Shown: piece by piece, positions 1-52,257 of the stretch | How the letters are laid out: every line of letters starts with the position of its first letter | Position numbering within the stretch: position 1 is the first letter of the stretch | DNA from: Ignavibacteria bacterium | Lineage (GTDB): Bacteria; Bacteroidota; Ignavibacteria; Ignavibacteriales; SURF-24 | Direction: 5' to 3' | Assembly: GCA_025612375.1 (NCBI GenBank) | Contig: JAAXKN010000032.1 | Location: 1-52,257, forward strand | Length of the DNA stretch: 52,257 nucleotides | The notes under the pieces: model-generated | The model's input: the letters and a program-made list of their open reading frames with translations, nothing else | Told to the model about the DNA's origin: nothing | The model's database searches: none | Position numbers and translations under genes: made by a program

Positions 1-5
1 CCACC

Positions 6-49
6 CTGGGGAACACTTTTGACCCAGAGGTGGGGAATACTTTTGGCCC
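6..49. mobile_element. Probable terminus of an IS21-like insertion sequence
   Basis: Two direct copies of a 20-base unit, consensus STGGGGAAYACTTTTGRCCC, start at 6 and 30, so their starts are 24 bases apart. IS21-family ends carry multiple short direct repeats of this general look (TGGGG...TTTT...GGCC), and I infer that the body of the element lies to the left of the window. No transposase (istA/istB) is visible inside the window, so this is only an end or a remnant. Confidence 0.5.
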
Positions 50-187
50 TCGACAATTCATTCTAAATCCTTCAAAACCAGCCGGATCGGAAGTGAACAG
101 GGAAGAATTATCACTTCTTACATAAAGTGAAGGAATTCAGGACTCAATTCCGGATTATATCGATTTTGGGGAGAGCAATTAAGTCAA

Positions 188-604
188 TTAGGGAGTATAT
201 ACATAATCAAATGGAAGCTGATCGGCCATACGGCAATCTTTCCAGTATCCGCCTAAAATAAACAGATTACCAGCATTGCCGTAAGGATCAATGGATATTT
301 CACTTTCCAGCGGCTTGATGTAACTGACTTTTGCACTTTTATAATATTCTACTTTAAGTACTTTGTCAGTCCTGAAAATAACCTGCCTGTTTTCTTTGTC
401 GTCAATCAGGACCAGATCATCGGGCGATATTCTGTGCCATTGCGTTATGGCTATTAGCTTTGGATCTTTAGTGTAAAGCCTGAATTCATTGCCTGCGGAT
501 TTTTCTATCGCCGCAATTATGAAATTTAAAGTAATATTTCGCCCTTTCAGGGTTCCGGGAGTATGGGGGAGATATCCGTATTCTATAGACAGTCCCTCCC
601 CCAC
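188..604 (-). CDS. Unrecognised protein, possibly truncated
   Basis: An open frame of 138 codons beginning with GTG. No signal peptide, membrane segment or known motif is visible; the sequence is mixed alpha/beta-like with a charged centre (DDLVLIDDKENRQVIFR). The frame stays open upstream to a stop at 653-655 without an ATG, and no clear ribosome binding site precedes the GTG. The start is therefore uncertain and the gene could be a remnant of a longer protein broken next to the IS-like end at 6-49. It is divergent from the AbiE antitoxin, and the four palindromes at 722-939 lie between the two starts. I do not recognise a family; amino-acid composition and length make it a plausible real gene, but not a secure one. 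Confidence 0.4.
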   Translation of the reverse strand: MGEGLSIEYGYLPHTPGTLKGRNITLNFIIAAIEKSAGNEFRLYTKDPKLIAITQWHRISPDDLVLIDDKENRQVIFRTDKVLKVEYYKSAKVSYIKPLESEISIDPYGNAGNLFILGGYWKDCRMADQLPFDYVYTP

Positions 605-721
605 AGGGCTTGTTAACTTAATTATTCTATTTTTCCCGCTTTCACGGGCCTTTTAACACCGTAAGCAGTAAAACAAACCTTCTTAGTTGAATTGATAAGG
701 TTTGAGAAGCAAATTTATCTT

Positions 722-751
722 GTATAATGTAGTATATATACTACATTATAC
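722..751. promoter_or_regulatory. Palindrome 1 upstream of abiEi
   Basis: A perfect 30-base palindrome centred between 736 and 737, containing the core GTATATATAC shared by all four palindromes here. Outer arms read GTATAATGTA on the left side. It may be an operator for the AbiEi antitoxin, or a cruciform/hairpin-forming element. Confidence 0.75.
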
Positions 752-790
752 CCATATGTTTCGTTTTTATCACCTATTGCATGTTATTAT

Positions 791-820
791 TTGTTATGTA
801 GTATATATACTACATAACAA
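791..820. promoter_or_regulatory. Palindrome 2 upstream of abiEi
   Basis: A perfect 30-base palindrome centred between 805 and 806, 69 bases from palindrome 1 centre to centre. It has the same GTATATATAC core, but the outer arm TTGTTATGTA differs from palindrome 1 while remaining fully self-complementary. Confidence 0.75.
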
Positions 821-851
821 TGTTGTAAATAGATCCTGATTTTTGTACATT

Positions 852-891
852 TTCTATTACATTATAGTATATATACTATAATGTAATAGAA
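852..891. promoter_or_regulatory. Palindrome 3 upstream of abiEi
   Basis: A perfect 40-base palindrome centred between 871 and 872, 66 bases from palindrome 2. The left arm is TTCTATTACATTATAGTATA. It is the longest of the four and shares the GTATATATAC core with its own outer arms. Confidence 0.75.
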
Positions 892-913
892 TTTAATAGG
901 CGCAATTATCTTT

Positions 914-939
914 AGATTGTTGTATATATACTACAATCT
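914..939. promoter_or_regulatory. Palindrome 4 upstream of abiEi
   Basis: A 26-base palindrome with one mismatched pair (921/932), centred between 926 and 927, 55 bases from palindrome 3 and ending 20 bases before the antitoxin ATG. It has the core GTATATATAC with outer arm AGATTGT. Its position fits an operator overlapping the promoter or leader of abiEi. Confidence 0.75.
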
Positions 940-959
940 TTTGGATATAAATTTAATTC

Positions 960-1886
960 ATGTTAAATTCAAAACATCAATTTTCAGGAAATATAAACAG
1001 GAATGGCAGCTTGAGAAAATCACGTTTGGAAGAAGCCCAAAAGGAAATCGGAGCTGTATTTAGTGCTCTGCCCAATAAAGTTTTTAGACAAAGAGAGCTG
1101 TCGCAGATCCTATCGGCAAACCGAAGCAAATGGAAACTTGCACAGTCCACAAGCACAAGCGGTTTTCTAAAATTTCTAGTGGAAAATATGGGCTTCCATA
1201 AAGTAGTTCTGGATTTCCCTTTCAGGAAAGAAACGCGATACACCTTCGGAGAGGTATCTATATATGCTTTATTGATGGAGTTATCGCCCGCCTCGTATTT
1301 CAGCCATTATACAGCCATGTTCATTAATGAACTTACTGAACAAATACCTAAAACTATATACCTGAACTCCGAACAATATAAAAAAACGGCGAATTCGGGC
1401 TATCTTGAGCAGGATGCCATAAAACAGGCTTTCAGCAGGCCAGTAAGGGTAACAAGCAATTTTACTACTCACGAGGGCTTAAAAATATATATGTTGAACG
1501 GCAAGAATACCGATAATTTGGGCGTTATAGACATAAAAAGTGAGAATGGCGAGATACTTAGAGTAACAAATATTGAAAGGACCCTGATTGATATTACTAT
1601 ACGCCCCGTCTACTCGGGAGGAGTATTTGAAGTCCTTAAAGCCTACAAAAAAGCAGCCGGGCAGGCATCAGTAAACAAAATAATCTCCTATTTGAAAAAA
1701 ATAGATTATACTTACCCGTATCATCAGGCAATCGGCTTTTACCTTGAAAAATCCGGAGCCTACCCCGAATCTTCCATAGAATTAATCCGAAAACTGGAAA
1801 TTGAATATGACTTCTATTTAACCCACAATATGGAAGAAACAGAATACTCTGAGAGGTGGAGGCTATTTTACCCAAAGGGGTTTTAA
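960..1886 (+). CDS. abiEi: AbiEi-family antitoxin/transcriptional regulator (type IV TA)
   Basis: A 308-residue protein. Residues about 25-95 look like the winged-helix DNA-binding domain of the AbiEi family. The middle segment 'ASYFSHYTAMFINELTEQIP' and the later 'RVTNIERTLIDITIRP..SGG' match the conserved C-terminal antitoxin domain (family knowledge: AbiEi represses its own promoter and neutralises AbiEii). The start is the ATG 20 bases after palindrome 4; no Shine-Dalgarno is obvious. The 3' end overlaps that of the toxin gene, which is on the opposite strand, by 24 bases. In described AbiE systems the antitoxin gene is directly upstream of and co-transcribed with the toxin gene, so this layout is odd. 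The four palindromes upstream are the likely operators. Confidence 0.85.
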   Translation: MLNSKHQFSGNINRNGSLRKSRLEEAQKEIGAVFSALPNKVFRQRELSQILSANRSKWKLAQSTSTSGFLKFLVENMGFHKVVLDFPFRKETRYTFGEVSIYALLMELSPASYFSHYTAMFINELTEQIPKTIYLNSEQYKKTANSGYLEQDAIKQAFSRPVRVTSNFTTHEGLKIYMLNGKNTDNLGVIDIKSENGEILRVTNIERTLIDITIRPVYSGGVFEVLKAYKKAAGQASVNKIISYLKKIDYTYPYHQAIGFYLEKSGAYPESSIELIRKLEIEYDFYLTHNMEETEYSERWRLFYPKGF

Positions 1887-2744
1887 CATCTGGCATTTTT
1901 CCACAACATAGTCAAAATAAAAATCAAATTCCTTCAATTCTTCCGTTGGGAGGACTGTATCTTTGACTGACTGGAAATCCGGACGGTGGAATTCTCTGTA
2001 CTCCGATATTTTATCCATTAAATACAAAGGAACTTTCTTCGCTTCGAAAATAGCTTCTAGTAAAGCCCGATTCTTTGTAAGAGTAATATCTATATTAAGC
2101 TTTTCAATGATAATGTAAATATCATAAAAATCCCTTGCTCTTGCAGACTGACTGTTAGATTTTACAATTTTACCATATTCAGGCATTTGCTGACATATGG
2201 CTCTGATTTTCTCGCAAAGTATCATTTCGGGTGAGTACACATAAATTGTCAGACCTTCGAACTCTTTGTCTATTTTACCTTCGCAATATTCAAATTTACT
2301 TATATCTATAAGGAAGGTTTTTTTATGGTCGCTCCTTACCTCTAAAGCATGTCTGCGCAGGTTATCAGCATTATTTTTTAATTTTCCAAACTTTTCCTTT
2401 TCAATAATCTTAAATTCTACCCGATATCCGCCCCAGAAATCAGCCATATCTTCAGTAATCTGGCATGGCCGCTCATAAAAGTTGAAGTCAATTAGCTCAT
2501 AGCCATTTTCATTAAAAGTCGTGGACAAAGTCCGCACCATCTTTTCCCGTATAATTTCAAATTTATCATCAGGAATTTTATTGTCGATAGAAAAATCAAT
2601 ATCAACTGAAGAACGGCCTGCAATCTTATAGATAATGTCCAAAGCATTACCGCCCTTCAGCACAATCATATTCATCAGTTCATCATCAGAAAAAAAGGCA
2701 ACTATAGTTAATTTTTTGATTTTATTATAAAAAGCAAGATCCAT
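1863..2744 (-). CDS. abiEii: AbiEii/AbiGii-family nucleotidyltransferase toxin
   Basis: A 293-residue protein of the DNA polymerase beta-like nucleotidyltransferase fold. Motif I is seen as 'VLKGGNAL' (residues about 28-35) followed by 'GRSSVDIDFSI' (about 43-53) with the metal-binding Asp pair DID; 'EMILCEKIRAI' and 'ARARDFYDIYII' match later conserved family segments. Family knowledge: AbiEii toxins transfer nucleotides to RNA (tRNA acceptor ends for the MenT relatives) and block growth during phage infection. It converges on the antitoxin gene with a 24-base overlap of coding ends, so it must have its own promoter, probably in 2745-2976, where none of the abiEi-type palindromes occurs. The active-site motif looks intact. 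Confidence 0.88.
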   Translation of the reverse strand: MDLAFYNKIKKLTIVAFFSDDELMNMIVLKGGNALDIIYKIAGRSSVDIDFSIDNKIPDDKFEIIREKMVRTLSTTFNENGYELIDFNFYERPCQITEDMADFWGGYRVEFKIIEKEKFGKLKNNADNLRRHALEVRSDHKKTFLIDISKFEYCEGKIDKEFEGLTIYVYSPEMILCEKIRAICQQMPEYGKIVKSNSQSARARDFYDIYIIIEKLNIDITLTKNRALLEAIFEAKKVPLYLMDKISEYREFHRPDFQSVKDTVLPTEELKEFDFYFDYVVEKCQMLKPLWVK

Positions 2745-2976
2745 GACTTATTGAAGATAATTATGTGAAAAACTTAGCAATTAATGTGCTTATTGTTTGC
2801 GAGGTCTAAATTAGAAAATATAATGTTAAATGTAAATCGGTAAAAAGCAGGCTGGTCCCAGCGCCAGGGAACCGGTTGGATCATTATCCCGCCCCGCCGC
2901 CCCGGGCTGTGCCCGGGGCTATCAATATGATGCCGCTGGCCGCGGCATTTTTGTGCCAAAGCTGACCGCGGCATTA
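2745..2976. other. Intergenic region with hairpin and direct repeat
   Basis: No gene is supported here. It contains a 9-base-pair GC hairpin (2899-2907 with 2911-2919, loop TGT) and two copies of GCTGRCCGCGGCATT near 2935-2949 and 2961-2975. The copies lie just behind the stop of the Ycf48-like gene (transcribed from the right). The AT-rich part at 2745-2840 must hold the toxin promoter. Confidence 0.5.
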
Positions 2977-5163
2977 TTATTTCAAAAAGAGCAGCTTCTT
3001 TGAGGCTGTATAGTCATTTACCTGAAGCCTGTATATGTATACGCCGCTGCTTAATCTGTATTTGCTGGCGTCAAAACTTATGTTGTATGTGCCCGGGGAT
3101 TTTATTTCGTTTATTAGCGCTGCTATTTCATTTCCCAGTATATCATATATTTTCAAACTGACTATCCCCATGGTTGTTATACTGTACCTTATTGTTGTCT
3201 GCGGATTGAAGGGATTCGGATAGTTCTGACCGAGAGAATAACTGCTTAACCGGGCCAGATCTTCTACATCCGAATCTTCATTAGCATTTGTCAGTTGTGC
3301 GTTATAATATAGTATCATTCCATCATAACCCGCCGCCCAGGCATGACCATTATCCGCAAAATCCAGTGAATTTGCAAAAATTGATGGGATCTTATTGTCT
3401 TCTTTCCACGTCAGGCCGCCATCTGTGGTTCTGATCATCCTTCCAACTAACCCCAAGGCCCCGTTAAGCGTGTCGGCAAAAGCCATTGCGCGGACATTCT
3501 GGGCTGAGGGATTCGGACCAAAATAATCGAACGCTTTAATGCTGTTCCAGGTACTCCCTGCGTCTGTGCTTACAAGTATATTTTTCCCGGCAACTGTCCA
3601 CACGTAGTTGTCAATGGCATCCAGCGTATAAAAAGTGGCTTCAACGGGCATCTGAAGCTCCTTCCACGTCAGGCCCCTGTCTGTACTTTTCATTATTTTC
3701 GTGCCGCCTGCAATGTAACCTGTCCCGGCTTTTGTAAATTTTATTTTATTTAGTACAAACGGGAACTCCTTCGCCTTCTGCCAAATCAGGCTGCTTTTAT
3801 CCTGCACGGCTTTACCCGTATAAATAATTCCCGACTCAGTCCCGCCGCCTATTATAAAGCCTGTTGTATCATCGGGGAATGCAATATCATTAAACCGGTT
3901 GTTAAGAGCGTCGAGGTTAATCTTATTCCAGTTTTTCCCTTTGTCAGTTGACCATAAAACAGATGACCTGCTTCCCGCGGCCCATATTTCATTTGAATTC
4001 TTATAAAAAATGGATTGGAGCGAAACACTGTCACTATTGGATGACAAAGATTTTTCCCAGGTTTTCCCACCGTCATTGCTTAATACGATAGTGCTGTATG
4101 CTCCTGCCGCGGCAATGTTGTTTGTATCGAGCACGCTTACGGAATTAAGTGTTGAAGCAGTGACCGATGATGGCCGGGTAGTCATCCAACCGTCCGTGGT
4201 GGAAACGATATTACCGCCGTCAATGCCCCAAGCCCTCAGACTGTCGACAAATGAAAATGTCCCGGCCGTAGTCTCAAGCGTTCTCCAGGTTGTTCCTAAA
4301 TCGGTTGTATAGAATATTCTGCCGTGAGGACTCTCATTGGTTGTAACGTATCCGGTATTACCTGAAACAAAATGTACGGAATTTAACCTTACATCAGTGT
4401 CCGGCAGCCATTTATTGTTCCAGGTTGCTCCTCCATCGGTTGTGTATGCAAAAAAGTTATGATTACTTAAAGAGTTCGTATTACTCGGATTGCCGGCAGC
4501 GAATCCCTGTTTTTTATTGATAAACTGGATCTGTTCTACGATAGGTACTTCCGCATATGCGGGAATAAAGGATCTCTGCCAGGTTTTGCCGGCGTCAGTT
4601 GTTCTTGCGATGCCGCCATCGGTATCAACCCAGCCGTAATTTTCATCGAGGAAGAAGAAAGAGTAGCTTCTCAGACTGGCAGCAACAGGGTCGTAATTAT
4701 TCCACGTCTGGCCGCCGTCTGTAGTCTTAAATAGATGGAAATCGAAAAATCCTGTTTCCCAGAACTGAAGCACATAGCCGACTTTTTCGTTCAGGAACTG
4801 CATACGGGGGAGATACTTGTTGCTTAGTGGTGTAACTACGTCCCAGCTAATGCCGCCGTCATTTGTAACGTACGTCTGACTATTGTCGCCGGTGCTGTGG
4901 ATAAAGCCCTTATTCTTACTGGCGAAGAAGAGTTTAATGAAGTAGTTATTTGTTGGGGGTGCATTCAGTAATATCCAGTTTTGCCCGCCGTCGGTGGTTT
5001 TGGCAATTTTTGAGTCGCCGCAGGCCCAGCCGTTTAATGAATCTATAAATTGCACATCACGGAAGCCGTTTCCCGGCGGAAGGGGATTCTGCCATGTCCA
5101 TTGCGCGGACAGGGGAAGCGTAAAGGTAAGAAGAAGCAGCAGAGACAATAGATGTTTATTCAT
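2977..5163 (-). CDS. Secreted Ycf48/BNR-repeat beta-propeller protein with T9SS type A sorting domain
   Basis: A 728-residue protein. An N-terminal signal peptide (residues 1-21, ending LPLSAQ) is followed by at least eleven Asp-box-like repeats of the form S/T-T/N-D-x-G-x-T/N-W (for example TTDGGQNW, TTDGGQTW, STDKGKNW, TTDGGLTW). These predict a large beta-propeller like Ycf48 or BNR/sialidase-type propellers. The last about 85 residues hold the sorting domain with NYPNPFNP and the terminal GVYIYRLQVN...KKLLFLK pattern, which directs export and surface anchoring by the type IX system. No catalytic sialidase motif is seen, so a binding or scaffolding role at the cell surface is more likely than an enzyme. 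Monocistronic; intergenic repeats lie upstream. Confidence 0.88.
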   Translation of the reverse strand: MNKHLLSLLLLLTFTLPLSAQWTWQNPLPPGNGFRDVQFIDSLNGWACGDSKIAKTTDGGQNWILLNAPPTNNYFIKLFFASKNKGFIHSTGDNSQTYVTNDGGISWDVVTPLSNKYLPRMQFLNEKVGYVLQFWETGFFDFHLFKTTDGGQTWNNYDPVAASLRSYSFFFLDENYGWVDTDGGIARTTDAGKTWQRSFIPAYAEVPIVEQIQFINKKQGFAAGNPSNTNSLSNHNFFAYTTDGGATWNNKWLPDTDVRLNSVHFVSGNTGYVTTNESPHGRIFYTTDLGTTWRTLETTAGTFSFVDSLRAWGIDGGNIVSTTDGWMTTRPSSVTASTLNSVSVLDTNNIAAAGAYSTIVLSNDGGKTWEKSLSSNSDSVSLQSIFYKNSNEIWAAGSRSSVLWSTDKGKNWNKINLDALNNRFNDIAFPDDTTGFIIGGGTESGIIYTGKAVQDKSSLIWQKAKEFPFVLNKIKFTKAGTGYIAGGTKIMKSTDRGLTWKELQMPVEATFYTLDAIDNYVWTVAGKNILVSTDAGSTWNSIKAFDYFGPNPSAQNVRAMAFADTLNGALGLVGRMIRTTDGGLTWKEDNKIPSIFANSLDFADNGHAWAAGYDGMILYYNAQLTNANEDSDVEDLARLSSYSLGQNYPNPFNPQTTIRYSITTMGIVSLKIYDILGNEIAALINEIKSPGTYNISFDASKYRLSSGVYIYRLQVNDYTASKKLLFLK

Positions 5164-5303
5164 ATTTTCACCATCAGGAAAAATTATGAAAATGGGTTAA
5201 TTGCCGGTCAGTAAAGCTTTTATTCAAAAATGCCACAGTTCCTAATGTCTAAAATAATGGATTTATTGAAAAAAACTAATGATTTATCGACCCTTCACTT
5301 ATT

Positions 5304-5436
5304 ACAAATCGCTCCCCCGGAGCTCTGGATTATTTTTTTTGCGTCGTTTTTCTACAGGCAAATCGCCTCTCCGAGGCTCTGGTGGTGATTGGGACATTAT
5401 CTCTTTCTACAGGCAAGTCACTCCTCCGGAGCTCTG
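5304..5436 (+). repeat. Family D palindromic repeat, three direct copies
   Basis: Copies at 5304-5327, 5358-5381 and 5413-5436 follow the consensus RCAARTCRC(stem)(Y)CC(stem)CTCTG. The small stems are GCTCC/GGAGC, GCCTC/GAGGC and CTCC/GGAG around a YCC loop, so the stem sequence changes but pairing is kept. The same family recurs at 31716-31902. Confidence 0.8.
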
Positions 5437-5460
5437 ATGAGGGGTGGGGGACCATTAGCC

Positions 5461-5515
5461 CACGAGCTAAAGCTCATGGCTATTCAGGCTGAGGAAAGCC
5501 GGCTAAAGCCGGCTT
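5461..5515 (+). repeat. Family A plus family C palindromic repeats
   Basis: Family A: CACGAGCTAAAGCTCATG at 5461-5478, followed by GCTATTCA. Family C: an 8-base-pair hairpin AAGCCGGC/GCCGGCTT with loop TAAA at 5496-5515. The same A-then-C order, with different stems, is seen near 12460-12515. Confidence 0.75.
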
Positions 5516-5793
5516 CAATTTAATGCAGGGGTTGCGACTCAAAAAATACCTTTACAATATCAGATTACGTGTCTATTTTTATCCCAACCTGCCTATGACA
5601 AGGTAATCACATATAAATTTTATTCAGTTCTGGAATTTCCGACATCGTATCCTTGTTATTAATATATAAGGACAATTGAAAATATCTCTTGCTGAAAACT
5701 ATAATACTATGAATTCACAGGGCTTCGGATTCAGTTTTTCCTTAATTAAATGAGCGATTTTTCAGTAATGTTTATCAAAGAAAGTAAAATAAA

Positions 5794-6156
5794 TTGGTTT
5801 ACGAAGTATTACTACTCGACAAATTTGATTGGAACGGATTTAAGGGAAAACTTTATTTCTCGAGGTATAACGATATGAATCCGGCTCTGATCTATAAGAC
5901 TGAGGACGAAACTCCAATTTTGACCTTTACAGTCAACGCGTATGATTTTTATAAGGAATACCCCTTTGGCGATAACCGCCTTGTGGCCCTCAGTAAAGGA
6001 CTGGAATCTGAAGGCATTATTGAGGCGCTGCAGGACGCGGGTATTATAAGAGAACCGGCTTTTTCCGTCTACAGCGAGCTGGGTGAGGCCGTTGCATGCG
6101 AACTGACGGACCAGGTAATAGATCTTCTGAAGGCATACGGGGAATATTATGTCTGA
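5794..6156 (+). CDS. Small protein resembling DUF4313
   Basis: A 120-residue acidic protein starting at TTG; an in-frame stop 9 bases upstream excludes a longer form, and the next ATG is at 5875. The order of features (N-terminal strands 'WNGFKGKLYFSRYN...PALIYKTEDETPILTFTVNAY', then 'GIIEALQDAGII' and a C-terminal strand) resembles DUF4313 proteins, which occur on mobile elements of Bacteroidota. This is a recollection of the family pattern and not a search result. No ribosome binding site is evident, so the start is weakly supported. No signal peptide or membrane segment. Repeat-filled gaps on both sides suggest an isolated, perhaps acquired, gene. Confidence 0.5.
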   Translation: MVYEVLLLDKFDWNGFKGKLYFSRYNDMNPALIYKTEDETPILTFTVNAYDFYKEYPFGDNRLVALSKGLESEGIIEALQDAGIIREPAFSVYSELGEAVACELTDQVIDLLKAYGEYYV

Positions 6157-6279
6157 TTGTTCTCCGGTTTTGGCCCATGAAGATTTCCGGTTTCCGTCTG
6201 TTTTTGCCCGCATTTAGCCCCCGTTCCGGGGGATGTTTAGAATTTTATAGTTTTTCCCATTTGTTTGATTGAATTGCCA

Positions 6280-6420
6280 CAATCGTCCGCGGATGATCGT
6301 GGAATAGCGATCAAAACATATATGGTCTTTAGCCCCAGATTTTTCCCGGAGAATCGGGGGCTAAAGCCCAAATAAGAGAGGGGCCCTGGATCCACGAGCT
6401 GAAGCTCGTGGCTACTCATA
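6280..6420 (+). repeat. Composite palindromic repeat (families A' - B - A)
   Basis: An inverted family A end (TGAATTGCCACAATC..., about 6279-6305) is followed by two family B segments, one in each orientation (GGTCTTTAGCCCC and GAATCGGGGGCTAAAGCCC, about 6324-6369), and by a family A palindrome CCACGAGC/GCTCGTGG with loop TGAA at 6392-6411. The outer ends form an inverted repeat. Confidence 0.7.
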
Positions 6421-6578
6421 AAACGTTGAACCTGACCTAATTCCATATTACCTTAAATAATAGGGGATATATACACATTTCCGGGAGGGATGCATGCGTC
6501 TGGTTAAGGTTAATGCGCCGCAGGGACAGGGGGATAAGGAACTACGCGGACGCGCTTAAAAAGTAGGCAAGCAAAAAA

Positions 6579-6608
6579 GGCTGCCCGGTTTCGCAACCTG
6601 AGGCAGCC
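6579..6608 (-). terminator. Rho-independent terminator
   Basis: On the minus strand GGCTGCC (6608-6602) pairs with GGCAGCC (6585-6579), with an inner GGTT/AACC pairing, and is followed by TTTTTTGC. It lies 31 bases behind the stop of the gene at 6639 and is clearly placed to end it. Confidence 0.85.
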
Positions 6609-6638
6609 CTTATGCTATTTTGGGGAAATATAATTTTA

Positions 6639-7070
6639 TCAGCAGAAATTTAATACTTTTTCTTCAAGCGAGTCCTTGAACTTCTTAAGCTTCAGCTCAA
6701 GCTCCGGGACTGAAAGCCCCTTAAGGCCCGACTTTTTCAGCAAGGATAAGTTTTCCTTTGCCATTTCTATAAATTCAGACGCGTTATGGAGCAGGTCGCC
6801 GTCTTTAAGCCTCATAAAGAAGCTTACCCGGCACTTTCCGGCTTCAACTATTCCGTGTGTATATAAAAGCGTGCCCATGCGCACCAGTGCAAAAACCAGG
6901 TCGTTTTTGGCCTTTGAGGCCTGAATCCCTTTTTCAAACATACCGGTGGAAAGGCTCTCTTCCCTCTTCCTTTTCTCTTCCATCAGCCTCTGAAACTTTA
7001 AGTGAACATTTTCACCGATGGAGGGCATTGACCCGTATAAATTCTCTTTATGGCTAAATCCTTCAAACAT
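6639..7070 (-). CDS. Unrecognised helical protein
   Basis: A 143-residue protein from the chosen start; an upstream ATG pair (7085, 7082) would add five residues. The ATG at 7070 is preferred because GAGGA lies six bases in front of it. The sequence is rich in Lys, Glu and Leu and looks all-helical, with a C-terminal amphipathic or coiled-coil stretch (PELELKLKKFKDSLEEK). No signal peptide or known domain is visible. A good terminator follows, which supports a real transcription unit. I cannot assign a function. Confidence 0.6.
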   Translation of the reverse strand: MFEGFSHKENLYGSMPSIGENVHLKFQRLMEEKRKREESLSTGMFEKGIQASKAKNDLVFALVRMGTLLYTHGIVEAGKCRVSFFMRLKDGDLLHNASEFIEMAKENLSLLKKSGLKGLSVPELELKLKKFKDSLEEKVLNFC

Positions 7071-7208
7071 TTTTTTCCTCATCATTTCTTTGGGAGCATT
7101 CTCCGCAAGTAGATTTTTTTAACATTTGTAAAATCGATGGAATAAAGATACTACAGGATGGGGCTGACAAAAATAGGGGTATGTCTGAAAAATTTGTAGG
7201 AATTTGGA

Positions 7209-7958
7209 CTACTTTACCTCCTCGTCCTTTACTATCTCTTTCCCGCTTTTGTCCTTCAGCTCCAGTTTCCAGGATAAAAGCCAGACAAATGACGCCCATG
7301 CAAGTCCCAGTGCCCAGCCGGCAAGGACGTCTGTTGGGTAGTGGACTCCCAGGTAGATGCGGCTTATGCCTATTATAAATGTAAGGAACAAGGCCACTAT
7401 AACTACATAAATCCTTATTATCCTGCGCTTTTGTATGCGGGCCAACAGGACGGCGAGTGACAGGTAGACCACGGCCGACATCATGGAGTGCCCGCTGGGG
7501 AAGCTGTGCGAGTATTCGGGCATAAGCTGGAAGAGGGCGCCTGGCCTCTGGCGCGCAATGAGTGTTTTAAGAATGGACTCCAGCAGGCCGCCTCCGAGCG
7601 TTGCCAGGAGCACAAGCATGAGCGACCGCCTTTTTTTCTCCAGTATTAAATAAATAGCTACAATTACGGTTATGAGTGTTACAAATGTTGCCCCGCCAAG
7701 GGATGTTATGTCGCGCATAATGCCGATCAGGGCGTAGGGGCCTTTGGGCTTTGAATAGTTATCAGGATCTCTTAAAGCCTGAATAACCATTTCATCTATA
7801 TGGCGTGTATTGCCGGAGACCACAATGCCCGTTATTACAAGGAAAGCCAGTATTCCCAGTGTCATCAGGAGAATTGAAAATATTATTTTTATCTCGCTTG
7901 AGGCGTAAGGGCCCGGAATCCTGCTGTAAAAAGATTTATTGCTTGAAGATCTCTGCAT
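7209..7958 (-). CDS. PAP2-family membrane phosphatase
   Basis: A 249-residue integral membrane protein of about five or six hydrophobic segments. The three phosphatase signature blocks are in order: K-T-L-I-A-R-Q-R-P (KX6RP), HSFPSGHS (PSGH) and SRIYLGVHYPTD (SRX5HX3D), so all catalytic residues (Lys, two Arg, two His, Asp) are present. Family knowledge: such enzymes hydrolyse phosphatidic acid, undecaprenyl pyrophosphate or related lipid phosphates at the outer face of the inner membrane. The substrate cannot be told from the sequence; an undecaprenyl-pyrophosphatase (BacA-alternative) role is as likely as PgpB-type activity. It is divergent from the YciI gene and appears monocistronic. Confidence 0.9.
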   Translation of the reverse strand: MQRSSSNKSFYSRIPGPYASSEIKIIFSILLMTLGILAFLVITGIVVSGNTRHIDEMVIQALRDPDNYSKPKGPYALIGIMRDITSLGGATFVTLITVIVAIYLILEKKRRSLMLVLLATLGGGLLESILKTLIARQRPGALFQLMPEYSHSFPSGHSMMSAVVYLSLAVLLARIQKRRIIRIYVVIVALFLTFIIGISRIYLGVHYPTDVLAGWALGLAWASFVWLLSWKLELKDKSGKEIVKDEEVK

Positions 7959-8111
7959 TACATTTCTTAAAATTTATGTCATTATGTTAAATATAAAGCC
8001 CTCCGGGTTAAGACGCGACACATTTTTGAGGCCAAATTCCATTTCGGAGCTTGTGAAAGTAAGCGGTTATTTTTATGTTTGACAGTAGTCAAAAAATTGA
8101 AAGGATAAAAA

Positions 8112-8405
8112 ATGAAATTTTTCGTTTGCGAGATAATCTATAAAGCTCCTCTTGATCAGATAGAAGCAGCCACACTGGAACACAGAACTTTTTTAAGAAC
8201 CGGTTACGATAAAGGTTTTATACTTTTATCAGGCCCGCAGGTGCCCAGGACAGGGGGAATTGTAATTGTAAAAGGGGAATCGATGGAAGAAGTAGCTGAG
8301 TTTTTCAGCAACGACCCGTATAAGAAAAAGGGGCTGGCCGAACATACCTTTATTGAATTCAGCCCGAAGAATTATCAGGATTTTGTGAAGGGGTGGGTGG
8401 AGTAG
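8112..8405 (+). CDS. YciI-family protein
   Basis: A 97-residue ferredoxin-like alpha/beta protein. The pattern 'H..FL...Y..G.ILLSGPQ....GG.VIVKGESMEEV..F..NDPY...GL' is typical of the YCII domain, with the conserved His (in EHRTFL) and Asp (in NDPY) in place. Family knowledge: function is mostly unknown; some members are muconolactone-isomerase-like or dehalogenase-like enzymes. AAAGGATAAAAA provides a ribosome binding site for the ATG. A heptamer tandem array begins directly behind its TAG stop. Confidence 0.85.
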   Translation: MKFFVCEIIYKAPLDQIEAATLEHRTFLRTGYDKGFILLSGPQVPRTGGIVIVKGESMEEVAEFFSNDPYKKKGLAEHTFIEFSPKNYQDFVKGWVE

Positions 8406-8408
8406 GTT

Positions 8409-8478
8409 CGACGGTCAACGTCCAACGTCCGACGTCCGACGTCCGACGGTAAACGTTCAACGTTCGACGTTCAACGGA
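8409..8478 (+). repeat. Heptamer tandem array, ten units
   Basis: Ten 7-base units run without a break: CGACGGT, CAACGTC twice, CGACGTC twice, CGACGGT, AAACGTT, CAACGTT, CGACGTT, CAACGGA. The consensus is CRACGTY. The array begins four bases behind the YciI stop codon. Heptamer arrays of another sequence occupy the same position behind three other genes in this window. Confidence 0.85.
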
Positions 8479-8487
8479 ATTGAGCAC

Positions 8488-8513
8488 GGTGCCAGGAAGC
8501 GGTTCCTGGCACC
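8488..8513. repeat. Family G hairpin repeat
   Basis: An 11-base-pair perfect stem GGTGCCAGGAA/TTCCTGGCACC with loop GCGG, between the convergent ends of the YciI and PrkA-like genes. There is no T-tract on either side, so it is not a classical terminator. A second copy with compensating base changes lies at 22443-22474. Confidence 0.75.
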
Positions 8514-8520
8514 ATAAAAT

Positions 8521-10719
8521 TTATTCCTGCGCGGTTTTGCTGATTATGTAGATGCACACCTGTTTGGCGCCTTCTTCGGTGTAACGGAATTTTGTTGTTA
8601 AATTTTTCAATAAGAATGTTACATCTTCTTTAACTCTTTGATCGTATTTCCGGAACTTGTCCGTTCCGTACTCCTTGATGGCGTTTTCATAAGCCGTAAA
8701 CTTCAGGAAAGGCTCAAAAATATTTTCACGCAGGTTGTTCATGTAAATATTATAGAGCTCCTTGTAGATCGAGGTTTCTGTAATAGGCTTGTCCTCAATT
8801 ACCATCTCCTGCAGTGTAATTGTAAAGCGCGAGGCAATTTCCATCCTGAAATTCTTTCTCGACTCCATGCTTACTTTCTTCTTGAAGAGGTGCTGCTCTA
8901 TAACCTCGTAGAAAGCTTCTCCTATCTCAATTGTCTCATTTGTGTAGGGGCAGTACTGCTTTTCACCAACGTCGTAGTTGCTGGCGAATAGGTAGTTCTG
9001 CACGTCGCGGCTTACCCTTTCCTGGTTGTGGTTAAAGAGCGACTCTTTAATTTCTTCCATCACGTTATAGTCGTATAGCCTGATAATGGACTCAATGAAG
9101 CCGTCGGGAATAATATCGTTTCTTTCCACGTGCTTTAAGAAGAAGTTCTTCACGTCTTCCATTGTAATGAGCTTTTCTGCGCCCGATCCGTTACGCGACA
9201 TCTTGCGGTAGGCCGTGTAGAAGTCGTTAAAGATATTTATGGACTCGCGACCTGAAAATCCGTCGCGTCCTTCTTTTTCACTTTCGCTGAAAAGTTTGCG
9301 CCTCATATTCCTGTCGAAGGTCTTGCGGTCCTCATCCTGCAGCCAGTTAGGTATGATGTTTGAATAAAGGCTCATTTTAAGGAGCAGGAGGTCGTCGTCG
9401 CAGTAGCGTTCGTACTTGCGCGGGTATTCAATCCATTCTCTTATGGCGTCGCTGTCGGGGTTAAGCCTTGAGGAGATAATTATCTTGGCAAAGTTCTCCA
9501 GCACTCCGGGCAGGAAGTGTTTTTCAATCTGGCCGCCAAGCGAGTGGTAATAAGTTTTAACCTCCTCGGCATAGTTCAATATGTAGTTCACGTTAATTTC
9601 AACTATGCGGTCGTGGAAAGAGTTGACGTCCTTGATCTTCTCCTTATCCTCAGGGTTCATAAGAGCGATAAAGAGCGACTTTACGTTTTCCTCCAAGTCC
9701 TCAATCTTATGCACGCCCTCGGAGATAATGCCGTGGAGGTCCATAAGGCGTTTTTCGTTATCGCCCTTAACGTCCATAAGTGCGAAGATGCCGTTATTTG
9801 TCCTGGCGTATCTTGAGTAGATATACTGCACTAGGTTGCTGTCGCGGAACATATTGCTGAGCTCTTTCTGTATAGCCTCGTTTGACAAGACGAACTTCTC
9901 CGGGTGCGGGTCGCCGGGGTTAAATACGCTTATGCCGTTACCGAGTCCGCGGTTAAAATAGTAGCGCCTTGCATAGATCATGTTAAATATGTCGGCCGGA
10001 CTTGTAAGGCGGCTTGAAAGGGCGTCATAAATTGAGCTGCAGATAGTGCACGGCTTATCTTTTAAGACCCACTCATATTCTTTCTTGTTGAATATCTTGT
10101 TTTTCTGCTCCGCGGGCAGAAGGGCTTCTAAGACCTCCATTCTGTATGCGCGGGGGATCATGAGTATCGGATGGTCGTGGCTGGGGCAGGGGATTTCGAG
10201 CACCCCGCCGGAATTTCCCGGGATATTCAGCTTTGAGCTGTCGAGCCTCCAGACGACCTCGTAGTTCTGCCCGTCTGAGGTATGGGAGTATTCCTCAAAG
10301 CGCTGGAGCAGAGTATTAAGGAAAGTGCTTTTGCCGCTTCCCGGAGGGCCCACAAAAATATAGATCTTGTTCTGCTGCGTGCCTTCGTTGTAGCTGTCGG
10401 CCAGCCTAACAAGGCGATTTGCCAGCGGGAGGTCGGAGAAAAAGGGGGCGTCGGTTTCCTCGACAAAAAGCCTGTCGCAGTTGATGGTTTTATAGTTTAT
10501 GCTTTCGGGATCGTTATTAAAATCCTCTTCCTCGCTTGTATAGTAGTATATGAGGTCGTGGAATATCTGAAAAATGTTGCGGCATATCTTATCCGGCTGC
10601 GCGCTTACTTTCTCGAGGAACTGAGTAAAAGTAATTACAGCTCCTTTTTCCTCGCGCTTAAGCTTGCGGTCCAGCAGGGCAAGTATATTTGCTACATCTT
10701 TACTTGATTTGGGTGCCAT
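8521..10719 (-). CDS. Second PrkA-like AAA+ protein
   Basis: A 732-residue protein with an N-terminal helical region, a Walker A motif GPPGSGKS (residues 124-131) and the PrkA-type ATPase layout. A cysteine cluster (CPSHDHP, then CTIC) is present, reminiscent of a metal site in PrkA relatives. It is more divergent from E. coli YeaG/PrkA than the other AAA+ protein of this operon (14100-16163). Family knowledge: PrkA proteins are AAA+ proteins reported as serine kinases or AAA+ protease-like regulators acting with YeaH and SpoVR/YcgB in starvation and stress. It is the last gene of the four-gene unit and starts 42 bases behind SpoVR. Its role next to a full PrkA is unknown; a hetero-oligomeric partner is one possibility. 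Confidence 0.8.
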   Translation of the reverse strand: MAPKSSKDVANILALLDRKLKREEKGAVITFTQFLEKVSAQPDKICRNIFQIFHDLIYYYTSEEEDFNNDPESINYKTINCDRLFVEETDAPFFSDLPLANRLVRLADSYNEGTQQNKIYIFVGPPGSGKSTFLNTLLQRFEEYSHTSDGQNYEVVWRLDSSKLNIPGNSGGVLEIPCPSHDHPILMIPRAYRMEVLEALLPAEQKNKIFNKKEYEWVLKDKPCTICSSIYDALSSRLTSPADIFNMIYARRYYFNRGLGNGISVFNPGDPHPEKFVLSNEAIQKELSNMFRDSNLVQYIYSRYARTNNGIFALMDVKGDNEKRLMDLHGIISEGVHKIEDLEENVKSLFIALMNPEDKEKIKDVNSFHDRIVEINVNYILNYAEEVKTYYHSLGGQIEKHFLPGVLENFAKIIISSRLNPDSDAIREWIEYPRKYERYCDDDLLLLKMSLYSNIIPNWLQDEDRKTFDRNMRRKLFSESEKEGRDGFSGRESINIFNDFYTAYRKMSRNGSGAEKLITMEDVKNFFLKHVERNDIIPDGFIESIIRLYDYNVMEEIKESLFNHNQERVSRDVQNYLFASNYDVGEKQYCPYTNETIEIGEAFYEVIEQHLFKKKVSMESRKNFRMEIASRFTITLQEMVIEDKPITETSIYKELYNIYMNNLRENIFEPFLKFTAYENAIKEYGTDKFRKYDQRVKEDVTFLLKNLTTKFRYTEEGAKQVCIYIISKTAQE

Positions 10720-10761
10720 TTCGTCTTAACCTTTTCAAACTCTGCTTTAAAAATTCTTCTC

Positions 10762-12381
10762 TTAAAAATTCTCTTTTGTTATCTTGCGGTCCTTCATGGT
10801 ATAGAGGACCCTGTGGAATATGGGCTTAACGTTATTTTCATCGCGTCCCGCGGCCTTGCGCATTGCCTCCTGATCCAGTTCCGTGGTCTCAAGAAAAACT
10901 CTTCCGCCCCAGAGGTATTCAAGTCCCATGAGCGTATTCGGTATATAATCGCGGTAGAGTTCCTGCCCCTCGAAGTGGTGGTGGAGGTAGAGGTCGCTGT
11001 CGTACTTCCTTTTGAAAGTAATGTACGGCGGATGATAAAGGTTATCGAAGAGCATCTCCTTATAATCCTTTGCCTTCCTGCTTTTCACGTAGTATTCCCT
11101 TGTCTGCCTCTGGTGGTTGATCCTCTGGCCCACGACCATGAGCTTATGCTTATCCACAAAATCCTGCTCAACGAAAGTGTTGAAGAAAGTAAAGTCGCAG
11201 TAGTTTTCCCTCACGTGGAATATATAGTCGCGCCCGTTCATCTTTTTGGAGTCGAAGGCTTTTCTTTCGTTAAGCGTGTTAATGCGCCTGAAGTCGTATG
11301 AGAGGCGGCCTTTGTTTGCCATCTCCTCAATATGCATAAAGAGCCTCCAGCCGATTGCATAAGGGTTAAGCCCCACCTTGCTTAAAGCTGTAACGCCCGC
11401 GTTAATTTTGGCGAAGGCAATTTCGTGACCCTTTATGCGGTCGTCATTAAGGAAGAGGTTTTCGTGCCAGAAGCTTGCCCAGCCCTCGTTCATGGTTTTA
11501 GTTCTTATCATTGGGGCAAAGTATAGCGACGTCTCGCGTACAATCTCAACAACGGACTTCATCCATTTGTTTTCTTCCTGGTTTAGTATGGGGCTTTCGC
11601 GCAGAATAAACTGCATCAGGTCCTGGTCCTTGTGTCTGGGTTTATGGTCCTTCGACTTTTCAAACAGGCTGTCGAACTCGGGGTATTTCAGTCTTATCCT
11701 GTCGAGGAATGCGGCCTCGTGCTCCGGGTCGGGCATTTCAGAATCCTTGTTATAGCGCTCTACTTCTTCCAGGAACTCGTTCATCGGGACGTTCTTAATT
11801 TCCTGCAGGAAGCGCCCGAAATAATAATCCACTTTTTCCGTGAAGCTGAACTGCTTATTGTCCTCTTCATCCTGGTAGGAATGATGGAAGCCGACGAGGT
11901 TATCGATGCCGCGGGCAAATTCAATGACGTAGTCCACCTGGCGTTTTTTCTGGGCTCTCAGGCGTGCGATGATCCTTTTGTCCGTAAGGGCCTTTTCCTT
12001 AAAGTCGTAGTCCCATGTATGCTGGAAGAACTTGTTGTTCTGAAAAAAATCTATGTGTGCCAGGACGTGGTAGAATATCATTACGTTCAGCCAGTCGGGG
12101 TTATTATTGTTATAGAAGGAGATAACCGGCCTGGTATTAATAACGGTCTCATACGGGTTATTGGGGTAGTACTCGTATTCCCCCTTGCCGCGCAGGACCT
12201 GGATATCCTGCACCCAGTAGTCGTAGAGAGTAGGTATCATATTCTTGGGGCTCAGTTCGATCATGTCTGTATTGGAGACGTAGTATTCGAGTGTTTCCTT
12301 ATCGAACTTCAGTCCCGCGGCCGCAGCGCGTTCCTTGCAGCCTTCCATAATTCTTTTAGTATGCTGGTCAATTAGTTTCAT
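10762..12381 (-). CDS. SpoVR/YcgB family protein
   Basis: A 539-residue cytoplasmic protein, close to the usual 500-520 residues. The family hallmarks are present: an N-terminal 'YDYWVQDIQVLRGKGEYEYYPNNPYETVINTRP'-type block (here broken into the visible pieces DYWVQD and YPNNPYETVINT), 'HVLAHIDFFQNN', 'RTKTMNEGWASFWHE' and 'NPYAIGWRLF'. The His/Glu-rich motifs (HVLAH, NEGWASFWHE) look like a metal-binding, zincin-like site. In Bacillus SpoVR affects spore cortex formation; in non-sporulating bacteria YcgB works with YeaG/YeaH in stress. The organism shows no sign of sporulation, so the stress role is favoured. A repeat cluster separates it from the upstream YeaH-like gene. Confidence 0.9.
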   Translation of the reverse strand: MKLIDQHTKRIMEGCKERAAAAGLKFDKETLEYYVSNTDMIELSPKNMIPTLYDYWVQDIQVLRGKGEYEYYPNNPYETVINTRPVISFYNNNNPDWLNVMIFYHVLAHIDFFQNNKFFQHTWDYDFKEKALTDKRIIARLRAQKKRQVDYVIEFARGIDNLVGFHHSYQDEEDNKQFSFTEKVDYYFGRFLQEIKNVPMNEFLEEVERYNKDSEMPDPEHEAAFLDRIRLKYPEFDSLFEKSKDHKPRHKDQDLMQFILRESPILNQEENKWMKSVVEIVRETSLYFAPMIRTKTMNEGWASFWHENLFLNDDRIKGHEIAFAKINAGVTALSKVGLNPYAIGWRLFMHIEEMANKGRLSYDFRRINTLNERKAFDSKKMNGRDYIFHVRENYCDFTFFNTFVEQDFVDKHKLMVVGQRINHQRQTREYYVKSRKAKDYKEMLFDNLYHPPYITFKRKYDSDLYLHHHFEGQELYRDYIPNTLMGLEYLWGGRVFLETTELDQEAMRKAAGRDENNVKPIFHRVLYTMKDRKITKENF

Positions 12382-12411
12382 CGTAGCTCAATTATTAATA
12401 TTTATTATCCG

Positions 12412-12672
12412 TCCGGGAATCGGGGGCTAAAGCCCCGAGGGGAGAGAGATTCCAAATCCACGGCCTCAAGGCCGTGGCTATTCAATCTGAGAAACCCTGC
12501 TAAAGCAGGCTCATATGAATATCTCACGGCTGAATATTCACGAGTTTTAGCTCGTGAAATCGATTATTTGAGCCCTCCTTGGAGGGCTTTCTCAGGCTGA
12601 ATTGCCACGAGCTTTAGCTCGTGGACACGCGATCCCCCAAAAAAATTGAAGCTTTAGCCCCAGATTATCCGG
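12412..12672. repeat. Palindromic repeat cluster inside the PrkA-YeaH-SpoVR operon
   Basis: About 260 bases between spoVR and the yeaH-like gene are packed with palindromes. In order they are family B (GGGAATCGGGGGCTAAAGCCCC, near 12417), family A with altered stem (CCACGGCC/GGCCGTGG, near 12460), family C (CCTGCTAAAGCAGG, near 12493), an A-like TTCACGAG/CTCGTGAA, a hairpin AGCCCTCC/GGAGGGCT, an inverted family A (GCCACGAGCTTTAGCTCGTGG) and an inverted family B end. The block would be transcribed as a highly structured intercistronic RNA. Confidence 0.8.
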
Positions 12673-12674
12673 GT

Positions 12675-14039
12675 CTATGCAATCAAATGTTTAATGCTCT
12701 GAATTATGCGCTCCTCGTCGGCGTCGGCGGCTTTCATGCTGTCGAGCCTCAGCTTGTCGGGATATGTTTCAAGCAGTTTTGAATTTCTTATGTACTGCTC
12801 GACAAATGTGTTACTATAGTCGCTTATGCCTGCGGCAATGGTAATGCCTATGCGGCTTGCATAGGAGAGCATTTTTTCAAGTTCCTGAAGAGCCTTGTTG
12901 CCGCGGGCATCCCAGTCGTCGCCGTCGGTGCCGTGGAAGATGTAGATGTTATAATCCTTTGCGAGGTTCTCCTCTTCCACAATTTTATTAACGAGTGTGA
13001 ATGCGCTTGCAACGTCGGTTCCGCCTGCAACCTGTTTGTTGAAGTATGTATAAAAATCGGGTACTTCCTCGGCGTCCGTATCGTGCAGAATAAATCTCGT
13101 TTTAACCTGCCTCTGGTACTGGTATACAAGCCAGCTGTTTATATATATGTGCTGCGTTGCAACAACTTCAGTAGGCTTGCCGGTCATACTTCCCGAATAG
13201 TCGCGCACAAAAAATACGAGTGCCTGCGACTCATAGTCTTTTTCCCTCGAGAGCGTGCGGTAGACGCGGTCGGCGGGAGAAATAAGAATCTTTGATGAGT
13301 CTACAGGTTCATCTCCCGATATATTGCCTAAAGCGAGGTTTGTCTTTATTACTCTTTTAAGCGTAGCCTTCTTATCCAGTATCTGTCCCTGGCCGCGGTT
13401 TTTATCCGTCATATCATAGGTAAACTTGGTAAGGGAAGTTTTCTTTCCTTTTTCCTTGATGTTCGGGAGTTCGAACTGTTCAGTTAAGATGCGTCCAATG
13501 TCGTATGCATCGGCGCCCATTCCATGCTGCCCGCCTTTACCCTGTCCGGCACCCTGTCCACTTCCGTCTTCGGGGCGGAGCGGTTCTTCACCAATTACCT
13601 CGCCTTCTTCTCCGTCGCCCGTGCCTCCGGTACCCTCTCCCTGTCCCTGCTGCTGATCGCCTTTCCAGTGGTAGAGTTTTTCTTCGGATATGGTAGGGAT
13701 AATAATGGTTTTATCGTTACCACCTTTAATGGGTTTAACGAGTTTGCCTAGTTTAACTTTCCTCGGGAATCCGTCCTTATCGCGCTGCTTGTCGCGTTCA
13801 AGGAGTTTATCCAGAGCGTGGAGCCTTGCCTGCTGGCCGGCATTCATATTCATGCGGAAGAGGTCGCGGTCGTCGAAGTAGTCGTAGAAAGTGCGTTTTT
13901 CCACGTAGACGCCCTTCGGGGCGTCGTCCGTAAACTCATGGCGTCCTGAAAAGGCCATCTCGGTATTAATCAGCTTTATCTGGCTTTCAGTAAGTCCCTG
14001 CCGTCTTAAATATTCTATCAGTTCTTTAGTATTGCTCAT
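12675..14039 (-). CDS. YeaH-like (DUF444/UPF0229) VWA-domain protein
   Basis: A 454-residue protein. Residues about 126-176 form a Gly/Gln/Glu-rich, probably disordered linker; the von Willebrand A domain follows, with the MIDAS motif DYSGS (Asp280, Ser282, Ser284) and the later GGTDVASA carrying the conserved Thr-Asp. Family knowledge: E. coli YeaH is co-transcribed with the PrkA homologue YeaG and forms part of the same stress pathway. Here it lies 60 bases behind the first PrkA gene, with a stable hairpin in the gap. Cytoplasmic; no signal peptide. The length is slightly above the family's usual 420-430 residues, mainly because of the linker. Confidence 0.9.
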   Translation of the reverse strand: MSNTKELIEYLRRQGLTESQIKLINTEMAFSGRHEFTDDAPKGVYVEKRTFYDYFDDRDLFRMNMNAGQQARLHALDKLLERDKQRDKDGFPRKVKLGKLVKPIKGGNDKTIIIPTISEEKLYHWKGDQQQGQGEGTGGTGDGEEGEVIGEEPLRPEDGSGQGAGQGKGGQHGMGADAYDIGRILTEQFELPNIKEKGKKTSLTKFTYDMTDKNRGQGQILDKKATLKRVIKTNLALGNISGDEPVDSSKILISPADRVYRTLSREKDYESQALVFFVRDYSGSMTGKPTEVVATQHIYINSWLVYQYQRQVKTRFILHDTDAEEVPDFYTYFNKQVAGGTDVASAFTLVNKIVEEENLAKDYNIYIFHGTDGDDWDARGNKALQELEKMLSYASRIGITIAAGISDYSNTFVEQYIRNSKLLETYPDKLRLDSMKAADADEERIIQSIKHLIA

Positions 14040-14059
14040 TTTGTCGATTCAAATTTATG

Positions 14060-14083
14060 GCGGCAGGTTTTGATGCCTGCCGC
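14060..14083 (-). other. Intercistronic hairpin between prkA and yeaH-like genes
   Basis: A perfect 8-base-pair stem GCGGCAGG/CCTGCCGC with an 8-base loop. It lacks a following T-run on the minus strand, so read-through is expected. It may stabilise or process the upstream message. Confidence 0.6.
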
Positions 14084-14099
14084 ACAGATTTCACTTTTT

Positions 14100-16163
14100 T
14101 CAGGTCTGGTGGTCCTGCGTGCAGAAGAACTCAATTGTTTTCTGTGCGCATGTATGGCAGTAGCCGAGCTTGTTAGTCATGGTGGTAACGATCCTGTTAT
14201 AGAGTCTTTCGTTATCCTCGTTGGTCCTGTTAGCAAGGGCGCCAACGAGTCCTCCGGCTGAAGCTATATCGGAATTAAGCCTTGTATCTGTAACAGCCTT
14301 CACGAGGTCCACGTTATCCATAAAGTCATAATTCTTATCTGTCTGGAGCCTCTGCGCGTAGATCTTTCTTATCTGTCCGCGGAAGGATTCCTTCTGCTCG
14401 CGCGTTTTCATCTCGAGCTCATTTTCCACCGCGTTAACGAAGCGTTCGTCAATTTTAATCGGCTGCATCTTGTTTGTCTGCGGGTCGCGGTAAGTAATAA
14501 TTTTATCAGAACCCAGGTCGCTTCTACCCATGCCGACGATCATATTAACGTACATGAGCACGTCTTTTTTAATTGCGGCAGGTTCATCCATAAACGCGTT
14601 GAACATTTCAGTTCTTATGCGTTTGCGGTAGAGGCCCCGCGCAATTTTAAGATCCTCAAAGTACTTCTGGCGTTCGTTGGTATCCTGAATATAATCCAGG
14701 ATTACTTCCTCGGTAGCCTTGAAGGCGTCCTCGCCAAACATGCAGCGGCCTTCGTTGGTCTCGGAGTAGCCGCGCTGTGTATTTATAATTCTTGCAAGGT
14801 CTCTTTGTCCCAGGCCTTTCTGTCCGAAGCGTTTTGTAATATCGGATTCATGTTCAAGCTCTTCAACAATTTCAGCGAGGGCTTTAATGCTTTTTTCGCC
14901 GGCCACTTCGCCCGCGGCAAGCTTCATCATTTCAACCGGGGTCAGTTTGTCCTCTGCTCTCGGCAGTCGGCTTAAAGTAACGCCAGTTGACATAACATAA
15001 ATAAGGTTCGGATCCATGTGCAGCTTTTCGCCCGAGAATGTGGTCTTCTCGCTTGAGCCGAGTGCGTACTTTGTCAGCTGCTGCTGGAGTTTATAGTCGG
15101 TGTTATGAGCAACATAGCAGAACTTGCAGCGGTCTATGATAGGCTTTTCCTCGCCGTTAGCCCTGTAGTTCTGGACGTCGGCGTTGTTGCTTGTGGCAAT
15201 AATAAAAGTATCAATCGGCCATTTGAAGGCGTCAATTTCAATAACGCGGTTCTGCACAACGCCTAAGTAGATCTTCATAAGATCTGTTTTATTCTTAAAG
15301 ATCTCATCGGCAAAGTGGATGCCGCCTCCGCCCACGCGTGCCAGGGCGCCGCGCCTTAAGTCGAAGCGGTAGGGGTTGTTGGTGTTTGTAATGTGCAGAA
15401 GCCTCTGAATGCTTTCTTCACCCACGAGGTCGACGCCCGAGCTGGTGATCTTATCCTTTGCAGGATACTTGCCTGTAATGGTGCCCATAGTTTCGCTGAT
15501 AGGCACTTTAACTATATCTATGCATTCTTTAACCCTGTCCAGGTCCTCGTCGAAATAGGTTTTAAGGTCGTTCAGTATAAATTCGCTATCGGCGCCTAAG
15601 GGGCGGTAATTTCTGTAGAAATCTTCAACTTCCGCGGTTGTAAAGCCCCGGCTTAATAAAGTCTCCTTATTATCATCTTTACACGTAAAAAGATTCATAG
15701 CGAGGATCATAGGGTCCTCGTATGTCTGGGATTCAATTGTGTGGAGGTTTCCGTATCCTTCCATATCCTTAGGGATTTTGAAGCGGAAGGTATAGCGGTT
15801 ATTTTCCGGGATGCTCACAAAATCGCGGTACATGGCGGATAAATAGTCCACGAAATAAGTTTTGCCGTTTCCCGGTTCACCGGCCAGTACGAAAGCCATT
15901 TCCTTGCTTTCGCCGTCCTCGGCCGCATCCTTAATAAAGGCTACGAATTTATTAAGGACATCGAACATACCTATAATATGTTTTTTGCCCGTTCTGAATT
16001 TCATGAAGTCGTATGTATTTTTTCCATTTACGACTATGGGCTGGATATGTTTAGGATCATCAAACAGCATTCTGGCAATAGATTCAAAAACATTTTCAAA
16101 CCTATGCTGTCCCCTCTTTAATTCATCCAAGTACAAATCCAGGCTTTGAACATGTGCCCGCAT
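14100..16163 (-). CDS. prkA: PrkA-family AAA+ protein (YeaG-like)
   Basis: A 687-residue protein with the PrkA arrangement: N-terminal 'LDELKRGQHRFENVFESIARML', Walker A GEPGNGKT (residues 95-102), a later 'RGALARVGGGGIHFADEIFK' Walker B-type block (ADE) and 'ATSNNADVQNYRANGEEKPIIDRC' sensor-like block, then a C-terminal helical kinase-like region ending in a Cys pair (CHTC). Family knowledge: E. coli YeaG/PrkA is an AAA+ protein with reported Ser/Thr kinase activity, active under nitrogen starvation. It is the first gene of a four-gene minus-strand unit with YeaH-like, SpoVR-like and a second PrkA-like gene. E. coli YeaG is about 644 residues, so this one is slightly longer. Confidence 0.92.
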   Translation of the reverse strand: MRAHVQSLDLYLDELKRGQHRFENVFESIARMLFDDPKHIQPIVVNGKNTYDFMKFRTGKKHIIGMFDVLNKFVAFIKDAAEDGESKEMAFVLAGEPGNGKTYFVDYLSAMYRDFVSIPENNRYTFRFKIPKDMEGYGNLHTIESQTYEDPMILAMNLFTCKDDNKETLLSRGFTTAEVEDFYRNYRPLGADSEFILNDLKTYFDEDLDRVKECIDIVKVPISETMGTITGKYPAKDKITSSGVDLVGEESIQRLLHITNTNNPYRFDLRRGALARVGGGGIHFADEIFKNKTDLMKIYLGVVQNRVIEIDAFKWPIDTFIIATSNNADVQNYRANGEEKPIIDRCKFCYVAHNTDYKLQQQLTKYALGSSEKTTFSGEKLHMDPNLIYVMSTGVTLSRLPRAEDKLTPVEMMKLAAGEVAGEKSIKALAEIVEELEHESDITKRFGQKGLGQRDLARIINTQRGYSETNEGRCMFGEDAFKATEEVILDYIQDTNERQKYFEDLKIARGLYRKRIRTEMFNAFMDEPAAIKKDVLMYVNMIVGMGRSDLGSDKIITYRDPQTNKMQPIKIDERFVNAVENELEMKTREQKESFRGQIRKIYAQRLQTDKNYDFMDNVDLVKAVTDTRLNSDIASAGGLVGALANRTNEDNERLYNRIVTTMTNKLGYCHTCAQKTIEFFCTQDHQT

Positions 16164-16743
16164 TATAATTCTCCAATTCTTAGTTAAACACTATCTACTG
16201 CTAAATTCCTGCTGATAAACTTTTTGTTAATATTCGGATGATTTATCCTAAAGTTTATAGGCATTTTAGTCCATAATTTCGTCCACTTTTTCGGATGCCG
16301 CAGTCCGGGGGCAAGGGAAAGGGAGTTCCTCAGGCAGCCTCTCAAGGTTCGGGGGATAAAAAGGGCTAAAACGGGCGGAATTTCAAATCAATTAGAATTC
16401 TAAAGTTCATTATTTTAAGCAGTGACAATGCAGTTTAAAATGAATATCATTTCATTTTTAGAAATGGGGATCATTTTTTGCCCTAAATACCCCCGATCCT
16501 GCGGCGGGAATCGGGGGCTAAAGCCCATTTTTTGGGATGATCCCGTGTCCACGAGCTAAAACTCGTGGCTATTCATAAAAATAATTGAATAGACACAACC
16601 TCTGCGGCGGATCGGCGGGATAAGTTTTTGTATTTCTAAGGGGTAAATTGTTATATTATATTTAAGTAGGCTATGGCCTTAAAAAGTGTTTCAGGAATTA
16701 AAGATTATATTTTATAACGTTATCTTCCTTAGGATTAATATAT
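16164..16743. other. 580-base divergent promoter region
   Basis: No gene is supported between the divergent prkA operon and the response-regulator gene. It holds a direct repeat AAATGNNNATCATTT at 16438-16452 and 16462-16476 (24-base spacing, candidate operator) and a B-A composite palindromic repeat at 16506-16578. The rest shows nothing I can name. Confidence 0.6.
16506..16578 (+). repeat. Composite palindromic repeat (families B - A)
   Basis: GGGAATCGGGGGCTAAAGCCC (family B) is followed after about 25 bases by CCACGAGCTAAAACTCGTGG (family A) and GCTATTCATAAA. The order and spacing match the copies near 6350, 12417 and 52160. Confidence 0.8.
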
Positions 16744-17196
16744 ATGGATACTCAGACTCTTATAAGACCGATGGAGATACTATTGGTCGAAGACAATAAC
16801 GGCGATATACTGTTAATACAGGAGGCTCTGGAAGAAGGAAAGCTAAGCAGCAATTTAAGTGTTACAAAAAACGGGATGGAAGCCATCGATTTCCTGCACC
16901 GGAGGGGACCTTATAAGGATGCACCCACACCGGATCTGATCTTGCTGGATATGAACCTTCCCAAGAAAAACGGCAAGGAGGTCCTGGCTGAAATAAAGTC
17001 GGATGAAAACCTCAAGGTTATTCCTGTAGTAATACTAACTTCCTCGCAGGCTGAGCAGGACATTTTAGTAAGCTACAAGCTGAACGCCAACTGTTACATT
17101 ACCAAACCGGTGGATTTTGAAAAGTTCATTACTGTAATTAACTCAATTGAGGACTTCTGGTTTTCAATTGTCAAGCTTCCTACTCAGGGGAAATAA
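16744..17196 (+). CDS. Rcp1-like single-domain response regulator
   Basis: A 150-residue receiver domain. The acidic pair is in 'LVEDNNGD', the phosphoacceptor is Asp69 in 'DLILLDMNLP', and the conserved Thr/Ser and Lys are in 'VVILTSS' and 'YITKPVDF'. There is no output domain. The 'DNNGD' and 'PKKNGKEVL' patterns resemble the Rcp1 subgroup, which commonly pairs with sensor kinases of the phytochrome or PAS type. Its stop codon overlaps the start of the next gene (TAATG), so the two are translationally coupled and probably form one signalling unit. Confidence 0.92.
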   Translation: MDTQTLIRPMEILLVEDNNGDILLIQEALEEGKLSSNLSVTKNGMEAIDFLHRRGPYKDAPTPDLILLDMNLPKKNGKEVLAEIKSDENLKVIPVVILTSSQAEQDILVSYKLNANCYITKPVDFEKFITVINSIEDFWFSIVKLPTQGK

Positions 17197-18761
17197 TGAA
17201 AAAAGAATCAATAAGGCTTCTTGTTATTGAGGACAATCCCGGAGATGCCGCTTTAATTGAGGATATGATCGGCGACATCTCTGAAATAAGGATTGAAATG
17301 ATGCATGTTACGCGCCTCTCGGCAGGCCTGGAAGCGCTGGGAAGTTACAATATAGACGCGGTGCTGCTGGACCTGGGGCTCCCGGACAGCTTCGGTATAA
17401 GCACGCTGCACAAAATCCAGACCCATACCTCAGGCGTACCTGTTGTAGTTATGACCGGGCTGAATGACAAGCAGGTGGCGGTTGAGGCGATAAAAGGAGG
17501 CGCACAGGATTATCTTGTAAAGGGGAGGATTGACTCCGAGCTATTGGAGCATTCACTCCGCTATGCAATTGAAAGAAAGAGAATTGAAGAAGCCCTTATT
17601 GAAAGCCAGTCGGAGCTTAAGGCAACATTTGATCAGGCGGCAGTAGGCATTGCCCACGTTTCACTCGAGGGTAAATGGCTCAAGGTAAACCAGAAGATGT
17701 GCGACATTACAGGTTATACGGCTGAGGAGCTTTCAAGGCTTGACTTCCAGAGGTTAACGCACCCGGAGGACCTTGAAAAGGACCTGGAGCAGGTAAAAAT
17801 GATTCTGGAGGGAAATATCAGTACTTACGCCATGGAAAAGCGCTACATAAGGAAGGACGGCTCAAGTATATGGGTAAACCTTACGGTTTCACTTGTACGC
17901 GACTCCGGGGGCAATCCCCCATATTTTATTTCCATTATTGAAGACATTTCGGAACGGAAAGAAGCTGAAGAGAAAGTGCTCCGCTATTCCGAAGAGCTCA
18001 GGAAAAGCAAGGAGGAGATTGAGAAAAACGCCGTTGAACTTGCCGCGCTGAATAAAAACCTTGAGGAGGTAAATGCCGGTAAGGACAGGTTTTTCTCAAT
18101 TGTAGCGCACGATCTGAGAAGCCCGTTTTCGGCGCTGCTTGGCTTTACAGAGTACTTAAGCCATAACATTGATGAGCTTGGGAAAGATGAGATAAAGGAT
18201 TTTGCATTCCGTGTGCATACATCGTTAAAAAGAATATTCCGCCTTGTTGATAACCTGCTGCAGTGGTCCACGCTGCAGTCGGGCAGGATGAAGTTTTCGC
18301 CCGTTAATTTCTGTCTTAATCTTTTGATTAAGGAAGTGCTGGATATATACCAGGTTAACGCGGCACGGAAAAAGATAAACCTGAATTTTGATTTTGAGAG
18401 TGACTACGACGTATTTGCAGACAAGAATATGACAGACACCGTAATACGGAATCTCCTCTCCAACGCATTAAAGTTTACGTATCCCGACGGGCGTGTAACG
18501 ATCAGGGTCCATGACGATACAGACGATGTTATTGTTTCGGTAAGCGATACGGGAACGGGGATTTCGCAGGAAGACATGGTGAAGTTATTCAGGATAGAGG
18601 AAAGCGTTTCCAAAGCAGGAACGGATAAAGAGAAGGGGACAGGCCTGGGGTTAATTCTGGTAAAAGATTTTGTTGAACGCAACGGGGGCAGAATCTGGGT
18701 AGAAAGCCAGCCCGGGCATGGGAGCACATTCAAGTTTACATTAAAGAAAAAGGCCCTGTAA
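17196..18761 (+). CDS. REC-PAS-histidine kinase
   Basis: A 521-residue soluble sensor kinase. Residues 5-120 are a receiver domain with phosphoacceptor Asp59 ('DAVLLDLGLPDS'); about 135-255 a PAS domain with the C-terminal 'YFISIIEDISERK' PAC-like signature; about 255-295 a coiled coil; then HisKA with His305 in 'FFSIVAHDLRSPFSALLGF'; and HATPase with 'NLLSNALKF' (N box), 'DTGTGI' (G1) and 'GTGLGL' (G2). No membrane segments. Having an N-terminal receiver, it probably takes signals from another kinase while sensing through the PAS domain, and could phosphorylate the preceding single-domain regulator. The stop codon lies inside the terminator loop. Confidence 0.93.
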   Translation: MKKESIRLLVIEDNPGDAALIEDMIGDISEIRIEMMHVTRLSAGLEALGSYNIDAVLLDLGLPDSFGISTLHKIQTHTSGVPVVVMTGLNDKQVAVEAIKGGAQDYLVKGRIDSELLEHSLRYAIERKRIEEALIESQSELKATFDQAAVGIAHVSLEGKWLKVNQKMCDITGYTAEELSRLDFQRLTHPEDLEKDLEQVKMILEGNISTYAMEKRYIRKDGSSIWVNLTVSLVRDSGGNPPYFISIIEDISERKEAEEKVLRYSEELRKSKEEIEKNAVELAALNKNLEEVNAGKDRFFSIVAHDLRSPFSALLGFTEYLSHNIDELGKDEIKDFAFRVHTSLKRIFRLVDNLLQWSTLQSGRMKFSPVNFCLNLLIKEVLDIYQVNAARKKINLNFDFESDYDVFADKNMTDTVIRNLLSNALKFTYPDGRVTIRVHDDTDDVIVSVSDTGTGISQEDMVKLFRIEESVSKAGTDKEKGTGLGLILVKDFVERNGGRIWVESQPGHGSTFKFTLKKKAL

Positions 18762-18772
18762 GGGCCTTTTTC
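18746..18772. terminator. Bidirectional Rho-independent terminator
   Basis: A 12-base-pair perfect stem GAAAAAGGCCCT/AGGGCCTTTTTC with loop GTA. The A-run on one arm and T-run on the other let it work on both strands, ending both the kinase gene (plus) and the msmK/ugpC-like gene (minus). Confidence 0.88.
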
Positions 18773-18792
18773 TTGTACTGAAGGATAATAAA

Positions 18793-19869
18793 TTACAGGG
18801 CCTGCTGGGTCTCGGAGTCGAAGAAGTGGAATTTCTCACGCTTGAAGTAGAGCGTTAGTTTGCTTCCTACATCGGGCTTTTCACGGGCCGGGATGCGGCT
18901 TACGAACTGGCTTTCTCCTAATGGGAAATAAAGGAATATTTCGTTACCCATAGGCTCTACTACTTCCAGGACTACTTCCACAGGTTCATATTTGTCTGAA
19001 GGGGTATCTAATTCATGTATGTCCTCGGGTCTTATGCCGAGAGTTACCTTCTTCCCTGAATAGTCCTTCATCTTAGAATCTACTTTGAATGATATCTTGC
19101 CTGTAGTGTCAGTGAATGTTTCACCTGTCACTGTTCCATTAAGGAAGTTCATTGGCGGGCTTCCTATGAAGCCAGCTACAAACTTGTTCTTTGGGCTGTT
19201 ATAAAGGTTTAAGGGGGTATCCATCTGCTGCACCAGGCCGCTTTTCATTACAACAATCCTGTCACCCATTGTCATGGCCTCGGTCTGGTCGTGTGTTACA
19301 TAGATCATTGTAGCCTGAAGTTTCTGATGGAGCTTTGATATTTCTGTCCTCATCTGAACCCTCAGCTTTGCATCCAGGTTGCTTAAGGGTTCGTCAAATA
19401 AGAATACCTTGGGCCTTCGCACAATTGCACGCCCGACTGCTACTCTCTGACGCTCACCGCCTGACAAGGCCTTGGGTTTACGCGTTAAAAGGTGCTCAAT
19501 TTCAAGTATATGGGCAGCTTCTTCAACCCTTGTTTTTATCTCAGGCTTCGGGAATTTCCTTATCTTAAGGCCGAAAGCCATGTTCTCGTAGACTGTCATG
19601 TGGGGATACAGGGCATAGTTCTGAAATACCATGGCTATGTCACGGTCCTTTGGACTAATGTCGTTTACCAGGCGTCCGTCTATGTAGAGTTCTCCTGAGG
19701 TGATGTCCTCAAGGCCCGCAATCATCCTGAGAGTTGTGGATTTTCCGCATCCCGAGGGGCCTACAAGAACCAGGAATTCCTTGTCTTTTACATCGAGGGA
19801 TACGCCTTTAACCGCCTCCTGGCCCCCTTCGTAGACCTTTGTTACTTCCTTTAAGCTTACTTCTGCCAT
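18793..19869 (-). CDS. ugpC: Sugar ABC transporter ATP-binding protein (MsmK/UgpC type)
   Basis: A 358-residue ATPase of the CUT1 carbohydrate uptake group. Walker A GPSGCGKST (residues 37-45), Q-loop 'VFQNYALYPHMTV', signature LSGGERQR (from 135), Walker B 'VFLFDEP' (155-161), D-loop 'SNLDAKLR' and switch His in 'VTHDQTEAM' are all present. A C-terminal TOBE/OB regulatory region (about 235-358) marks it as a MalK/UgpC/MsmK type that can serve several permeases. No permease gene is in the window; the only solute-binding protein is at 23058. It is the last gene of the long minus-strand locus, 13 bases behind xylB. GAGAATTTT precedes the ATG. Confidence 0.93.
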   Translation of the reverse strand: MAEVSLKEVTKVYEGGQEAVKGVSLDVKDKEFLVLVGPSGCGKSTTLRMIAGLEDITSGELYIDGRLVNDISPKDRDIAMVFQNYALYPHMTVYENMAFGLKIRKFPKPEIKTRVEEAAHILEIEHLLTRKPKALSGGERQRVAVGRAIVRRPKVFLFDEPLSNLDAKLRVQMRTEISKLHQKLQATMIYVTHDQTEAMTMGDRIVVMKSGLVQQMDTPLNLYNSPKNKFVAGFIGSPPMNFLNGTVTGETFTDTTGKISFKVDSKMKDYSGKKVTLGIRPEDIHELDTPSDKYEPVEVVLEVVEPMGNEIFLYFPLGESQFVSRIPAREKPDVGSKLTLYFKREKFHFFDSETQQAL

Positions 19870-19882
19870 AAAATTCTCTTTT

Positions 19883-21436
19883 TTATTTGTTCAATGTATG
19901 GAACTGTTTATTTACAGTTCTGGAAATTGTCTTAAACGTGCTCTTAAGCAATGGATACATTTCTTTGTATATGCTGTAATAGTCCTGATATATCTTTACG
20001 CCTTCAGCATCGGGCTCTGTGTGATCAGCAAGGGCAAGACAGGTGTCGCAGGCTTCTTCAACAGTATTAAATTCTCCCGTACCGACCGCAGCCAGAAGTG
20101 CCGCGCCATAAGGTGCGCCTTCGGTTGAAGTAAGCGTTACAATTTCACTGTTAAATACGTCTGCCAGTATCTGGCGCCATAGGCTGCTTCTTGCGCCTCC
20201 GCCCGACAAGCGTATCTGGCTTGCGTTTATTCCCATATGCCTGTTAAGCTCCAGGCAGTCCCTGAGGCTGTAGGCCACACCTTCAAGAACACTTCTTACC
20301 ATGTGGGGCTTAGAGTGCCTGAGCGTAAGTCCAATAAATGTGCCTTTGGCATCGGGATCGGGATACGGGGTCCTTTCGCCTGAAAGGTAGGGAAGGAAGA
20401 GAAGTCCTTCGGAGCCTCTTTCAGCCATGGATGCTTCCTGAGTCAGTATTTCGTAGGGGTCCTGTCCTGTGTGGCGGGATAAGGATATTTCAGTGTCCCC
20501 CAGGACATCCCTAAACCAGCGGAAACTTCCTGCCGCGGCAAGTGTTACGCCCATAAGGTGCCACGTGCCGGGAACGGCGTGGCAGAAAGCGTGCAGGCGT
20601 CCTTCAGGTTCAATTTCAAGTTTATTGCTGTGAGTAAAAACCACGCCTGAGGTGCCTAGGACGACAGAAGTTATTCCCTGCCTTACGGTTCCCGTTCCAA
20701 CGGCTCCTGCGGCCTGGTCGCCTCCTCCGCCTACAACAGGGGTGCCCTGGCAGAGGCCTGTAAGGGAAGCGGCCTCAGAGGTAACTTTTCCTGTAATGAA
20801 AGGAGATTCATAAACCTTCGGCATCCATTCTTTGCGTATATTAACCAGTGAAAGAATTTCATCGGCCCAATTCCGTGCGTTTACGTCCAGGAGTGAAGTG
20901 CCCGAGGCGTCTGAGACTTCTGTAGCCAGCTCACCCGTAAGGCGGTAGCGGATATAGTCCTTGGGCAGAAGTATGTGAGCAATTTTTTTATAGATTTCGG
21001 GCTCATTTTTCTCGACCCAAAGGACTTTTGGCGCGGTAAAGCCGGGGAGGACGGGGTTGCCTGTAATTCTAAGCAGGCGTTCGAAGCCCACTTTTTCAGT
21101 CATCTCGCGGCACTCTTCAATTGTCCTCTGGTCGTTCCACATGATGCATGGGCGGAGCACATTTCCATTTTCATCAAGAAGTACAAGCCCGTGCATCTGT
21201 CCTGTAAGTCCCAGGCCCTTAATGTCCTGCTTACTTATTCCCGAGTCACTGATAATCTTACGGAAGCTTCTTTGTGCGGCTGTCCACCAGTCCTCCGGAT
21301 TCTGTTCAGCCCATAAGGGGCGCGGCGTAGACATTGTGTACCCGCTTGAAGCCGCGGCAATTACTTTTCCATTACTGTCGACAAGAAGCGCCTTTACACC
21401 CGTTGTACCGACATCCAGCCCGGCAAAATAAGACAT
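19883..21436 (-). CDS. xylB: Xylulokinase
   Basis: A 517-residue FGGY-family kinase. The N-terminal phosphate-binding 'GLDVGTTGVKALLVD' and the xylulokinase-typical 'LTGQMHGLVLLDE' with 'CIMWNDQRT' are present; the catalytic base is Asp240 in 'GGGGDQAAGAVGTG'; the C-terminal 'SGGGARSSLWRQILADVF' binds ATP. It phosphorylates D-xylulose with ATP in the cytoplasm and feeds the pentose phosphate pathway. AGAGGATAAG gives a good ribosome binding site. No xylA is in the window, so the xylose-to-xylulose step must be encoded elsewhere or done by the isomerase-like protein at 46216 or a reductase/dehydrogenase route. Its place with GH10 xylanases supports xylan use. Confidence 0.93.
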   Translation of the reverse strand: MSYFAGLDVGTTGVKALLVDSNGKVIAAASSGYTMSTPRPLWAEQNPEDWWTAAQRSFRKIISDSGISKQDIKGLGLTGQMHGLVLLDENGNVLRPCIMWNDQRTIEECREMTEKVGFERLLRITGNPVLPGFTAPKVLWVEKNEPEIYKKIAHILLPKDYIRYRLTGELATEVSDASGTSLLDVNARNWADEILSLVNIRKEWMPKVYESPFITGKVTSEAASLTGLCQGTPVVGGGGDQAAGAVGTGTVRQGITSVVLGTSGVVFTHSNKLEIEPEGRLHAFCHAVPGTWHLMGVTLAAAGSFRWFRDVLGDTEISLSRHTGQDPYEILTQEASMAERGSEGLLFLPYLSGERTPYPDPDAKGTFIGLTLRHSKPHMVRSVLEGVAYSLRDCLELNRHMGINASQIRLSGGGARSSLWRQILADVFNSEIVTLTSTEGAPYGAALLAAVGTGEFNTVEEACDTCLALADHTEPDAEGVKIYQDYYSIYKEMYPLLKSTFKTISRTVNKQFHTLNK

Positions 21437-21465
21437 TTAACTTATCCTCTAAATTTTTTAAAAGT

Positions 21466-22224
21466 TTATCTTACTCTTTTATTATCAGCAAGAAACGGCT
21501 CAGCCAGCCCTTTAAGAGATCCATCGGCCTCATAAATGGGTTCCGGGGAGTACTGTATTGCATAAGCGCGTCTCATCCTGTCTGTAAAATTAGCTCCCGA
21601 GCGGTGGAAGACAGTGCTTGAGAAAACGACAATTGATCCCGCCGGGCAGATTGCAGGCGTGCCGCGCTCAGTGCCGAAATATCCCACCCTGTCGTTTGAA
21701 TTCGGGACGGGCTTATGCTCAACTTTGTCCCTGGTTCCGGCAAGCGAGTAGGGAAGGAGGTAGACGGTGCCGTTTTCCTCATTTACGTCGTCAAGAGGGA
21801 TCCAGGCGTTGACATAAGGCTTATGCTGGTAGTCCACATAGCCCGAATCCTGGTGCCAGCCGAATTCAGCGCCTTTTTTGTCCGTTCCTTTTACCACGAA
21901 CTGTTCCCAGAATAGCATTGCGTTGGGGCCTATGGTTGCGCGGCAGATTTCCGCCATGAGGCCGCTGAATATGAACTGCCCGAGTTCAGGGCGGTCCTTA
22001 TATGCCAGGAACACGAAGTAGCGGCTGTTCTTGCGGCTGAGGTTAAGAGTGTCTGTTTTCTGGCGGTCCATCTCCTCATCCTGAAGGCGTATTAGTTCAG
22101 CGCATTCGGAGCGGAGGATTTCGAGGTTCCTGTCGGGTATTACTTTATCTAAAATAAAAAAGCCCTCTTCCTGGTATTTTCTTTTCTGTTCATCTGTAAC
22201 ACGGAATTCAGTTAGAATAGACAT
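21466..22224 (-). CDS. PhyH-family Fe(II)/2-oxoglutarate dioxygenase
   Basis: A 252-residue jelly-roll protein. The iron ligands are seen as His124-x-Asp126 in 'GWHQDSGYVDY' and a distal His207 in 'VFHRSGANFTDRMRRAY', with an Arg (about 218-219) for 2-oxoglutarate. Phytanoyl-CoA dioxygenase relatives hydroxylate diverse small molecules; the substrate here is unknown. It starts 74 bases downstream of a family E repeat and sits 29 bases in front of xylB, so it is probably co-transcribed with the pentose gene. Such an oxygenase would need oxygen, which is notable beside the oxygen-sensitive corrinoid chemistry implied upstream. A role in oxidative demethylation or sugar side-group removal is possible but only a guess. 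Confidence 0.85.
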   Translation of the reverse strand: MSILTEFRVTDEQKRKYQEEGFFILDKVIPDRNLEILRSECAELIRLQDEEMDRQKTDTLNLSRKNSRYFVFLAYKDRPELGQFIFSGLMAEICRATIGPNAMLFWEQFVVKGTDKKGAEFGWHQDSGYVDYQHKPYVNAWIPLDDVNEENGTVYLLPYSLAGTRDKVEHKPVPNSNDRVGYFGTERGTPAICPAGSIVVFSSTVFHRSGANFTDRMRRAYAIQYSPEPIYEADGSLKGLAEPFLADNKRVR

Positions 22225-22297
22225 AGGTTTCTCCTTTCGTTATAATAATTTCATCCCGTTTAAATATCAATCTATTTTATGCGTCGTTCATTTTACA

Positions 22298-22430
22298 TGT
22301 CGCCCCGTTGGGGCCCGGAAATTGGGGGGATACGGTTCCCGGGGGTTCCCGCATCCCCTAGCGGGGATTTGGTCACCCCCGGCTACAATCAAAGCGCCCT
22401 TCCAGGGCTTATTAACTGCGTAATTCTAAA
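22298..22430 (-). repeat. Family E multi-hairpin intergenic repeat, copy 1
   Basis: About 133 bases with consecutive GC hairpins (CGCCCCGTTGGGGC, CCCCTAGCGGGG, GCGCCCTTCCAGGGC) ending in TTAACTGCGTAATTCTAAAT. It aligns along its length with the copy at 27649-27780, although the stems differ. On the minus strand it would form the leader just in front of the PhyH gene. Confidence 0.8.
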
Positions 22431-22442
22431 TGTTTTCTTTTC

Positions 22443-22474
22443 AGTGATGTCAGGAACCATTTCCTGACATCACT
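22443..22474. repeat. Family G hairpin repeat, long copy
   Basis: A perfect 14-base-pair stem AGTGATGTCAGGAA/TTCCTGACATCACT with a 4-base loop, 23 bases behind the flavodoxin stop. It matches the hairpin at 8488-8513 with compensating changes (GCC/GGC against GTC/GAC). It may slow or end transcription from the upstream genes, but there is no T-run on the minus strand. Confidence 0.75.
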
Positions 22475-22497
22475 CTTTTCCGGCACCGCATTAAAAT

Positions 22498-23037
22498 TTA
22501 ATAATCTTCCTCTGCCATTGCGGAAAGGGTTTCTTTCTGGGTGTGGATTTCAACCCATTGGGAAAGCCTCTCGCCAAGCCTTCTGCAGGCTTTTATTTCT
22601 TTATCCATCAGGGGTGCTCCGGCCGATACGGCGCCATAATGGAGGGTAAACTTATCCTCGACATAATCCGTAACACCGAAGACCAGGAAACCGTAATTTA
22701 TTAACATGACGAGAGCCGAGAGGCAGCTGATTTCATTTCCTCCGCCCCAGCCTCCCGAGGATGAGAAAGAGCAGCCGATCTTGCCGTCAATTTTTCCCCA
22801 GAGTTCTTCCTCAATTTCATCCCAGAAGCGTTTCATCTTCCAGGATATGAGTCCCAGACGGGTGGGAGTGCCAACGGCAATGCCGTCGCACCAGAGGACG
22901 TCTTCAGCTTTGGCTTCGTCAACAGATTTCAGGCGTACTTCGTGATGCTGATTCTGTCTTGCCCCTTCAGCAACATACTCGGCCATTTTTTTAGTATTGC
23001 CTGTTGCAGAGTCGTAAAGGACCAATAATTTTCCCAT
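22498..23037 (-). CDS. Flavodoxin/WrbA-like FMN protein
   Basis: A 179-residue flavodoxin-fold protein. The N-terminal FMN phosphate loop is 'YDSATGNTKKMAEYV' (residues about 9-23), the second loop 'GTPTRLGLISWKMKRFWDE' and the third 'SFSSSGGWGGGNE' match the WrbA/NAD(P)H:quinone oxidoreductase pattern. It carries electrons or reduces quinones in the cytoplasm. It follows the solute-binding protein gene by 20 bases. Flavodoxins can also reduce corrinoid proteins for reactivation, so a link with the corrinoid protein at 25648 is possible, but this is inference from neighbourhood only. Confidence 0.85.
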   Translation of the reverse strand: MGKLLVLYDSATGNTKKMAEYVAEGARQNQHHEVRLKSVDEAKAEDVLWCDGIAVGTPTRLGLISWKMKRFWDEIEEELWGKIDGKIGCSFSSSGGWGGGNEISCLSALVMLINYGFLVFGVTDYVEDKFTLHYGAVSAGAPLMDKEIKACRRLGERLSQWVEIHTQKETLSAMAEEDY

Positions 23038-23057
23038 ATAGCTTACCCTTATTATGA

Positions 23058-24368
23058 TTAATTTGCTGCCCTCAGCAACCTGTCGGACTTTTGCGCCGCC
23101 AGGTCCAGAGCAGATTTTATGTCTGTTTTTCCTATTATGCAGTTTTCCACGGCCTGGGCAATAATCTGGTTAATTTCCACGCGGTGGTAATCAATTACGC
23201 CCCTGGCCTGACCTATAGGTATCTGTTCAACGAAAGCCTTCATGGCAGGATCTTTAGAAAGAAATTCTTTATATGCTTTCAGATCCAGCGTTGAACGCCT
23301 TACAGGAAGGTATCCGGACTTTTCAGAGAACATTGCCTGAACCTCAGGCTGAATGACCCACTTTAAGAATGTCCACGCTTCCTTCGGATGCGCGCTCTGC
23401 TTAAAGATTGCCAGGTGCTCGCCTGCAAGGTATGTTGCCCTTTTAACCGGACCCGCAGGAAGAGACGCAACAGACCAGTCCTTATTATTCATCTTGCGGA
23501 ACTCGGGCAGATCCCACGGCCCATCCATAATCATTGCCAGGCTTCCCGAGGCAAAGCCCAGGTTGTGCGTCATAGTGCATTTTGTAAGATCGAGCCCCTG
23601 ATAAAGGTCCTTCCAGAGTGAGAGCGCCTTTACGCCGGCCTCACTGTTAAATTCAACTTTTGTCTGTTCGGGGTTTATCACCCTTCCTCCCGCCTGCCAG
23701 AGGTACGGTTCCCATTGAAGTATCATCCATATGCTTAAGGGTCCGGAGGCCGGAAAAACAGGGACATAAAACCCGTACTGGTCGGTTATGCCGTCGTGGT
23801 TTTTATCCACAGTAAGTTTTTTTGCGTATTCGCGAAGTTCCGTCCAGTCCTTAGGCGGATGGTTTGGATCGAGCCCCGCCTGCTTAAAAAGCGCCTTGTT
23901 GTAAAAAAGAGCCAGGGTAGTGCATTCCATGGGAAGGGCGTAGAGTGTATCGCGCCACTTTGCCGCCTGGAGCAGCGGGGGGAAGATGTCGTTCATCTCC
24001 TCGTCTGTAAGTCCGTCAGGGCCCTTAATAAAATGGTTCATCGGGTACAGCGCGTCAGCCTCAACAAGCTTATCCATATAGTCCGAATGAATCCATGCGA
24101 TGTCAGGCGCCGTGCGGCTTTGAATTGCGGTAACAAGTTTTTGTATCAGGGGGTCGCCGCTCGGGACGTACTGAGCCCTTATTTTAATATCCGGGTGCTC
24201 ACGTTCGAACCTGTCGATCAGCTCATTTAAGGCCGGAATGGTGTTGGAGACAAAACTGTGCCAGAAAGTAATTACGACTTTGCCATCGTCCTTACTCCTG
24301 CTCCCGCAGCTTAGAGAAGAAAGCGCTGCCGCGGCTGTAAAAATGAACAGTATGAAATATTTTTTCAT
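23058..24368 (-). CDS. Sugar ABC transporter solute-binding lipoprotein (family 1)
   Basis: A 436-residue protein. The N-terminal signal ends at Cys21 (SSLSCGS), a lipoprotein-type cleavage site with a loose lipobox, followed by a polar linker. The 'VVITFWHSF..NTIPALNELIDRFEREHPDIKI' opening and 'WTELREYAKKLT', 'GPWDLPEF' and 'AWTFLKWVIQPEVQ' blocks are typical of UgpB/CUT1 substrate-binding proteins for oligosaccharides or glycerol phosphodiesters. With the UgpC/MsmK-like ATPase at 18793 it suggests an oligosaccharide importer, but the two permease genes usual next to it are missing from the window. A 182-base gap with a heptamer array lies upstream. Confidence 0.9.
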   Translation of the reverse strand: MKKYFILFIFTAAAALSSLSCGSRSKDDGKVVITFWHSFVSNTIPALNELIDRFEREHPDIKIRAQYVPSGDPLIQKLVTAIQSRTAPDIAWIHSDYMDKLVEADALYPMNHFIKGPDGLTDEEMNDIFPPLLQAAKWRDTLYALPMECTTLALFYNKALFKQAGLDPNHPPKDWTELREYAKKLTVDKNHDGITDQYGFYVPVFPASGPLSIWMILQWEPYLWQAGGRVINPEQTKVEFNSEAGVKALSLWKDLYQGLDLTKCTMTHNLGFASGSLAMIMDGPWDLPEFRKMNNKDWSVASLPAGPVKRATYLAGEHLAIFKQSAHPKEAWTFLKWVIQPEVQAMFSEKSGYLPVRRSTLDLKAYKEFLSKDPAMKAFVEQIPIGQARGVIDYHRVEINQIIAQAVENCIIGKTDIKSALDLAAQKSDRLLRAAN

Positions 24369-24525
24369 GGCCGGTCCCTGTTACATTAATTTTACACAAT
24401 TTTTCTTAGAAAGGCACCCCGGTTTATTTATCCCTGAACATTGAAAGATAGCAAGGGCTCTTGCCTGAATGGCAACTTTCTGCTTCTGTTTAATTAGAAG
24501 GGGAGTCTCGCATCCGGGATAAATT

Positions 24526-24560
24526 TGAATTATGAATTATGAATTTTGAATTAGAAATTA
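24526..24560 (-). repeat. Heptamer tandem array, five units
   Basis: Five 7-base units: TGAATTA twice, TGAATTT, TGAATTA and a diverged GAAATTA. On the coding (minus) strand the unit reads TAATTCA, and the aldo/keto reductase stop codon TAA is part of the array. The same structure follows the genes at 47198 and 50623. Confidence 0.85.
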
Positions 24561-25576
24561 GATTTATAGTTCCTGTCTTTCCTGTAGATATCAAAGTACC
24601 AGTGGGGATATATTTTCCCCGGGCTGCTTACTTCATCAAGCGCGTGCATCTCGTCTTCTGTAAGCTCCCAGTCACTCGTTTTTATGTTATCCAAAAGCTG
24701 TTCTTTGTTTCTTGCGCCGATTATAACCGAGCTTACGCCGGGTTTTCTTAAAAGGTAGTTAAGAGAGACCTGGCTTATGGAAACATTTCTTTTGGAGGCA
24801 ATTTCCTCCAGCCTCCGGAGTATTTTTTCCCCTTTTTTTGTGTCGTATGGAAGATGGCTTCCGGGCTCCTTGATTCTTGTATCCTTAGGCCACTCGCGCC
24901 CCTGGCGGTATTTGCCCGTCAGAATGCCTCCGTGGAGGGGTCCCCAGACCGTTATTCCAATTTTTTCTTCCAGGCATGCCGGCACAATTTCCAACTCGAG
25001 GTCGCGCCCGACGAGGGAGTAATATGCCTGGAGTGTAATGAACTTTTCATAGCCTCTTTTCTCCTGGATGCTCAAGGCTTTAACAAGCTGCCATGCCATG
25101 AAATTAGAGCAGCCTATGTAGCGCACCTTGCCCTGGCGGACAAGAGTTTCAAAAGCCGAAAGTGTCTCCTCGAGAGGGACCATGAAATCAAATGAATGCG
25201 CCTGGTAAAGATCGATATAATCGGTATTGAGGCGTCTTAAACTTTCATCGCAGGCTTCAATTATTCTTCTGCGTGAAAGTCCCGTTCCGTTCGGGCCTTC
25301 AAAGAGCCTGAAGCCGCATTTGGTTGCAATTACGGCATCTCTGCGCCTTGGGCCCAAAGCGCGCCCGAGCATTTCTTCGGACCTTCCGGAGGAGTAGTTA
25401 TCCGCCGTGTCGAAGAAGTTTACTCCGTGCTCCAGCGCCGCACCGGTCAGTTCATCGGCGTCGTGCTGGTCAAGGCGGCCTACGTGCGTCCAGCCGTCCT
25501 CGCCCGTAAATGTCATTACGCCGAAACAAATTTCCGAGACCTCAAGTCCCGAGTTTCCAAGCATTCTGTAATTCAT
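24551..25576 (-). CDS. Aldo/keto reductase
   Basis: A 341-residue TIM-barrel NADPH-dependent oxidoreductase. The catalytic tetrad is visible: Asp56 and Tyr61 in 'FFDTADNYSSGRSEE', Lys86 in 'VIATKCGF' and His127 in 'YQAHSFD'; the C-terminal 'SVIIGARNKEQL' binds the NADPH phosphate. The 'GWTHVGRLDQHDADELTGAALEHG' opening places it near the AKR YajO/Gfo-type group. It may reduce sugar aldehydes or ketones released from the glycan, for example xylose to xylitol, but the substrate cannot be told. It lies 71 bases behind the corrinoid-protein gene in the same direction. Confidence 0.9.
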   Translation of the reverse strand: MNYRMLGNSGLEVSEICFGVMTFTGEDGWTHVGRLDQHDADELTGAALEHGVNFFDTADNYSSGRSEEMLGRALGPRRRDAVIATKCGFRLFEGPNGTGLSRRRIIEACDESLRRLNTDYIDLYQAHSFDFMVPLEETLSAFETLVRQGKVRYIGCSNFMAWQLVKALSIQEKRGYEKFITLQAYYSLVGRDLELEIVPACLEEKIGITVWGPLHGGILTGKYRQGREWPKDTRIKEPGSHLPYDTKKGEKILRRLEEIASKRNVSISQVSLNYLLRKPGVSSVIIGARNKEQLLDNIKTSDWELTEDEMHALDEVSSPGKIYPHWYFDIYRKDRNYKSNF

Positions 25577-25647
25577 AGACCAATTTAGAATTTTAAATTA
25601 AAAATAAAAATGGGGATAAACAAAAGCCGGCAATATTCCTTCCCTCC

Positions 25648-26325
25648 TTAGGGGGCCTGTACACCCAGAAGCTCTTTTACTATCGATACGGCCTTAGCCG
25701 CATCCCTTGAATAAGCGTCTGCTTTGATCTCTTCCATAAACTTCCGGCTTACAGCCGCCCCTCCGATAATTACTTTGTTACTTAGCCCTTCCGAGCGCAG
25801 CGCTTCCACAACGAGCTTCATATTGCCGATGGTAGTAGTAAGAAGCGCCGACATGCCGATTACAGCCTTTGGATGTTCCTTTGCCTTCTGGACAAATTTT
25901 TCCACAGGCGTATTTATGCCGAGGTCAATTACCTCGAAGCCGCCGCCTTCTAAAATCATTCCGACAAGATTTTTCCCGATGTCGTGCATATCGCCTTTAA
26001 CCGTGCCTATTATTACGGTGCCGATTTTCCTGGTTTCATCACCTTTAAGGTACGGTTCAAGGACTTTCATTCCCAGCTTCATCGCCTGGGCAGAGACGAG
26101 CATTTCGGGCACGAAGCATTCACCTGCAGAAAATTTCTTTCCTATTTCATCCATGCCCTGAATGAGGCCTTCTTTAAGGATAAGGCCGACTTCGATATCT
26201 TCATCCAGAGCTTTTTGCACGAGTTCACTTACACCCTCTTGCCCCTGCATTTCTGGGGGATAAGGGGACTGCTGGTTTGCATGACCTTTAATTATACAGT
26301 TACTGATCTCTTCAAGTATACCCAT
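25648..26325 (-). CDS. Corrinoid (B12-binding) methyltransferase partner protein
   Basis: A 225-residue protein with an N-terminal helical cap (about 1-95, 'VQKALDEDIEVGLILKEGLIQGMDEIGKKFSAGECFVPEMLVSAQAM') and a C-terminal Rossmann B12 domain with the signature GDMHDIGKN (His114 is the lower cobalt ligand) and 'GGAAVSRKF'. This is the MtbC/MtmC/MttC/MtvC-type corrinoid protein that takes a methyl group from a substrate methyltransferase and hands it on. The URO-D-like methyltransferase at 34366 is its natural partner, 8 kb upstream in the same strand. No RamA-type reductive activator is in the window. In this locus the methyl donor might be an O-methylated sugar or aromatic side group; that is inference. 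Confidence 0.92.
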   Translation of the reverse strand: MGILEEISNCIIKGHANQQSPYPPEMQGQEGVSELVQKALDEDIEVGLILKEGLIQGMDEIGKKFSAGECFVPEMLVSAQAMKLGMKVLEPYLKGDETRKIGTVIIGTVKGDMHDIGKNLVGMILEGGGFEVIDLGINTPVEKFVQKAKEHPKAVIGMSALLTTTIGNMKLVVEALRSEGLSNKVIIGGAAVSRKFMEEIKADAYSRDAAKAVSIVKELLGVQAP

Positions 26326-26384
26326 TTAACAATTTCCCTTAGTTATTCAGTTTTATGTTTAGCAATTCCGCAAGGAAGGAGTTT

Positions 26385-27593
26385 TCAGCGCCCGTAATGC
26401 TTAAGCATTGGGAGGTCCCGATTTATATCGGGGCCGAAGAACTTGTAGATTATGAGGTCACGCTGCCCGGTGTTTTCAACTGTGAGATCCTTCTGTGCAC
26501 GGTCTGAAGTAACGAGGATCTCATCCTGGTTAAAGTTACCGCCTTCGATCTCAAAGCCTGCAAAAAGTCCTTTGCCCTTCCAGACGAGTATGTTATAAAC
26601 GCCGTTATCTTTTGAAGTAAATTTTCCTCCCGGGTGAACAACAAGTTTTTTACCGCTGAAGCTTAAGGTGTTGTAGAATATCCAGTACTCCTCGCCCCCA
26701 CGCTGTTTAGTTTCTTCAATAAGGACAGGAGGGGTGTGGCGGTTTTCGTAGAAGTAAGGGTCTCCGCTTACCTCCCAGTTTATCATTTCAAGAATGATCT
26801 TTTCGCCGAATTTCTTTTTATCCTCCGGGCGCACATCCTTATAAAGGAGGTCCTTGTTTATTGTGTGGCTGCCCACTTTTGCCTGCATCATGGAAAACAC
26901 GTCTGAGTCCTCCTGGAGCTCAATAGTAAGCGCCGTGCCGGGAGCGTGAAGCGTGCCGGCGGGGACGTGGAAGCCGTCGCCTGAGATCTGCTTAAAGGCT
27001 CTTGCGTGCTGAAGTATGGAGTCGTCTTTCCATTCCACCATGTGCGGAAGAAGGAGGTCGTACTTTTTCTCTTCGGCAATATAGGGATGCACGCCGAAAA
27101 ATGTTTCAGGGCTTTTACCCATTTCAACTTCCTCTGGGAAGTAGTAGGCTTCTTCCTTGGAGTTGCAGCCAACGAGTTTTGCGTGCTGCTGCATCTGGTG
27201 GATGTGGTAGGGCAAGCGTTCCTCGTAATCAAATATTTTGGGTAGGCGGTTTAAGCCTTTGTGTGTCTTTGAATACTCAGTTCCCATTATTGCCTCAGGC
27301 GCATTTTCAACGGCGTCTTTAAGCGTGATGCGTTCGCCGGAGGAGATCATAAGGAAGCTTAAGCCTTCAAAGGGGACGCCCACCTTGTTGTCTGCTTTTG
27401 TTGTGGACCCGACCCAGCGTTCGCAGATGCCGCCACGGTCGCCAAGTTCATACTGGTTTTCCGGCAGTCCAAGCCGGCGCCCCGGGGGTAGGAAATCCCT
27501 TGCCACCCAGGCGGGTTCAAGCCTCAGGATGCCGTCATTTTTTTTAATTTCCTGTTCAACAACTGTTTTAATGTTAATTTCTGTTGTTTCCAT
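26385..27593 (-). CDS. Cupin-type mannose-6-phosphate isomerase-like protein
   Basis: A 402-residue two-cupin protein related to class I phosphomannose isomerases. The metal site is seen in 'LPYHIHQMQQHAKLVGCNSKEEAYYF' (broken into HIHQMQQHAK and KEEAYYF), and 'GDGFHVPAGTLHAPG' is the typical second block. Family members isomerise mannose 6-phosphate and fructose 6-phosphate, or other aldose/ketose sugars. The N-terminal 'PAWVARDFLPPGRRLG' differs from E. coli ManA, so another sugar is likely. A family E repeat lies 56 bases upstream of the start. It is followed by the corrinoid-protein gene after 59 bases. Confidence 0.8.
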   Translation of the reverse strand: METTEINIKTVVEQEIKKNDGILRLEPAWVARDFLPPGRRLGLPENQYELGDRGGICERWVGSTTKADNKVGVPFEGLSFLMISSGERITLKDAVENAPEAIMGTEYSKTHKGLNRLPKIFDYEERLPYHIHQMQQHAKLVGCNSKEEAYYFPEEVEMGKSPETFFGVHPYIAEEKKYDLLLPHMVEWKDDSILQHARAFKQISGDGFHVPAGTLHAPGTALTIELQEDSDVFSMMQAKVGSHTINKDLLYKDVRPEDKKKFGEKIILEMINWEVSGDPYFYENRHTPPVLIEETKQRGGEEYWIFYNTLSFSGKKLVVHPGGKFTSKDNGVYNILVWKGKGLFAGFEIEGGNFNQDEILVTSDRAQKDLTVENTGQRDLIIYKFFGPDINRDLPMLKHYGR

Positions 27594-27648
27594 TTATATT
27601 CTCCTGTATATAAGATTATTTACAAATTTTGTCGTGCCGCATAGAATA

Positions 27649-27780
27649 TGTCGCCCCTTCGGGGCTCCGGAGGGTGCTTGGTATTTCTTCCCCGGGGTTC
27701 AGTCACCCCTCCGGGGTTTCCTCATCCCGGGCTACAAATAAAGCGCCCCTCCGGGGCTTAGTAATTGCGTAATGATAAAT
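27649..27780 (-). repeat. Family E multi-hairpin intergenic repeat, copy 2
   Basis: About 132 bases with hairpins CGCCCCTTCGGGGC, CCCCGGGG-type, CACCCCTCCGGGGT and GCGCCCCTCCGGGGC, ending in TTAGTAATTGCGTAATGATAAAT. It aligns with 22298-22430 end to end. On the minus strand it forms the leader between the GH2 gene and the isomerase-like gene. Confidence 0.8.
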
Positions 27781-27804
27781 GATCTTGTTTTATTGGCCTT
27801 TTAG

Positions 27805-30531
27805 TTAAAGTTGATGCGTATTGGCCGTATAGCGCGCCAGGTTGTAAAAGAGCGTTTTGGAAAAAGGATCTTTATTGTAATTTTCCGCAACGGGCAGTGT
27901 ACATAGGACGAGTTTGCCTTTTCCTACATTTGTCTCATATATGAATGCGGAATTAAGGTGAAGCCAGCCGATGTACATTCCGGACAGGACGTTCTTAAAG
28001 TTCTGAGGTTCTATTCCTGAAATGACGAGCTGCGGAGTTGAGTATGTGGATTCAAAGCCCAGGTATTTGCCGAAGCTGATATCCTTAAACGGGGCGCGCC
28101 CGGGCCTTATCCAGTTGAAGTTGCTGGCCCAGTTGCCGTCGTACCATTCGCTTTTTCTTGAGATGACTTTGAGCTTCATTGAGTCTGGAATTTTAGTCAG
28201 GGTGTCAACAAGGCATAGCACCGGGGAACCGCTCTCAAGTTTGCTTAAGATATTTTCGTCCAGCGTGTTTGTTATAATTAAGTTTCCATTAGATGTATTC
28301 CCTTTAACCTCTTTCAGATGTGAAAGATTTTCATGCTGATCCATAACGGTAATTTCAGGGTACTGCGCGTTTTCAATGGACGGATAGACAAATATTTCCG
28401 TAAAGTTTTTTGCGCAGGGTTTTCCATTTTTATCCACAAGTTCAAACTCGACGCGCATCTTTTCAGGCTTCTTAACATTGGATGCCTTAAGCTGGATTAA
28501 AGGCATTTCAGTTACTGAGGCTGAACTGCCAATATCCACCGGGAGGCTTCCTTTCTGATTCCCGTTTGCTTTCCAGTTAAGTTTTGCACCCTTCAGATCC
28601 TGGCTGCTGTAGTGCGAGATATAAAGTTTAACTGAAGGGTTTTCGCCCGCCCAGTAAGTGTATTTTTCAGGGCGCGGAATAATCACATCCTGCTGCTGAA
28701 TGTCTGAAATATTTTTTGCCGAATATTTCATATTGCGCCACATGTCAAGAAGCCCGTTGGACTCCCAGTTGATGTCTGTAAATTCTGTTATTACGTATCC
28801 CTGCAGTTCAGGGTGAAGCCTTATCTCTTCAATTTCATATTTTAACGCCATGAACTGCGCCTTCTGGCTTTCAGAGGCAAGGGAGTTATAGTTTCCGAAG
28901 GTCTCAGCAAAGTTATAGTCGTTAAATCTTTTGTGGACGCCTTCAGGCATTGAGACTTCAATATCACCAAACCTGCGGCTAAACCACCACGGGAGCTTAT
29001 CCGGCAGCTCAGGAAGCCCCCAGTTGCCGAATTCAGACAAAAGGAGCGGCTCCTGTTTTGTCTCCTCAGCGTCGCCAAATTTGCTGAAGAGCCAGTCAGG
29101 GCGATCTGCAACAGATTTTACGGTTTCGTCAAACTTAAGGCGGTTATCGGGAATTGAATAATATGTATGATAGTCGTTGATGTCGGTTTTAAGGTGGAAG
29201 TTGCCGTAGCAGGCGCTGTTATCTACAACGAGGCGACCTTTAGCCATTTCCTTTGTGCGGTTGAAAGCTGACTTAAGCCACTGCCTCTGATCCTCCTTCT
29301 GAAGGTCGATTCCCCAGCTTTCATTTATGATGCTTAATATTACAAGTGAAGGATGATTCCAGTCGCGCTTAAGCATAAGAGAAAGCGTCTCTTCGCCGCG
29401 CTTTGCGGCATCCGTTGTAAAGACATCCCAGTTAGGGATTTCGTACCAGACTAAAAGCCCCACTTCGTCGGCCACTTTGAGGTATCTTGTATCAGGCACC
29501 TTGATGTGGCATCTTAAGGTATTAAGCCCCATCTTTTTGGCCTTTAGCATTTCATCTCTTATGTATTCTTCGGAAGGGGTGGAGTAGACTGTCTCGGGAT
29601 AAAAGTCCTGATCCAAAGCCGCCATTAGGTAAAAGGGCTTGCCGTTTAAGAACATCATCTTATCTTTAGCTTCAATTGTTCTGAAGCCGAAACGTTCAGT
29701 TACTTTACTTTTACCCAAGACAAAATCAGCAGAATAAAGGTTAGGATGCTCAAAGCTCCAGAGGCCAGGGTTCTGAATTTTCCCCTCGTAGCGAAAACTT
29801 CTGCCGTCACCTGCTACAGGAGCGCTTGCCTTAAGCACGCTTTTATTGCCGGGACCTTTTACAATGATCTCAACATTTTTATTATTCTTTGAGGAATTTC
29901 CTTCGAGCATGCCTTCAATTACAATGCTGCCGTCGTTGGAAGGGGTAATATGGACATAGCTTATATATTGTTCAGGCTTTACCTCAACGTATGCCGTTCT
30001 CCAGATGCCGCTGGTCTGAACGTACCAGGACTGTTTGCCGTGAGGGATATTCCAGTAGCTTACGCCTTCGGTGCCTTTTTCCGTTCCCGCGGGATCCATT
30101 ACTCTAAGCGTTACATTGTTTTTACCTTTTGTTACAAGGGGGGTTACGTCAAACTCAAAAGGCGTATAGCCTCCCTCGTGGCGCCCTGCGGCTTTGCCGT
30201 TTACAAACACTTCCGCCATGTAATCTACGGCGTCGAAGTGAAGTATGACTTGTTCTGTTTTATCTACGACAGGCAGCTTAAAAGTTCTGCTGTACCATGC
30301 GACGCCCTGGTAGTCGCGAAGATCTGAAAACTGCGCCTGCCAGGAGAGGGGGACTTTAGCCTCACGCCATTTGGCCTGAAGTTTAACGTTATCGATTGTA
30401 AAACTTCCCGCCGTATCCACGGCGAAGTTCCACGTGCCGTCCAAAGAGACCTGCTGGGCCATGGTATTACGGTTTAATATTATGCTAAGAATAGCTGCTA
30501 ATAAAAGAAGCACTGTACCTGGAATTTTCAT
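27805..30531 (-). CDS. Secreted GH2-family glycoside hydrolase
   Basis: A 908-residue enzyme with a Sec signal peptide (residues 1-25). The N-terminal sugar-binding domain (30-190, 'LDGTWNFAVDT..') and immunoglobulin-like domain (190-290) precede the TIM barrel with acid/base Glu404 in 'LSIINESWG' and nucleophile Glu500 in 'LLLSEFGNWG'. C-terminal domains of unknown type follow (650-908). GH2 covers beta-galactosidases, glucuronidases and mannosidases; the substrate is not clear, but in a xylan context a beta-galactosidase or alpha-L-arabinopyranosidase-type activity is plausible. Its ATG overlaps the stop of the upstream SDR gene by one base (TAATG), so they are translationally coupled. Confidence 0.9.
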   Translation of the reverse strand: MKIPGTVLLLLAAILSIILNRNTMAQQVSLDGTWNFAVDTAGSFTIDNVKLQAKWREAKVPLSWQAQFSDLRDYQGVAWYSRTFKLPVVDKTEQVILHFDAVDYMAEVFVNGKAAGRHEGGYTPFEFDVTPLVTKGKNNVTLRVMDPAGTEKGTEGVSYWNIPHGKQSWYVQTSGIWRTAYVEVKPEQYISYVHITPSNDGSIVIEGMLEGNSSKNNKNVEIIVKGPGNKSVLKASAPVAGDGRSFRYEGKIQNPGLWSFEHPNLYSADFVLGKSKVTERFGFRTIEAKDKMMFLNGKPFYLMAALDQDFYPETVYSTPSEEYIRDEMLKAKKMGLNTLRCHIKVPDTRYLKVADEVGLLVWYEIPNWDVFTTDAAKRGEETLSLMLKRDWNHPSLVILSIINESWGIDLQKEDQRQWLKSAFNRTKEMAKGRLVVDNSACYGNFHLKTDINDYHTYYSIPDNRLKFDETVKSVADRPDWLFSKFGDAEETKQEPLLLSEFGNWGLPELPDKLPWWFSRRFGDIEVSMPEGVHKRFNDYNFAETFGNYNSLASESQKAQFMALKYEIEEIRLHPELQGYVITEFTDINWESNGLLDMWRNMKYSAKNISDIQQQDVIIPRPEKYTYWAGENPSVKLYISHYSSQDLKGAKLNWKANGNQKGSLPVDIGSSASVTEMPLIQLKASNVKKPEKMRVEFELVDKNGKPCAKNFTEIFVYPSIENAQYPEITVMDQHENLSHLKEVKGNTSNGNLIITNTLDENILSKLESGSPVLCLVDTLTKIPDSMKLKVISRKSEWYDGNWASNFNWIRPGRAPFKDISFGKYLGFESTYSTPQLVISGIEPQNFKNVLSGMYIGWLHLNSAFIYETNVGKGKLVLCTLPVAENYNKDPFSKTLFYNLARYTANTHQL

Positions 30532-31574
30532 TATACGTACTCCCTGAGTAAATTATTGCGGTAATTTTTCCACTCCTGAATGAATTGGATTTCATCCTCT
30601 CTTTTTTCGTAGCCGAAAGAGTGCCCGTTGAACTCACTGGTAAACCAGCTGATTGTTTTCTTCATCCATTCATCAAAAGGAGTGGAATGGTAGTTAAGAT
30701 CTTTTTTTATTTTATCCAGACTGAAAATTGAAGTGCGCCTGACGTTAAAGGGGAAGACATCCCCGTTCATATTGCGGCTAAGGGGAAGAGAGTCGAAGAC
30801 CTCCTGATCCACGTGCACGAGTTCAGGCTTTTTATCTAAGAGGCTTCCAAGCTTATATATGTAATCGTTAAGCGAGAATATCTCTTCGGCCGCAGCGTTA
30901 TAGGCCTGGCCGATTGAGGCTTCAGTCTCAAGGAGGCTTGCGAAAGCTTTAGCCACGTCCTCAACGAATACTTCCTGGAAAGCGTGGTCCCCGCTTCCGG
31001 GAACAAGAAGGGGTTTTCCGTCCAGGATTCTTTCAATCCAGAAAAAGTCGCGCATGGCAAAGTCGTGAGGGCCTGCAATATAAGTGGGCCTTATCATGCT
31101 GACAGGGAATAATTTTTCGTCGTGGAGTTTCCAAAGGACGTCCTCGCAGGCTCTTTTCTTTATGCCGTAATCCATACCGAAGGGGTTACGTTCAAAGTAG
31201 GGCATGAGTTCACCTTTATCCTGGTCCTCTGTAATAGGGCACTGCACGTTATTGGAGACCATATAGACGGAGATTGTGCTGCAGTGGATAAAGCGCCCCA
31301 CTTTGCCGCGGAAGACTTTTGCCGCCTGTTCAGAGCTTTTAGGGTGATATGAGATCATATCATATGCGGCGTCATAGGTTTTATTTTCGACCAGGCTTTT
31401 AAGCGCATGCTCCTCGCGGCGGTCGCCAGCGAGAAGGTTTAAGTTCTTATGGGGTTTAAGCCTGTTTTCAGATTCCCCGCGAGTAAAAGCCGTAACGCGG
31501 TGACCTTTTTCGAGGAGATGTTCCACGAGGGAGGTGCTTATTAGTCCCGTCCCGCCGATTACAAGTATATCCAT
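30531..31574 (-). CDS. NAD-dependent epimerase/dehydratase (extended SDR)
   Basis: A 347-residue protein. The dinucleotide-binding 'VIGGTGLIS' (residues 5-13) and the active-site Tyr136-x3-Lys140 ('DYGIKK') are present, with Ser in 'HCSTISVY'. It is an extended SDR of the sugar-nucleotide epimerase group. It may alter a free or nucleotide-bound sugar; substrate unknown. It is separated from the GH13 gene upstream by a 380-base repeat region, so it may start a second transcription unit of the locus. Confidence 0.88.
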   Translation of the reverse strand: MDILVIGGTGLISTSLVEHLLEKGHRVTAFTRGESENRLKPHKNLNLLAGDRREEHALKSLVENKTYDAAYDMISYHPKSSEQAAKVFRGKVGRFIHCSTISVYMVSNNVQCPITEDQDKGELMPYFERNPFGMDYGIKKRACEDVLWKLHDEKLFPVSMIRPTYIAGPHDFAMRDFFWIERILDGKPLLVPGSGDHAFQEVFVEDVAKAFASLLETEASIGQAYNAAAEEIFSLNDYIYKLGSLLDKKPELVHVDQEVFDSLPLSRNMNGDVFPFNVRRTSIFSLDKIKKDLNYHSTPFDEWMKKTISWFTSEFNGHSFGYEKREDEIQFIQEWKNYRNNLLREYV

Positions 31575-31954
31575 GTTATACCAAAAATTTATTTAGAATA
31601 AAATGGTAATTAAGCAAAATCTAATCCCAATTAAGTTATGTAAAGCCGAGCATGCATAAACGGCCAGGTTGCCAATTCCCGGTGAGGCATTACAAAAAAG
31701 AATGCCACCTCAATTCAGAGTTCCGGAGGAACGACTTGTCTATAGCAGAGGATGGATCACCACCTCTCTTCAGAGCCTCGGAGAGGCGACTTGTATTAAC
31801 GGATACGCGTGTCAATTCCCTTTTTACAAGTCGCTCCTCCGGAGCTCTGAATGTTTTTTTGAGAGGTGTTTTCTACAGACAAGTCGTTCCTCCGGAACTC
31901 TATGGCTGTGTTATGCTAAACCTCTCTTTGGCATTGTGTTTTATTAGCTTCTTA
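31575..31954. other. 380-base intergenic region with family D repeats
   Basis: No gene is supported. It contains four family D repeats and is the largest gap within the minus-strand carbohydrate locus, so a promoter for the SDR-GH2 unit may lie near 31575-31660. Nothing else is recognised. Confidence 0.6.
31716..31902. repeat. Family D palindromic repeat, four copies in two orientations
   Basis: Copies at 31716-31739 and 31771-31794 are inverted relative to those at 31826-31849 and 31879-31902, making a near-symmetric array. Stems are GTTCC/GGAAC, GCCTC/GAGGC and GCTCC/GGAGC around a TCC loop; flanks are ACAAGTC and TCTG. Three more copies lie at 5304-5436. Confidence 0.8.
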
Positions 31955-34300
31955 CTATTTCAAGAGCAGCATCTTCATTGTAAGAGCGCGGCCTGAAGAC
32001 TGCAGGCGGCAGAGGTATATTCCGCTGGCATACTTTGAGGCATTGAATACCGCCGTATAATTGCCTGCATTTTTATAACCCTCTTCAAGCACTTCCACTT
32101 CCTTGCCCAGGATGTCGTAAACCTTCAGGCTTACAGGACCGCTTTTATCTATGCTGTAGCGGATGGAAGTTGAGGGGTTAAAGGGGTTCGGGTAGTTCTG
32201 CGCCATGGCAAAGGATTCGGGCACCGTGTTTTGTGCCACGTCAACTCCCGAGACCACCATGGCCGTATCGGCAAGAAGCATAACTGAAGCCGAGTAGCCG
32301 TTCATATCCAGCTTCAGGGCCGCAAGCTCACTTAGTTTTCCTGAAATAACTTTTCCGCTTATTATATCCGTCATGTAGTAAGTCTTTGCAGAGTCTAGTC
32401 CCAGTTTTTCTACAGGAATTGTCAGCTGCGCACTGACGGGATTTGAATCCATATTGAGGACTGTAAAAACATTCTGACTGCTTTCCCACCTGCGGAAGGC
32501 AAAAACGTTTTTATTGGGACTTACTGTTTCTTCCTCGTAGTTATTACTGTAGAGCGCAGGAACGGTTTTTCTGAAATCGATCAGTTTCTGGTAATATGGG
32601 AAGAGCCCCTTTTTGTCCGTCGACTTTATTGGCACGCCCGGAGTATAAGTGGGATAATCGTCGTATGCATGCCCTGTAATGCCTGCCTCCTGGCCGTTGT
32701 AAAGCATCGGGATTCCGTTTAAGGAAAACTCCAGTGCCGCAGCCATCTTTGTCTGATCGAGCGTGTGGTGCGTTAAAAAATGATACGTGTCGTTGTTTTC
32801 AAGGAATCTTAATATCTTAGCATTAGGAGCGTAGCCTTTGCCATTATTTGTAAGTGAATTTCTAAGAGGAGCTGAACGCCCGTTGGTGAAGTTTGTATTA
32901 AATATTGTCGGGTTGCTTGTCTGACTGTAGCTGGTCTGCCACACCCACTGCGAGACCCAGCTTTCGGAAGCTGTCCAGTCGAATGCCGCATCGAACCTTT
33001 CATCGAAAGCCTCGGGCCATGAAGCCTTATCCTCTCCCAGGAGCAAACAGTCGGGTTTAATTCTTTTGAGCGCCAGGCGGAGCTCTTTTGTAAATTCAGG
33101 TTTTCTGGCCGTTACTCCCCATATGGCATCTAAGCGGTATCCATCGAGGTCGTACTTTACGAGCCAGTACTTTACGGCTTCCAGTATCCAGCGCTGAACC
33201 TCCGGATTATCAAAATTCAGATTCGGGAGTTCTTTCCAGAAATAATTCCAGAACAGGCCGTCGGCAGTATTTTCATGCATTGAATACGGAGTTCCGGAAG
33301 GGCTTTTCTTCCGCTGGTAATAATTCCAGTAATGCGACTTTTCCTTATATTTTACTGACTGCTGGGCGTAGGGGTGATAAATGGAAGTATGATTAGCCAC
33401 AAAATCAAACATCACCTTAATTTTATTTTCTTTGGCAGTTCTTATCAGCTCACGCAGATCGGCCTCACTTCCCAGGTCGCTTCTTAAGGAAAAGTAATCT
33501 GTAACGTCGTATCCCATGCCGCCGCCATGGGTGCTGTAAACCGGCTGAAGCCAGATGGCAGTAATGCCGAGCGAGACAAGTTCAGGAATTTTAGCTGTAA
33601 TATTCTTAAACTGATTGGACTCGGTAAAAGTATAGGGATATATTTCATAGATAACCGCTTTATCTATCCACTCCGCATGATCTGTTTTAATGTTAAAGGG
33701 TTTAATTCCCGAGGTATCCACGGTGACATACGTGCGGGCTTTTACCGTGTCGCCGTCTGAGGCAGCAACGGTAAGATTAAAATAATATTCCCCCTTAGCT
33801 ATATCCTGAGGCATGCTGAAAGTGGTACTGTTTCCCGTCACAGATGCAAGCGCAACAGAAGCCGGGTTAAGAGGGTCAGCGTTCCACGTGTATGTAAGCT
33901 GTGCGCTGTCGGGGTTTTCAATTACCTCGCTTTTAAGTGTGACAGTTCTTCCCTGGACTTCCGCATAGGCATACATTTCGGGGCGAAGTTTGTAGCCCAA
34001 GGTCAGCTTCAGTGTATCCGAAAGAGCGGTTTTTCCCATGCTGTCGGCGGTGACATAAACCGCATTTAAGCCTTCGCCAATTTTTAATTGTGCGGAGAAG
34101 GTAAAGCTGTCGGGAGCTACGCTAACGTTTTGACTTTTGCCATTAAGAAAAAGTGTGGCGTTATTTACTATAAGTCCTTCAATATGCCCTTTTATCAACT
34201 GCTGCTGACCCCATACTGTAGCCGACATTTCGTCAAGCACGACCTTCTGGGCAAAAACAGGCATTGAGCTTAAAAGCAATATGCAGAATATTTTCTTCAT
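31955..34300 (-). CDS. Secreted GH13 alpha-amylase-family enzyme with T9SS sorting domain
   Basis: A 781-residue enzyme. A signal peptide (1-17), two N-terminal immunoglobulin/PKD-like domains (about 20-200) and the GH13 barrel (about 210-600) are followed by a type A sorting domain with NYPNPFNP and a terminal 'GIYLCRLQSSGRALTMKMLLLK'-type end. Catalytic residues: Asp391 (DGYRLDAIWG), Glu423 (LLLGEDK) and Asp504 (LENNDTYHF). It should act at the cell surface or outside on alpha-1,4-glucans or related oligosaccharides. A starch-type enzyme in a xylan locus suggests a mixed plant-cell-wall or storage polysaccharide target. Confidence 0.92.
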   Translation of the reverse strand: MKKIFCILLLSSMPVFAQKVVLDEMSATVWGQQQLIKGHIEGLIVNNATLFLNGKSQNVSVAPDSFTFSAQLKIGEGLNAVYVTADSMGKTALSDTLKLTLGYKLRPEMYAYAEVQGRTVTLKSEVIENPDSAQLTYTWNADPLNPASVALASVTGNSTTFSMPQDIAKGEYYFNLTVAASDGDTVKARTYVTVDTSGIKPFNIKTDHAEWIDKAVIYEIYPYTFTESNQFKNITAKIPELVSLGITAIWLQPVYSTHGGGMGYDVTDYFSLRSDLGSEADLRELIRTAKENKIKVMFDFVANHTSIYHPYAQQSVKYKEKSHYWNYYQRKKSPSGTPYSMHENTADGLFWNYFWKELPNLNFDNPEVQRWILEAVKYWLVKYDLDGYRLDAIWGVTARKPEFTKELRLALKRIKPDCLLLGEDKASWPEAFDERFDAAFDWTASESWVSQWVWQTSYSQTSNPTIFNTNFTNGRSAPLRNSLTNNGKGYAPNAKILRFLENNDTYHFLTHHTLDQTKMAAALEFSLNGIPMLYNGQEAGITGHAYDDYPTYTPGVPIKSTDKKGLFPYYQKLIDFRKTVPALYSNNYEEETVSPNKNVFAFRRWESSQNVFTVLNMDSNPVSAQLTIPVEKLGLDSAKTYYMTDIISGKVISGKLSELAALKLDMNGYSASVMLLADTAMVVSGVDVAQNTVPESFAMAQNYPNPFNPSTSIRYSIDKSGPVSLKVYDILGKEVEVLEEGYKNAGNYTAVFNASKYASGIYLCRLQSSGRALTMKMLLLK

Positions 34301-34365
34301 AATTGTATCCGTGTTTATTCAAGGATAAATAAAGCAGGATGACTAATAATATCCAGAGCGAAATT

Positions 34366-35514
34366 CTAATACCTGCCGTAGGTTTTGGCTACTTCCACCA
34401 TCTTAAATAAATTGGCGTCGGGGGTGTCGCGGCCGCACTGGTCGCCGGTGGAGAGTATGAAGCCGCCATCACGCGCGGCATCGTCAATAAGGCGTTTGGA
34501 TTTTTCTTCTATTTCTTTGGGCGTTGCATTAAGCATGAAGTCGGTTGTGTTAATGTTGCCCTTAATGCAGAGCTTACTTCCAACGCGCCTTTTGGCTTCT
34601 TTCAAGTCCACATTGCCCGACGGGGGCTCTTCCAAAGGCTCCATGGACATAAGATCTGTCTCTTCGGCAACCATTTCCACCAGCTGCCACGATTTTCCGC
34701 AGATGTGCAGGTGCGAGATTGCGCCTTTTTCTTTGCATATTTTTGTGGCCTCTTTTATAAAGGGGAGCTCATATTTCCGGAATATCTGGGGTGAGCTTAC
34801 GCTGAGGCTTGCACTTGATCCCCCAAGCATTATGACGTCGGGCTTAGCTTCAATCATTGCACGGACGTTTGCAAGAGACCACTCCATCCAGAACTCGTGC
34901 ACGCGGTCCATGAAGGAAGACTCCATCATAAAATCCATAAACATAGTCTCAAAGCCACCGTCGCGGTAGAAAAACCACCAGTCCTGGAATACCGGCACCA
35001 TTCCCATATAAATTCCGTTATCCCCCATGCGCCCGCGGTCGTTAAACTTTGTCTCCCATTTCCAGCCTCCGCAGCCCATTAAAAGCTGCAGCTTTTCAAA
35101 ATCCTCATGGAGGTTTTTTACAGGTTTTTCGAGCCTCCAGGGTGGTTCATCCTTAAAATAGATCTCTTTTTCCGTCAGGTCACCTTTTTCAGTGCGGCAG
35201 ACTCTTTCGGCTACTTTTCCTTCAGGGGAGTCTTTAATTGTAGTTACAAATTCCGGGGCGCCTTCAGGGCGCAATTCCTTAAGGCCGCCGTACATGTAGA
35301 AGCCGTCCATATCAAAATATTTTACCGCACTGACGTAAGCCTCGCTGTGCGTTGCCGAGGTCCAGCCGTTATGCTCGCGACCGTCCAAATGGATTTCATA
35401 GAACGGACGACCTGTCAGGCGGTCGGGGACCATTACGGATATATCGGGACTTACGGGCACGTGGTCGGCAACTCCGCCTTTCATTGCAGTAAGTATTCTT
35501 TCCTTTGGTGTCAT
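34366..35514 (-). CDS. URO-D-family corrinoid methyltransferase
   Basis: A 382-residue TIM-barrel protein of the uroporphyrinogen decarboxylase/MtaA-MtbA-CmuA family. The zinc site of the methyltransferases is visible as H-x-C in 'HLHICGKSW' and a later Cys in 'STGDQCGRDTP', which true HemE decarboxylases lack. It therefore probably transfers a methyl group to or from a corrinoid protein, most likely the one at 25648. It sits between GH10 and GH13 genes with short gaps (21 and 65 bases), so it is part of the glycan operon. URO-D-like proteins of unknown role occur in other carbohydrate loci; an O-demethylating role here is inference. Confidence 0.85.
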   Translation of the reverse strand: MTPKERILTAMKGGVADHVPVSPDISVMVPDRLTGRPFYEIHLDGREHNGWTSATHSEAYVSAVKYFDMDGFYMYGGLKELRPEGAPEFVTTIKDSPEGKVAERVCRTEKGDLTEKEIYFKDEPPWRLEKPVKNLHEDFEKLQLLMGCGGWKWETKFNDRGRMGDNGIYMGMVPVFQDWWFFYRDGGFETMFMDFMMESSFMDRVHEFWMEWSLANVRAMIEAKPDVIMLGGSSASLSVSSPQIFRKYELPFIKEATKICKEKGAISHLHICGKSWQLVEMVAEETDLMSMEPLEEPPSGNVDLKEAKRRVGSKLCIKGNINTTDFMLNATPKEIEEKSKRLIDDAARDGGFILSTGDQCGRDTPDANLFKMVEVAKTYGRY

Positions 35515-35535
35515 TAGAACATTATCTCCTATAAA

Positions 35536-37185
35536 TTAAATTTTTGCGCCGCGGGGAAGCTTATTCCACGCGCCAAGAAGCTCTTTCATCCTGGAGAAAG
35601 AGATCTTGGTTGAGCAGTCTTCACGAACCAGTCCGCCGCCCGGGATAAAGGGACGGAAGTCGGAGAAGTCGTACCAGTTAATTGCCTTAATGGACGGGCG
35701 GCTGTAGTAAAGGTTATAGACCTGCTCCAGCCAGTCGGCCTGGAGCTCCTCGTCCCAGTGGCGGTGCCAGTCGTAAGGCCCCTCGGGAAGCTTCATATCG
35801 CCTGAGGCAACCATTTTATTATTTGGTCCTGCGGAGGCGCCGATCTCGGTTATATAGATCGGTTTGCCGAATGTTTCAAGCCTTTCTAGCAAGCGCACTA
35901 TGTCTGACAAATCGCGCGCAGGGAAGTAGATCTGGATTCCGAGGACGTCGTAGTCCACTCCGGCCTCTGTTACGTCTTCAAGGTATTTTCTTGGTGAACG
36001 TAAGGGGCGTGTAGCGTCCATTCTTGCCATTCTGCCTCTTGCCGCGTACTCAGCCCACGGGCAGCAGTTATTAAGTATCTTTACCACTTTAGGATTAACT
36101 TCTTTGGTCTTGTCGCATGCAAGGCGCACAATTTCCGTTATCTGCTCGGGCGTATGGTTATGTATGTTAGCCCAGTCGTGGTACTCATTTATAACTTCCC
36201 ACTGCTGAATCTTGTCGCCGTAGTGGCTTACCAGGTCCTTTGTGTGCTTTTCGACGTATTTCTTCAGCTCGTCAAAGTTTTTATTTTTAAGCCAGTCGGG
36301 TGTAACCGTGGGGTGAAACCAGAAAAGCGGGCGCCCCTGAATTGTAATATTATTTTCCAGGAGCCAGTTTACAATGTCGTCTTTAATGCCCCAGTTGTAG
36401 TAGCCTTCGCGCGGCTCAAAAAGTTCATACCATGAATCCCACACATAATGAGTTACTGTGGAAAAATTAAAAAGCTCTACAAACCTTTTCTGGAATTCCT
36501 CGCTTCTGGCCCAAACGTACTGCCGGCTTTCGCATCCGAAGGCGACGTTATTGTTAATAGAGCGTTTTGCAATTTCGAAGGCCGCCTTCTCGAGCTCAAT
36601 TTTTTCCCCGGCCCAGAGGGCATATTCAAGAGCCTTATCTGCAAGGCGGGCACTTTTTTCTCCGCTGGAGAGTTTTTTCCCGGCGTCTTCAAAAAGTTCT
36701 TCCGAGGCTGCAGTAAGGTGTTTTACTTCGCTTGAAAACTGTGCGCCCTGGCTCTCATATTTTGCTTTCACTTTACGGTTTCGCATTACGCGGGAGCGCG
36801 CGAACTCGTAGTTAAGGCTTCCTTTTGGGCTAAAATTAGCGGCCGAAAAGAACTCCCCTCCGTTATCGGCAGAAAGCCAGATAAAGCCGAAGCCTTCGAC
36901 AAACCAGCGTGTATTTATGGAAAACTTTTTATTTCCCAGGTCCTGGGGGACCACGATTCCGTCCTGTGTAATTGCAGCCTGGCTCTTAAACGGGTCCTCA
37001 TTTTCATCTGCCAGGTACACAAAATCCATCTTAGGCATCCAGGGATGGGGGTAGGGAACGAGGGCCGGGCTGTTCAGCGTACGGGCAAAAATCCTTTCCC
37101 AGCCTGAATAAAGTGGTGAGGCTGCAAGGGCCGCGCCTCCTAAGGCACTGTAGCGCAAAAACTCTCTTCGTGAAATTGTTTTCAA
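35536..37185 (-). CDS. GH10 endo-xylanase with Tat signal
   Basis: A 549-residue enzyme. The N-terminus carries a twin-arginine signal 'SRREFLRYSALGGAALAA' (residues 5-22). Residues about 45-130 form an extra N-terminal domain shared with the neighbouring GH10. The barrel has acid/base Glu334 in 'WEVINEYHDW' and nucleophile Glu447 in 'IYITEIGASAG'. GH10 enzymes cut internal beta-1,4 bonds of xylan. It is exported folded by Tat. It is a tandem paralogue of the gene at 37213, 27 bases away, from which it has diverged widely. No sorting domain or lipobox is seen, so it stays in the periplasm or is released. Confidence 0.92.
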   Translation of the reverse strand: MKTISRREFLRYSALGGAALAASPLYSGWERIFARTLNSPALVPYPHPWMPKMDFVYLADENEDPFKSQAAITQDGIVVPQDLGNKKFSINTRWFVEGFGFIWLSADNGGEFFSAANFSPKGSLNYEFARSRVMRNRKVKAKYESQGAQFSSEVKHLTAASEELFEDAGKKLSSGEKSARLADKALEYALWAGEKIELEKAAFEIAKRSINNNVAFGCESRQYVWARSEEFQKRFVELFNFSTVTHYVWDSWYELFEPREGYYNWGIKDDIVNWLLENNITIQGRPLFWFHPTVTPDWLKNKNFDELKKYVEKHTKDLVSHYGDKIQQWEVINEYHDWANIHNHTPEQITEIVRLACDKTKEVNPKVVKILNNCCPWAEYAARGRMARMDATRPLRSPRKYLEDVTEAGVDYDVLGIQIYFPARDLSDIVRLLERLETFGKPIYITEIGASAGPNNKMVASGDMKLPEGPYDWHRHWDEELQADWLEQVYNLYYSRPSIKAINWYDFSDFRPFIPGGGLVREDCSTKISFSRMKELLGAWNKLPRGAKI

Positions 37186-37212
37186 TTGGACCTCAACTTA
37201 AGTTACGATAAT

Positions 37213-38895
37213 TTATGATTTCGTGGGAAGTGATTTCCAGTACTGTTCCAGTTTCATGAGGCGGTCGTAAGCCGGTTTCTTTTCTCCCTGCGGGGATGAA
37301 AGAAGGCCGCCATTTTTAATCCATGCGTAAGGATCGACAAAGTCGTACCAGTTAATTGCCTCTATCCACGGTTTGCTGTATGCCAGTGAGTACATGCCTT
37401 CAAGCCAGTCTGCCTGAAGCTCCTCGTCCCACGGGCGGTGCCATACGTAGGGTTCCTTTGGAAGGTCGAGCCTGCCTGAGAATATGGAATCTTTTGTAGG
37501 GCCCGAGCTTGCGCCAACTTCGGTCAGCTGCACGGGGCGCCCGAACTTCTCAAGGCGTTCAACAAGTATTATTGTATCCTGCAGATCCCTGTACGGGAAA
37601 TACATCTGCTGGCCTGTAATGTTGAAATCGACTCCAGCGTCCACGAGGTTCTGCATAAACTGATGCGGCGTCCTCTGGTGGTACTTTGCATCAATGTTAC
37701 CCCACTTTTTAAGCTGTACGTATTCGGCATATGGGCAGCAGTTATTTATGAGTCTTTTAACCTTCGGGTTCGTGTCCTTTGCTACGTCACAGGCAAGGCG
37801 TGTAATTTCAACTATCTGCTCGTTATTAAGCTGAAGTTCATTTGCCCAGTCGTGAATTTCATTTACAACTTCCCAGGCGTACATCTCGCTTCCGTAGTGG
37901 GAGACAACGGTGCGGGCGTGCTTTTCGATGTATTTTCTTAATTCATCATAAGTTTTCTTCCTCAGCCAGTCGGGCGTTACGGTCTCATAGAACCAGAACA
38001 AGGGGCGTCCTTCGACGGTAATGTTTTTATTTCTTAGTTGTCTTAAGACCGCGTCCCTTAAGTCAAAGCGGGGGTCGCCTTCAACAGGTTCAAAATCCTG
38101 ATAGGAGTTGCTTTTAAGGTAATGCGTAATTGTGGCGTAGTTAAATAAAGCCGTAAACTCTTCCATAAATGTGTCGGGATCCATCTGATAGAAGCCCCGG
38201 GCGTCGCATCCGATAAAGAAGTTCGGGCGGAAGCCGCGCTTTTCTATATCGCTTTGAGCCTTACTAAGCTCCAGCTTTTCTCCTCCCCACATCGCGTAGT
38301 AGAGTGCGGTCTGTGAAAACTCTGCGCATTTTTCTTTATCCTGCATATATTTTTCGGCATCGGAGAGGAAATCTTCCGAGAGATCCAGGAATGCCTGAGC
38401 GTCTTTGGCTGCTTTCCAGCCGGGGGTTTCATCTGTAAACTTTTTAAGGCGTCTTCTGTTTCTGTGGACGCGGCTTTTTGCAAGCTCATAGTTGAGGTTT
38501 AGTTCAGATTGTTTTCCTTCCTTGGGAAGCGTGTAGAATTCGCCCCCGTTATCGGCAGTAATATAAATGTAGCCAAAGCCTTCGACGTTCCACCGAACGT
38601 CAATTCCGAACTTGTCAACGCCTTCGGTATCAGAGACTTTCACGCCGTCTTTTCCGGCAGTGATATTGGAATGGAAAGCGTCCCAGTTTTTGTCGCTTGC
38701 ATAGGCCCAGTCGAGGAGGTTCGGGCCGCGCCCTTTCTGTACGTAGTAGGGTTTAAATAATAGTTCTCCCTGGAGAGTCTTTGCTGCAACCCTTCCACGG
38801 GTCAGCACTTCCGGCATGCCCTGGAGCCATTTAGGTATAAATAAGGCTCCTGCCCCAGCCAGAGTGGTTTTGGTTATGAATTCCCTGCGGTCTAT
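37213..38895 (-). CDS. GH10 endo-xylanase with Tat signal, apparent ATA start
   Basis: A 560-residue enzyme if translation starts at the ATA at 38895-38893. That start follows AGAGAGG by six bases and yields M-D-R-R-E-F-I-T-K-T-T-L-A-G-A-G-A-L, a good Tat signal. The first ATG in frame (38817) lies 26 codons later, removes the whole signal and has no good ribosome binding site. An in-frame TAA at about 38928-38930 excludes a much longer form. The barrel has acid/base Glu346 ('WEVVNEIHDW') and nucleophile Glu459 ('LTEVGASSG') in this numbering. Barrel and N-terminal domain match the neighbour at 35536. Either a rare start codon or a sequence error is involved. Confidence 0.85.
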   Translation of the reverse strand: MDRREFITKTTLAGAGALFIPKWLQGMPEVLTRGRVAAKTLQGELLFKPYYVQKGRGPNLLDWAYASDKNWDAFHSNITAGKDGVKVSDTEGVDKFGIDVRWNVEGFGYIYITADNGGEFYTLPKEGKQSELNLNYELAKSRVHRNRRRLKKFTDETPGWKAAKDAQAFLDLSEDFLSDAEKYMQDKEKCAEFSQTALYYAMWGGEKLELSKAQSDIEKRGFRPNFFIGCDARGFYQMDPDTFMEEFTALFNYATITHYLKSNSYQDFEPVEGDPRFDLRDAVLRQLRNKNITVEGRPLFWFYETVTPDWLRKKTYDELRKYIEKHARTVVSHYGSEMYAWEVVNEIHDWANELQLNNEQIVEITRLACDVAKDTNPKVKRLINNCCPYAEYVQLKKWGNIDAKYHQRTPHQFMQNLVDAGVDFNITGQQMYFPYRDLQDTIILVERLEKFGRPVQLTEVGASSGPTKDSIFSGRLDLPKEPYVWHRPWDEELQADWLEGMYSLAYSKPWIEAINWYDFVDPYAWIKNGGLLSSPQGEKKPAYDRLMKLEQYWKSLPTKS

Positions 38896-38901
38896 GGCGT
38901 A

Positions 38902-38908
38902 CCTCTCT
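38902..38908 (-). promoter_or_regulatory. Ribosome binding site deciding an ATA start
   Basis: AGAGAGG on the minus strand, followed by six bases (TACGCC) and then ATA-GAC-CGC-AGG. It matches the AGAG-type sites of other genes here, such as AGAGGATAAG before xylB. Confidence 0.7.
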
Positions 38909-38920
38909 AAAATGTTTATA

Positions 38921-41245
38921 CTATTTTGTTAAAGATTCCTGGTATTTCTCTCTGTACTCTTTTTTATAGTCCTCAACTGCCTTATTGTAGCTCATCTCTG
39001 GGTAGTTCTTCTGTTTTGCCCACTCTATTGCGACTGCCTTTGTATTTACCGGCAGGAAGGCAGAATTATTGCTTACCGCAACTGTTTTTCCGTCTGCCCT
39101 TACTGATTTAACCGCCATAAAGTACGGCAGGTGAAGAATGAGTTTAGAAGGGTTACTGGTAAACTTATTGTCAAGCTTAAGATCCGCTCCGCCATTTCTT
39201 ACGCTAAGATCCATATTAACCATGCCGAAATTTGTTGGAGCCTTATGGACCGCTATCTTATCGCCTTCTTTTAACCATTCGGGTGAAAGGGCGCTGAAAA
39301 GGTGGAGGTCACTTTTCTCCTCGCGCACCATCATATTTCTTAAGAGTGTTCGGAATTCGGCCGAGAACCATCCGTGAGGAGTAAGGTTCATCATAAAGTC
39401 CCTGTTACCCCATGGGAATATTGAAAATTCAAAACCCGTGTGAGTAGATCCCGTATGCATCAGTACTGCGTAGAATTCCTGGAGAGCTTTTTCCTGCTCG
39501 CCGCGGATGAGCTCGCTTTGTGTGTTATTCATTGTTAAATAATGATGGAGGTAGCGCCCCTGTGCATAGGTCATAATTCCTTCCTGGTACTTTGAGCGCG
39601 TAACTTCAAGAGTCTTAGTAACCATAGGATCAAAGGGGTCAAGAATTATTTCAGGGTAGAGGGTCAGCATGTTGCCCCAGTCGTTTCCGCCAAGCTTATC
39701 GAGACCCGGAGTTATATAGCCGTCAGTCTTCGAGGTTACTTCCTTAAGGCGTTTCATCAGGTTTGAAAAATATGTATCATATTCCGCCTGGTAAGTTTTC
39801 GCGTCTTCAGTTCTGCCAAGGGCATTTGCAAGGACGATTACATTTTTAAGTCCGGCTAAAGCCAGGAAGTTATGCCCTGTTACACGTCCCGTGATATCTT
39901 CATTATCCCCAGGCGTTGCAACGGGGAAGAGGTGGAGTGAATCCTGTTCAAGAGTTTTCTTAAGCCAGAGGAAAGCCTTCTGGACAGAAGGGTAGACTTT
40001 TTCGGCAAAGGCCTTGTCGCCCGTTATGAGGTAGTGCTCTCCGTAGGCCCACATGGCCTGACCCCAGGCATCCAGCTGTCCTGCGTGAGAGATAAAATTC
40101 CCGGTAGAATCCTGCCAGCGGGGGAAGAAGTCCAGCACCTGGCGGGCAAGGTCGTGATAGCCCGAGATGTCATACATTCTTAAAATGGAAGCGGCATCCC
40201 TTATCCAGAACTGGTCGTAATTAAACTCATTTACATTCTGCACGTAGTCCTGCCCGTGCTTGTTCCTGGCTATGAGGTCGTAGAAAAGGTTAACCTTAAA
40301 GGTATTGTTTACCTTTTCCTCGGGAAGGGTTATTTCCATTCCGCGGGAAAGAATACTATCCCAGAATTTTACCGTCCTATCCAGGTATTCATCATATGAG
40401 GCCTTAATCATCTGCTGAACTACGGGGTCATTTTTATCAATTGCGACATAAGGCGCCTTAAAGTCGAGGCTTGCCTCCTTACCCGGTTCAAGGAAGAACT
40501 TATAATGAACTATGCCTACGGGAGTAGTAGGAAGGATCAGGATTTTTGCCGCCGAATTGTAACCCGGTTCATTGTATCCGGTCTTAAGTGTCATTACCTT
40601 CTCGGTCATGTTTTCTTTCGGGAAAGTATACATGAGGCGGCCATCCTTTAAGAACGCGTCGTCTGTAAATGAATATTCACTGTGCACGTTAAAGGTGTCG
40701 CCTGCCTGTTCAAATTCCCCCAGCTTTTTAGCCTTCCATGGGCGTCCGAAACGGTTATCTCCAACTCCCCAGTCGGTGTTCTCATCGTTTTGATATCTGA
40801 CACCAGTTGTAAAATAAGCCAACCTGGTCTTAGTGTCAGTATTTTTAATTTTAACCCTGATAAAGTTAATAAGGGGACTTTCAGGATTTCCGTCAAGCGT
40901 TTGGGCAAATGCCTCCAGGCTGTAATGAATGCCTTCACGGTCGAAGTTATATTCAATTACAGGAAGGTAGCCATGAAGAAGCGTTTTAACCCTCTGGTTT
41001 ACAGCTACGGGAGGGTTACCGGTAAAGAACATCAGTTCACCCGAACCGGTGTAGAAGTACCCCTCGGGTGTAACAAGTGTGCCTTCTTTACCATCCATAA
41101 CGCCTATTACGTCGGTCGGCTTGCTAAAGTAGCAGAAAGGCTCATCGGCCCTGTCAATTGAAGGATCAAGCACCTGTGCCTGAAGGGGAAGGCAGAGGCA
41201 GAGGCAAAGGAAAAGGCCTGTGATATGGAATTTCCTGATATTCAT
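38921..41245 (-). CDS. Secreted six-hairpin (alpha/alpha-barrel) glycosidase-like protein
   Basis: A 774-residue protein with a Sec signal peptide (1-24, ending PLQAQ). An N-terminal beta-sandwich (about 30-290) precedes an (alpha/alpha)6 toroid with 'FNYDQFWIRDAASILRMYDISGYHDLA' (pieces FWIRDAAS and GYHDLA), 'GQLDAWGQAMWAYGEHYLITGD' (DAWGQAMWA) and 'ATPGDNEDITGRVTGHNFLA'. This layout is shared by GH15, GH78, GH95 and related families; the exact family is not clear. Putative acids lie in WIRDAAS and GDNED. It probably removes a side sugar or debranches glycan outside the cytoplasm. It overlaps no neighbour; 10 bases follow the PIG-L gene. Confidence 0.78.
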   Translation of the reverse strand: MNIRKFHITGLFLCLCLCLPLQAQVLDPSIDRADEPFCYFSKPTDVIGVMDGKEGTLVTPEGYFYTGSGELMFFTGNPPVAVNQRVKTLLHGYLPVIEYNFDREGIHYSLEAFAQTLDGNPESPLINFIRVKIKNTDTKTRLAYFTTGVRYQNDENTDWGVGDNRFGRPWKAKKLGEFEQAGDTFNVHSEYSFTDDAFLKDGRLMYTFPKENMTEKVMTLKTGYNEPGYNSAAKILILPTTPVGIVHYKFFLEPGKEASLDFKAPYVAIDKNDPVVQQMIKASYDEYLDRTVKFWDSILSRGMEITLPEEKVNNTFKVNLFYDLIARNKHGQDYVQNVNEFNYDQFWIRDAASILRMYDISGYHDLARQVLDFFPRWQDSTGNFISHAGQLDAWGQAMWAYGEHYLITGDKAFAEKVYPSVQKAFLWLKKTLEQDSLHLFPVATPGDNEDITGRVTGHNFLALAGLKNVIVLANALGRTEDAKTYQAEYDTYFSNLMKRLKEVTSKTDGYITPGLDKLGGNDWGNMLTLYPEIILDPFDPMVTKTLEVTRSKYQEGIMTYAQGRYLHHYLTMNNTQSELIRGEQEKALQEFYAVLMHTGSTHTGFEFSIFPWGNRDFMMNLTPHGWFSAEFRTLLRNMMVREEKSDLHLFSALSPEWLKEGDKIAVHKAPTNFGMVNMDLSVRNGGADLKLDNKFTSNPSKLILHLPYFMAVKSVRADGKTVAVSNNSAFLPVNTKAVAIEWAKQKNYPEMSYNKAVEDYKKEYREKYQESLTK

Positions 41246-41255
41246 AATAATTCCT

Positions 41256-42617
41256 TTATTGGGGTAGTGTCCACTCGCTTAAATACGTTTTTATGCTGAG
41301 GGATCCCACCTGTTTTCCGTTTACTGAAGCGTTCCAGGTAACGTTAAGCCCTCCTTTGGGGGCTTCCTGCGGAGTAAACATAAAGGTCTCAACAGGATAG
41401 GTTTCTCCCGGAGCCAGAAAATAATTTCCATCGCCTGAAGAAAGCTTAAAGCCTTCGGGCAGCTGGGATTTAAGCGTTACTACAACGGAATCACTGGTAT
41501 TATTTTTAAGAATGATGGGGACGTTAAGGTAGCTTCCGAATGCAACGTTTATCTCGGGCTTGACAATGGGGCCCAGGTTTTCAATATTATGAGCGCGCCA
41601 GAAGTCATGATAAAAATAAAACGGTCCGCCAAGCTGCATTGTGACCCCTTCCTGCCTCTCCGGCACATAGCCTCTGGGGGCTACGTAAGCGTGGCTGCCC
41701 GGCCTTACGCCTTCAAAGGTTTCGCCATCGGGTTTACAGGGTACAACCGCCTTACCGAAAATGAGGTGGAATCTGTTAAGGTAATTCAGGAACTCTTTGT
41801 AGTCGCCGGTCTTCTGTGCCTTAATTCCCATATCGGCTACATCCCCCTGCGTCAGGTGCGGCGTGTGGAGGTCGGCAGCAAGTTCGTAATAAGGGACCTT
41901 CTTTGAGGGTGAGACTTCTGAAAGGTTGAACTTAGGTCCCGGAGCGACCACTTCCGAGTCGGCATCAGAGAAGTAATAGATCTTCTTTGCCTGCCAGGGA
42001 GTAAGCCCCTCGTTAAAGTTTCCTATGTCGGCTCTTTCCCTGGGCATTGCCACCTGGTCGGGGAACACAGTAGGGTCTCCCGCCATATCGAAGGCTTCTG
42101 TAGCAATAACGCCTGAGGCCTGGTGGTCGCCGTGGTTTTCACCGGCCACAAAGTGGGGAAGCCATGTAAGGATAACTTCAGGGCGGGTAAGCCTGAGGAG
42201 TCTTACCATGCTTTCAAGAGCCTGACCATGGTTCACATTTTTAAGCGCGTGCAGGACGTCCTGGCCGGGAGTGTCGTAGCCGTTTAAGAACCACACGTGG
42301 TCTACTCCGAACTTTGAAAGAGCCTTGCGGGCTTCAATTTCACGGATCTCTCCCATGGCAGATGACTGCTCGTTGCCATAGGAATTTCCGCCCCCCTGTC
42401 CGCGGTTAGTATAAATTACGGCAACTTTTTTGTTGTCATCAAAGATCAGCTTGGCAAGGTATCCGCCCACTGCAGTCTCATCATCCGGATGAGCCACAAT
42501 TAAAAGAACGTCTGTCTTATAGCGTTCATCTGGCTTTATATTTCTGTGCAGCCGGCCTTCCTGTGCATATAATGCTGAAACAAGAAAAAGAATAACGGCA
42601 AAAGTTTTAACCTTCAC
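41256..42617 (-). CDS. Secreted PIG-L/LmbE-family deacetylase
   Basis: A 453-residue protein with a signal peptide (1-19). The zinc motif AHPDDE (His43, Asp45, Asp46, Glu47 region) and 'GENHGDHQASG' (His162, His165) mark the PIG-L deacetylase domain (about 35-260). A C-terminal beta-sandwich (about 340-450, 'NVPIILKNNTSDSVVVTL') of NEW3-like type follows. Family members remove N-acetyl groups from sugar amides. Acetyl removal from acetylated xylan would need an esterase, so its target may be an N-acetylated side sugar. It starts with GTG behind GGGAG, seven bases away. Confidence 0.9.
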   Translation of the reverse strand: MKVKTFAVILFLVSALYAQEGRLHRNIKPDERYKTDVLLIVAHPDDETAVGGYLAKLIFDDNKKVAVIYTNRGQGGGNSYGNEQSSAMGEIREIEARKALSKFGVDHVWFLNGYDTPGQDVLHALKNVNHGQALESMVRLLRLTRPEVILTWLPHFVAGENHGDHQASGVIATEAFDMAGDPTVFPDQVAMPRERADIGNFNEGLTPWQAKKIYYFSDADSEVVAPGPKFNLSEVSPSKKVPYYELAADLHTPHLTQGDVADMGIKAQKTGDYKEFLNYLNRFHLIFGKAVVPCKPDGETFEGVRPGSHAYVAPRGYVPERQEGVTMQLGGPFYFYHDFWRAHNIENLGPIVKPEINVAFGSYLNVPIILKNNTSDSVVVTLKSQLPEGFKLSSGDGNYFLAPGETYPVETFMFTPQEAPKGGLNVTWNASVNGKQVGSLSIKTYLSEWTLPQ

Positions 42618-42651
42618 AGTGATACTCCCATTGTCTTAAAATTAAATTTAT

Positions 42652-43932
42652 TTATGCCTCTTCAGTTATTTCCTGAACAGCATTTTTCCTCGGTTCTTTG
42701 ACGGCAAAGAAAAGCCACAAGGCAGAGCTTCCGGCAAAGATTGCAGCCAGTGTGAAAACCATATTGTAGCCGTAGCGGTTTGCAATGTAGCCTCCAAAGA
42801 GCCCTGCCAAGCTGAAAGGAGATGATATCATGTTTGAAAGCGCCACGTATGTGGGGCGGTTTTCCTCGGCGCAGAGTTCAGCTATTATTGGAAGCTTTGA
42901 GAGCTGATAGACGCCGGCGGTAAAGGCGGAGCCTATAAAGACCAGGGAATAGCTTGCAGCGTCAGGCGCCATTAAAGCAGCAAGGCATGCCATTGTGGTA
43001 AAGCAGGCACCAAGAAGCATATTAAGCTTGTGGCCGAAATGGTCGCCTAAATACCCGAAGAATATATTTCCAACGATTGAAAAGGTCATTATAATAATTG
43101 TAAAGTTGCCCACATAGCTGTCCGGCAGGGAGAACTTTTTAAGGGCGTTCAGGCTGTAGAACACTTCCCCCATGAGTGCTATGATGAGAAGAGAATCCGC
43201 GATGAGGAAATTCCTGAAGTTCTTCTCTTTTTTCAGTATGCCGGGAAGCATTCTGAAAAATTCGCCATAGCTCATGTGCTTTTCCTGCATGTCAGGCTTG
43301 TCTTCTTTGATTAAAGTAAGAAAGACGTATGAAACCATCATGACCAGAAAAGCGCTCAAAAAAAGCAGGGAAAAGCTGTGGGGGTACTGCCAGTGGCCGA
43401 GCACCACTTTTACGTACCATCCCCCCACGATTCCAAGTACGGCGCCAAAAATAACGCGGCTTGCAAAGAGCCTTCCGCGCAGCTTTACAGGAGTAAGCTT
43501 TGCAACAAGGTCGAACCAGCCCGGGAGGTTAATGCTTCCTGCAACCGCTGCGAGCAGAAAACAGAAGAAGAAAATTATGAGCCCCGTGCTGCTATTGGCA
43601 CTTTCCAGAACAAAGTAGCTCAGTGCCGCAAGAAGAAGCCAGGGGAGCCTCTGCCCCAGTGCAGTCTTAAGAAGGAGCACTTTCTTTAAGGGGAACCGGC
43701 TGGAATAATTAGCAACAAGTATCTGCGGAAAATTAAAGCCCACGGTCCAGAAGATCGGGATAAGCCCGACAGCCACGTTGCTGCCGCCGATGGCTCTTAC
43801 AAAAACCGGCATTACCACGGTAAGAGAAATAAAGCTCATTGCAAAAGCATACAGTGAGCCGTCGGCCACATTGATCAGGAAATTTCTTTTTACCGAAGTA
43901 TCTGAACTATATTCACTGAACCAGTTAAGCAC
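42652..43932 (-). CDS. MFS transporter
   Basis: A 426-residue membrane protein with about 12 hydrophobic segments. The GTG at 43932 is chosen because CAGGG lies six bases ahead and the overlap with the GH42 stop is then only 8 bases. An ATG at 43983 or 43989 would overlap the GH42 gene by about 60 bases. Motifs such as 'RFPLKKVLLLK' after helix 2 and 'GYLGDHFGHKLNML' fit the loop signatures of MFS. The closest look is that of sugar or oligosaccharide transporters or efflux proteins of unknown type. Given its place between GH42 and PIG-L, import of a disaccharide or released sugar is likely. Confidence 0.85.
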   Translation of the reverse strand: MLNWFSEYSSDTSVKRNFLINVADGSLYAFAMSFISLTVVMPVFVRAIGGSNVAVGLIPIFWTVGFNFPQILVANYSSRFPLKKVLLLKTALGQRLPWLLLAALSYFVLESANSSTGLIIFFFCFLLAAVAGSINLPGWFDLVAKLTPVKLRGRLFASRVIFGAVLGIVGGWYVKVVLGHWQYPHSFSLLFLSAFLVMMVSYVFLTLIKEDKPDMQEKHMSYGEFFRMLPGILKKEKNFRNFLIADSLLIIALMGEVFYSLNALKKFSLPDSYVGNFTIIIMTFSIVGNIFFGYLGDHFGHKLNMLLGACFTTMACLAALMAPDAASYSLVFIGSAFTAGVYQLSKLPIIAELCAEENRPTYVALSNMISSPFSLAGLFGGYIANRYGYNMVFTLAAIFAGSSALWLFFAVKEPRKNAVQEITEEA

Positions 43933-46189
43933 AATAAACCCTGACTTCCTTTCCTTCGACTTTAACGGATACAACTGAGCCATCACCATCCTGAATGAGC
44001 TTTATGTCTTCACCCGTAAACTGCTCTTTCATGCACTTTACGTCTTTAAGCGGGAGCCTCAGCATCACTTCAGAGGCCTGGTGCTTAAGGTTCTGCACAA
44101 TAAGCATAATCTTATCATCTTTACCTTTAAGCAGGTCGGCTCTTACCTTCTGGTTTCCAAAAACATAAGGCTTTTCAATCCGGGCATTCATTTCAACCAG
44201 GCTTGCAATGAGTTCCCCGTTTAAGAGATTTTCATTGCGGAAGAAAGAAAGGCCAAGGTAAGAGCCTATAAGTATGGCTTTTCCTTTTCCATACTGAGAC
44301 AAAGTTATTGCAGCCTCACCCGTTGAAAAGCGAGCAATTACTTCGGCGCCTTCTGAAATAAGTGTTTCTTTTATTATTGTGCCTCTAACCTTGTCGCCTT
44401 CATTTATGTACGGGAGGTCTTTAACTATTTCCATTTCAACTGAATTGCTGCTGCTTAAGGGATTGGCAACGCCCGGCTGGAATCTTAAGACCTCTTTGGA
44501 AATATTTTCTTTTATCTTTTCTCCTTTTCTTACGTAGGACAAGTCCTTAATAATGTCTATTTCCGCAACTGAATTCAGGGATGCCGGTTCAACCACGCCC
44601 TGGCGCGCCTGAAAGACCTTGTCTAATCCGTAGCCCGGGATCACCCTTTCGTGGTGACCATGTTCAACGTTCCATCCGGCAAAGTAGGCCTCACCAATAA
44701 GCACACCGCCTTCACTTACCCATTTATCGAGGGCTTTGCAAATCTTTTCGCTTAAGCAGTAGGGGAAAGGTATATAAAGAACCTTGTAGTTTTGAAGCAC
44801 GTCCCATTCAAACTCCATGGGGTGGATAAAGTCTACAACGTAGTTATGCTCATACAAAGCGCGGTGGACTCCTAAGAGTGAATTGGTAGCTGTTTTCTCG
44901 TTACCCGTTGAGGCCCAGGCAAACACCTGGTTTTCAGGATTATACAGAATGGCTACTTCGGCCTTAAGAGGTTTGGCATCCAGGAGGAAGTCCGCGTTAT
45001 TCTGCAGAACGTGCCCCACCTCTGAAAACGCTTTAAGCCAGGAGGTCGGCTTTCCGTCAAGAGTTGTAAGCCCCCACGTCGGGGCCTCGCGCCCAAGGAT
45101 TTCCGGGCGGTACTGCCAGAAGATGAAGCCTTTTAAGTTACCTGCAACGCCGCGGAAGATGAGTCTTTTTACGTCGTTAGCGTCAATAAACCTGGGCATA
45201 TCGAGTGTGTAGCCCGGGAGCATGAGCATTTCGGCTGAGATGACGGGTTTACCCTTGGCGCATGAGCGCAGGACGTCAATCATCATTGCGTCATCCATCT
45301 GGGTAAAGCCGTGCAGGTCGCCGTACTTTCCAACGTTCCACGGGTCGCTTGCAGTTGAAGTAACGGGGAAGCCCTGTATGAAGACGTGGTGGCACATAAG
45401 GGGGTGAGCCCCATTATCCACTTCATGAGCAGCAAGGAAGCGCCTTTTGACGTTTTCGCCTATTGTACCAACGAAAAACATTCTCCAGTCCACAACGTCA
45501 TTAAATGTGTTGCGTGTTTTTGGGATTTCAACTTCTTCAAAAGAGCGGTAGTTGCGGTTCCACGCATCGTTAAGACTTTTTATGCCGCCATACTTTTCAT
45601 GAAGCCATATTTTGAATTTAGTCCTGCAGTGTTCGCAGTAGCAGAGCATATCGCCCATCTTTTCGGCGTTATCGGCATAGAGCCTCATCTCAGCCATGCT
45701 GCTTGTAAGTTCGGGTTCGCTTGCAACGTTCCAGATTTCAAGGGCAGGGTGATTCTTGAAATGGTTTACGGTTTCCTTGAGGAAACTGATCATATGCTCA
45801 ACGACCTCGTCGTGATTAAAGCAGTATCCCAGGCCTCCTATCTGGCGGTGGGGCTGTGTCTGGGGACCGGTCTTCCGTCCGTCAAGAGTAATCATTGAGG
45901 CATCCGGGTATTTAGCATAGATCCATGCCGGGGCCACATCGAATATCGTATTCAGCATTACCCTGAGATTATATTTAGAGGCCAGGTCCATCAGGCGGTC
46001 TATGTCGTCGAAATAATATTCACCCTCGGAAGGGTTATTCCATCTCCACTGGACCCAGAACTTAACCGTATTAAAGCCGAGTGCGGCCATATTTTTAAGG
46101 TCCTCTTCCCAGTCCTCCTCCAGGGGTGAGGGTGCGCGGTAATACTGTGAGCCAAATGGGAAATACGTGTCTTTTATAAGATGCCTCAT
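43925..46189 (-). CDS. GH42 beta-galactosidase-like enzyme with internal duplication
   Basis: A 754-residue cytoplasmic enzyme, no signal peptide. The barrel starts with 'GSQYYRAPSPLEEDWEEDLKNM' (pieces GSQYYRAP, EEDWEED) and has acid/base Glu158 ('WNVASEPEL', with Ser rather than the usual Asn in front) and nucleophile Glu320 ('VISAEML'). A Cys cluster (Cys123, 183, 185, 188) resembles the zinc site of GH42. A trimerisation domain follows (about 400-630), then a C-terminal beta domain. Two imperfect 41-42 residue repeats (529-570 and 571-611) lie in this region and are unusual. Family activity is beta-galactosidase or alpha-L-arabinopyranosidase on oligosaccharides. Confidence 0.9.
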   Translation of the reverse strand: MRHLIKDTYFPFGSQYYRAPSPLEEDWEEDLKNMAALGFNTVKFWVQWRWNNPSEGEYYFDDIDRLMDLASKYNLRVMLNTIFDVAPAWIYAKYPDASMITLDGRKTGPQTQPHRQIGGLGYCFNHDEVVEHMISFLKETVNHFKNHPALEIWNVASEPELTSSMAEMRLYADNAEKMGDMLCYCEHCRTKFKIWLHEKYGGIKSLNDAWNRNYRSFEEVEIPKTRNTFNDVVDWRMFFVGTIGENVKRRFLAAHEVDNGAHPLMCHHVFIQGFPVTSTASDPWNVGKYGDLHGFTQMDDAMMIDVLRSCAKGKPVISAEMLMLPGYTLDMPRFIDANDVKRLIFRGVAGNLKGFIFWQYRPEILGREAPTWGLTTLDGKPTSWLKAFSEVGHVLQNNADFLLDAKPLKAEVAILYNPENQVFAWASTGNEKTATNSLLGVHRALYEHNYVVDFIHPMEFEWDVLQNYKVLYIPFPYCLSEKICKALDKWVSEGGVLIGEAYFAGWNVEHGHHERVIPGYGLDKVFQARQGVVEPASLNSVAEIDIIKDLSYVRKGEKIKENISKEVLRFQPGVANPLSSSNSVEMEIVKDLPYINEGDKVRGTIIKETLISEGAEVIARFSTGEAAITLSQYGKGKAILIGSYLGLSFFRNENLLNGELIASLVEMNARIEKPYVFGNQKVRADLLKGKDDKIMLIVQNLKHQASEVMLRLPLKDVKCMKEQFTGEDIKLIQDGDGSVVSVKVEGKEVRVYCA
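44357..44605 (-). repeat. Internal tandem duplication in the GH42 gene
   Basis: Residues 529-570 and 571-611 of the GH42 protein share GVVEPxS..NSVxEIDIIKDLSY-type and GVANP..SNSVEMEIVKDLPY-type segments, followed by xGEKIKE/EGDKVRG and ISKEVL/IIKETL. Length is about 41-42 residues each, placed between barrel end and the GAEV-A segment. Confidence 0.75.
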
Positions 46190-46215
46190 ATTACTAATCC
46201 CGTTTCCTTTAATTA

Positions 46216-47142
46216 TTAAATGACAAATGGTGAAAGGTGCCTTTGGCCAAGCTTAAGGCCGTTTTTAACTTTTTCTTCCGAGCCTTCCCAGACGGGGTCC
46301 TCGTGCTCAATTGAAATAACATAGTTGTAGCCGTTATCCTGCAGCGTGGAAATAAACCTGTTCCAGTCAATTTCGCCCAGGCCCGGTATGCGGTAGCGCC
46401 ACCAGCCCGACTTCCATGGTATGGGATCTATCTGGCGGCCGAAAAATCCGTATTCATACTGCCCCTCAGTTAATATCTCAGTATCCTTTGCATGCGCGTG
46501 GAATATTTTGTCCTTAAAATCCTTAATTACCTCGAGGTAGTCTATGCCGAGCCAGTAGAGGTGCGAGGGGTCTAGGTTAAGGCCGAAACTGTCGCTCGGG
46601 ACCTCATTAAACAGAGCCGTCCAGAGTTCAGGTGAATATGCGTAGTTGCCGGGCGTTGCAAACTTAAGCCACCCTTCCATAGGGCAGTTTTCAATCATAA
46701 GGCGCACACCTTTGTCCTCTGCATATTTTACGAGAGTGCGGAAGACCTTGCCGATTTCCTTCATGTTATCCGTTGGGGACTTATCGGGGCGTCCCCCCAC
46801 AAAAGTGCCCACAAGGTTTACTCCAAGCATGGAGGCCGTATTGATCACTTTTTTCAGGTGGTCGTGATATTCTTTTCTTTTCTTAAGATTGGGGTGAAGG
46901 TTATTATCGTAATAGGCAAGGGAAGATATGGTAAGGTTATGCTCATTAAAAAGCGCGTTTATTCTTTCGGCATCCGCAGGCTTAAAATTAGCCGCATCAA
47001 TCTGGCGCGCCTGGTAGTCGCGTTTTGATTTAACAGGCCAAGAGGCCAGTTCAAGGCTCTGAAAGCCCTCCTGAGAAGCCCATTTTACGAGGTCTTCCAG
47101 CTTTAATTTTGGCAGGCAGGCAGTTAAAAATCCAAGTTTCAT
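46216..47142 (-). CDS. Sugar phosphate isomerase/epimerase (xylose isomerase-like TIM barrel)
   Basis: A 308-residue AP-endonuclease-2-type TIM barrel. Metal-binding positions are seen in 'SLELASW' (Glu), 'MIENCPMEGW' (Glu), 'GLNLDPSHLYW' (Asp, His), 'FHAHAKDTE' (His) and 'SIEHEDP' (Glu). It belongs to the broad IolE/IolI/hydroxypyruvate-isomerase group, not to true XylA. It is next to a Gfo/Idh/MocA oxidoreductase, a frequent pair in inositol, 3-keto-sugar and rare-sugar pathways. Probable role: isomerise or epimerise an oxidised sugar in the cytoplasm. A heptamer array lies in the 55-base gap upstream. Confidence 0.88.
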   Translation of the reverse strand: MKLGFLTACLPKLKLEDLVKWASQEGFQSLELASWPVKSKRDYQARQIDAANFKPADAERINALFNEHNLTISSLAYYDNNLHPNLKKRKEYHDHLKKVINTASMLGVNLVGTFVGGRPDKSPTDNMKEIGKVFRTLVKYAEDKGVRLMIENCPMEGWLKFATPGNYAYSPELWTALFNEVPSDSFGLNLDPSHLYWLGIDYLEVIKDFKDKIFHAHAKDTEILTEGQYEYGFFGRQIDPIPWKSGWWRYRIPGLGEIDWNRFISTLQDNGYNYVISIEHEDPVWEGSEEKVKNGLKLGQRHLSPFVI

Positions 47143-47165
47143 TTATTTCCCCATGTGATAAGTTT

Positions 47166-47200
47166 TGAATTATGAATTATGAATTTTGAATTATGAATTA
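47166..47200 (-). repeat. Heptamer tandem array, five units
   Basis: Units TGAATTA, TGAATTA, TGAATTT, TGAATTA, TGAATTA; coding-strand unit TAATTCA. The last unit includes the stop codon of the Gfo/Idh gene. The first four units are identical in order to those at 24526-24553. Confidence 0.88.
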
Positions 47201-48355
47201 GACTTCAATCCACTTTTCTTCTTTATTGCTTTTGAGGATTGCCTCAACAATTTTTATCTCCTGGTGGCCGTCTTCAAAGGTGGGGAAGTCGCACTTATCC
47301 TTAAGAGGGTCCTTTCCCTTTAATATGAAATTATAGACATTCATGAAGAGGTTCTTTGGCGCGTCGGGGTATCCTTCCGGGTGGCCGCCGGGGTAATGGG
47401 CGTAGCGCCTTGCATTTTTGTCCAGCAGCGAGGGATCTTTTATAAGGACTTCATTTGCCTTTTCCCTGTAGCCTATCCAGAGGCTGTTGGGCTCTTCCTG
47501 GTCCCAGGAGACGGCTTTCTTACTGCCGTCAATTTCGAAGGAAAAATTATTTTTTCTTCCGGCGCTTATCTGCGAGACTGTAAAGACGCCGTGAGCGCCG
47601 TTTTCAAACCGGATGAGGACTGAAGCCGCGTCCTCGGTTTTAATTTCAACGTCTTCAAACTTCCCGTTCATCTTTTTTTCTTTCCCCTTAAAGGTTGCAA
47701 CTTCCCGGAGGGGCTTTTTCCTTGTCTTATGCACTGTAAGAAGGTCTGCCATGACCCTTGTAATTCTGCTTCCTGTAATAAACTGCACGAGGTCGCACCA
47801 GTGGGAGCCTATGTCGGCTACGGCACGCGACTTTCCCGATATCTCAGTCTCAAGGCGCCAGTTATAGTCCGTGTTGTAATAAAGCCAGTCCTGAAGGTAA
47901 TGCCCGTGCACGAGGTATATCTGCCCCAGATCCCCTTTTTCAACCATGCTTTTTGCGTGCTGTGTAAGAGGGTAGAACCGGTAATTAAAGTTCACGGCGT
48001 TTACGACGCCTTTTTCACGTGCAAGCCTTACCAGTTCCGCGGACTCTTTTGACGTCATGGTCAGCGGCTTTTCAGATATAACGTGTTTGCCTTCCATAAG
48101 GGCAGCCTTATTGATCTCAAAGTGCAGGTTGTTCGGCGTGCAGTTATGGATAATGTCGATCTCCTTGTCGCAGACTGCGCTCTGCCACTTGTCATAAACA
48201 CTTGGGACTGAGTACTTTTCTGCAAGCTCCATTGCGCTTTTGGTGTCGAGAGATGAGATGCCGCGGACTTCCACGTTGCCAATTCTTCTGAGTGCTTCAA
48301 TGTGTGCCGGCCCTATAAAACCGGTTCCGATTACTGCTGCTTTAAGTGGTTTCAT
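47198..48355 (-). CDS. Gfo/Idh/MocA-family oxidoreductase
   Basis: A 385-residue NAD(P)-dependent dehydrogenase. The Rossmann motif 'AVIGTGFIGPAHIEAL' begins at residue 7, and the catalytic 'EKP' is at 95-97 ('HVISEKPLTM'). The C-terminal beta-sheet domain has the usual 'VADIGSHWCDLVQFITG' block with His. Members oxidise sugars, sugar acids or inositol at a ring hydroxyl. Together with the sugar isomerase next to it, it may run an oxidation-isomerisation of a released sugar or a 3-keto-glycoside route, which is inference. AAGGAAAAATTT precedes the ATG. Cytoplasmic. Confidence 0.92.
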   Translation of the reverse strand: MKPLKAAVIGTGFIGPAHIEALRRIGNVEVRGISSLDTKSAMELAEKYSVPSVYDKWQSAVCDKEIDIIHNCTPNNLHFEINKAALMEGKHVISEKPLTMTSKESAELVRLAREKGVVNAVNFNYRFYPLTQHAKSMVEKGDLGQIYLVHGHYLQDWLYYNTDYNWRLETEISGKSRAVADIGSHWCDLVQFITGSRITRVMADLLTVHKTRKKPLREVATFKGKEKKMNGKFEDVEIKTEDAASVLIRFENGAHGVFTVSQISAGRKNNFSFEIDGSKKAVSWDQEEPNSLWIGYREKANEVLIKDPSLLDKNARRYAHYPGGHPEGYPDAPKNLFMNVYNFILKGKDPLKDKCDFPTFEDGHQEIKIVEAILKSNKEEKWIEV

Positions 48356-48375
48356 AAATTTTTCCTTTTTTCGGC

Positions 48376-50094
48376 TTATATTTTTTCAGCTTCCAGCTTA
48401 TTAGCTTCCAGTTTATTGCCATCGTTAAGCTTCTGCTTCAGCTCCTCAGCACGTCTTATCATCTGTCTTACCTCGGGGGTATCAATTTTCTGCGACTTGT
48501 TGTAGAGGCAGAGCGCCGGAATAACGTCCAGTTTTTTATACGAAGCCTCCTGCAGCTTAAAGACCGGGTGATTGGGATACTTTGTAAGTAAGTGTGCAGT
48601 AAGCCTTGTATATTTACTGAAAAGGTAAGATGAAACGGGGTGCACCTTCTTCCAGCGTTTGCGCCCTTCCATTCCGTGCACGTCGGCCAGGCTGTCAATT
48701 CCGTGGATCTGCGCCATAGGGAGGGCTTCCATGACCTGCTCGTGGATCCCTTCGCCTGAAAACAGTACATCCGGGAATGCGCTCTTAAGGCGCTCTATGT
48801 GGCTCCTCATGCCGGCAAGGAAATTTGGGCCCTTGCTTTCATTAAACGCAAGCAGTGTCTGATCCAGGAAAACAGAGTCGAGATGATATTTACTAATGAG
48901 CTCACCGAGTACTTTAACCATCAGATCCCCCCATCCCTTGTAGCCTGGATTCATATAGGCGAAGTATTCCTCGCTAAGCCAGTCGCCGTCAATATCCATA
49001 GCCCAGCCCTGAGGACGGTTGAAGACGTCTACAACCTGGTATTTCTTAAACCGAGCGTAGAGGGGGTGGGTGAAGGTCATAGCAAGGACGTTGGTATGGA
49101 TCATTACATGGTAGCCCATCTGGTGTGCAAAGTCCACGAGTTCCTTAAACTTCTCCTCTCCTCCTAAGTGCCTGCCCGGGTTATAGTCGGGCGCATGGGA
49201 GTCAATTCCATGTTCGGCGTAGCCCGGAACATAGAACAGTGTCTCCGAAGGAGGGTGAAGGCGGCTGAAGTCCTTGAGGCGCTCTTTCATCTCGTCAAAT
49301 GTATGGTGGGGTTCACTCGTGTCCTTGCGCATTCCCCAGACTTCCAGGATAAAGTTAATGTCTCGCGCCCATTTTGGGAAGTGGGGGTTGTCTTTAATTT
49401 TTGTGAGACTAAATTCTTTTTCAAGCCACTTGCGGTGACGGTCAACGGGGCGTTTCCAGCTTCCCTTGTAGCCTTCCATGAACCACACGGCCTCAAGAGT
49501 GCTGCTCTTTAAGGGGGCTTCGGCTTCAAAGCCCAGCGTAAAACCGAAGGACTTCTCAGCACGGCTTACTCTAAGTAGCCTGAACTTTGGAGCGCTTTCC
49601 TTTGTATGCAGCCAGAGGCCACCTCCTTTACCTTCGCCAATTACAAACTGCGCGTTCCACCAGAAAGGGTACTTGTAGCTGAGAGTAGTGTCAGGCATCA
49701 TATCTTTTGTAAGCATCTGTCCGCCGAGAGCCGGGACAATAACGTTATCAAGTTCCAGCCCTGAGATCCTCCACTCGGCCATCCATATGGGTTCAGGGCC
49801 CGCGGCCTTCATGTGGAACTTAACTCCCTCATCCGACTCCGAGATCATTATATGGGCTTTATAGCCTCCTGTTTCATCCGAAAGCGTGAAGCTGACGCCT
49901 GATGTGGAAGGCTCAATTTCCTCCAGGCTGTCGAGTATTGCAGGCTCGGACACGTGGCTCGGGACGCGCATTATGACCGACTGTTTTCCGCCCGTGGAGA
50001 ATCTCTGTCCTGTTTCCAGGTTTAATATTTCGTGAACTCTAAAAGGTTTATCTTCTAATGTGATCTGTAATCTTTTATTTGATACTGTAAACAA
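48376..50094 (-). CDS. Putative TIM-barrel glycoside hydrolase-like protein
   Basis: A 572-residue cytoplasmic protein with an N-terminal beta-sandwich (about 1-225) and a barrel (about 240-480). The barrel has candidate catalytic acids: Asp in 'DSVFLDQTLLAF' and Glu in 'VLFSGEGIHEQ'. The general pattern recalls clan GH-D or GH101/GH129-like families and DUF6259 proteins, but I cannot place it in a numbered family. The C-terminus is highly charged and Lys/Glu-rich (a helix of about 35 residues with 'NKLEANKLEAEK'). It may hydrolyse imported oligosaccharides. It lies 20 bases before the Gfo/Idh gene in the same operon. Confidence 0.65.
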   Translation of the reverse strand: MFTVSNKRLQITLEDKPFRVHEILNLETGQRFSTGGKQSVIMRVPSHVSEPAILDSLEEIEPSTSGVSFTLSDETGGYKAHIMISESDEGVKFHMKAAGPEPIWMAEWRISGLELDNVIVPALGGQMLTKDMMPDTTLSYKYPFWWNAQFVIGEGKGGGLWLHTKESAPKFRLLRVSRAEKSFGFTLGFEAEAPLKSSTLEAVWFMEGYKGSWKRPVDRHRKWLEKEFSLTKIKDNPHFPKWARDINFILEVWGMRKDTSEPHHTFDEMKERLKDFSRLHPPSETLFYVPGYAEHGIDSHAPDYNPGRHLGGEEKFKELVDFAHQMGYHVMIHTNVLAMTFTHPLYARFKKYQVVDVFNRPQGWAMDIDGDWLSEEYFAYMNPGYKGWGDLMVKVLGELISKYHLDSVFLDQTLLAFNESKGPNFLAGMRSHIERLKSAFPDVLFSGEGIHEQVMEALPMAQIHGIDSLADVHGMEGRKRWKKVHPVSSYLFSKYTRLTAHLLTKYPNHPVFKLQEASYKKLDVIPALCLYNKSQKIDTPEVRQMIRRAEELKQKLNDGNKLEANKLEAEKI

Positions 50095-50116
50095 GTTCTT
50101 CTGCTTTCTTTTGTGA

Positions 50117-50584
50117 TTAATCAGTTATTTCAAGGGTTGCGACGTCCTTTTTCTCTACGTCCTCATACGGGGTTCTTCTGCGGAAGATGACAAAGTATGA
50201 GGACTGCTCAACTTTAACCGGCAGGCAGGCCCCGTGCCAGACCCCTTTATTTATTACCACGGCCTCACCCACGTTTACCTGGAATGCTTGTGCATTTTCC
50301 TCTTTGTCTCCTTCCAAAAGGAGGGGAAGAGTAAAAGGAGCGTCAATAGGGATCAGTACCTCAGGGGTATCAAGGTGGCGTTCCATTCCGCTGATTTCAC
50401 TTTGGGGCTGTTTATAGACCGTGCAAATGCCGATTTCAGTATCGCCGTCAATCTGGTAGCTGGCAATATCGGACCAGAATTTATAATCCTGAGCCTGGGA
50501 GGTGGGCTCTCCCGAGGGGAAAGTGACCACTTTTCCAAACTTCTGGAAATTTTCTTTTGTAATATGTTCGGGACTTAGTTTCAT
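50117..50584 (-). CDS. Ureidoglycolate lyase (AllA)-like cupin
   Basis: A 155-residue cupin. 'FQKFGKVVTFP' near the N-terminus, 'MERHLDTPEVLIPIDAPFTLPL' (pieces MERHLDT and EVLIPID) and 'VVINKGVWHGACLPV' match the AllA fold with its conserved His residues. Ureidoglycolate lyase belongs to purine breakdown, but no other purine gene is here. In a sugar locus a different small-molecule lyase or isomerase role is more likely. It begins directly behind a heptamer array that fills the gap to the GH39-like gene. Confidence 0.75.
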   Translation of the reverse strand: MKLSPEHITKENFQKFGKVVTFPSGEPTSQAQDYKFWSDIASYQIDGDTEIGICTVYKQPQSEISGMERHLDTPEVLIPIDAPFTLPLLLEGDKEENAQAFQVNVGEAVVINKGVWHGACLPVKVEQSSYFVIFRRRTPYEDVEKKDVATLEITD

Positions 50585-50619
50585 AGAATTATGAATTTTG
50601 AATTTTGAATTATGAATTA
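50585..50619 (-). repeat. Heptamer tandem array, five units
   Basis: Units AGAATTA, TGAATTT, TGAATTT, TGAATTA, TGAATTA; coding-strand unit TAATTCA. It occupies practically the whole 38-base gap between the stop of the GH39-like gene and the ATG of the AllA-like gene. Confidence 0.85.
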
Positions 50620-50622
50620 ATT

Positions 50623-52068
50623 TTACTTTTTAATTTTCAGAATGAATATTTCGCCGCCTTTAAGCGTTATGCCGTTAAGAATGGTTGCACCATTTTTTCT
50701 TGTTACATTCGTATACTTCTGTGCTTCTCCCAGCTCTGTATACTGTGTGGCATCGCCTTTAAGGGCTGCGGGTATGGTAAGGCCTATATGTTCAACCCTG
50801 GTATCCTTTACCATTCCTGTTGTATCGTGGCGTTCACCGGGCAGGTTGGTCTTAAGCCACGCCACAACAGTAACATCCCCGTTTTCATCCTGGAATGTTG
50901 TTGTGCAGCTTTGGGATCCGACATTTTTTACGATTTCCACGGATTTATCGAGGCTTTTGCTTTTATGAGAAAACAGGGTATTAAAAAACGAGAGCGCCTT
51001 AAGGGCGGGCTTGGGGCTGTGGTCTGCAAAGGCCACGCCAAGGTTCCTGTTATTGTTGTCGCCAATGACGTTTTCTGCCGGCGGGAGGTCTTTTACTTCA
51101 TACCAGCAGATGGCTGCAAGCTTATCTGTATTTACTGCAAGCGACAGAGTCTTAAAGAGTTCCACCGCCTGATAGCGCAGCGTGTGCTCGTAGTCGTAAT
51201 AAGGGTTATAGTCGCTGGAGACTTTATTTGGTTTCATTCTCCAGGTGCTGTAACCCACCTCAGCCATCCAGAGTGACTGATGGTTACCGTAGCGCATAAC
51301 GATCTCAGAGAGTTCATTTACATAGTCCGGAAGACGTTCGATCGGGTTATTGCTCCAGGTTTCGTAGTAGTTATGCATGTTTACGATATCGACGTAGGGG
51401 CTTATGCCGTAGTCGCGGAAGAGCTGGCGGAAGAAGTCGGGTCTGATTGCGAGGCCTCCAAGGACAACTTTAGCCGAGGGGTCCGCTTCGCGCACGGCTT
51501 TGGAGCCTATCTTAATCATTTTTGCGAACTGTTCCGGTGTACCCTGCCAGTAAATTGAAATGTCAGGTTCATTCCAGAGCTCCCAGGTTTTAATCCACGG
51601 CTTGTATCTTGTAACAAGCTGTGTCATAAAGACTCCGAACTCGTCATAATCTTTAGGCGGGTAGTTCCAGAAGAACATTGTATCCTTTTCTCCTGTTGAA
51701 TTCCACTTCGGCATATAGCAGACGTAAGGGACGAGTGTAATGCCGTATTCATCGACGGCCATTTTCACGAAGTCATCCCAGAAAAGCCAGTTAAATTTTC
51801 CCTTCTGTTCTTCTATTGCGTCCCAGCCGAATGAAATTCTAAGGAGGTTGACGCCTGCATGTTTTAAGAATTCCATATCGTCGCGTATAAGCTTAAGGGT
51901 TGTAGTTTCTTCGGGGTAGTCCTCGCAGAGTCCGATGGGAACGTGGTAGTATGCCGATCCGTCCTGCTGCTTTATGAGCTGGTCGTATATGGTCTTTTTA
52001 CCCTGAGAAAATCCGGTAAAGGTAAAAACTAAAACGAGGAATGTAGTTAATAGTGATCTTCTTAACAT
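50623..52068 (-). CDS. Secreted clan GH-A glycoside hydrolase (GH39/GH5-like)
   Basis: A 481-residue enzyme with a signal peptide (1-22). The barrel has acid/base Glu167 in 'TWELWNEPDI' (Asn-Glu pair) and nucleophile Glu270 in 'SLWMAEVGYST'. Between them 'VDIVNMHNYYETW' carries the conserved His. Length and layout fit GH39 beta-xylosidases or a GH5-type enzyme. In this context beta-xylosidase or xylanase activity is plausible. It is the first gene of the visible operon and is preceded by a repeat-filled gap that may hold the promoter. Confidence 0.85.
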   Translation of the reverse strand: MLRRSLLTTFLVLVFTFTGFSQGKKTIYDQLIKQQDGSAYYHVPIGLCEDYPEETTTLKLIRDDMEFLKHAGVNLLRISFGWDAIEEQKGKFNWLFWDDFVKMAVDEYGITLVPYVCYMPKWNSTGEKDTMFFWNYPPKDYDEFGVFMTQLVTRYKPWIKTWELWNEPDISIYWQGTPEQFAKMIKIGSKAVREADPSAKVVLGGLAIRPDFFRQLFRDYGISPYVDIVNMHNYYETWSNNPIERLPDYVNELSEIVMRYGNHQSLWMAEVGYSTWRMKPNKVSSDYNPYYDYEHTLRYQAVELFKTLSLAVNTDKLAAICWYEVKDLPPAENVIGDNNNRNLGVAFADHSPKPALKALSFFNTLFSHKSKSLDKSVEIVKNVGSQSCTTTFQDENGDVTVVAWLKTNLPGERHDTTGMVKDTRVEHIGLTIPAALKGDATQYTELGEAQKYTNVTRKNGATILNGITLKGGEIFILKIKK

Positions 52069-52137
52069 TTTTTCTCCGCAATTAATATTAAAATGTTTCT
52101 GTATATTTTGGCCGTTTCATAAAGATACTTACTCCCA

Positions 52138-52235
52138 TTGAATAGCCACGATCCTTCCTCCGGGAATCTGGGGCTAAAGCCCCGATCTTGGGGGATCTCG
52201 CTTCCACGAGCTAAAGCTCGTGGCTGTTATGTTAA
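52138..52235 (+). repeat. Composite palindromic repeat (families A' - B - A)
   Basis: Inverted family A end (TGAATAGCCACGATCC), family B (GGGAATCTGGGGCTAAAGCCCC) and a full family A (CCACGAGC TAAA GCTCGTGG) followed by GCTGTTATG. The outer TGAATAGCCACGA and TCGTGGCTGTT ends form an inverted repeat, which shows the border of the element. It lies upstream of the first gene of the carbohydrate operon. Confidence 0.8.
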
Positions 52236-52257
52236 AAATCAAGTGTAATCGTAAATT

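Follow-up and report, generated by a model that had tools for sequence, protein, structure and literature searches.

A convergent AbiE subfamily with palindromes upstream of the antitoxin gene

Textbook accounts of toxin-antitoxin control assume that one promoter sets the levels of both proteins. How could two such proteins be balanced when their genes face each other? An AbiE-like locus of an Ignavibacteria bacterium raises this question. In the stretch of DNA analysed here (52,257 nucleotides of contig JAAXKN010000032.1, hereafter the window) an antitoxin gene and a toxin gene run tail to tail and share the ends of their coding regions (Table 1). An earlier note on this DNA had described the convergence and the 24-base overlap, and the ends of the open reading frames agree with it to the base. 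Sequence comparison finds both frames kept at 40-48% identity in other phyla, and hence abiEi and abiEii are real genes.

Table 1. Features of the abiEi/abiEii locus (positions in the window).
Feature	Position	Strand	Remarks
palindrome P1	722..751	.	30 bp, perfect
palindrome P2	791..820	.	30 bp, perfect
palindrome P3	852..891	.	40 bp, perfect
TATCTTTA	907..914	+	resembles the Bacteroidota -7 box TAnnTTTG weakly, with one mismatch; abuts P4
palindrome P4	914..939	.	26 bp, one mismatched pair; overlaps the likely abiEi transcription start
abiEi-like antitoxin/repressor gene	960..1886	+	308 aa; winged helix at the N-terminus (residues 14-98, approximately), then C-terminal antitoxin domain
overlap of both coding ends, tail to tail	1863..1886	.	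24 nt; a terminator cannot fit between abiEi and abiEii
abiEii nucleotidyltransferase toxin gene	1863..2744	-	293 aa; motifs I-IV intact
abiEii 5' flank	2745..2976	-	without abiEi-type palindrome; toxin promoter seemingly free of such sites

Identity of the two proteins

The minus-strand product belongs to the DUF1814/AbiEii nucleotidyltransferases. It matches the AbiEii Pfam family PF08843 above the cut-off (E=2e-24), and a comparison with the motifs published in PMC3985639 finds all four present, namely hGG-x15-DhD (G31 G32 ... D48 D50), R44, K179 and RDxxD (R204-D208), as the earlier note had stated. G31, G32, R44, D48, D50, K179, D205 and D208 are invariant among 24 AbiEii relatives. A search with the predicted structure returned MenT3/TglT at the top (Z 9.1 over 221 residues) and also MenT4 and JHP933.

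The plus-strand protein has no match in Pfam or NCBIfam, and its AbiEi C-terminal domain is recognised through the AbiEi models of PADLOC, which match residues 28-302 (best E=1e-20). A profile built from its relatives matches the solved AbiEi of S. agalactiae (6y8q, E=7e-4). Residues 14-98 are predicted to form an H-H-H-wing arrangement (pLDDT about 80), and this N-terminal part matches winged-helix domains in a structure search with modest scores (Z up to 6.8). The AF2 model of the C-terminal half has a pLDDT under 50 and is too poor for comparison; the absence of AbiEi itself from the list returned for this low-confidence model excludes nothing. Among solved structures, the best match for both profiles is PDB 9hlo (E=1.5e-7 for the toxin, E=7e-4 for the antitoxin), which is only remotely similar and whose chains are named AbiGI and AbiGII. 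Since many AbiE proteins have been misnamed AbiG (PMC3985639), the chain names do not speak for kinship with AbiG.

The earlier note had raised the possibility of a second abiEi nearby, and a search of the genome for another one of the same kind found none. There is one further AbiEii in the genome, on a different contig (L072:764-2286, G000:C6), where it belongs to a second AbiE pair, ordinary and codirectional, from another subfamily and with another antitoxin type. Elsewhere in the window, at 8521-16163 on the minus strand, two PrkA-type kinase genes flank SpoVR and DUF444 genes; in a stress cluster of this kind a second PrkA copy seems unusual.

Gene layout among the relatives

Published AbiE is described as bicistronic with the antitoxin gene first (PMC3985639), and the pair in the window differs, as the earlier note had said. 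The parts themselves are alike: the type IV toxin-antitoxin system AbiE of S. agalactiae (PMC3985639) has a homologous toxin with the four motifs and an antitoxin with an N-terminal winged helix followed by the AbiEi C-terminal domain. However, its genes are codirectional in one bicistronic operon with a 4-nt overlap, whereas those in the window converge. The Rv2827c-Rv2826c pair of M. tuberculosis (MenA4-MenT4 type; PMC7319586) likewise combines an AbiEi-fold antitoxin, more than one set of promoter repeats and a related toxin fold, but it forms an operon in which the toxin is under the same regulated promoter. Neither the window nor its 18 convergent and 7 divergent relatives in the clade have the bicistronic, antitoxin-first arrangement with a shared promoter by which AbiE is defined. 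We therefore file the pair as a variant that probably acts as AbiE does, and not as a standard member.

The earlier note had treated the layout as a peculiarity of one locus and had called for a tabulation of gene orientation. We gathered relatives from whole genomes, plasmids and viral contigs and read the loci singly. In the clade of the window (support 100/99 in the AbiEi tree) 19 loci, the window included, are convergent and 7 divergent, two have a HipA gene, one is an orphan antitoxin and none is codirectional. The layout is thus no peculiarity: convergence is the usual state in this AbiE subfamily. The 19 convergent loci come from Bacteroidota, Bacillota, Pseudomonadota and Planctomycetota and include one contig of a viral collection; repeated in this way within one clade and across several phyla, the arrangement exceeds chance. 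Outside the clade, in the window's own phylum, 16 relatives are ordinary codirectional abiEi-abiEii pairs and two are convergent (L052 and L059). No AbiEi relative was found in phage records, and among the viral contigs one carried AbiEi and none matched the toxin profile. No additional close orthologue came from sampling the genus to which L012 belongs. A search of the open-access literature turned up no account of AbiE pairs in a convergent or divergent layout.

What is constant among the convergent loci is adjacency only. The coding ends overlap in 18 of the 19 pairs, by 4-49 nt and in every coding phase, and the genes of the Phycisphaera pair stand 8 nt apart. The toxin tree agrees with the AbiEi tree on the layout of the clade. 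The divergent loci, all from lactic-acid and related Bacillota, form a single derived group whose sister is the convergent locus of Planococcus citreus (L022), so that one inversion suffices for the switch of layout.

It is highly improbable that AbiEi is no more than a regulator, with AbiEii as a neighbour that has nothing to do with it. The antitoxin does occur without AbiEii, as the orphan L050 and beside HipA in L037 and L038, but the two are neighbours in 26 loci from several phyla, their trees broadly match through an inversion, and their classical homologues form a proven toxin-antitoxin system (PMC3985639).

These loci without AbiEii deserve a description of their own. On two Campylobacterota plasmids (L037:1020-3367 and L038:950-3283) the AbiEi-like antitoxin gene is divergent from a HipA toxin gene, with palindromes between them, which amounts to a toxin swap behind one antitoxin/repressor type. 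L050:493-2367 holds an AbiEi-like gene with two palindromes of 38-40 nt, and near it lie short, divergent frames that read, by their translations alone, as HipA-like and HipB-like.

Palindromes and the control of toxin and antitoxin

The main feature of the locus, absent from the earlier note, is a row of four palindromes of 26-40 bp upstream of abiEi. Such palindromes lie upstream of abiEi in all 27 loci first tested, and at most 1 in 300 resampled sequences scores as high; the viral contig L047 has two more. The same resampling test found significant palindromes in the abiEii 5' flank of none of the 19 convergent loci. In the divergent loci the palindromes sit in the intergenic region common to both genes. 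Since the orphan antitoxin L050 retains them, they are a property of the antitoxin. The core pattern is not spread through the genome: there is a single other exact match (in L039), among unrelated genes and without symmetric flanks. In the Bacillota loci L014, L016 and L021 the -10 box is covered by the palindrome nearest the promoter. TAnnTTTG is the consensus of the Bacteroidota promoter -7 box, and in the Bacteroidota loci L017, L019, L024 and L025 this palindrome abuts a box that matches it more strictly than that of the window. Perfect palindromes of 45 nt with a one-base centre also stand just 5' of abiEi in two distant AbiE pairs, the convergent L052:1276-3011 and the codirectional L062:1378-3181, so very long dyads occur beyond the window's clade.

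The AbiEi of S. agalactiae binds paired inverted repeats of 23 bp, separated by 3 bp, and so represses its own promoter, and Rv2827c uses two repeat pairs (PMC3985639, PMC7319586). From this known binding and from the position of the palindromes at the abiEi promoter we infer that in the convergent loci AbiEi represses itself and not the toxin. The reading that we prefer, with a probability of about 0.7, is that in the convergent AbiE subfamily AbiEi is both antitoxin and repressor of its own gene, and that AbiEii comes from a separate promoter free of such sites and is held by the AbiEi protein. Each palindrome would be bound by two AbiEi monomers, and through P4, which overlaps the likely transcription start, AbiEi may hold its own level steady. 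AbiEii, a MenT/TglT-like nucleotidyltransferase, would be made independently of these sites and restrained at the protein level. A drop in AbiEi, by loss of the element or by phage shut-off of host gene expression, would derepress the antitoxin gene only; with the abiEi gene gone, the toxin would act. Toxin and antitoxin thus appear, from the distribution of the sites, to be under separate control. The earlier note had held that the usual autoregulation cannot control the toxin directly. This probably holds for the toxin, whose 5' flank has no palindromes and which would be out of reach; autoregulation as such is not lost, as four candidate operators stand at the antitoxin promoter.

Three points weigh against parts of the preferred reading. 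The inverted repeats of S. agalactiae also overlap the abiEi promoter, but the geometry differs: there is one pair of 23-bp repeats with a 3-bp spacer, whereas the subfamily of the window has up to four spacer-less 28-bp sites and none at the toxin. The repeats of Rv2827c-Rv2826c, 23 bp with a 13-bp gap, differ as well. Secondly, the outer arms are not common to the sites of one locus, which is unexpected for a plain sequence-specific repressor. As to a separate toxin promoter, several plasmids have another gene closely 5' of the toxin, and its promoter might serve.

The overlap of the genes suggests a different kind of control, proposed in the earlier note, in which the abiEi transcript runs into abiEii and the reverse, so that antisense transcription or transcriptional interference lowers toxin expression. 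The overlap in nearly all convergent loci of the core set leaves a terminator no room between the genes, and a search found no terminator-like site on the minus strand between 600 and 3100 and, just past abiEi, a single weak one on the plus strand. However, length and phase of the overlap vary among the loci, and compact convergent genes often occur without such control. In the derived divergent clade the genes do not overlap, and the sites are common to toxin and antitoxin instead; antisense control is therefore not required across the family. We consider it unlikely as the main control.

Symmetry of the palindrome arms and what the layouts mean

Autorepression by AbiEi, as preferred here, leaves a puzzle in the sites themselves. 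Over 59 sites the symmetry extends for 14 bp in each arm, 28 bp in all, and then ends sharply. It holds at positions 8-12, counted from the centre, in 93-100% of the sites, yet different sites within a locus agree there in only 43-72%. Adjacent sites within loci, compared over arm positions 2-13, differ by 90 paired changes, 9 one-sided changes and 3 broken in both, where the paired changes come from 11 loci and sites are not independent across related loci. Transversions make up 57 of the 90 paired changes. The core GTATATATAC is conserved in sequence at most loci. When sites were found by the 10-bp core alone, and hence without bias towards symmetry (42 sites in 19 loci), positions 8-13 were symmetric in 98%; shuffling of the arms within loci gave a mean of 80% and never reached 98% in 2000 shuffles. 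Judged by these comparisons, the outer arms are self-complementary though they differ within a locus, and ordinary sequence-specific binding does not explain this, as a repressor that reads bases should preserve sequence and not symmetry alone.

Structural recognition or arm-to-arm copying by template switching could each explain the symmetry. If the palindromes were recognised partly as structure, as cruciform or hairpin DNA, the arms would be free to change jointly, and the excess of paired over one-sided changes, the symmetry well above that of shuffled arms and the sharp boundary all fit this. Such a structure would be of DNA rather than RNA, with only 1 of 16 asymmetric pairs being G/T. 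An RNA hairpin is out, given this shortage of G/T and the position of the distal sites upstream of the apparent promoter. Against DNA structure, the core is conserved as sequence, published AbiEi binds ordinary duplex probes and no known AbiEi is structure-specific; we regard such recognition as quite unlikely. It is more doubtful still that AbiEi senses the self-pairing of the palindromes as cruciform or hairpin, in which case antitoxin expression would follow supercoiling or the entry of single-stranded plasmid, and the convergent toxin would be constitutive.

The symmetry may also be mutational in origin. Quasi-palindrome correction is an established process: template switching between the arms as the DNA replicates turns one of them into a copy of its partner, and selection would then be needed on the core only. 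The many transversions among the paired changes, which are less easily made by single-step compensation, agree with this; the sharp boundary at 14 bp does not. In a decayed S. suis locus (L031:1230-3391) both genes are split and both palindromes are broken on one side only, as if symmetry needed selection. This single locus leans towards selection on symmetry, for which it may offer a natural control, and we hold the mutational origin to be possible without favouring it.

Taken as a family, these loci are widespread, largely plasmid-borne and convergent, with apparent autorepression sites that serve the antitoxin alone, and in one derived branch a gene inversion put the same sites between both genes. 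The covarying arms of the palindromes raise the question of how a repressor could require symmetry and yet leave the sequence free. Together the layouts offer a natural experiment in which one can ask if a toxin and its antitoxin have to be controlled jointly.

Follow-up and report, generated by a model that had tools for sequence, protein, structure and literature searches.

The window analysed here (positions 1 to 52,257 of contig JAAXKN010000032.1, from an uncultured Ignavibacteria-type bacterium) carries a glycan-degrading gene cluster with a B12 methyl-transfer pair, the corrinoid protein P1 and the URO-D-fold protein P3. We give about even chances to the proposal that P3 moves the methyl group of a sugar methyl ether to P1 and that homocysteine then receives it in this organism, while relatives may exchange it with methanol via MtaB. 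This model draws on genes, fold, residue alignment, synteny and gene presence or absence, from which we infer the substrate class, the direction of transfer, the methyl acceptor and the pairing with an activator.

Organization of the locus

P1 and P3 delimit positions 25648-35514 exactly. The original observation that a B12 methyl carrier and a methyltransferase are co-directional with GH10, GH2, GH13 and other enzymes was borne out, and GH42, PIG-L, MFS and xylulokinase genes share this direction. The genes are:

19883..21436, minus strand: xylulokinase (XylB; TIGR01312, 599.7 bits against a cut-off of 380)
21466-22224: PhyH-family Fe/2-oxoglutarate dioxygenase
22498..23037, minus strand: flavodoxin-like protein, 63-68% identity in related loci
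23058..24368, minus strand: carbohydrate ABC solute-binding protein
24551..25576, minus strand: aldo/keto reductase
25648..26325, minus strand: P1, corrinoid methyl carrier (B12-binding_2 cap plus B12-binding domain, GDMHDIGKN), from Pfam/NCBIfam, PDB and tree
26385..27593, minus strand: P2, 402 aa, weak similarity to mannose-6-phosphate isomerase (type I, cupin; weak manA match)
27805..30531, minus strand: GH2-family hydrolase
30531..31574, minus strand: NAD-dependent epimerase/dehydratase-like protein
31955..34300, minus strand: GH13-family secreted hydrolase with a type IX secretion tail, the next gene after P3, same position in relatives
34366..35514, minus strand: P3, corrinoid methyltransferase of URO-D fold and candidate MT I (sugar O-demethylase)
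35536..37185, minus strand: GH10a, GH10-family hydrolase with a Tat-like N-terminus, directly upstream of P3, adjacency kept in relatives
37213..38817, minus strand: GH10b, second GH10-family hydrolase
38921..41245, minus strand: 774 aa secreted protein without a Pfam match, putatively hydrolase-like on inspection; orthologs at 84% in L049 and 54% in L063
41256..42617, minus strand: PIG-L deacetylase-like protein, kept in L049, L057, L058 and L063
42652..43989, minus strand: MFS transporter
43925..46189, minus strand: GH42-family hydrolase, adjoining the module in L054 and L058

The corrinoid carrier and its methyltransferase

That the locus encodes a complete corrinoid methyl carrier with the GDMHDIGKN motif was confirmed, as Pfam matched both domains of P1 (225 aa; PF02607, 1e-16, and PF02310, 3.4e-23). 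With a cap domain and a B12-binding domain containing DxHxxG, P1 has the features of methyltransferase corrinoid proteins; these and MetH B12 domains are its nearest solved structures in the PDB. In a tree it was placed with corrinoid proteins that adjoin MtaB in relatives (support 87/88).

P3 (382 aa) matched PF01208 over residues 187-379 (E = 1.9e-24; 86.8 bits against a cut-off of 23.9), and its AlphaFold model (pLDDT 92) matched HemE and MtaA along the whole length (Z 27-28). By its fold and a PF01208 score above the cut-off, P3 is a member of the URO-D superfamily. MtaA is its closest fold apart from HemE and its closest sequence (E = 1.5e-12 with the P3 profile), and P3 lies below the cut-offs of the MtaA families (TIGR01463, MtaA/CmuA, 76 bits against 235; NF040654, MtaA, 64 against 400). 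The C1 URO-D protein gave no match in a single-protein PDB search.

This likeness to MtaA suggests another role for P3, on the acceptor side as in methanogens, with the methyl group passing from CH3-P1 to a thiol. The donor would be MtaB plus methanol in relatives and another enzyme here, and glycan esters releasing methanol would explain the glycan locus. H270 and C272 of P3 align with zinc ligands of MtaA, in keeping with such a role; however, in a gap-free profile alignment the third zinc Cys of MtaA falls on D358, an Asp invariant in the family. H270, C272 and D358 are the predicted metal ligands of P3 (a His-Cys-Asp site), although C360, which is nearly invariant (V or P in three relatives), could be a ligand instead. 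A His-Cys-Cys (thiol-type) reading from automatic alignment was dropped because the profile alignment to MtaA gives D358. The HxC...C zinc ligands originally proposed thus hold for H270 and C272, whereas the third is D358 rather than C360, and by sequence alignment P3 lacks the His-Cys-Cys zinc site of the soluble coenzyme M methyltransferases (MtaA/MtbA).

Carboxylate substitution marks O-methyltransferases, while His-Cys-Cys marks the S/Se types (Kountz & Balskus, PMC10418091); by this rule, the predicted site of P3 would lead one to expect O- rather than S-methyl transfer. Zinc is absent from some O-demethylases (PMC13222342). Because of the carboxylate in its predicted metal site, P3 is itself likely to be the substrate-side enzyme, and the separate substrate-specific methyltransferase that had been postulated is not needed. 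Acceptor-side action of P3 we consider unlikely, also in view of the gene neighbourhoods described below.

The fold of P3 overlaps that of MetE as well, and distant members of its family stand alone in many phyla. P3 might then belong to a broad methylcobalamin-dependent, methionine-synthase-like family, with its glycan locus incidental; core-MetE works with methylcobalamin and homocysteine (PMC7005905). This is highly improbable given that P3-GH10 synteny extends across phyla, that a full MetH and a stand-alone homocysteine methyltransferase (HcyMT) already exist in the genome, and that Asp, not Cys, occupies the third metal-ligand position.

Synteny in related loci

In 14 of 17 informative related loci (56-90% identity, several phyla), the gene immediately upstream of P3 belongs to the GH10 family. 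This synteny, together with the gene arrangements of the module in relatives, shows that the linkage of P3 to glycan loci is not chance. The P3 gene adjoins a corrinoid gene and MtaB (PF12176, E about 1e-155) in L054, L055, L056 and L066, and the same adjacency recurs in a 44% clade (L067, L070 and L074). In L051, L059 and L199 the glycan locus holds both MtaB and a corrinoid gene, while L064 has corrinoid, MetH-activation, RACo and P3 genes in one operon. The order URO-D - corrinoid - MtaB recalls mtaA/mtaC/mtaB and is what an acceptor-side P3 would predict; against this, P3 keeps a place beside GH10 genes far more often than MtaB does.

The closeness of P3 to MtaA, a thiol methyltransferase, counts against the sugar-ether model, and so does some of the gene context. 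No corrinoid gene was found within 10 kb of P3 in the glycan loci L057, L058, L060 and L063, and distant P3 homologs (about 35%) are also encoded away from glycan genes. The corrinoid O-demethylation of sugar methyl ethers suggested at the outset is supported in part: synteny in several phyla ties corrinoid methyl transfer to glycan breakdown, with a sugar ether as candidate substrate.

In plant biomass, methoxylated phenolics are attached to the polymers on which GH10 enzymes act. P3 and P1 could accordingly act on methoxylated aromatics, namely lignin or hydroxycinnamate fragments freed with xylan, as do OdmB, VdmB and MtvB, with which they have the superfamily and the three-component logic in common. 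We regard this as quite improbable, since CdmB, a close relative of these enzymes and the sole aromatic O-demethylase relative compared, matched the P3 profile only marginally (E = 0.41). In addition, aromatic-catabolism proteins were not recognised among the locus proteins scanned, and the compact module of L054 and L066 contains sugar isomerase-like TIM-barrel, NHL and P2 genes instead.

MtaB, RACo and the likely methyl sink

MtaB was present in 17 of 28 P3-family genomes, most of them MAGs recruited by P3 itself, compared with 2 of 294 others in the phylum sample; incomplete MAGs make up most of the comparison genomes. MtaB was not found in this complete genome (the control was positive), so an MtaABC methanol system could not be assigned. 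P3 and P1 are nevertheless under strong purifying selection (dN/dS of 0.045 and 0.059, respectively, against the nearest relative), which further weakens the case for an MtaA-like P3. As such selection holds the pair in two genomes without MtaB, P3 is no mere MtaB accessory.

A RamA-like activator, expected somewhere in the genome, is present. Contig C15 has an operon of URO-D, RACo, MetH-activation and stand-alone HcyMT genes, in which RACo (PF14574, E = 5e-76) represents an ATP-dependent corrinoid activator. In contrast, the folate-linked methyltransferase also expected was not found as a dedicated enzyme, Pterin_bind matches in the genome being limited to a FolP-sized protein and the intact MetH. 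The stand-alone HcyMT, with RACo and the MetH-activation-domain protein, is the likelier methyl sink rather than a folate enzyme. The nearest relative (L177) retains HcyMT, MetH-activation and RACo genes, and in G116, L184, L188, L192 and L194 a stand-alone HcyMT is accompanied by corrinoid and URO-D genes. Stand-alone HcyMT (8 of 9 MtaB-lacking genomes against 6 of 11; p = 0.12) and RACo (6 of 9 against 4 of 11; p = 0.18) tended to be commoner where MtaB was missing, but neither difference was significant. From the loci by themselves MtaB and RACo seemed to alternate strictly, a pattern that broke down on whole genomes.

Candidate substrates

GH10a and GH10b each keep both catalytic-glutamate motifs (WEVINE and ITEIG). 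The description of the locus as xylan-type is plausible but loose, as its GH10 proteins are divergent (best match to a solved xylanase, E = 2.4e-15) and no GH67 or GH115 α-glucuronidase, an enzyme that a 4-O-methylglucuronoxylan locus would be expected to encode, was detected among those proteins of the window that were scanned against Pfam. Nor was a uronate pathway seen in the window, and the suggestion of 4-O-methylglucuronate as substrate is left unsupported. The xylulokinase and the isomerase-like protein tied to the module point rather to a methylated pentose. An FGGY kinase gene is likewise found in L054. In relatives, P2 orthologs (59-92% identity) belong to the URO-D/corrinoid/MtaB module. 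P2 has 27% identity to L045:12254-13420, itself a PF21621 match; its AlphaFold model was set aside (pLDDT 43.9).

The PhyH-family dioxygenase (21466-22224), with 72-74% identity in the related loci L063 and L115, might demethylate sugar ethers oxidatively, leaving the corrinoid pair for another purpose. The sole characterised methoxy-sugar demethylation that we found is indeed oxidative: 6-O-methyl-D-galactose is demethylated by a P450 in an oxygen-dependent reaction that releases formaldehyde (PMC10033563). PhyH was, however, not seen in the stretch read at most related P3 loci, which makes this explanation very unlikely.

A model for sugar O-demethylation

In the corrinoid model, GH10, GH2, GH13 and GH42 hydrolases would free oligo- and monosaccharides, part of them O-methylated. 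The TIM barrel of P3 would move the methyl group from the sugar ether to Co(I) of P1, its predicted His-Cys-Asp metal site stabilising the leaving alkoxide, and the demethylated sugar may be isomerised and phosphorylated by P2 and xylulokinase. In this genome the methyl group of CH3-Co(III)-P1 would pass to homocysteine through the stand-alone HcyMT of C15, so that methionine is made with no need for folate. RACo and the MetH-activation-domain protein from that operon would re-reduce Co(II), with the flavodoxin-like protein (22498..23037) as a possible electron donor for corrinoid reduction. In relatives whose corrinoid gene adjoins MtaB, the methyl group could be exchanged with methanol, which would be given off or perhaps consumed.

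More speculatively, and with the balance tilted against it, anaerobic glycan O-demethylation may be widespread, using URO-D enzymes, small corrinoid proteins and interchangeable sinks, either homocysteine (dismantled MetH plus RACo, folate-free) or methanol (MtaB reversed, amounting to ether hydrolysis catalysed by a corrinoid). Polysaccharides of plants, algae and bacteria are commonly capped by methyl ethers. The one way of removing them that turned up in the searchable literature depends on oxygen and yields formaldehyde; the open-licence literature searched contained no direct precedent for corrinoid demethylation of methyl sugars. If correct, the corrinoid route would let anaerobes unlock methylated sugars, with the methyl group kept for methionine or released as methanol on which methylotrophs feed. 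The unnamed URO-D genes beside glycoside hydrolases, a large family, would then also gain a function.

Comparison with known systems

Anaerobic O-demethylases (OdmB-OdmA, VdmB, MtvB-MtvC and MtoB-MtoC) combine MT I, a corrinoid protein, MT II and an activating enzyme. The present system resembles them in its URO-D-fold MT I, small separate corrinoid protein and ATP-dependent RACo-type activator elsewhere in the genome, but its link is to glycans rather than aromatics, the locus has no pterin-type MT II and P3 stands much nearer in sequence to MtaA than to CdmB, which is related to OdmB and VdmB. With MtaA-MtaB-MtaC the present system is connected through relatives in which a true MtaB adjoins P3 and the corrinoid gene; it differs in lacking MtaB, in having Asp for the third zinc Cys, and in being bacterial and set in a glycan locus.

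Type 1 mlp clusters, in which by definition at least two Mlps, RACo and a corrinoid protein are encoded in one direction inside 2 kb, likewise join URO-D-family proteins to a corrinoid protein and RACo with no folate methylase (PMC10418091). Here, the locus has a single P3 gene, RACo is on C15, the His-Cys-Cys site is missing and the context is glycan rather than sulfur or selenium. In Phaeobacter and Ruegeria, which have a split methionine synthase and demethylate glycine betaine, the demethylating methyltransferase and HcyMT share a separate corrinoid protein (PMC5764234, PMC12478193). Such sharing and RamA-like activation would be common to both systems, whereas here the proposed donor of the methyl group is a URO-D-type enzyme tied to glycans, and a separate pterin module was not found. 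Like the P450 route, the proposed pathway would demethylate methoxy sugars within a glycan locus; unlike it, the corrinoid route would save the methyl group from being lost and would not depend on oxygen.

A corrinoid/URO-D pair in a glycan locus

The corrinoid methyl carrier (P1) and the URO-D-family methyltransferase (P3) both lie within a co-directional gene run that spans about 52 to 18.8 kb. Also encoded in it are two divergent GH10-family proteins, GH2, GH13, GH42, PIG-L, MFS, an ABC solute-binding protein and ATPase, an aldo/keto reductase (AKR), an epimerase and a xylulokinase.

Features of the gene run (all minus strand)
21466-22224: PhyH-family dioxygenase, 72-74% identical to counterparts in related loci L063 and L115
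25648-26325: P1, corrinoid carrier, 225 aa, helical cap and B12-binding domains, GDMHDIGKN
34366-35514: P3, URO-D family (family match), 382 aa
46216-50584: Gfo/Idh dehydrogenase, xylose-isomerase-like TIM barrel, DUF6259 protein, ureidoglycolate-lyase-like protein

Methyltransferase corrinoid proteins are the closest curated models and closest solved relatives of P1, which is placed in a tree with corrinoid proteins partnered by MtaB, the methanol:corrinoid methyltransferase family (support 87/88). The AlphaFold model of P3 (pLDDT 92.2, pTM 0.91) has HemE and the methanol-system methyltransferase MtaA as whole-length fold matches (Z 27-28).

A separate single run (8521-16163, minus strand), with two PrkA-like proteins, a SpoVR protein and a DUF444 protein, resembles a general stress cluster.

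Predicted metal site of P3

Of the predicted HxC...C ligands, H270 and C272 match the His-x-Cys of MtaA, while in the sequence alignment the third Cys of MtaA falls on D358. A profile of 39 P3-family members aligns with MtaA ungapped over the C-terminal motif (STGDQCGRDTP in P3, APGCGIAPMTP in MtaA), placing D358 at the position of the third Cys. D358 is invariant across the 39 members; C360 is replaced by V or P in three relatives. Distant homologues L076 and L077 (Bathyarchaeota), both outside a glycan context, have V instead of C360. In the wider URO-D family His-Cys-Cys is reported to accompany S/Se transfer and carboxylate substitution O transfer (PMC10418091); by this rule D358 makes P3 look like an O-methyl enzyme.

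Gene order and MtaB in relatives

With three orthologs as queries, 75 loci were recovered from 84,980 species genomes. A GH10-family gene is immediately upstream of P3 in 14 of 17 loci (56-90% identity, upstream sequence present). The wider order, MFS - PIG-L - GH10 (several) - P3 - GH13 - epimerase - GH2 - P2 - (MtaB) - corrinoid - AKR, in which P2 is a protein with weak mannose-6-phosphate-isomerase similarity, is largely common to Ignavibacteriota and Neomarinimicrobiota. The corrinoid gene and MtaB follow P3 in L054, L055, L056, L066 and the 44% clade (L067, L070, L074). L066 is a compact module (sugar-isomerase-like TIM barrel - P3 - corrinoid - MtaB - P2) with no GH cluster around it, and L064 has the order corrinoid - MetH-activation domain - RACo (ATP-dependent corrinoid activator) - P3.

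Pfam-unmatched proteins of 772-802 aa adjoin P3 of the 44% clade (L067:6519-8927, L068:13254-15572). Multiple URO-D paralogs cluster with a corrinoid protein in L047, L048, L192, L194, L200 and L201, often with homocysteine methyltransferase (HcyMT), MetH-activation domain, CobW-like, FucU or glycoside-hydrolase genes; these clusters may form a wider family of methyl-sugar or methyl-X systems.

MtaB is scarce in the phylum sample, with 4 of 296 genomes, two of which carry P3 orthologs (G004, G200); among 28 further P3-family genomes, 17 have it (Fisher p 4e-19, in a test that ignores phylogeny and on MAGs recruited through P3). It is absent from the window's genome (estimated 100% complete) and from relative G296 (L049, P3 identity 90%); in both the corrinoid gene directly follows P2, whereas L051 has P2 - MtaB - corrinoid. 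Since P3 and P1 are under purifying selection (dN/dS 0.045 and 0.059) in spite of the missing MtaB, the pair probably functions without it.

Proposed substrate and methyl acceptor

Most likely, P3 would demethylate a sugar methyl ether, with Co(I)-P1 accepting the methyl and then passing it to homocysteine; in relatives the methyl would be exchangeable with methanol via MtaB. Genes, fold, residue alignment, gene order and gene content are shown, whereas the substrate, the direction of transfer, the acceptor and the pairing with the activator are inferred. The PhyH-family dioxygenase is a possible oxygen-dependent alternative for demethylation. A pentose is the favoured sugar because the xylulokinase scores above its curated cut-off and P2 is isomerase-like. 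Nothing in the window except the GH10 family name favours glucuronate, and the 4-O-methylglucuronate named in the original prediction is unsupported. The genes at 46216-50584 may provide a keto-sugar route; their Gfo/Idh dehydrogenase is levoglucosan-dehydrogenase-like, with a score below cut-off.

The original prediction looked to the rest of the genome for a RamA-like activator, further URO-D genes and a folate-linked methyltransferase. Contig C15 carries the gene string URO-D - RACo - MetH-activation domain - homocysteine S-methyltransferase - phosphorylase-like protein, whose one RACo would serve as activator. Besides this URO-D, which by inspection retains Cys at the third-ligand position in contrast to P3, another is found in a second corrinoid/URO-D pair (contig C1, L016:9741-11453); its metal site reads His-x-Asp and lacks the third-position Cys, and no glycoside hydrolase was recognised next to the pair. 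For the folate-linked enzyme, the sole Pterin_bind matches are a FolP-sized protein (contig C52) and full-length MetH.

HcyMT - MetH-activation - RACo is retained in G296, and stand-alone HcyMT is grouped with corrinoid and URO-D genes in G116, L184, L188, L192 and L194, some beside glycan genes. Because HcyMT keeps this company here and in relatives, homocysteine is, by analogy, the likeliest acceptor. HcyMT is present in 8/9 MtaB-lacking genomes against 6/11, and RACo in 6/9 against 4/11, both trends only.

Comparison with known systems

The individual parts (corrinoid carrier, URO-D substrate-side methyltransferase, RACo, HcyMT and MtaB) are of known kinds. No report of a URO-D/corrinoid demethylase linked to glycoside hydrolases was found in the open-licence literature searched. 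As proposed here, homocysteine accepts the methyl in Phaeobacter, which has a split methionine synthase (PMC5764234), and in the betaine system of Ruegeria (PMC12478193). The methoxy-sugar demethylation described in the literature searched is carried out by a P450 (PMC10033563), whereas here a URO-D/corrinoid pair would perform it.
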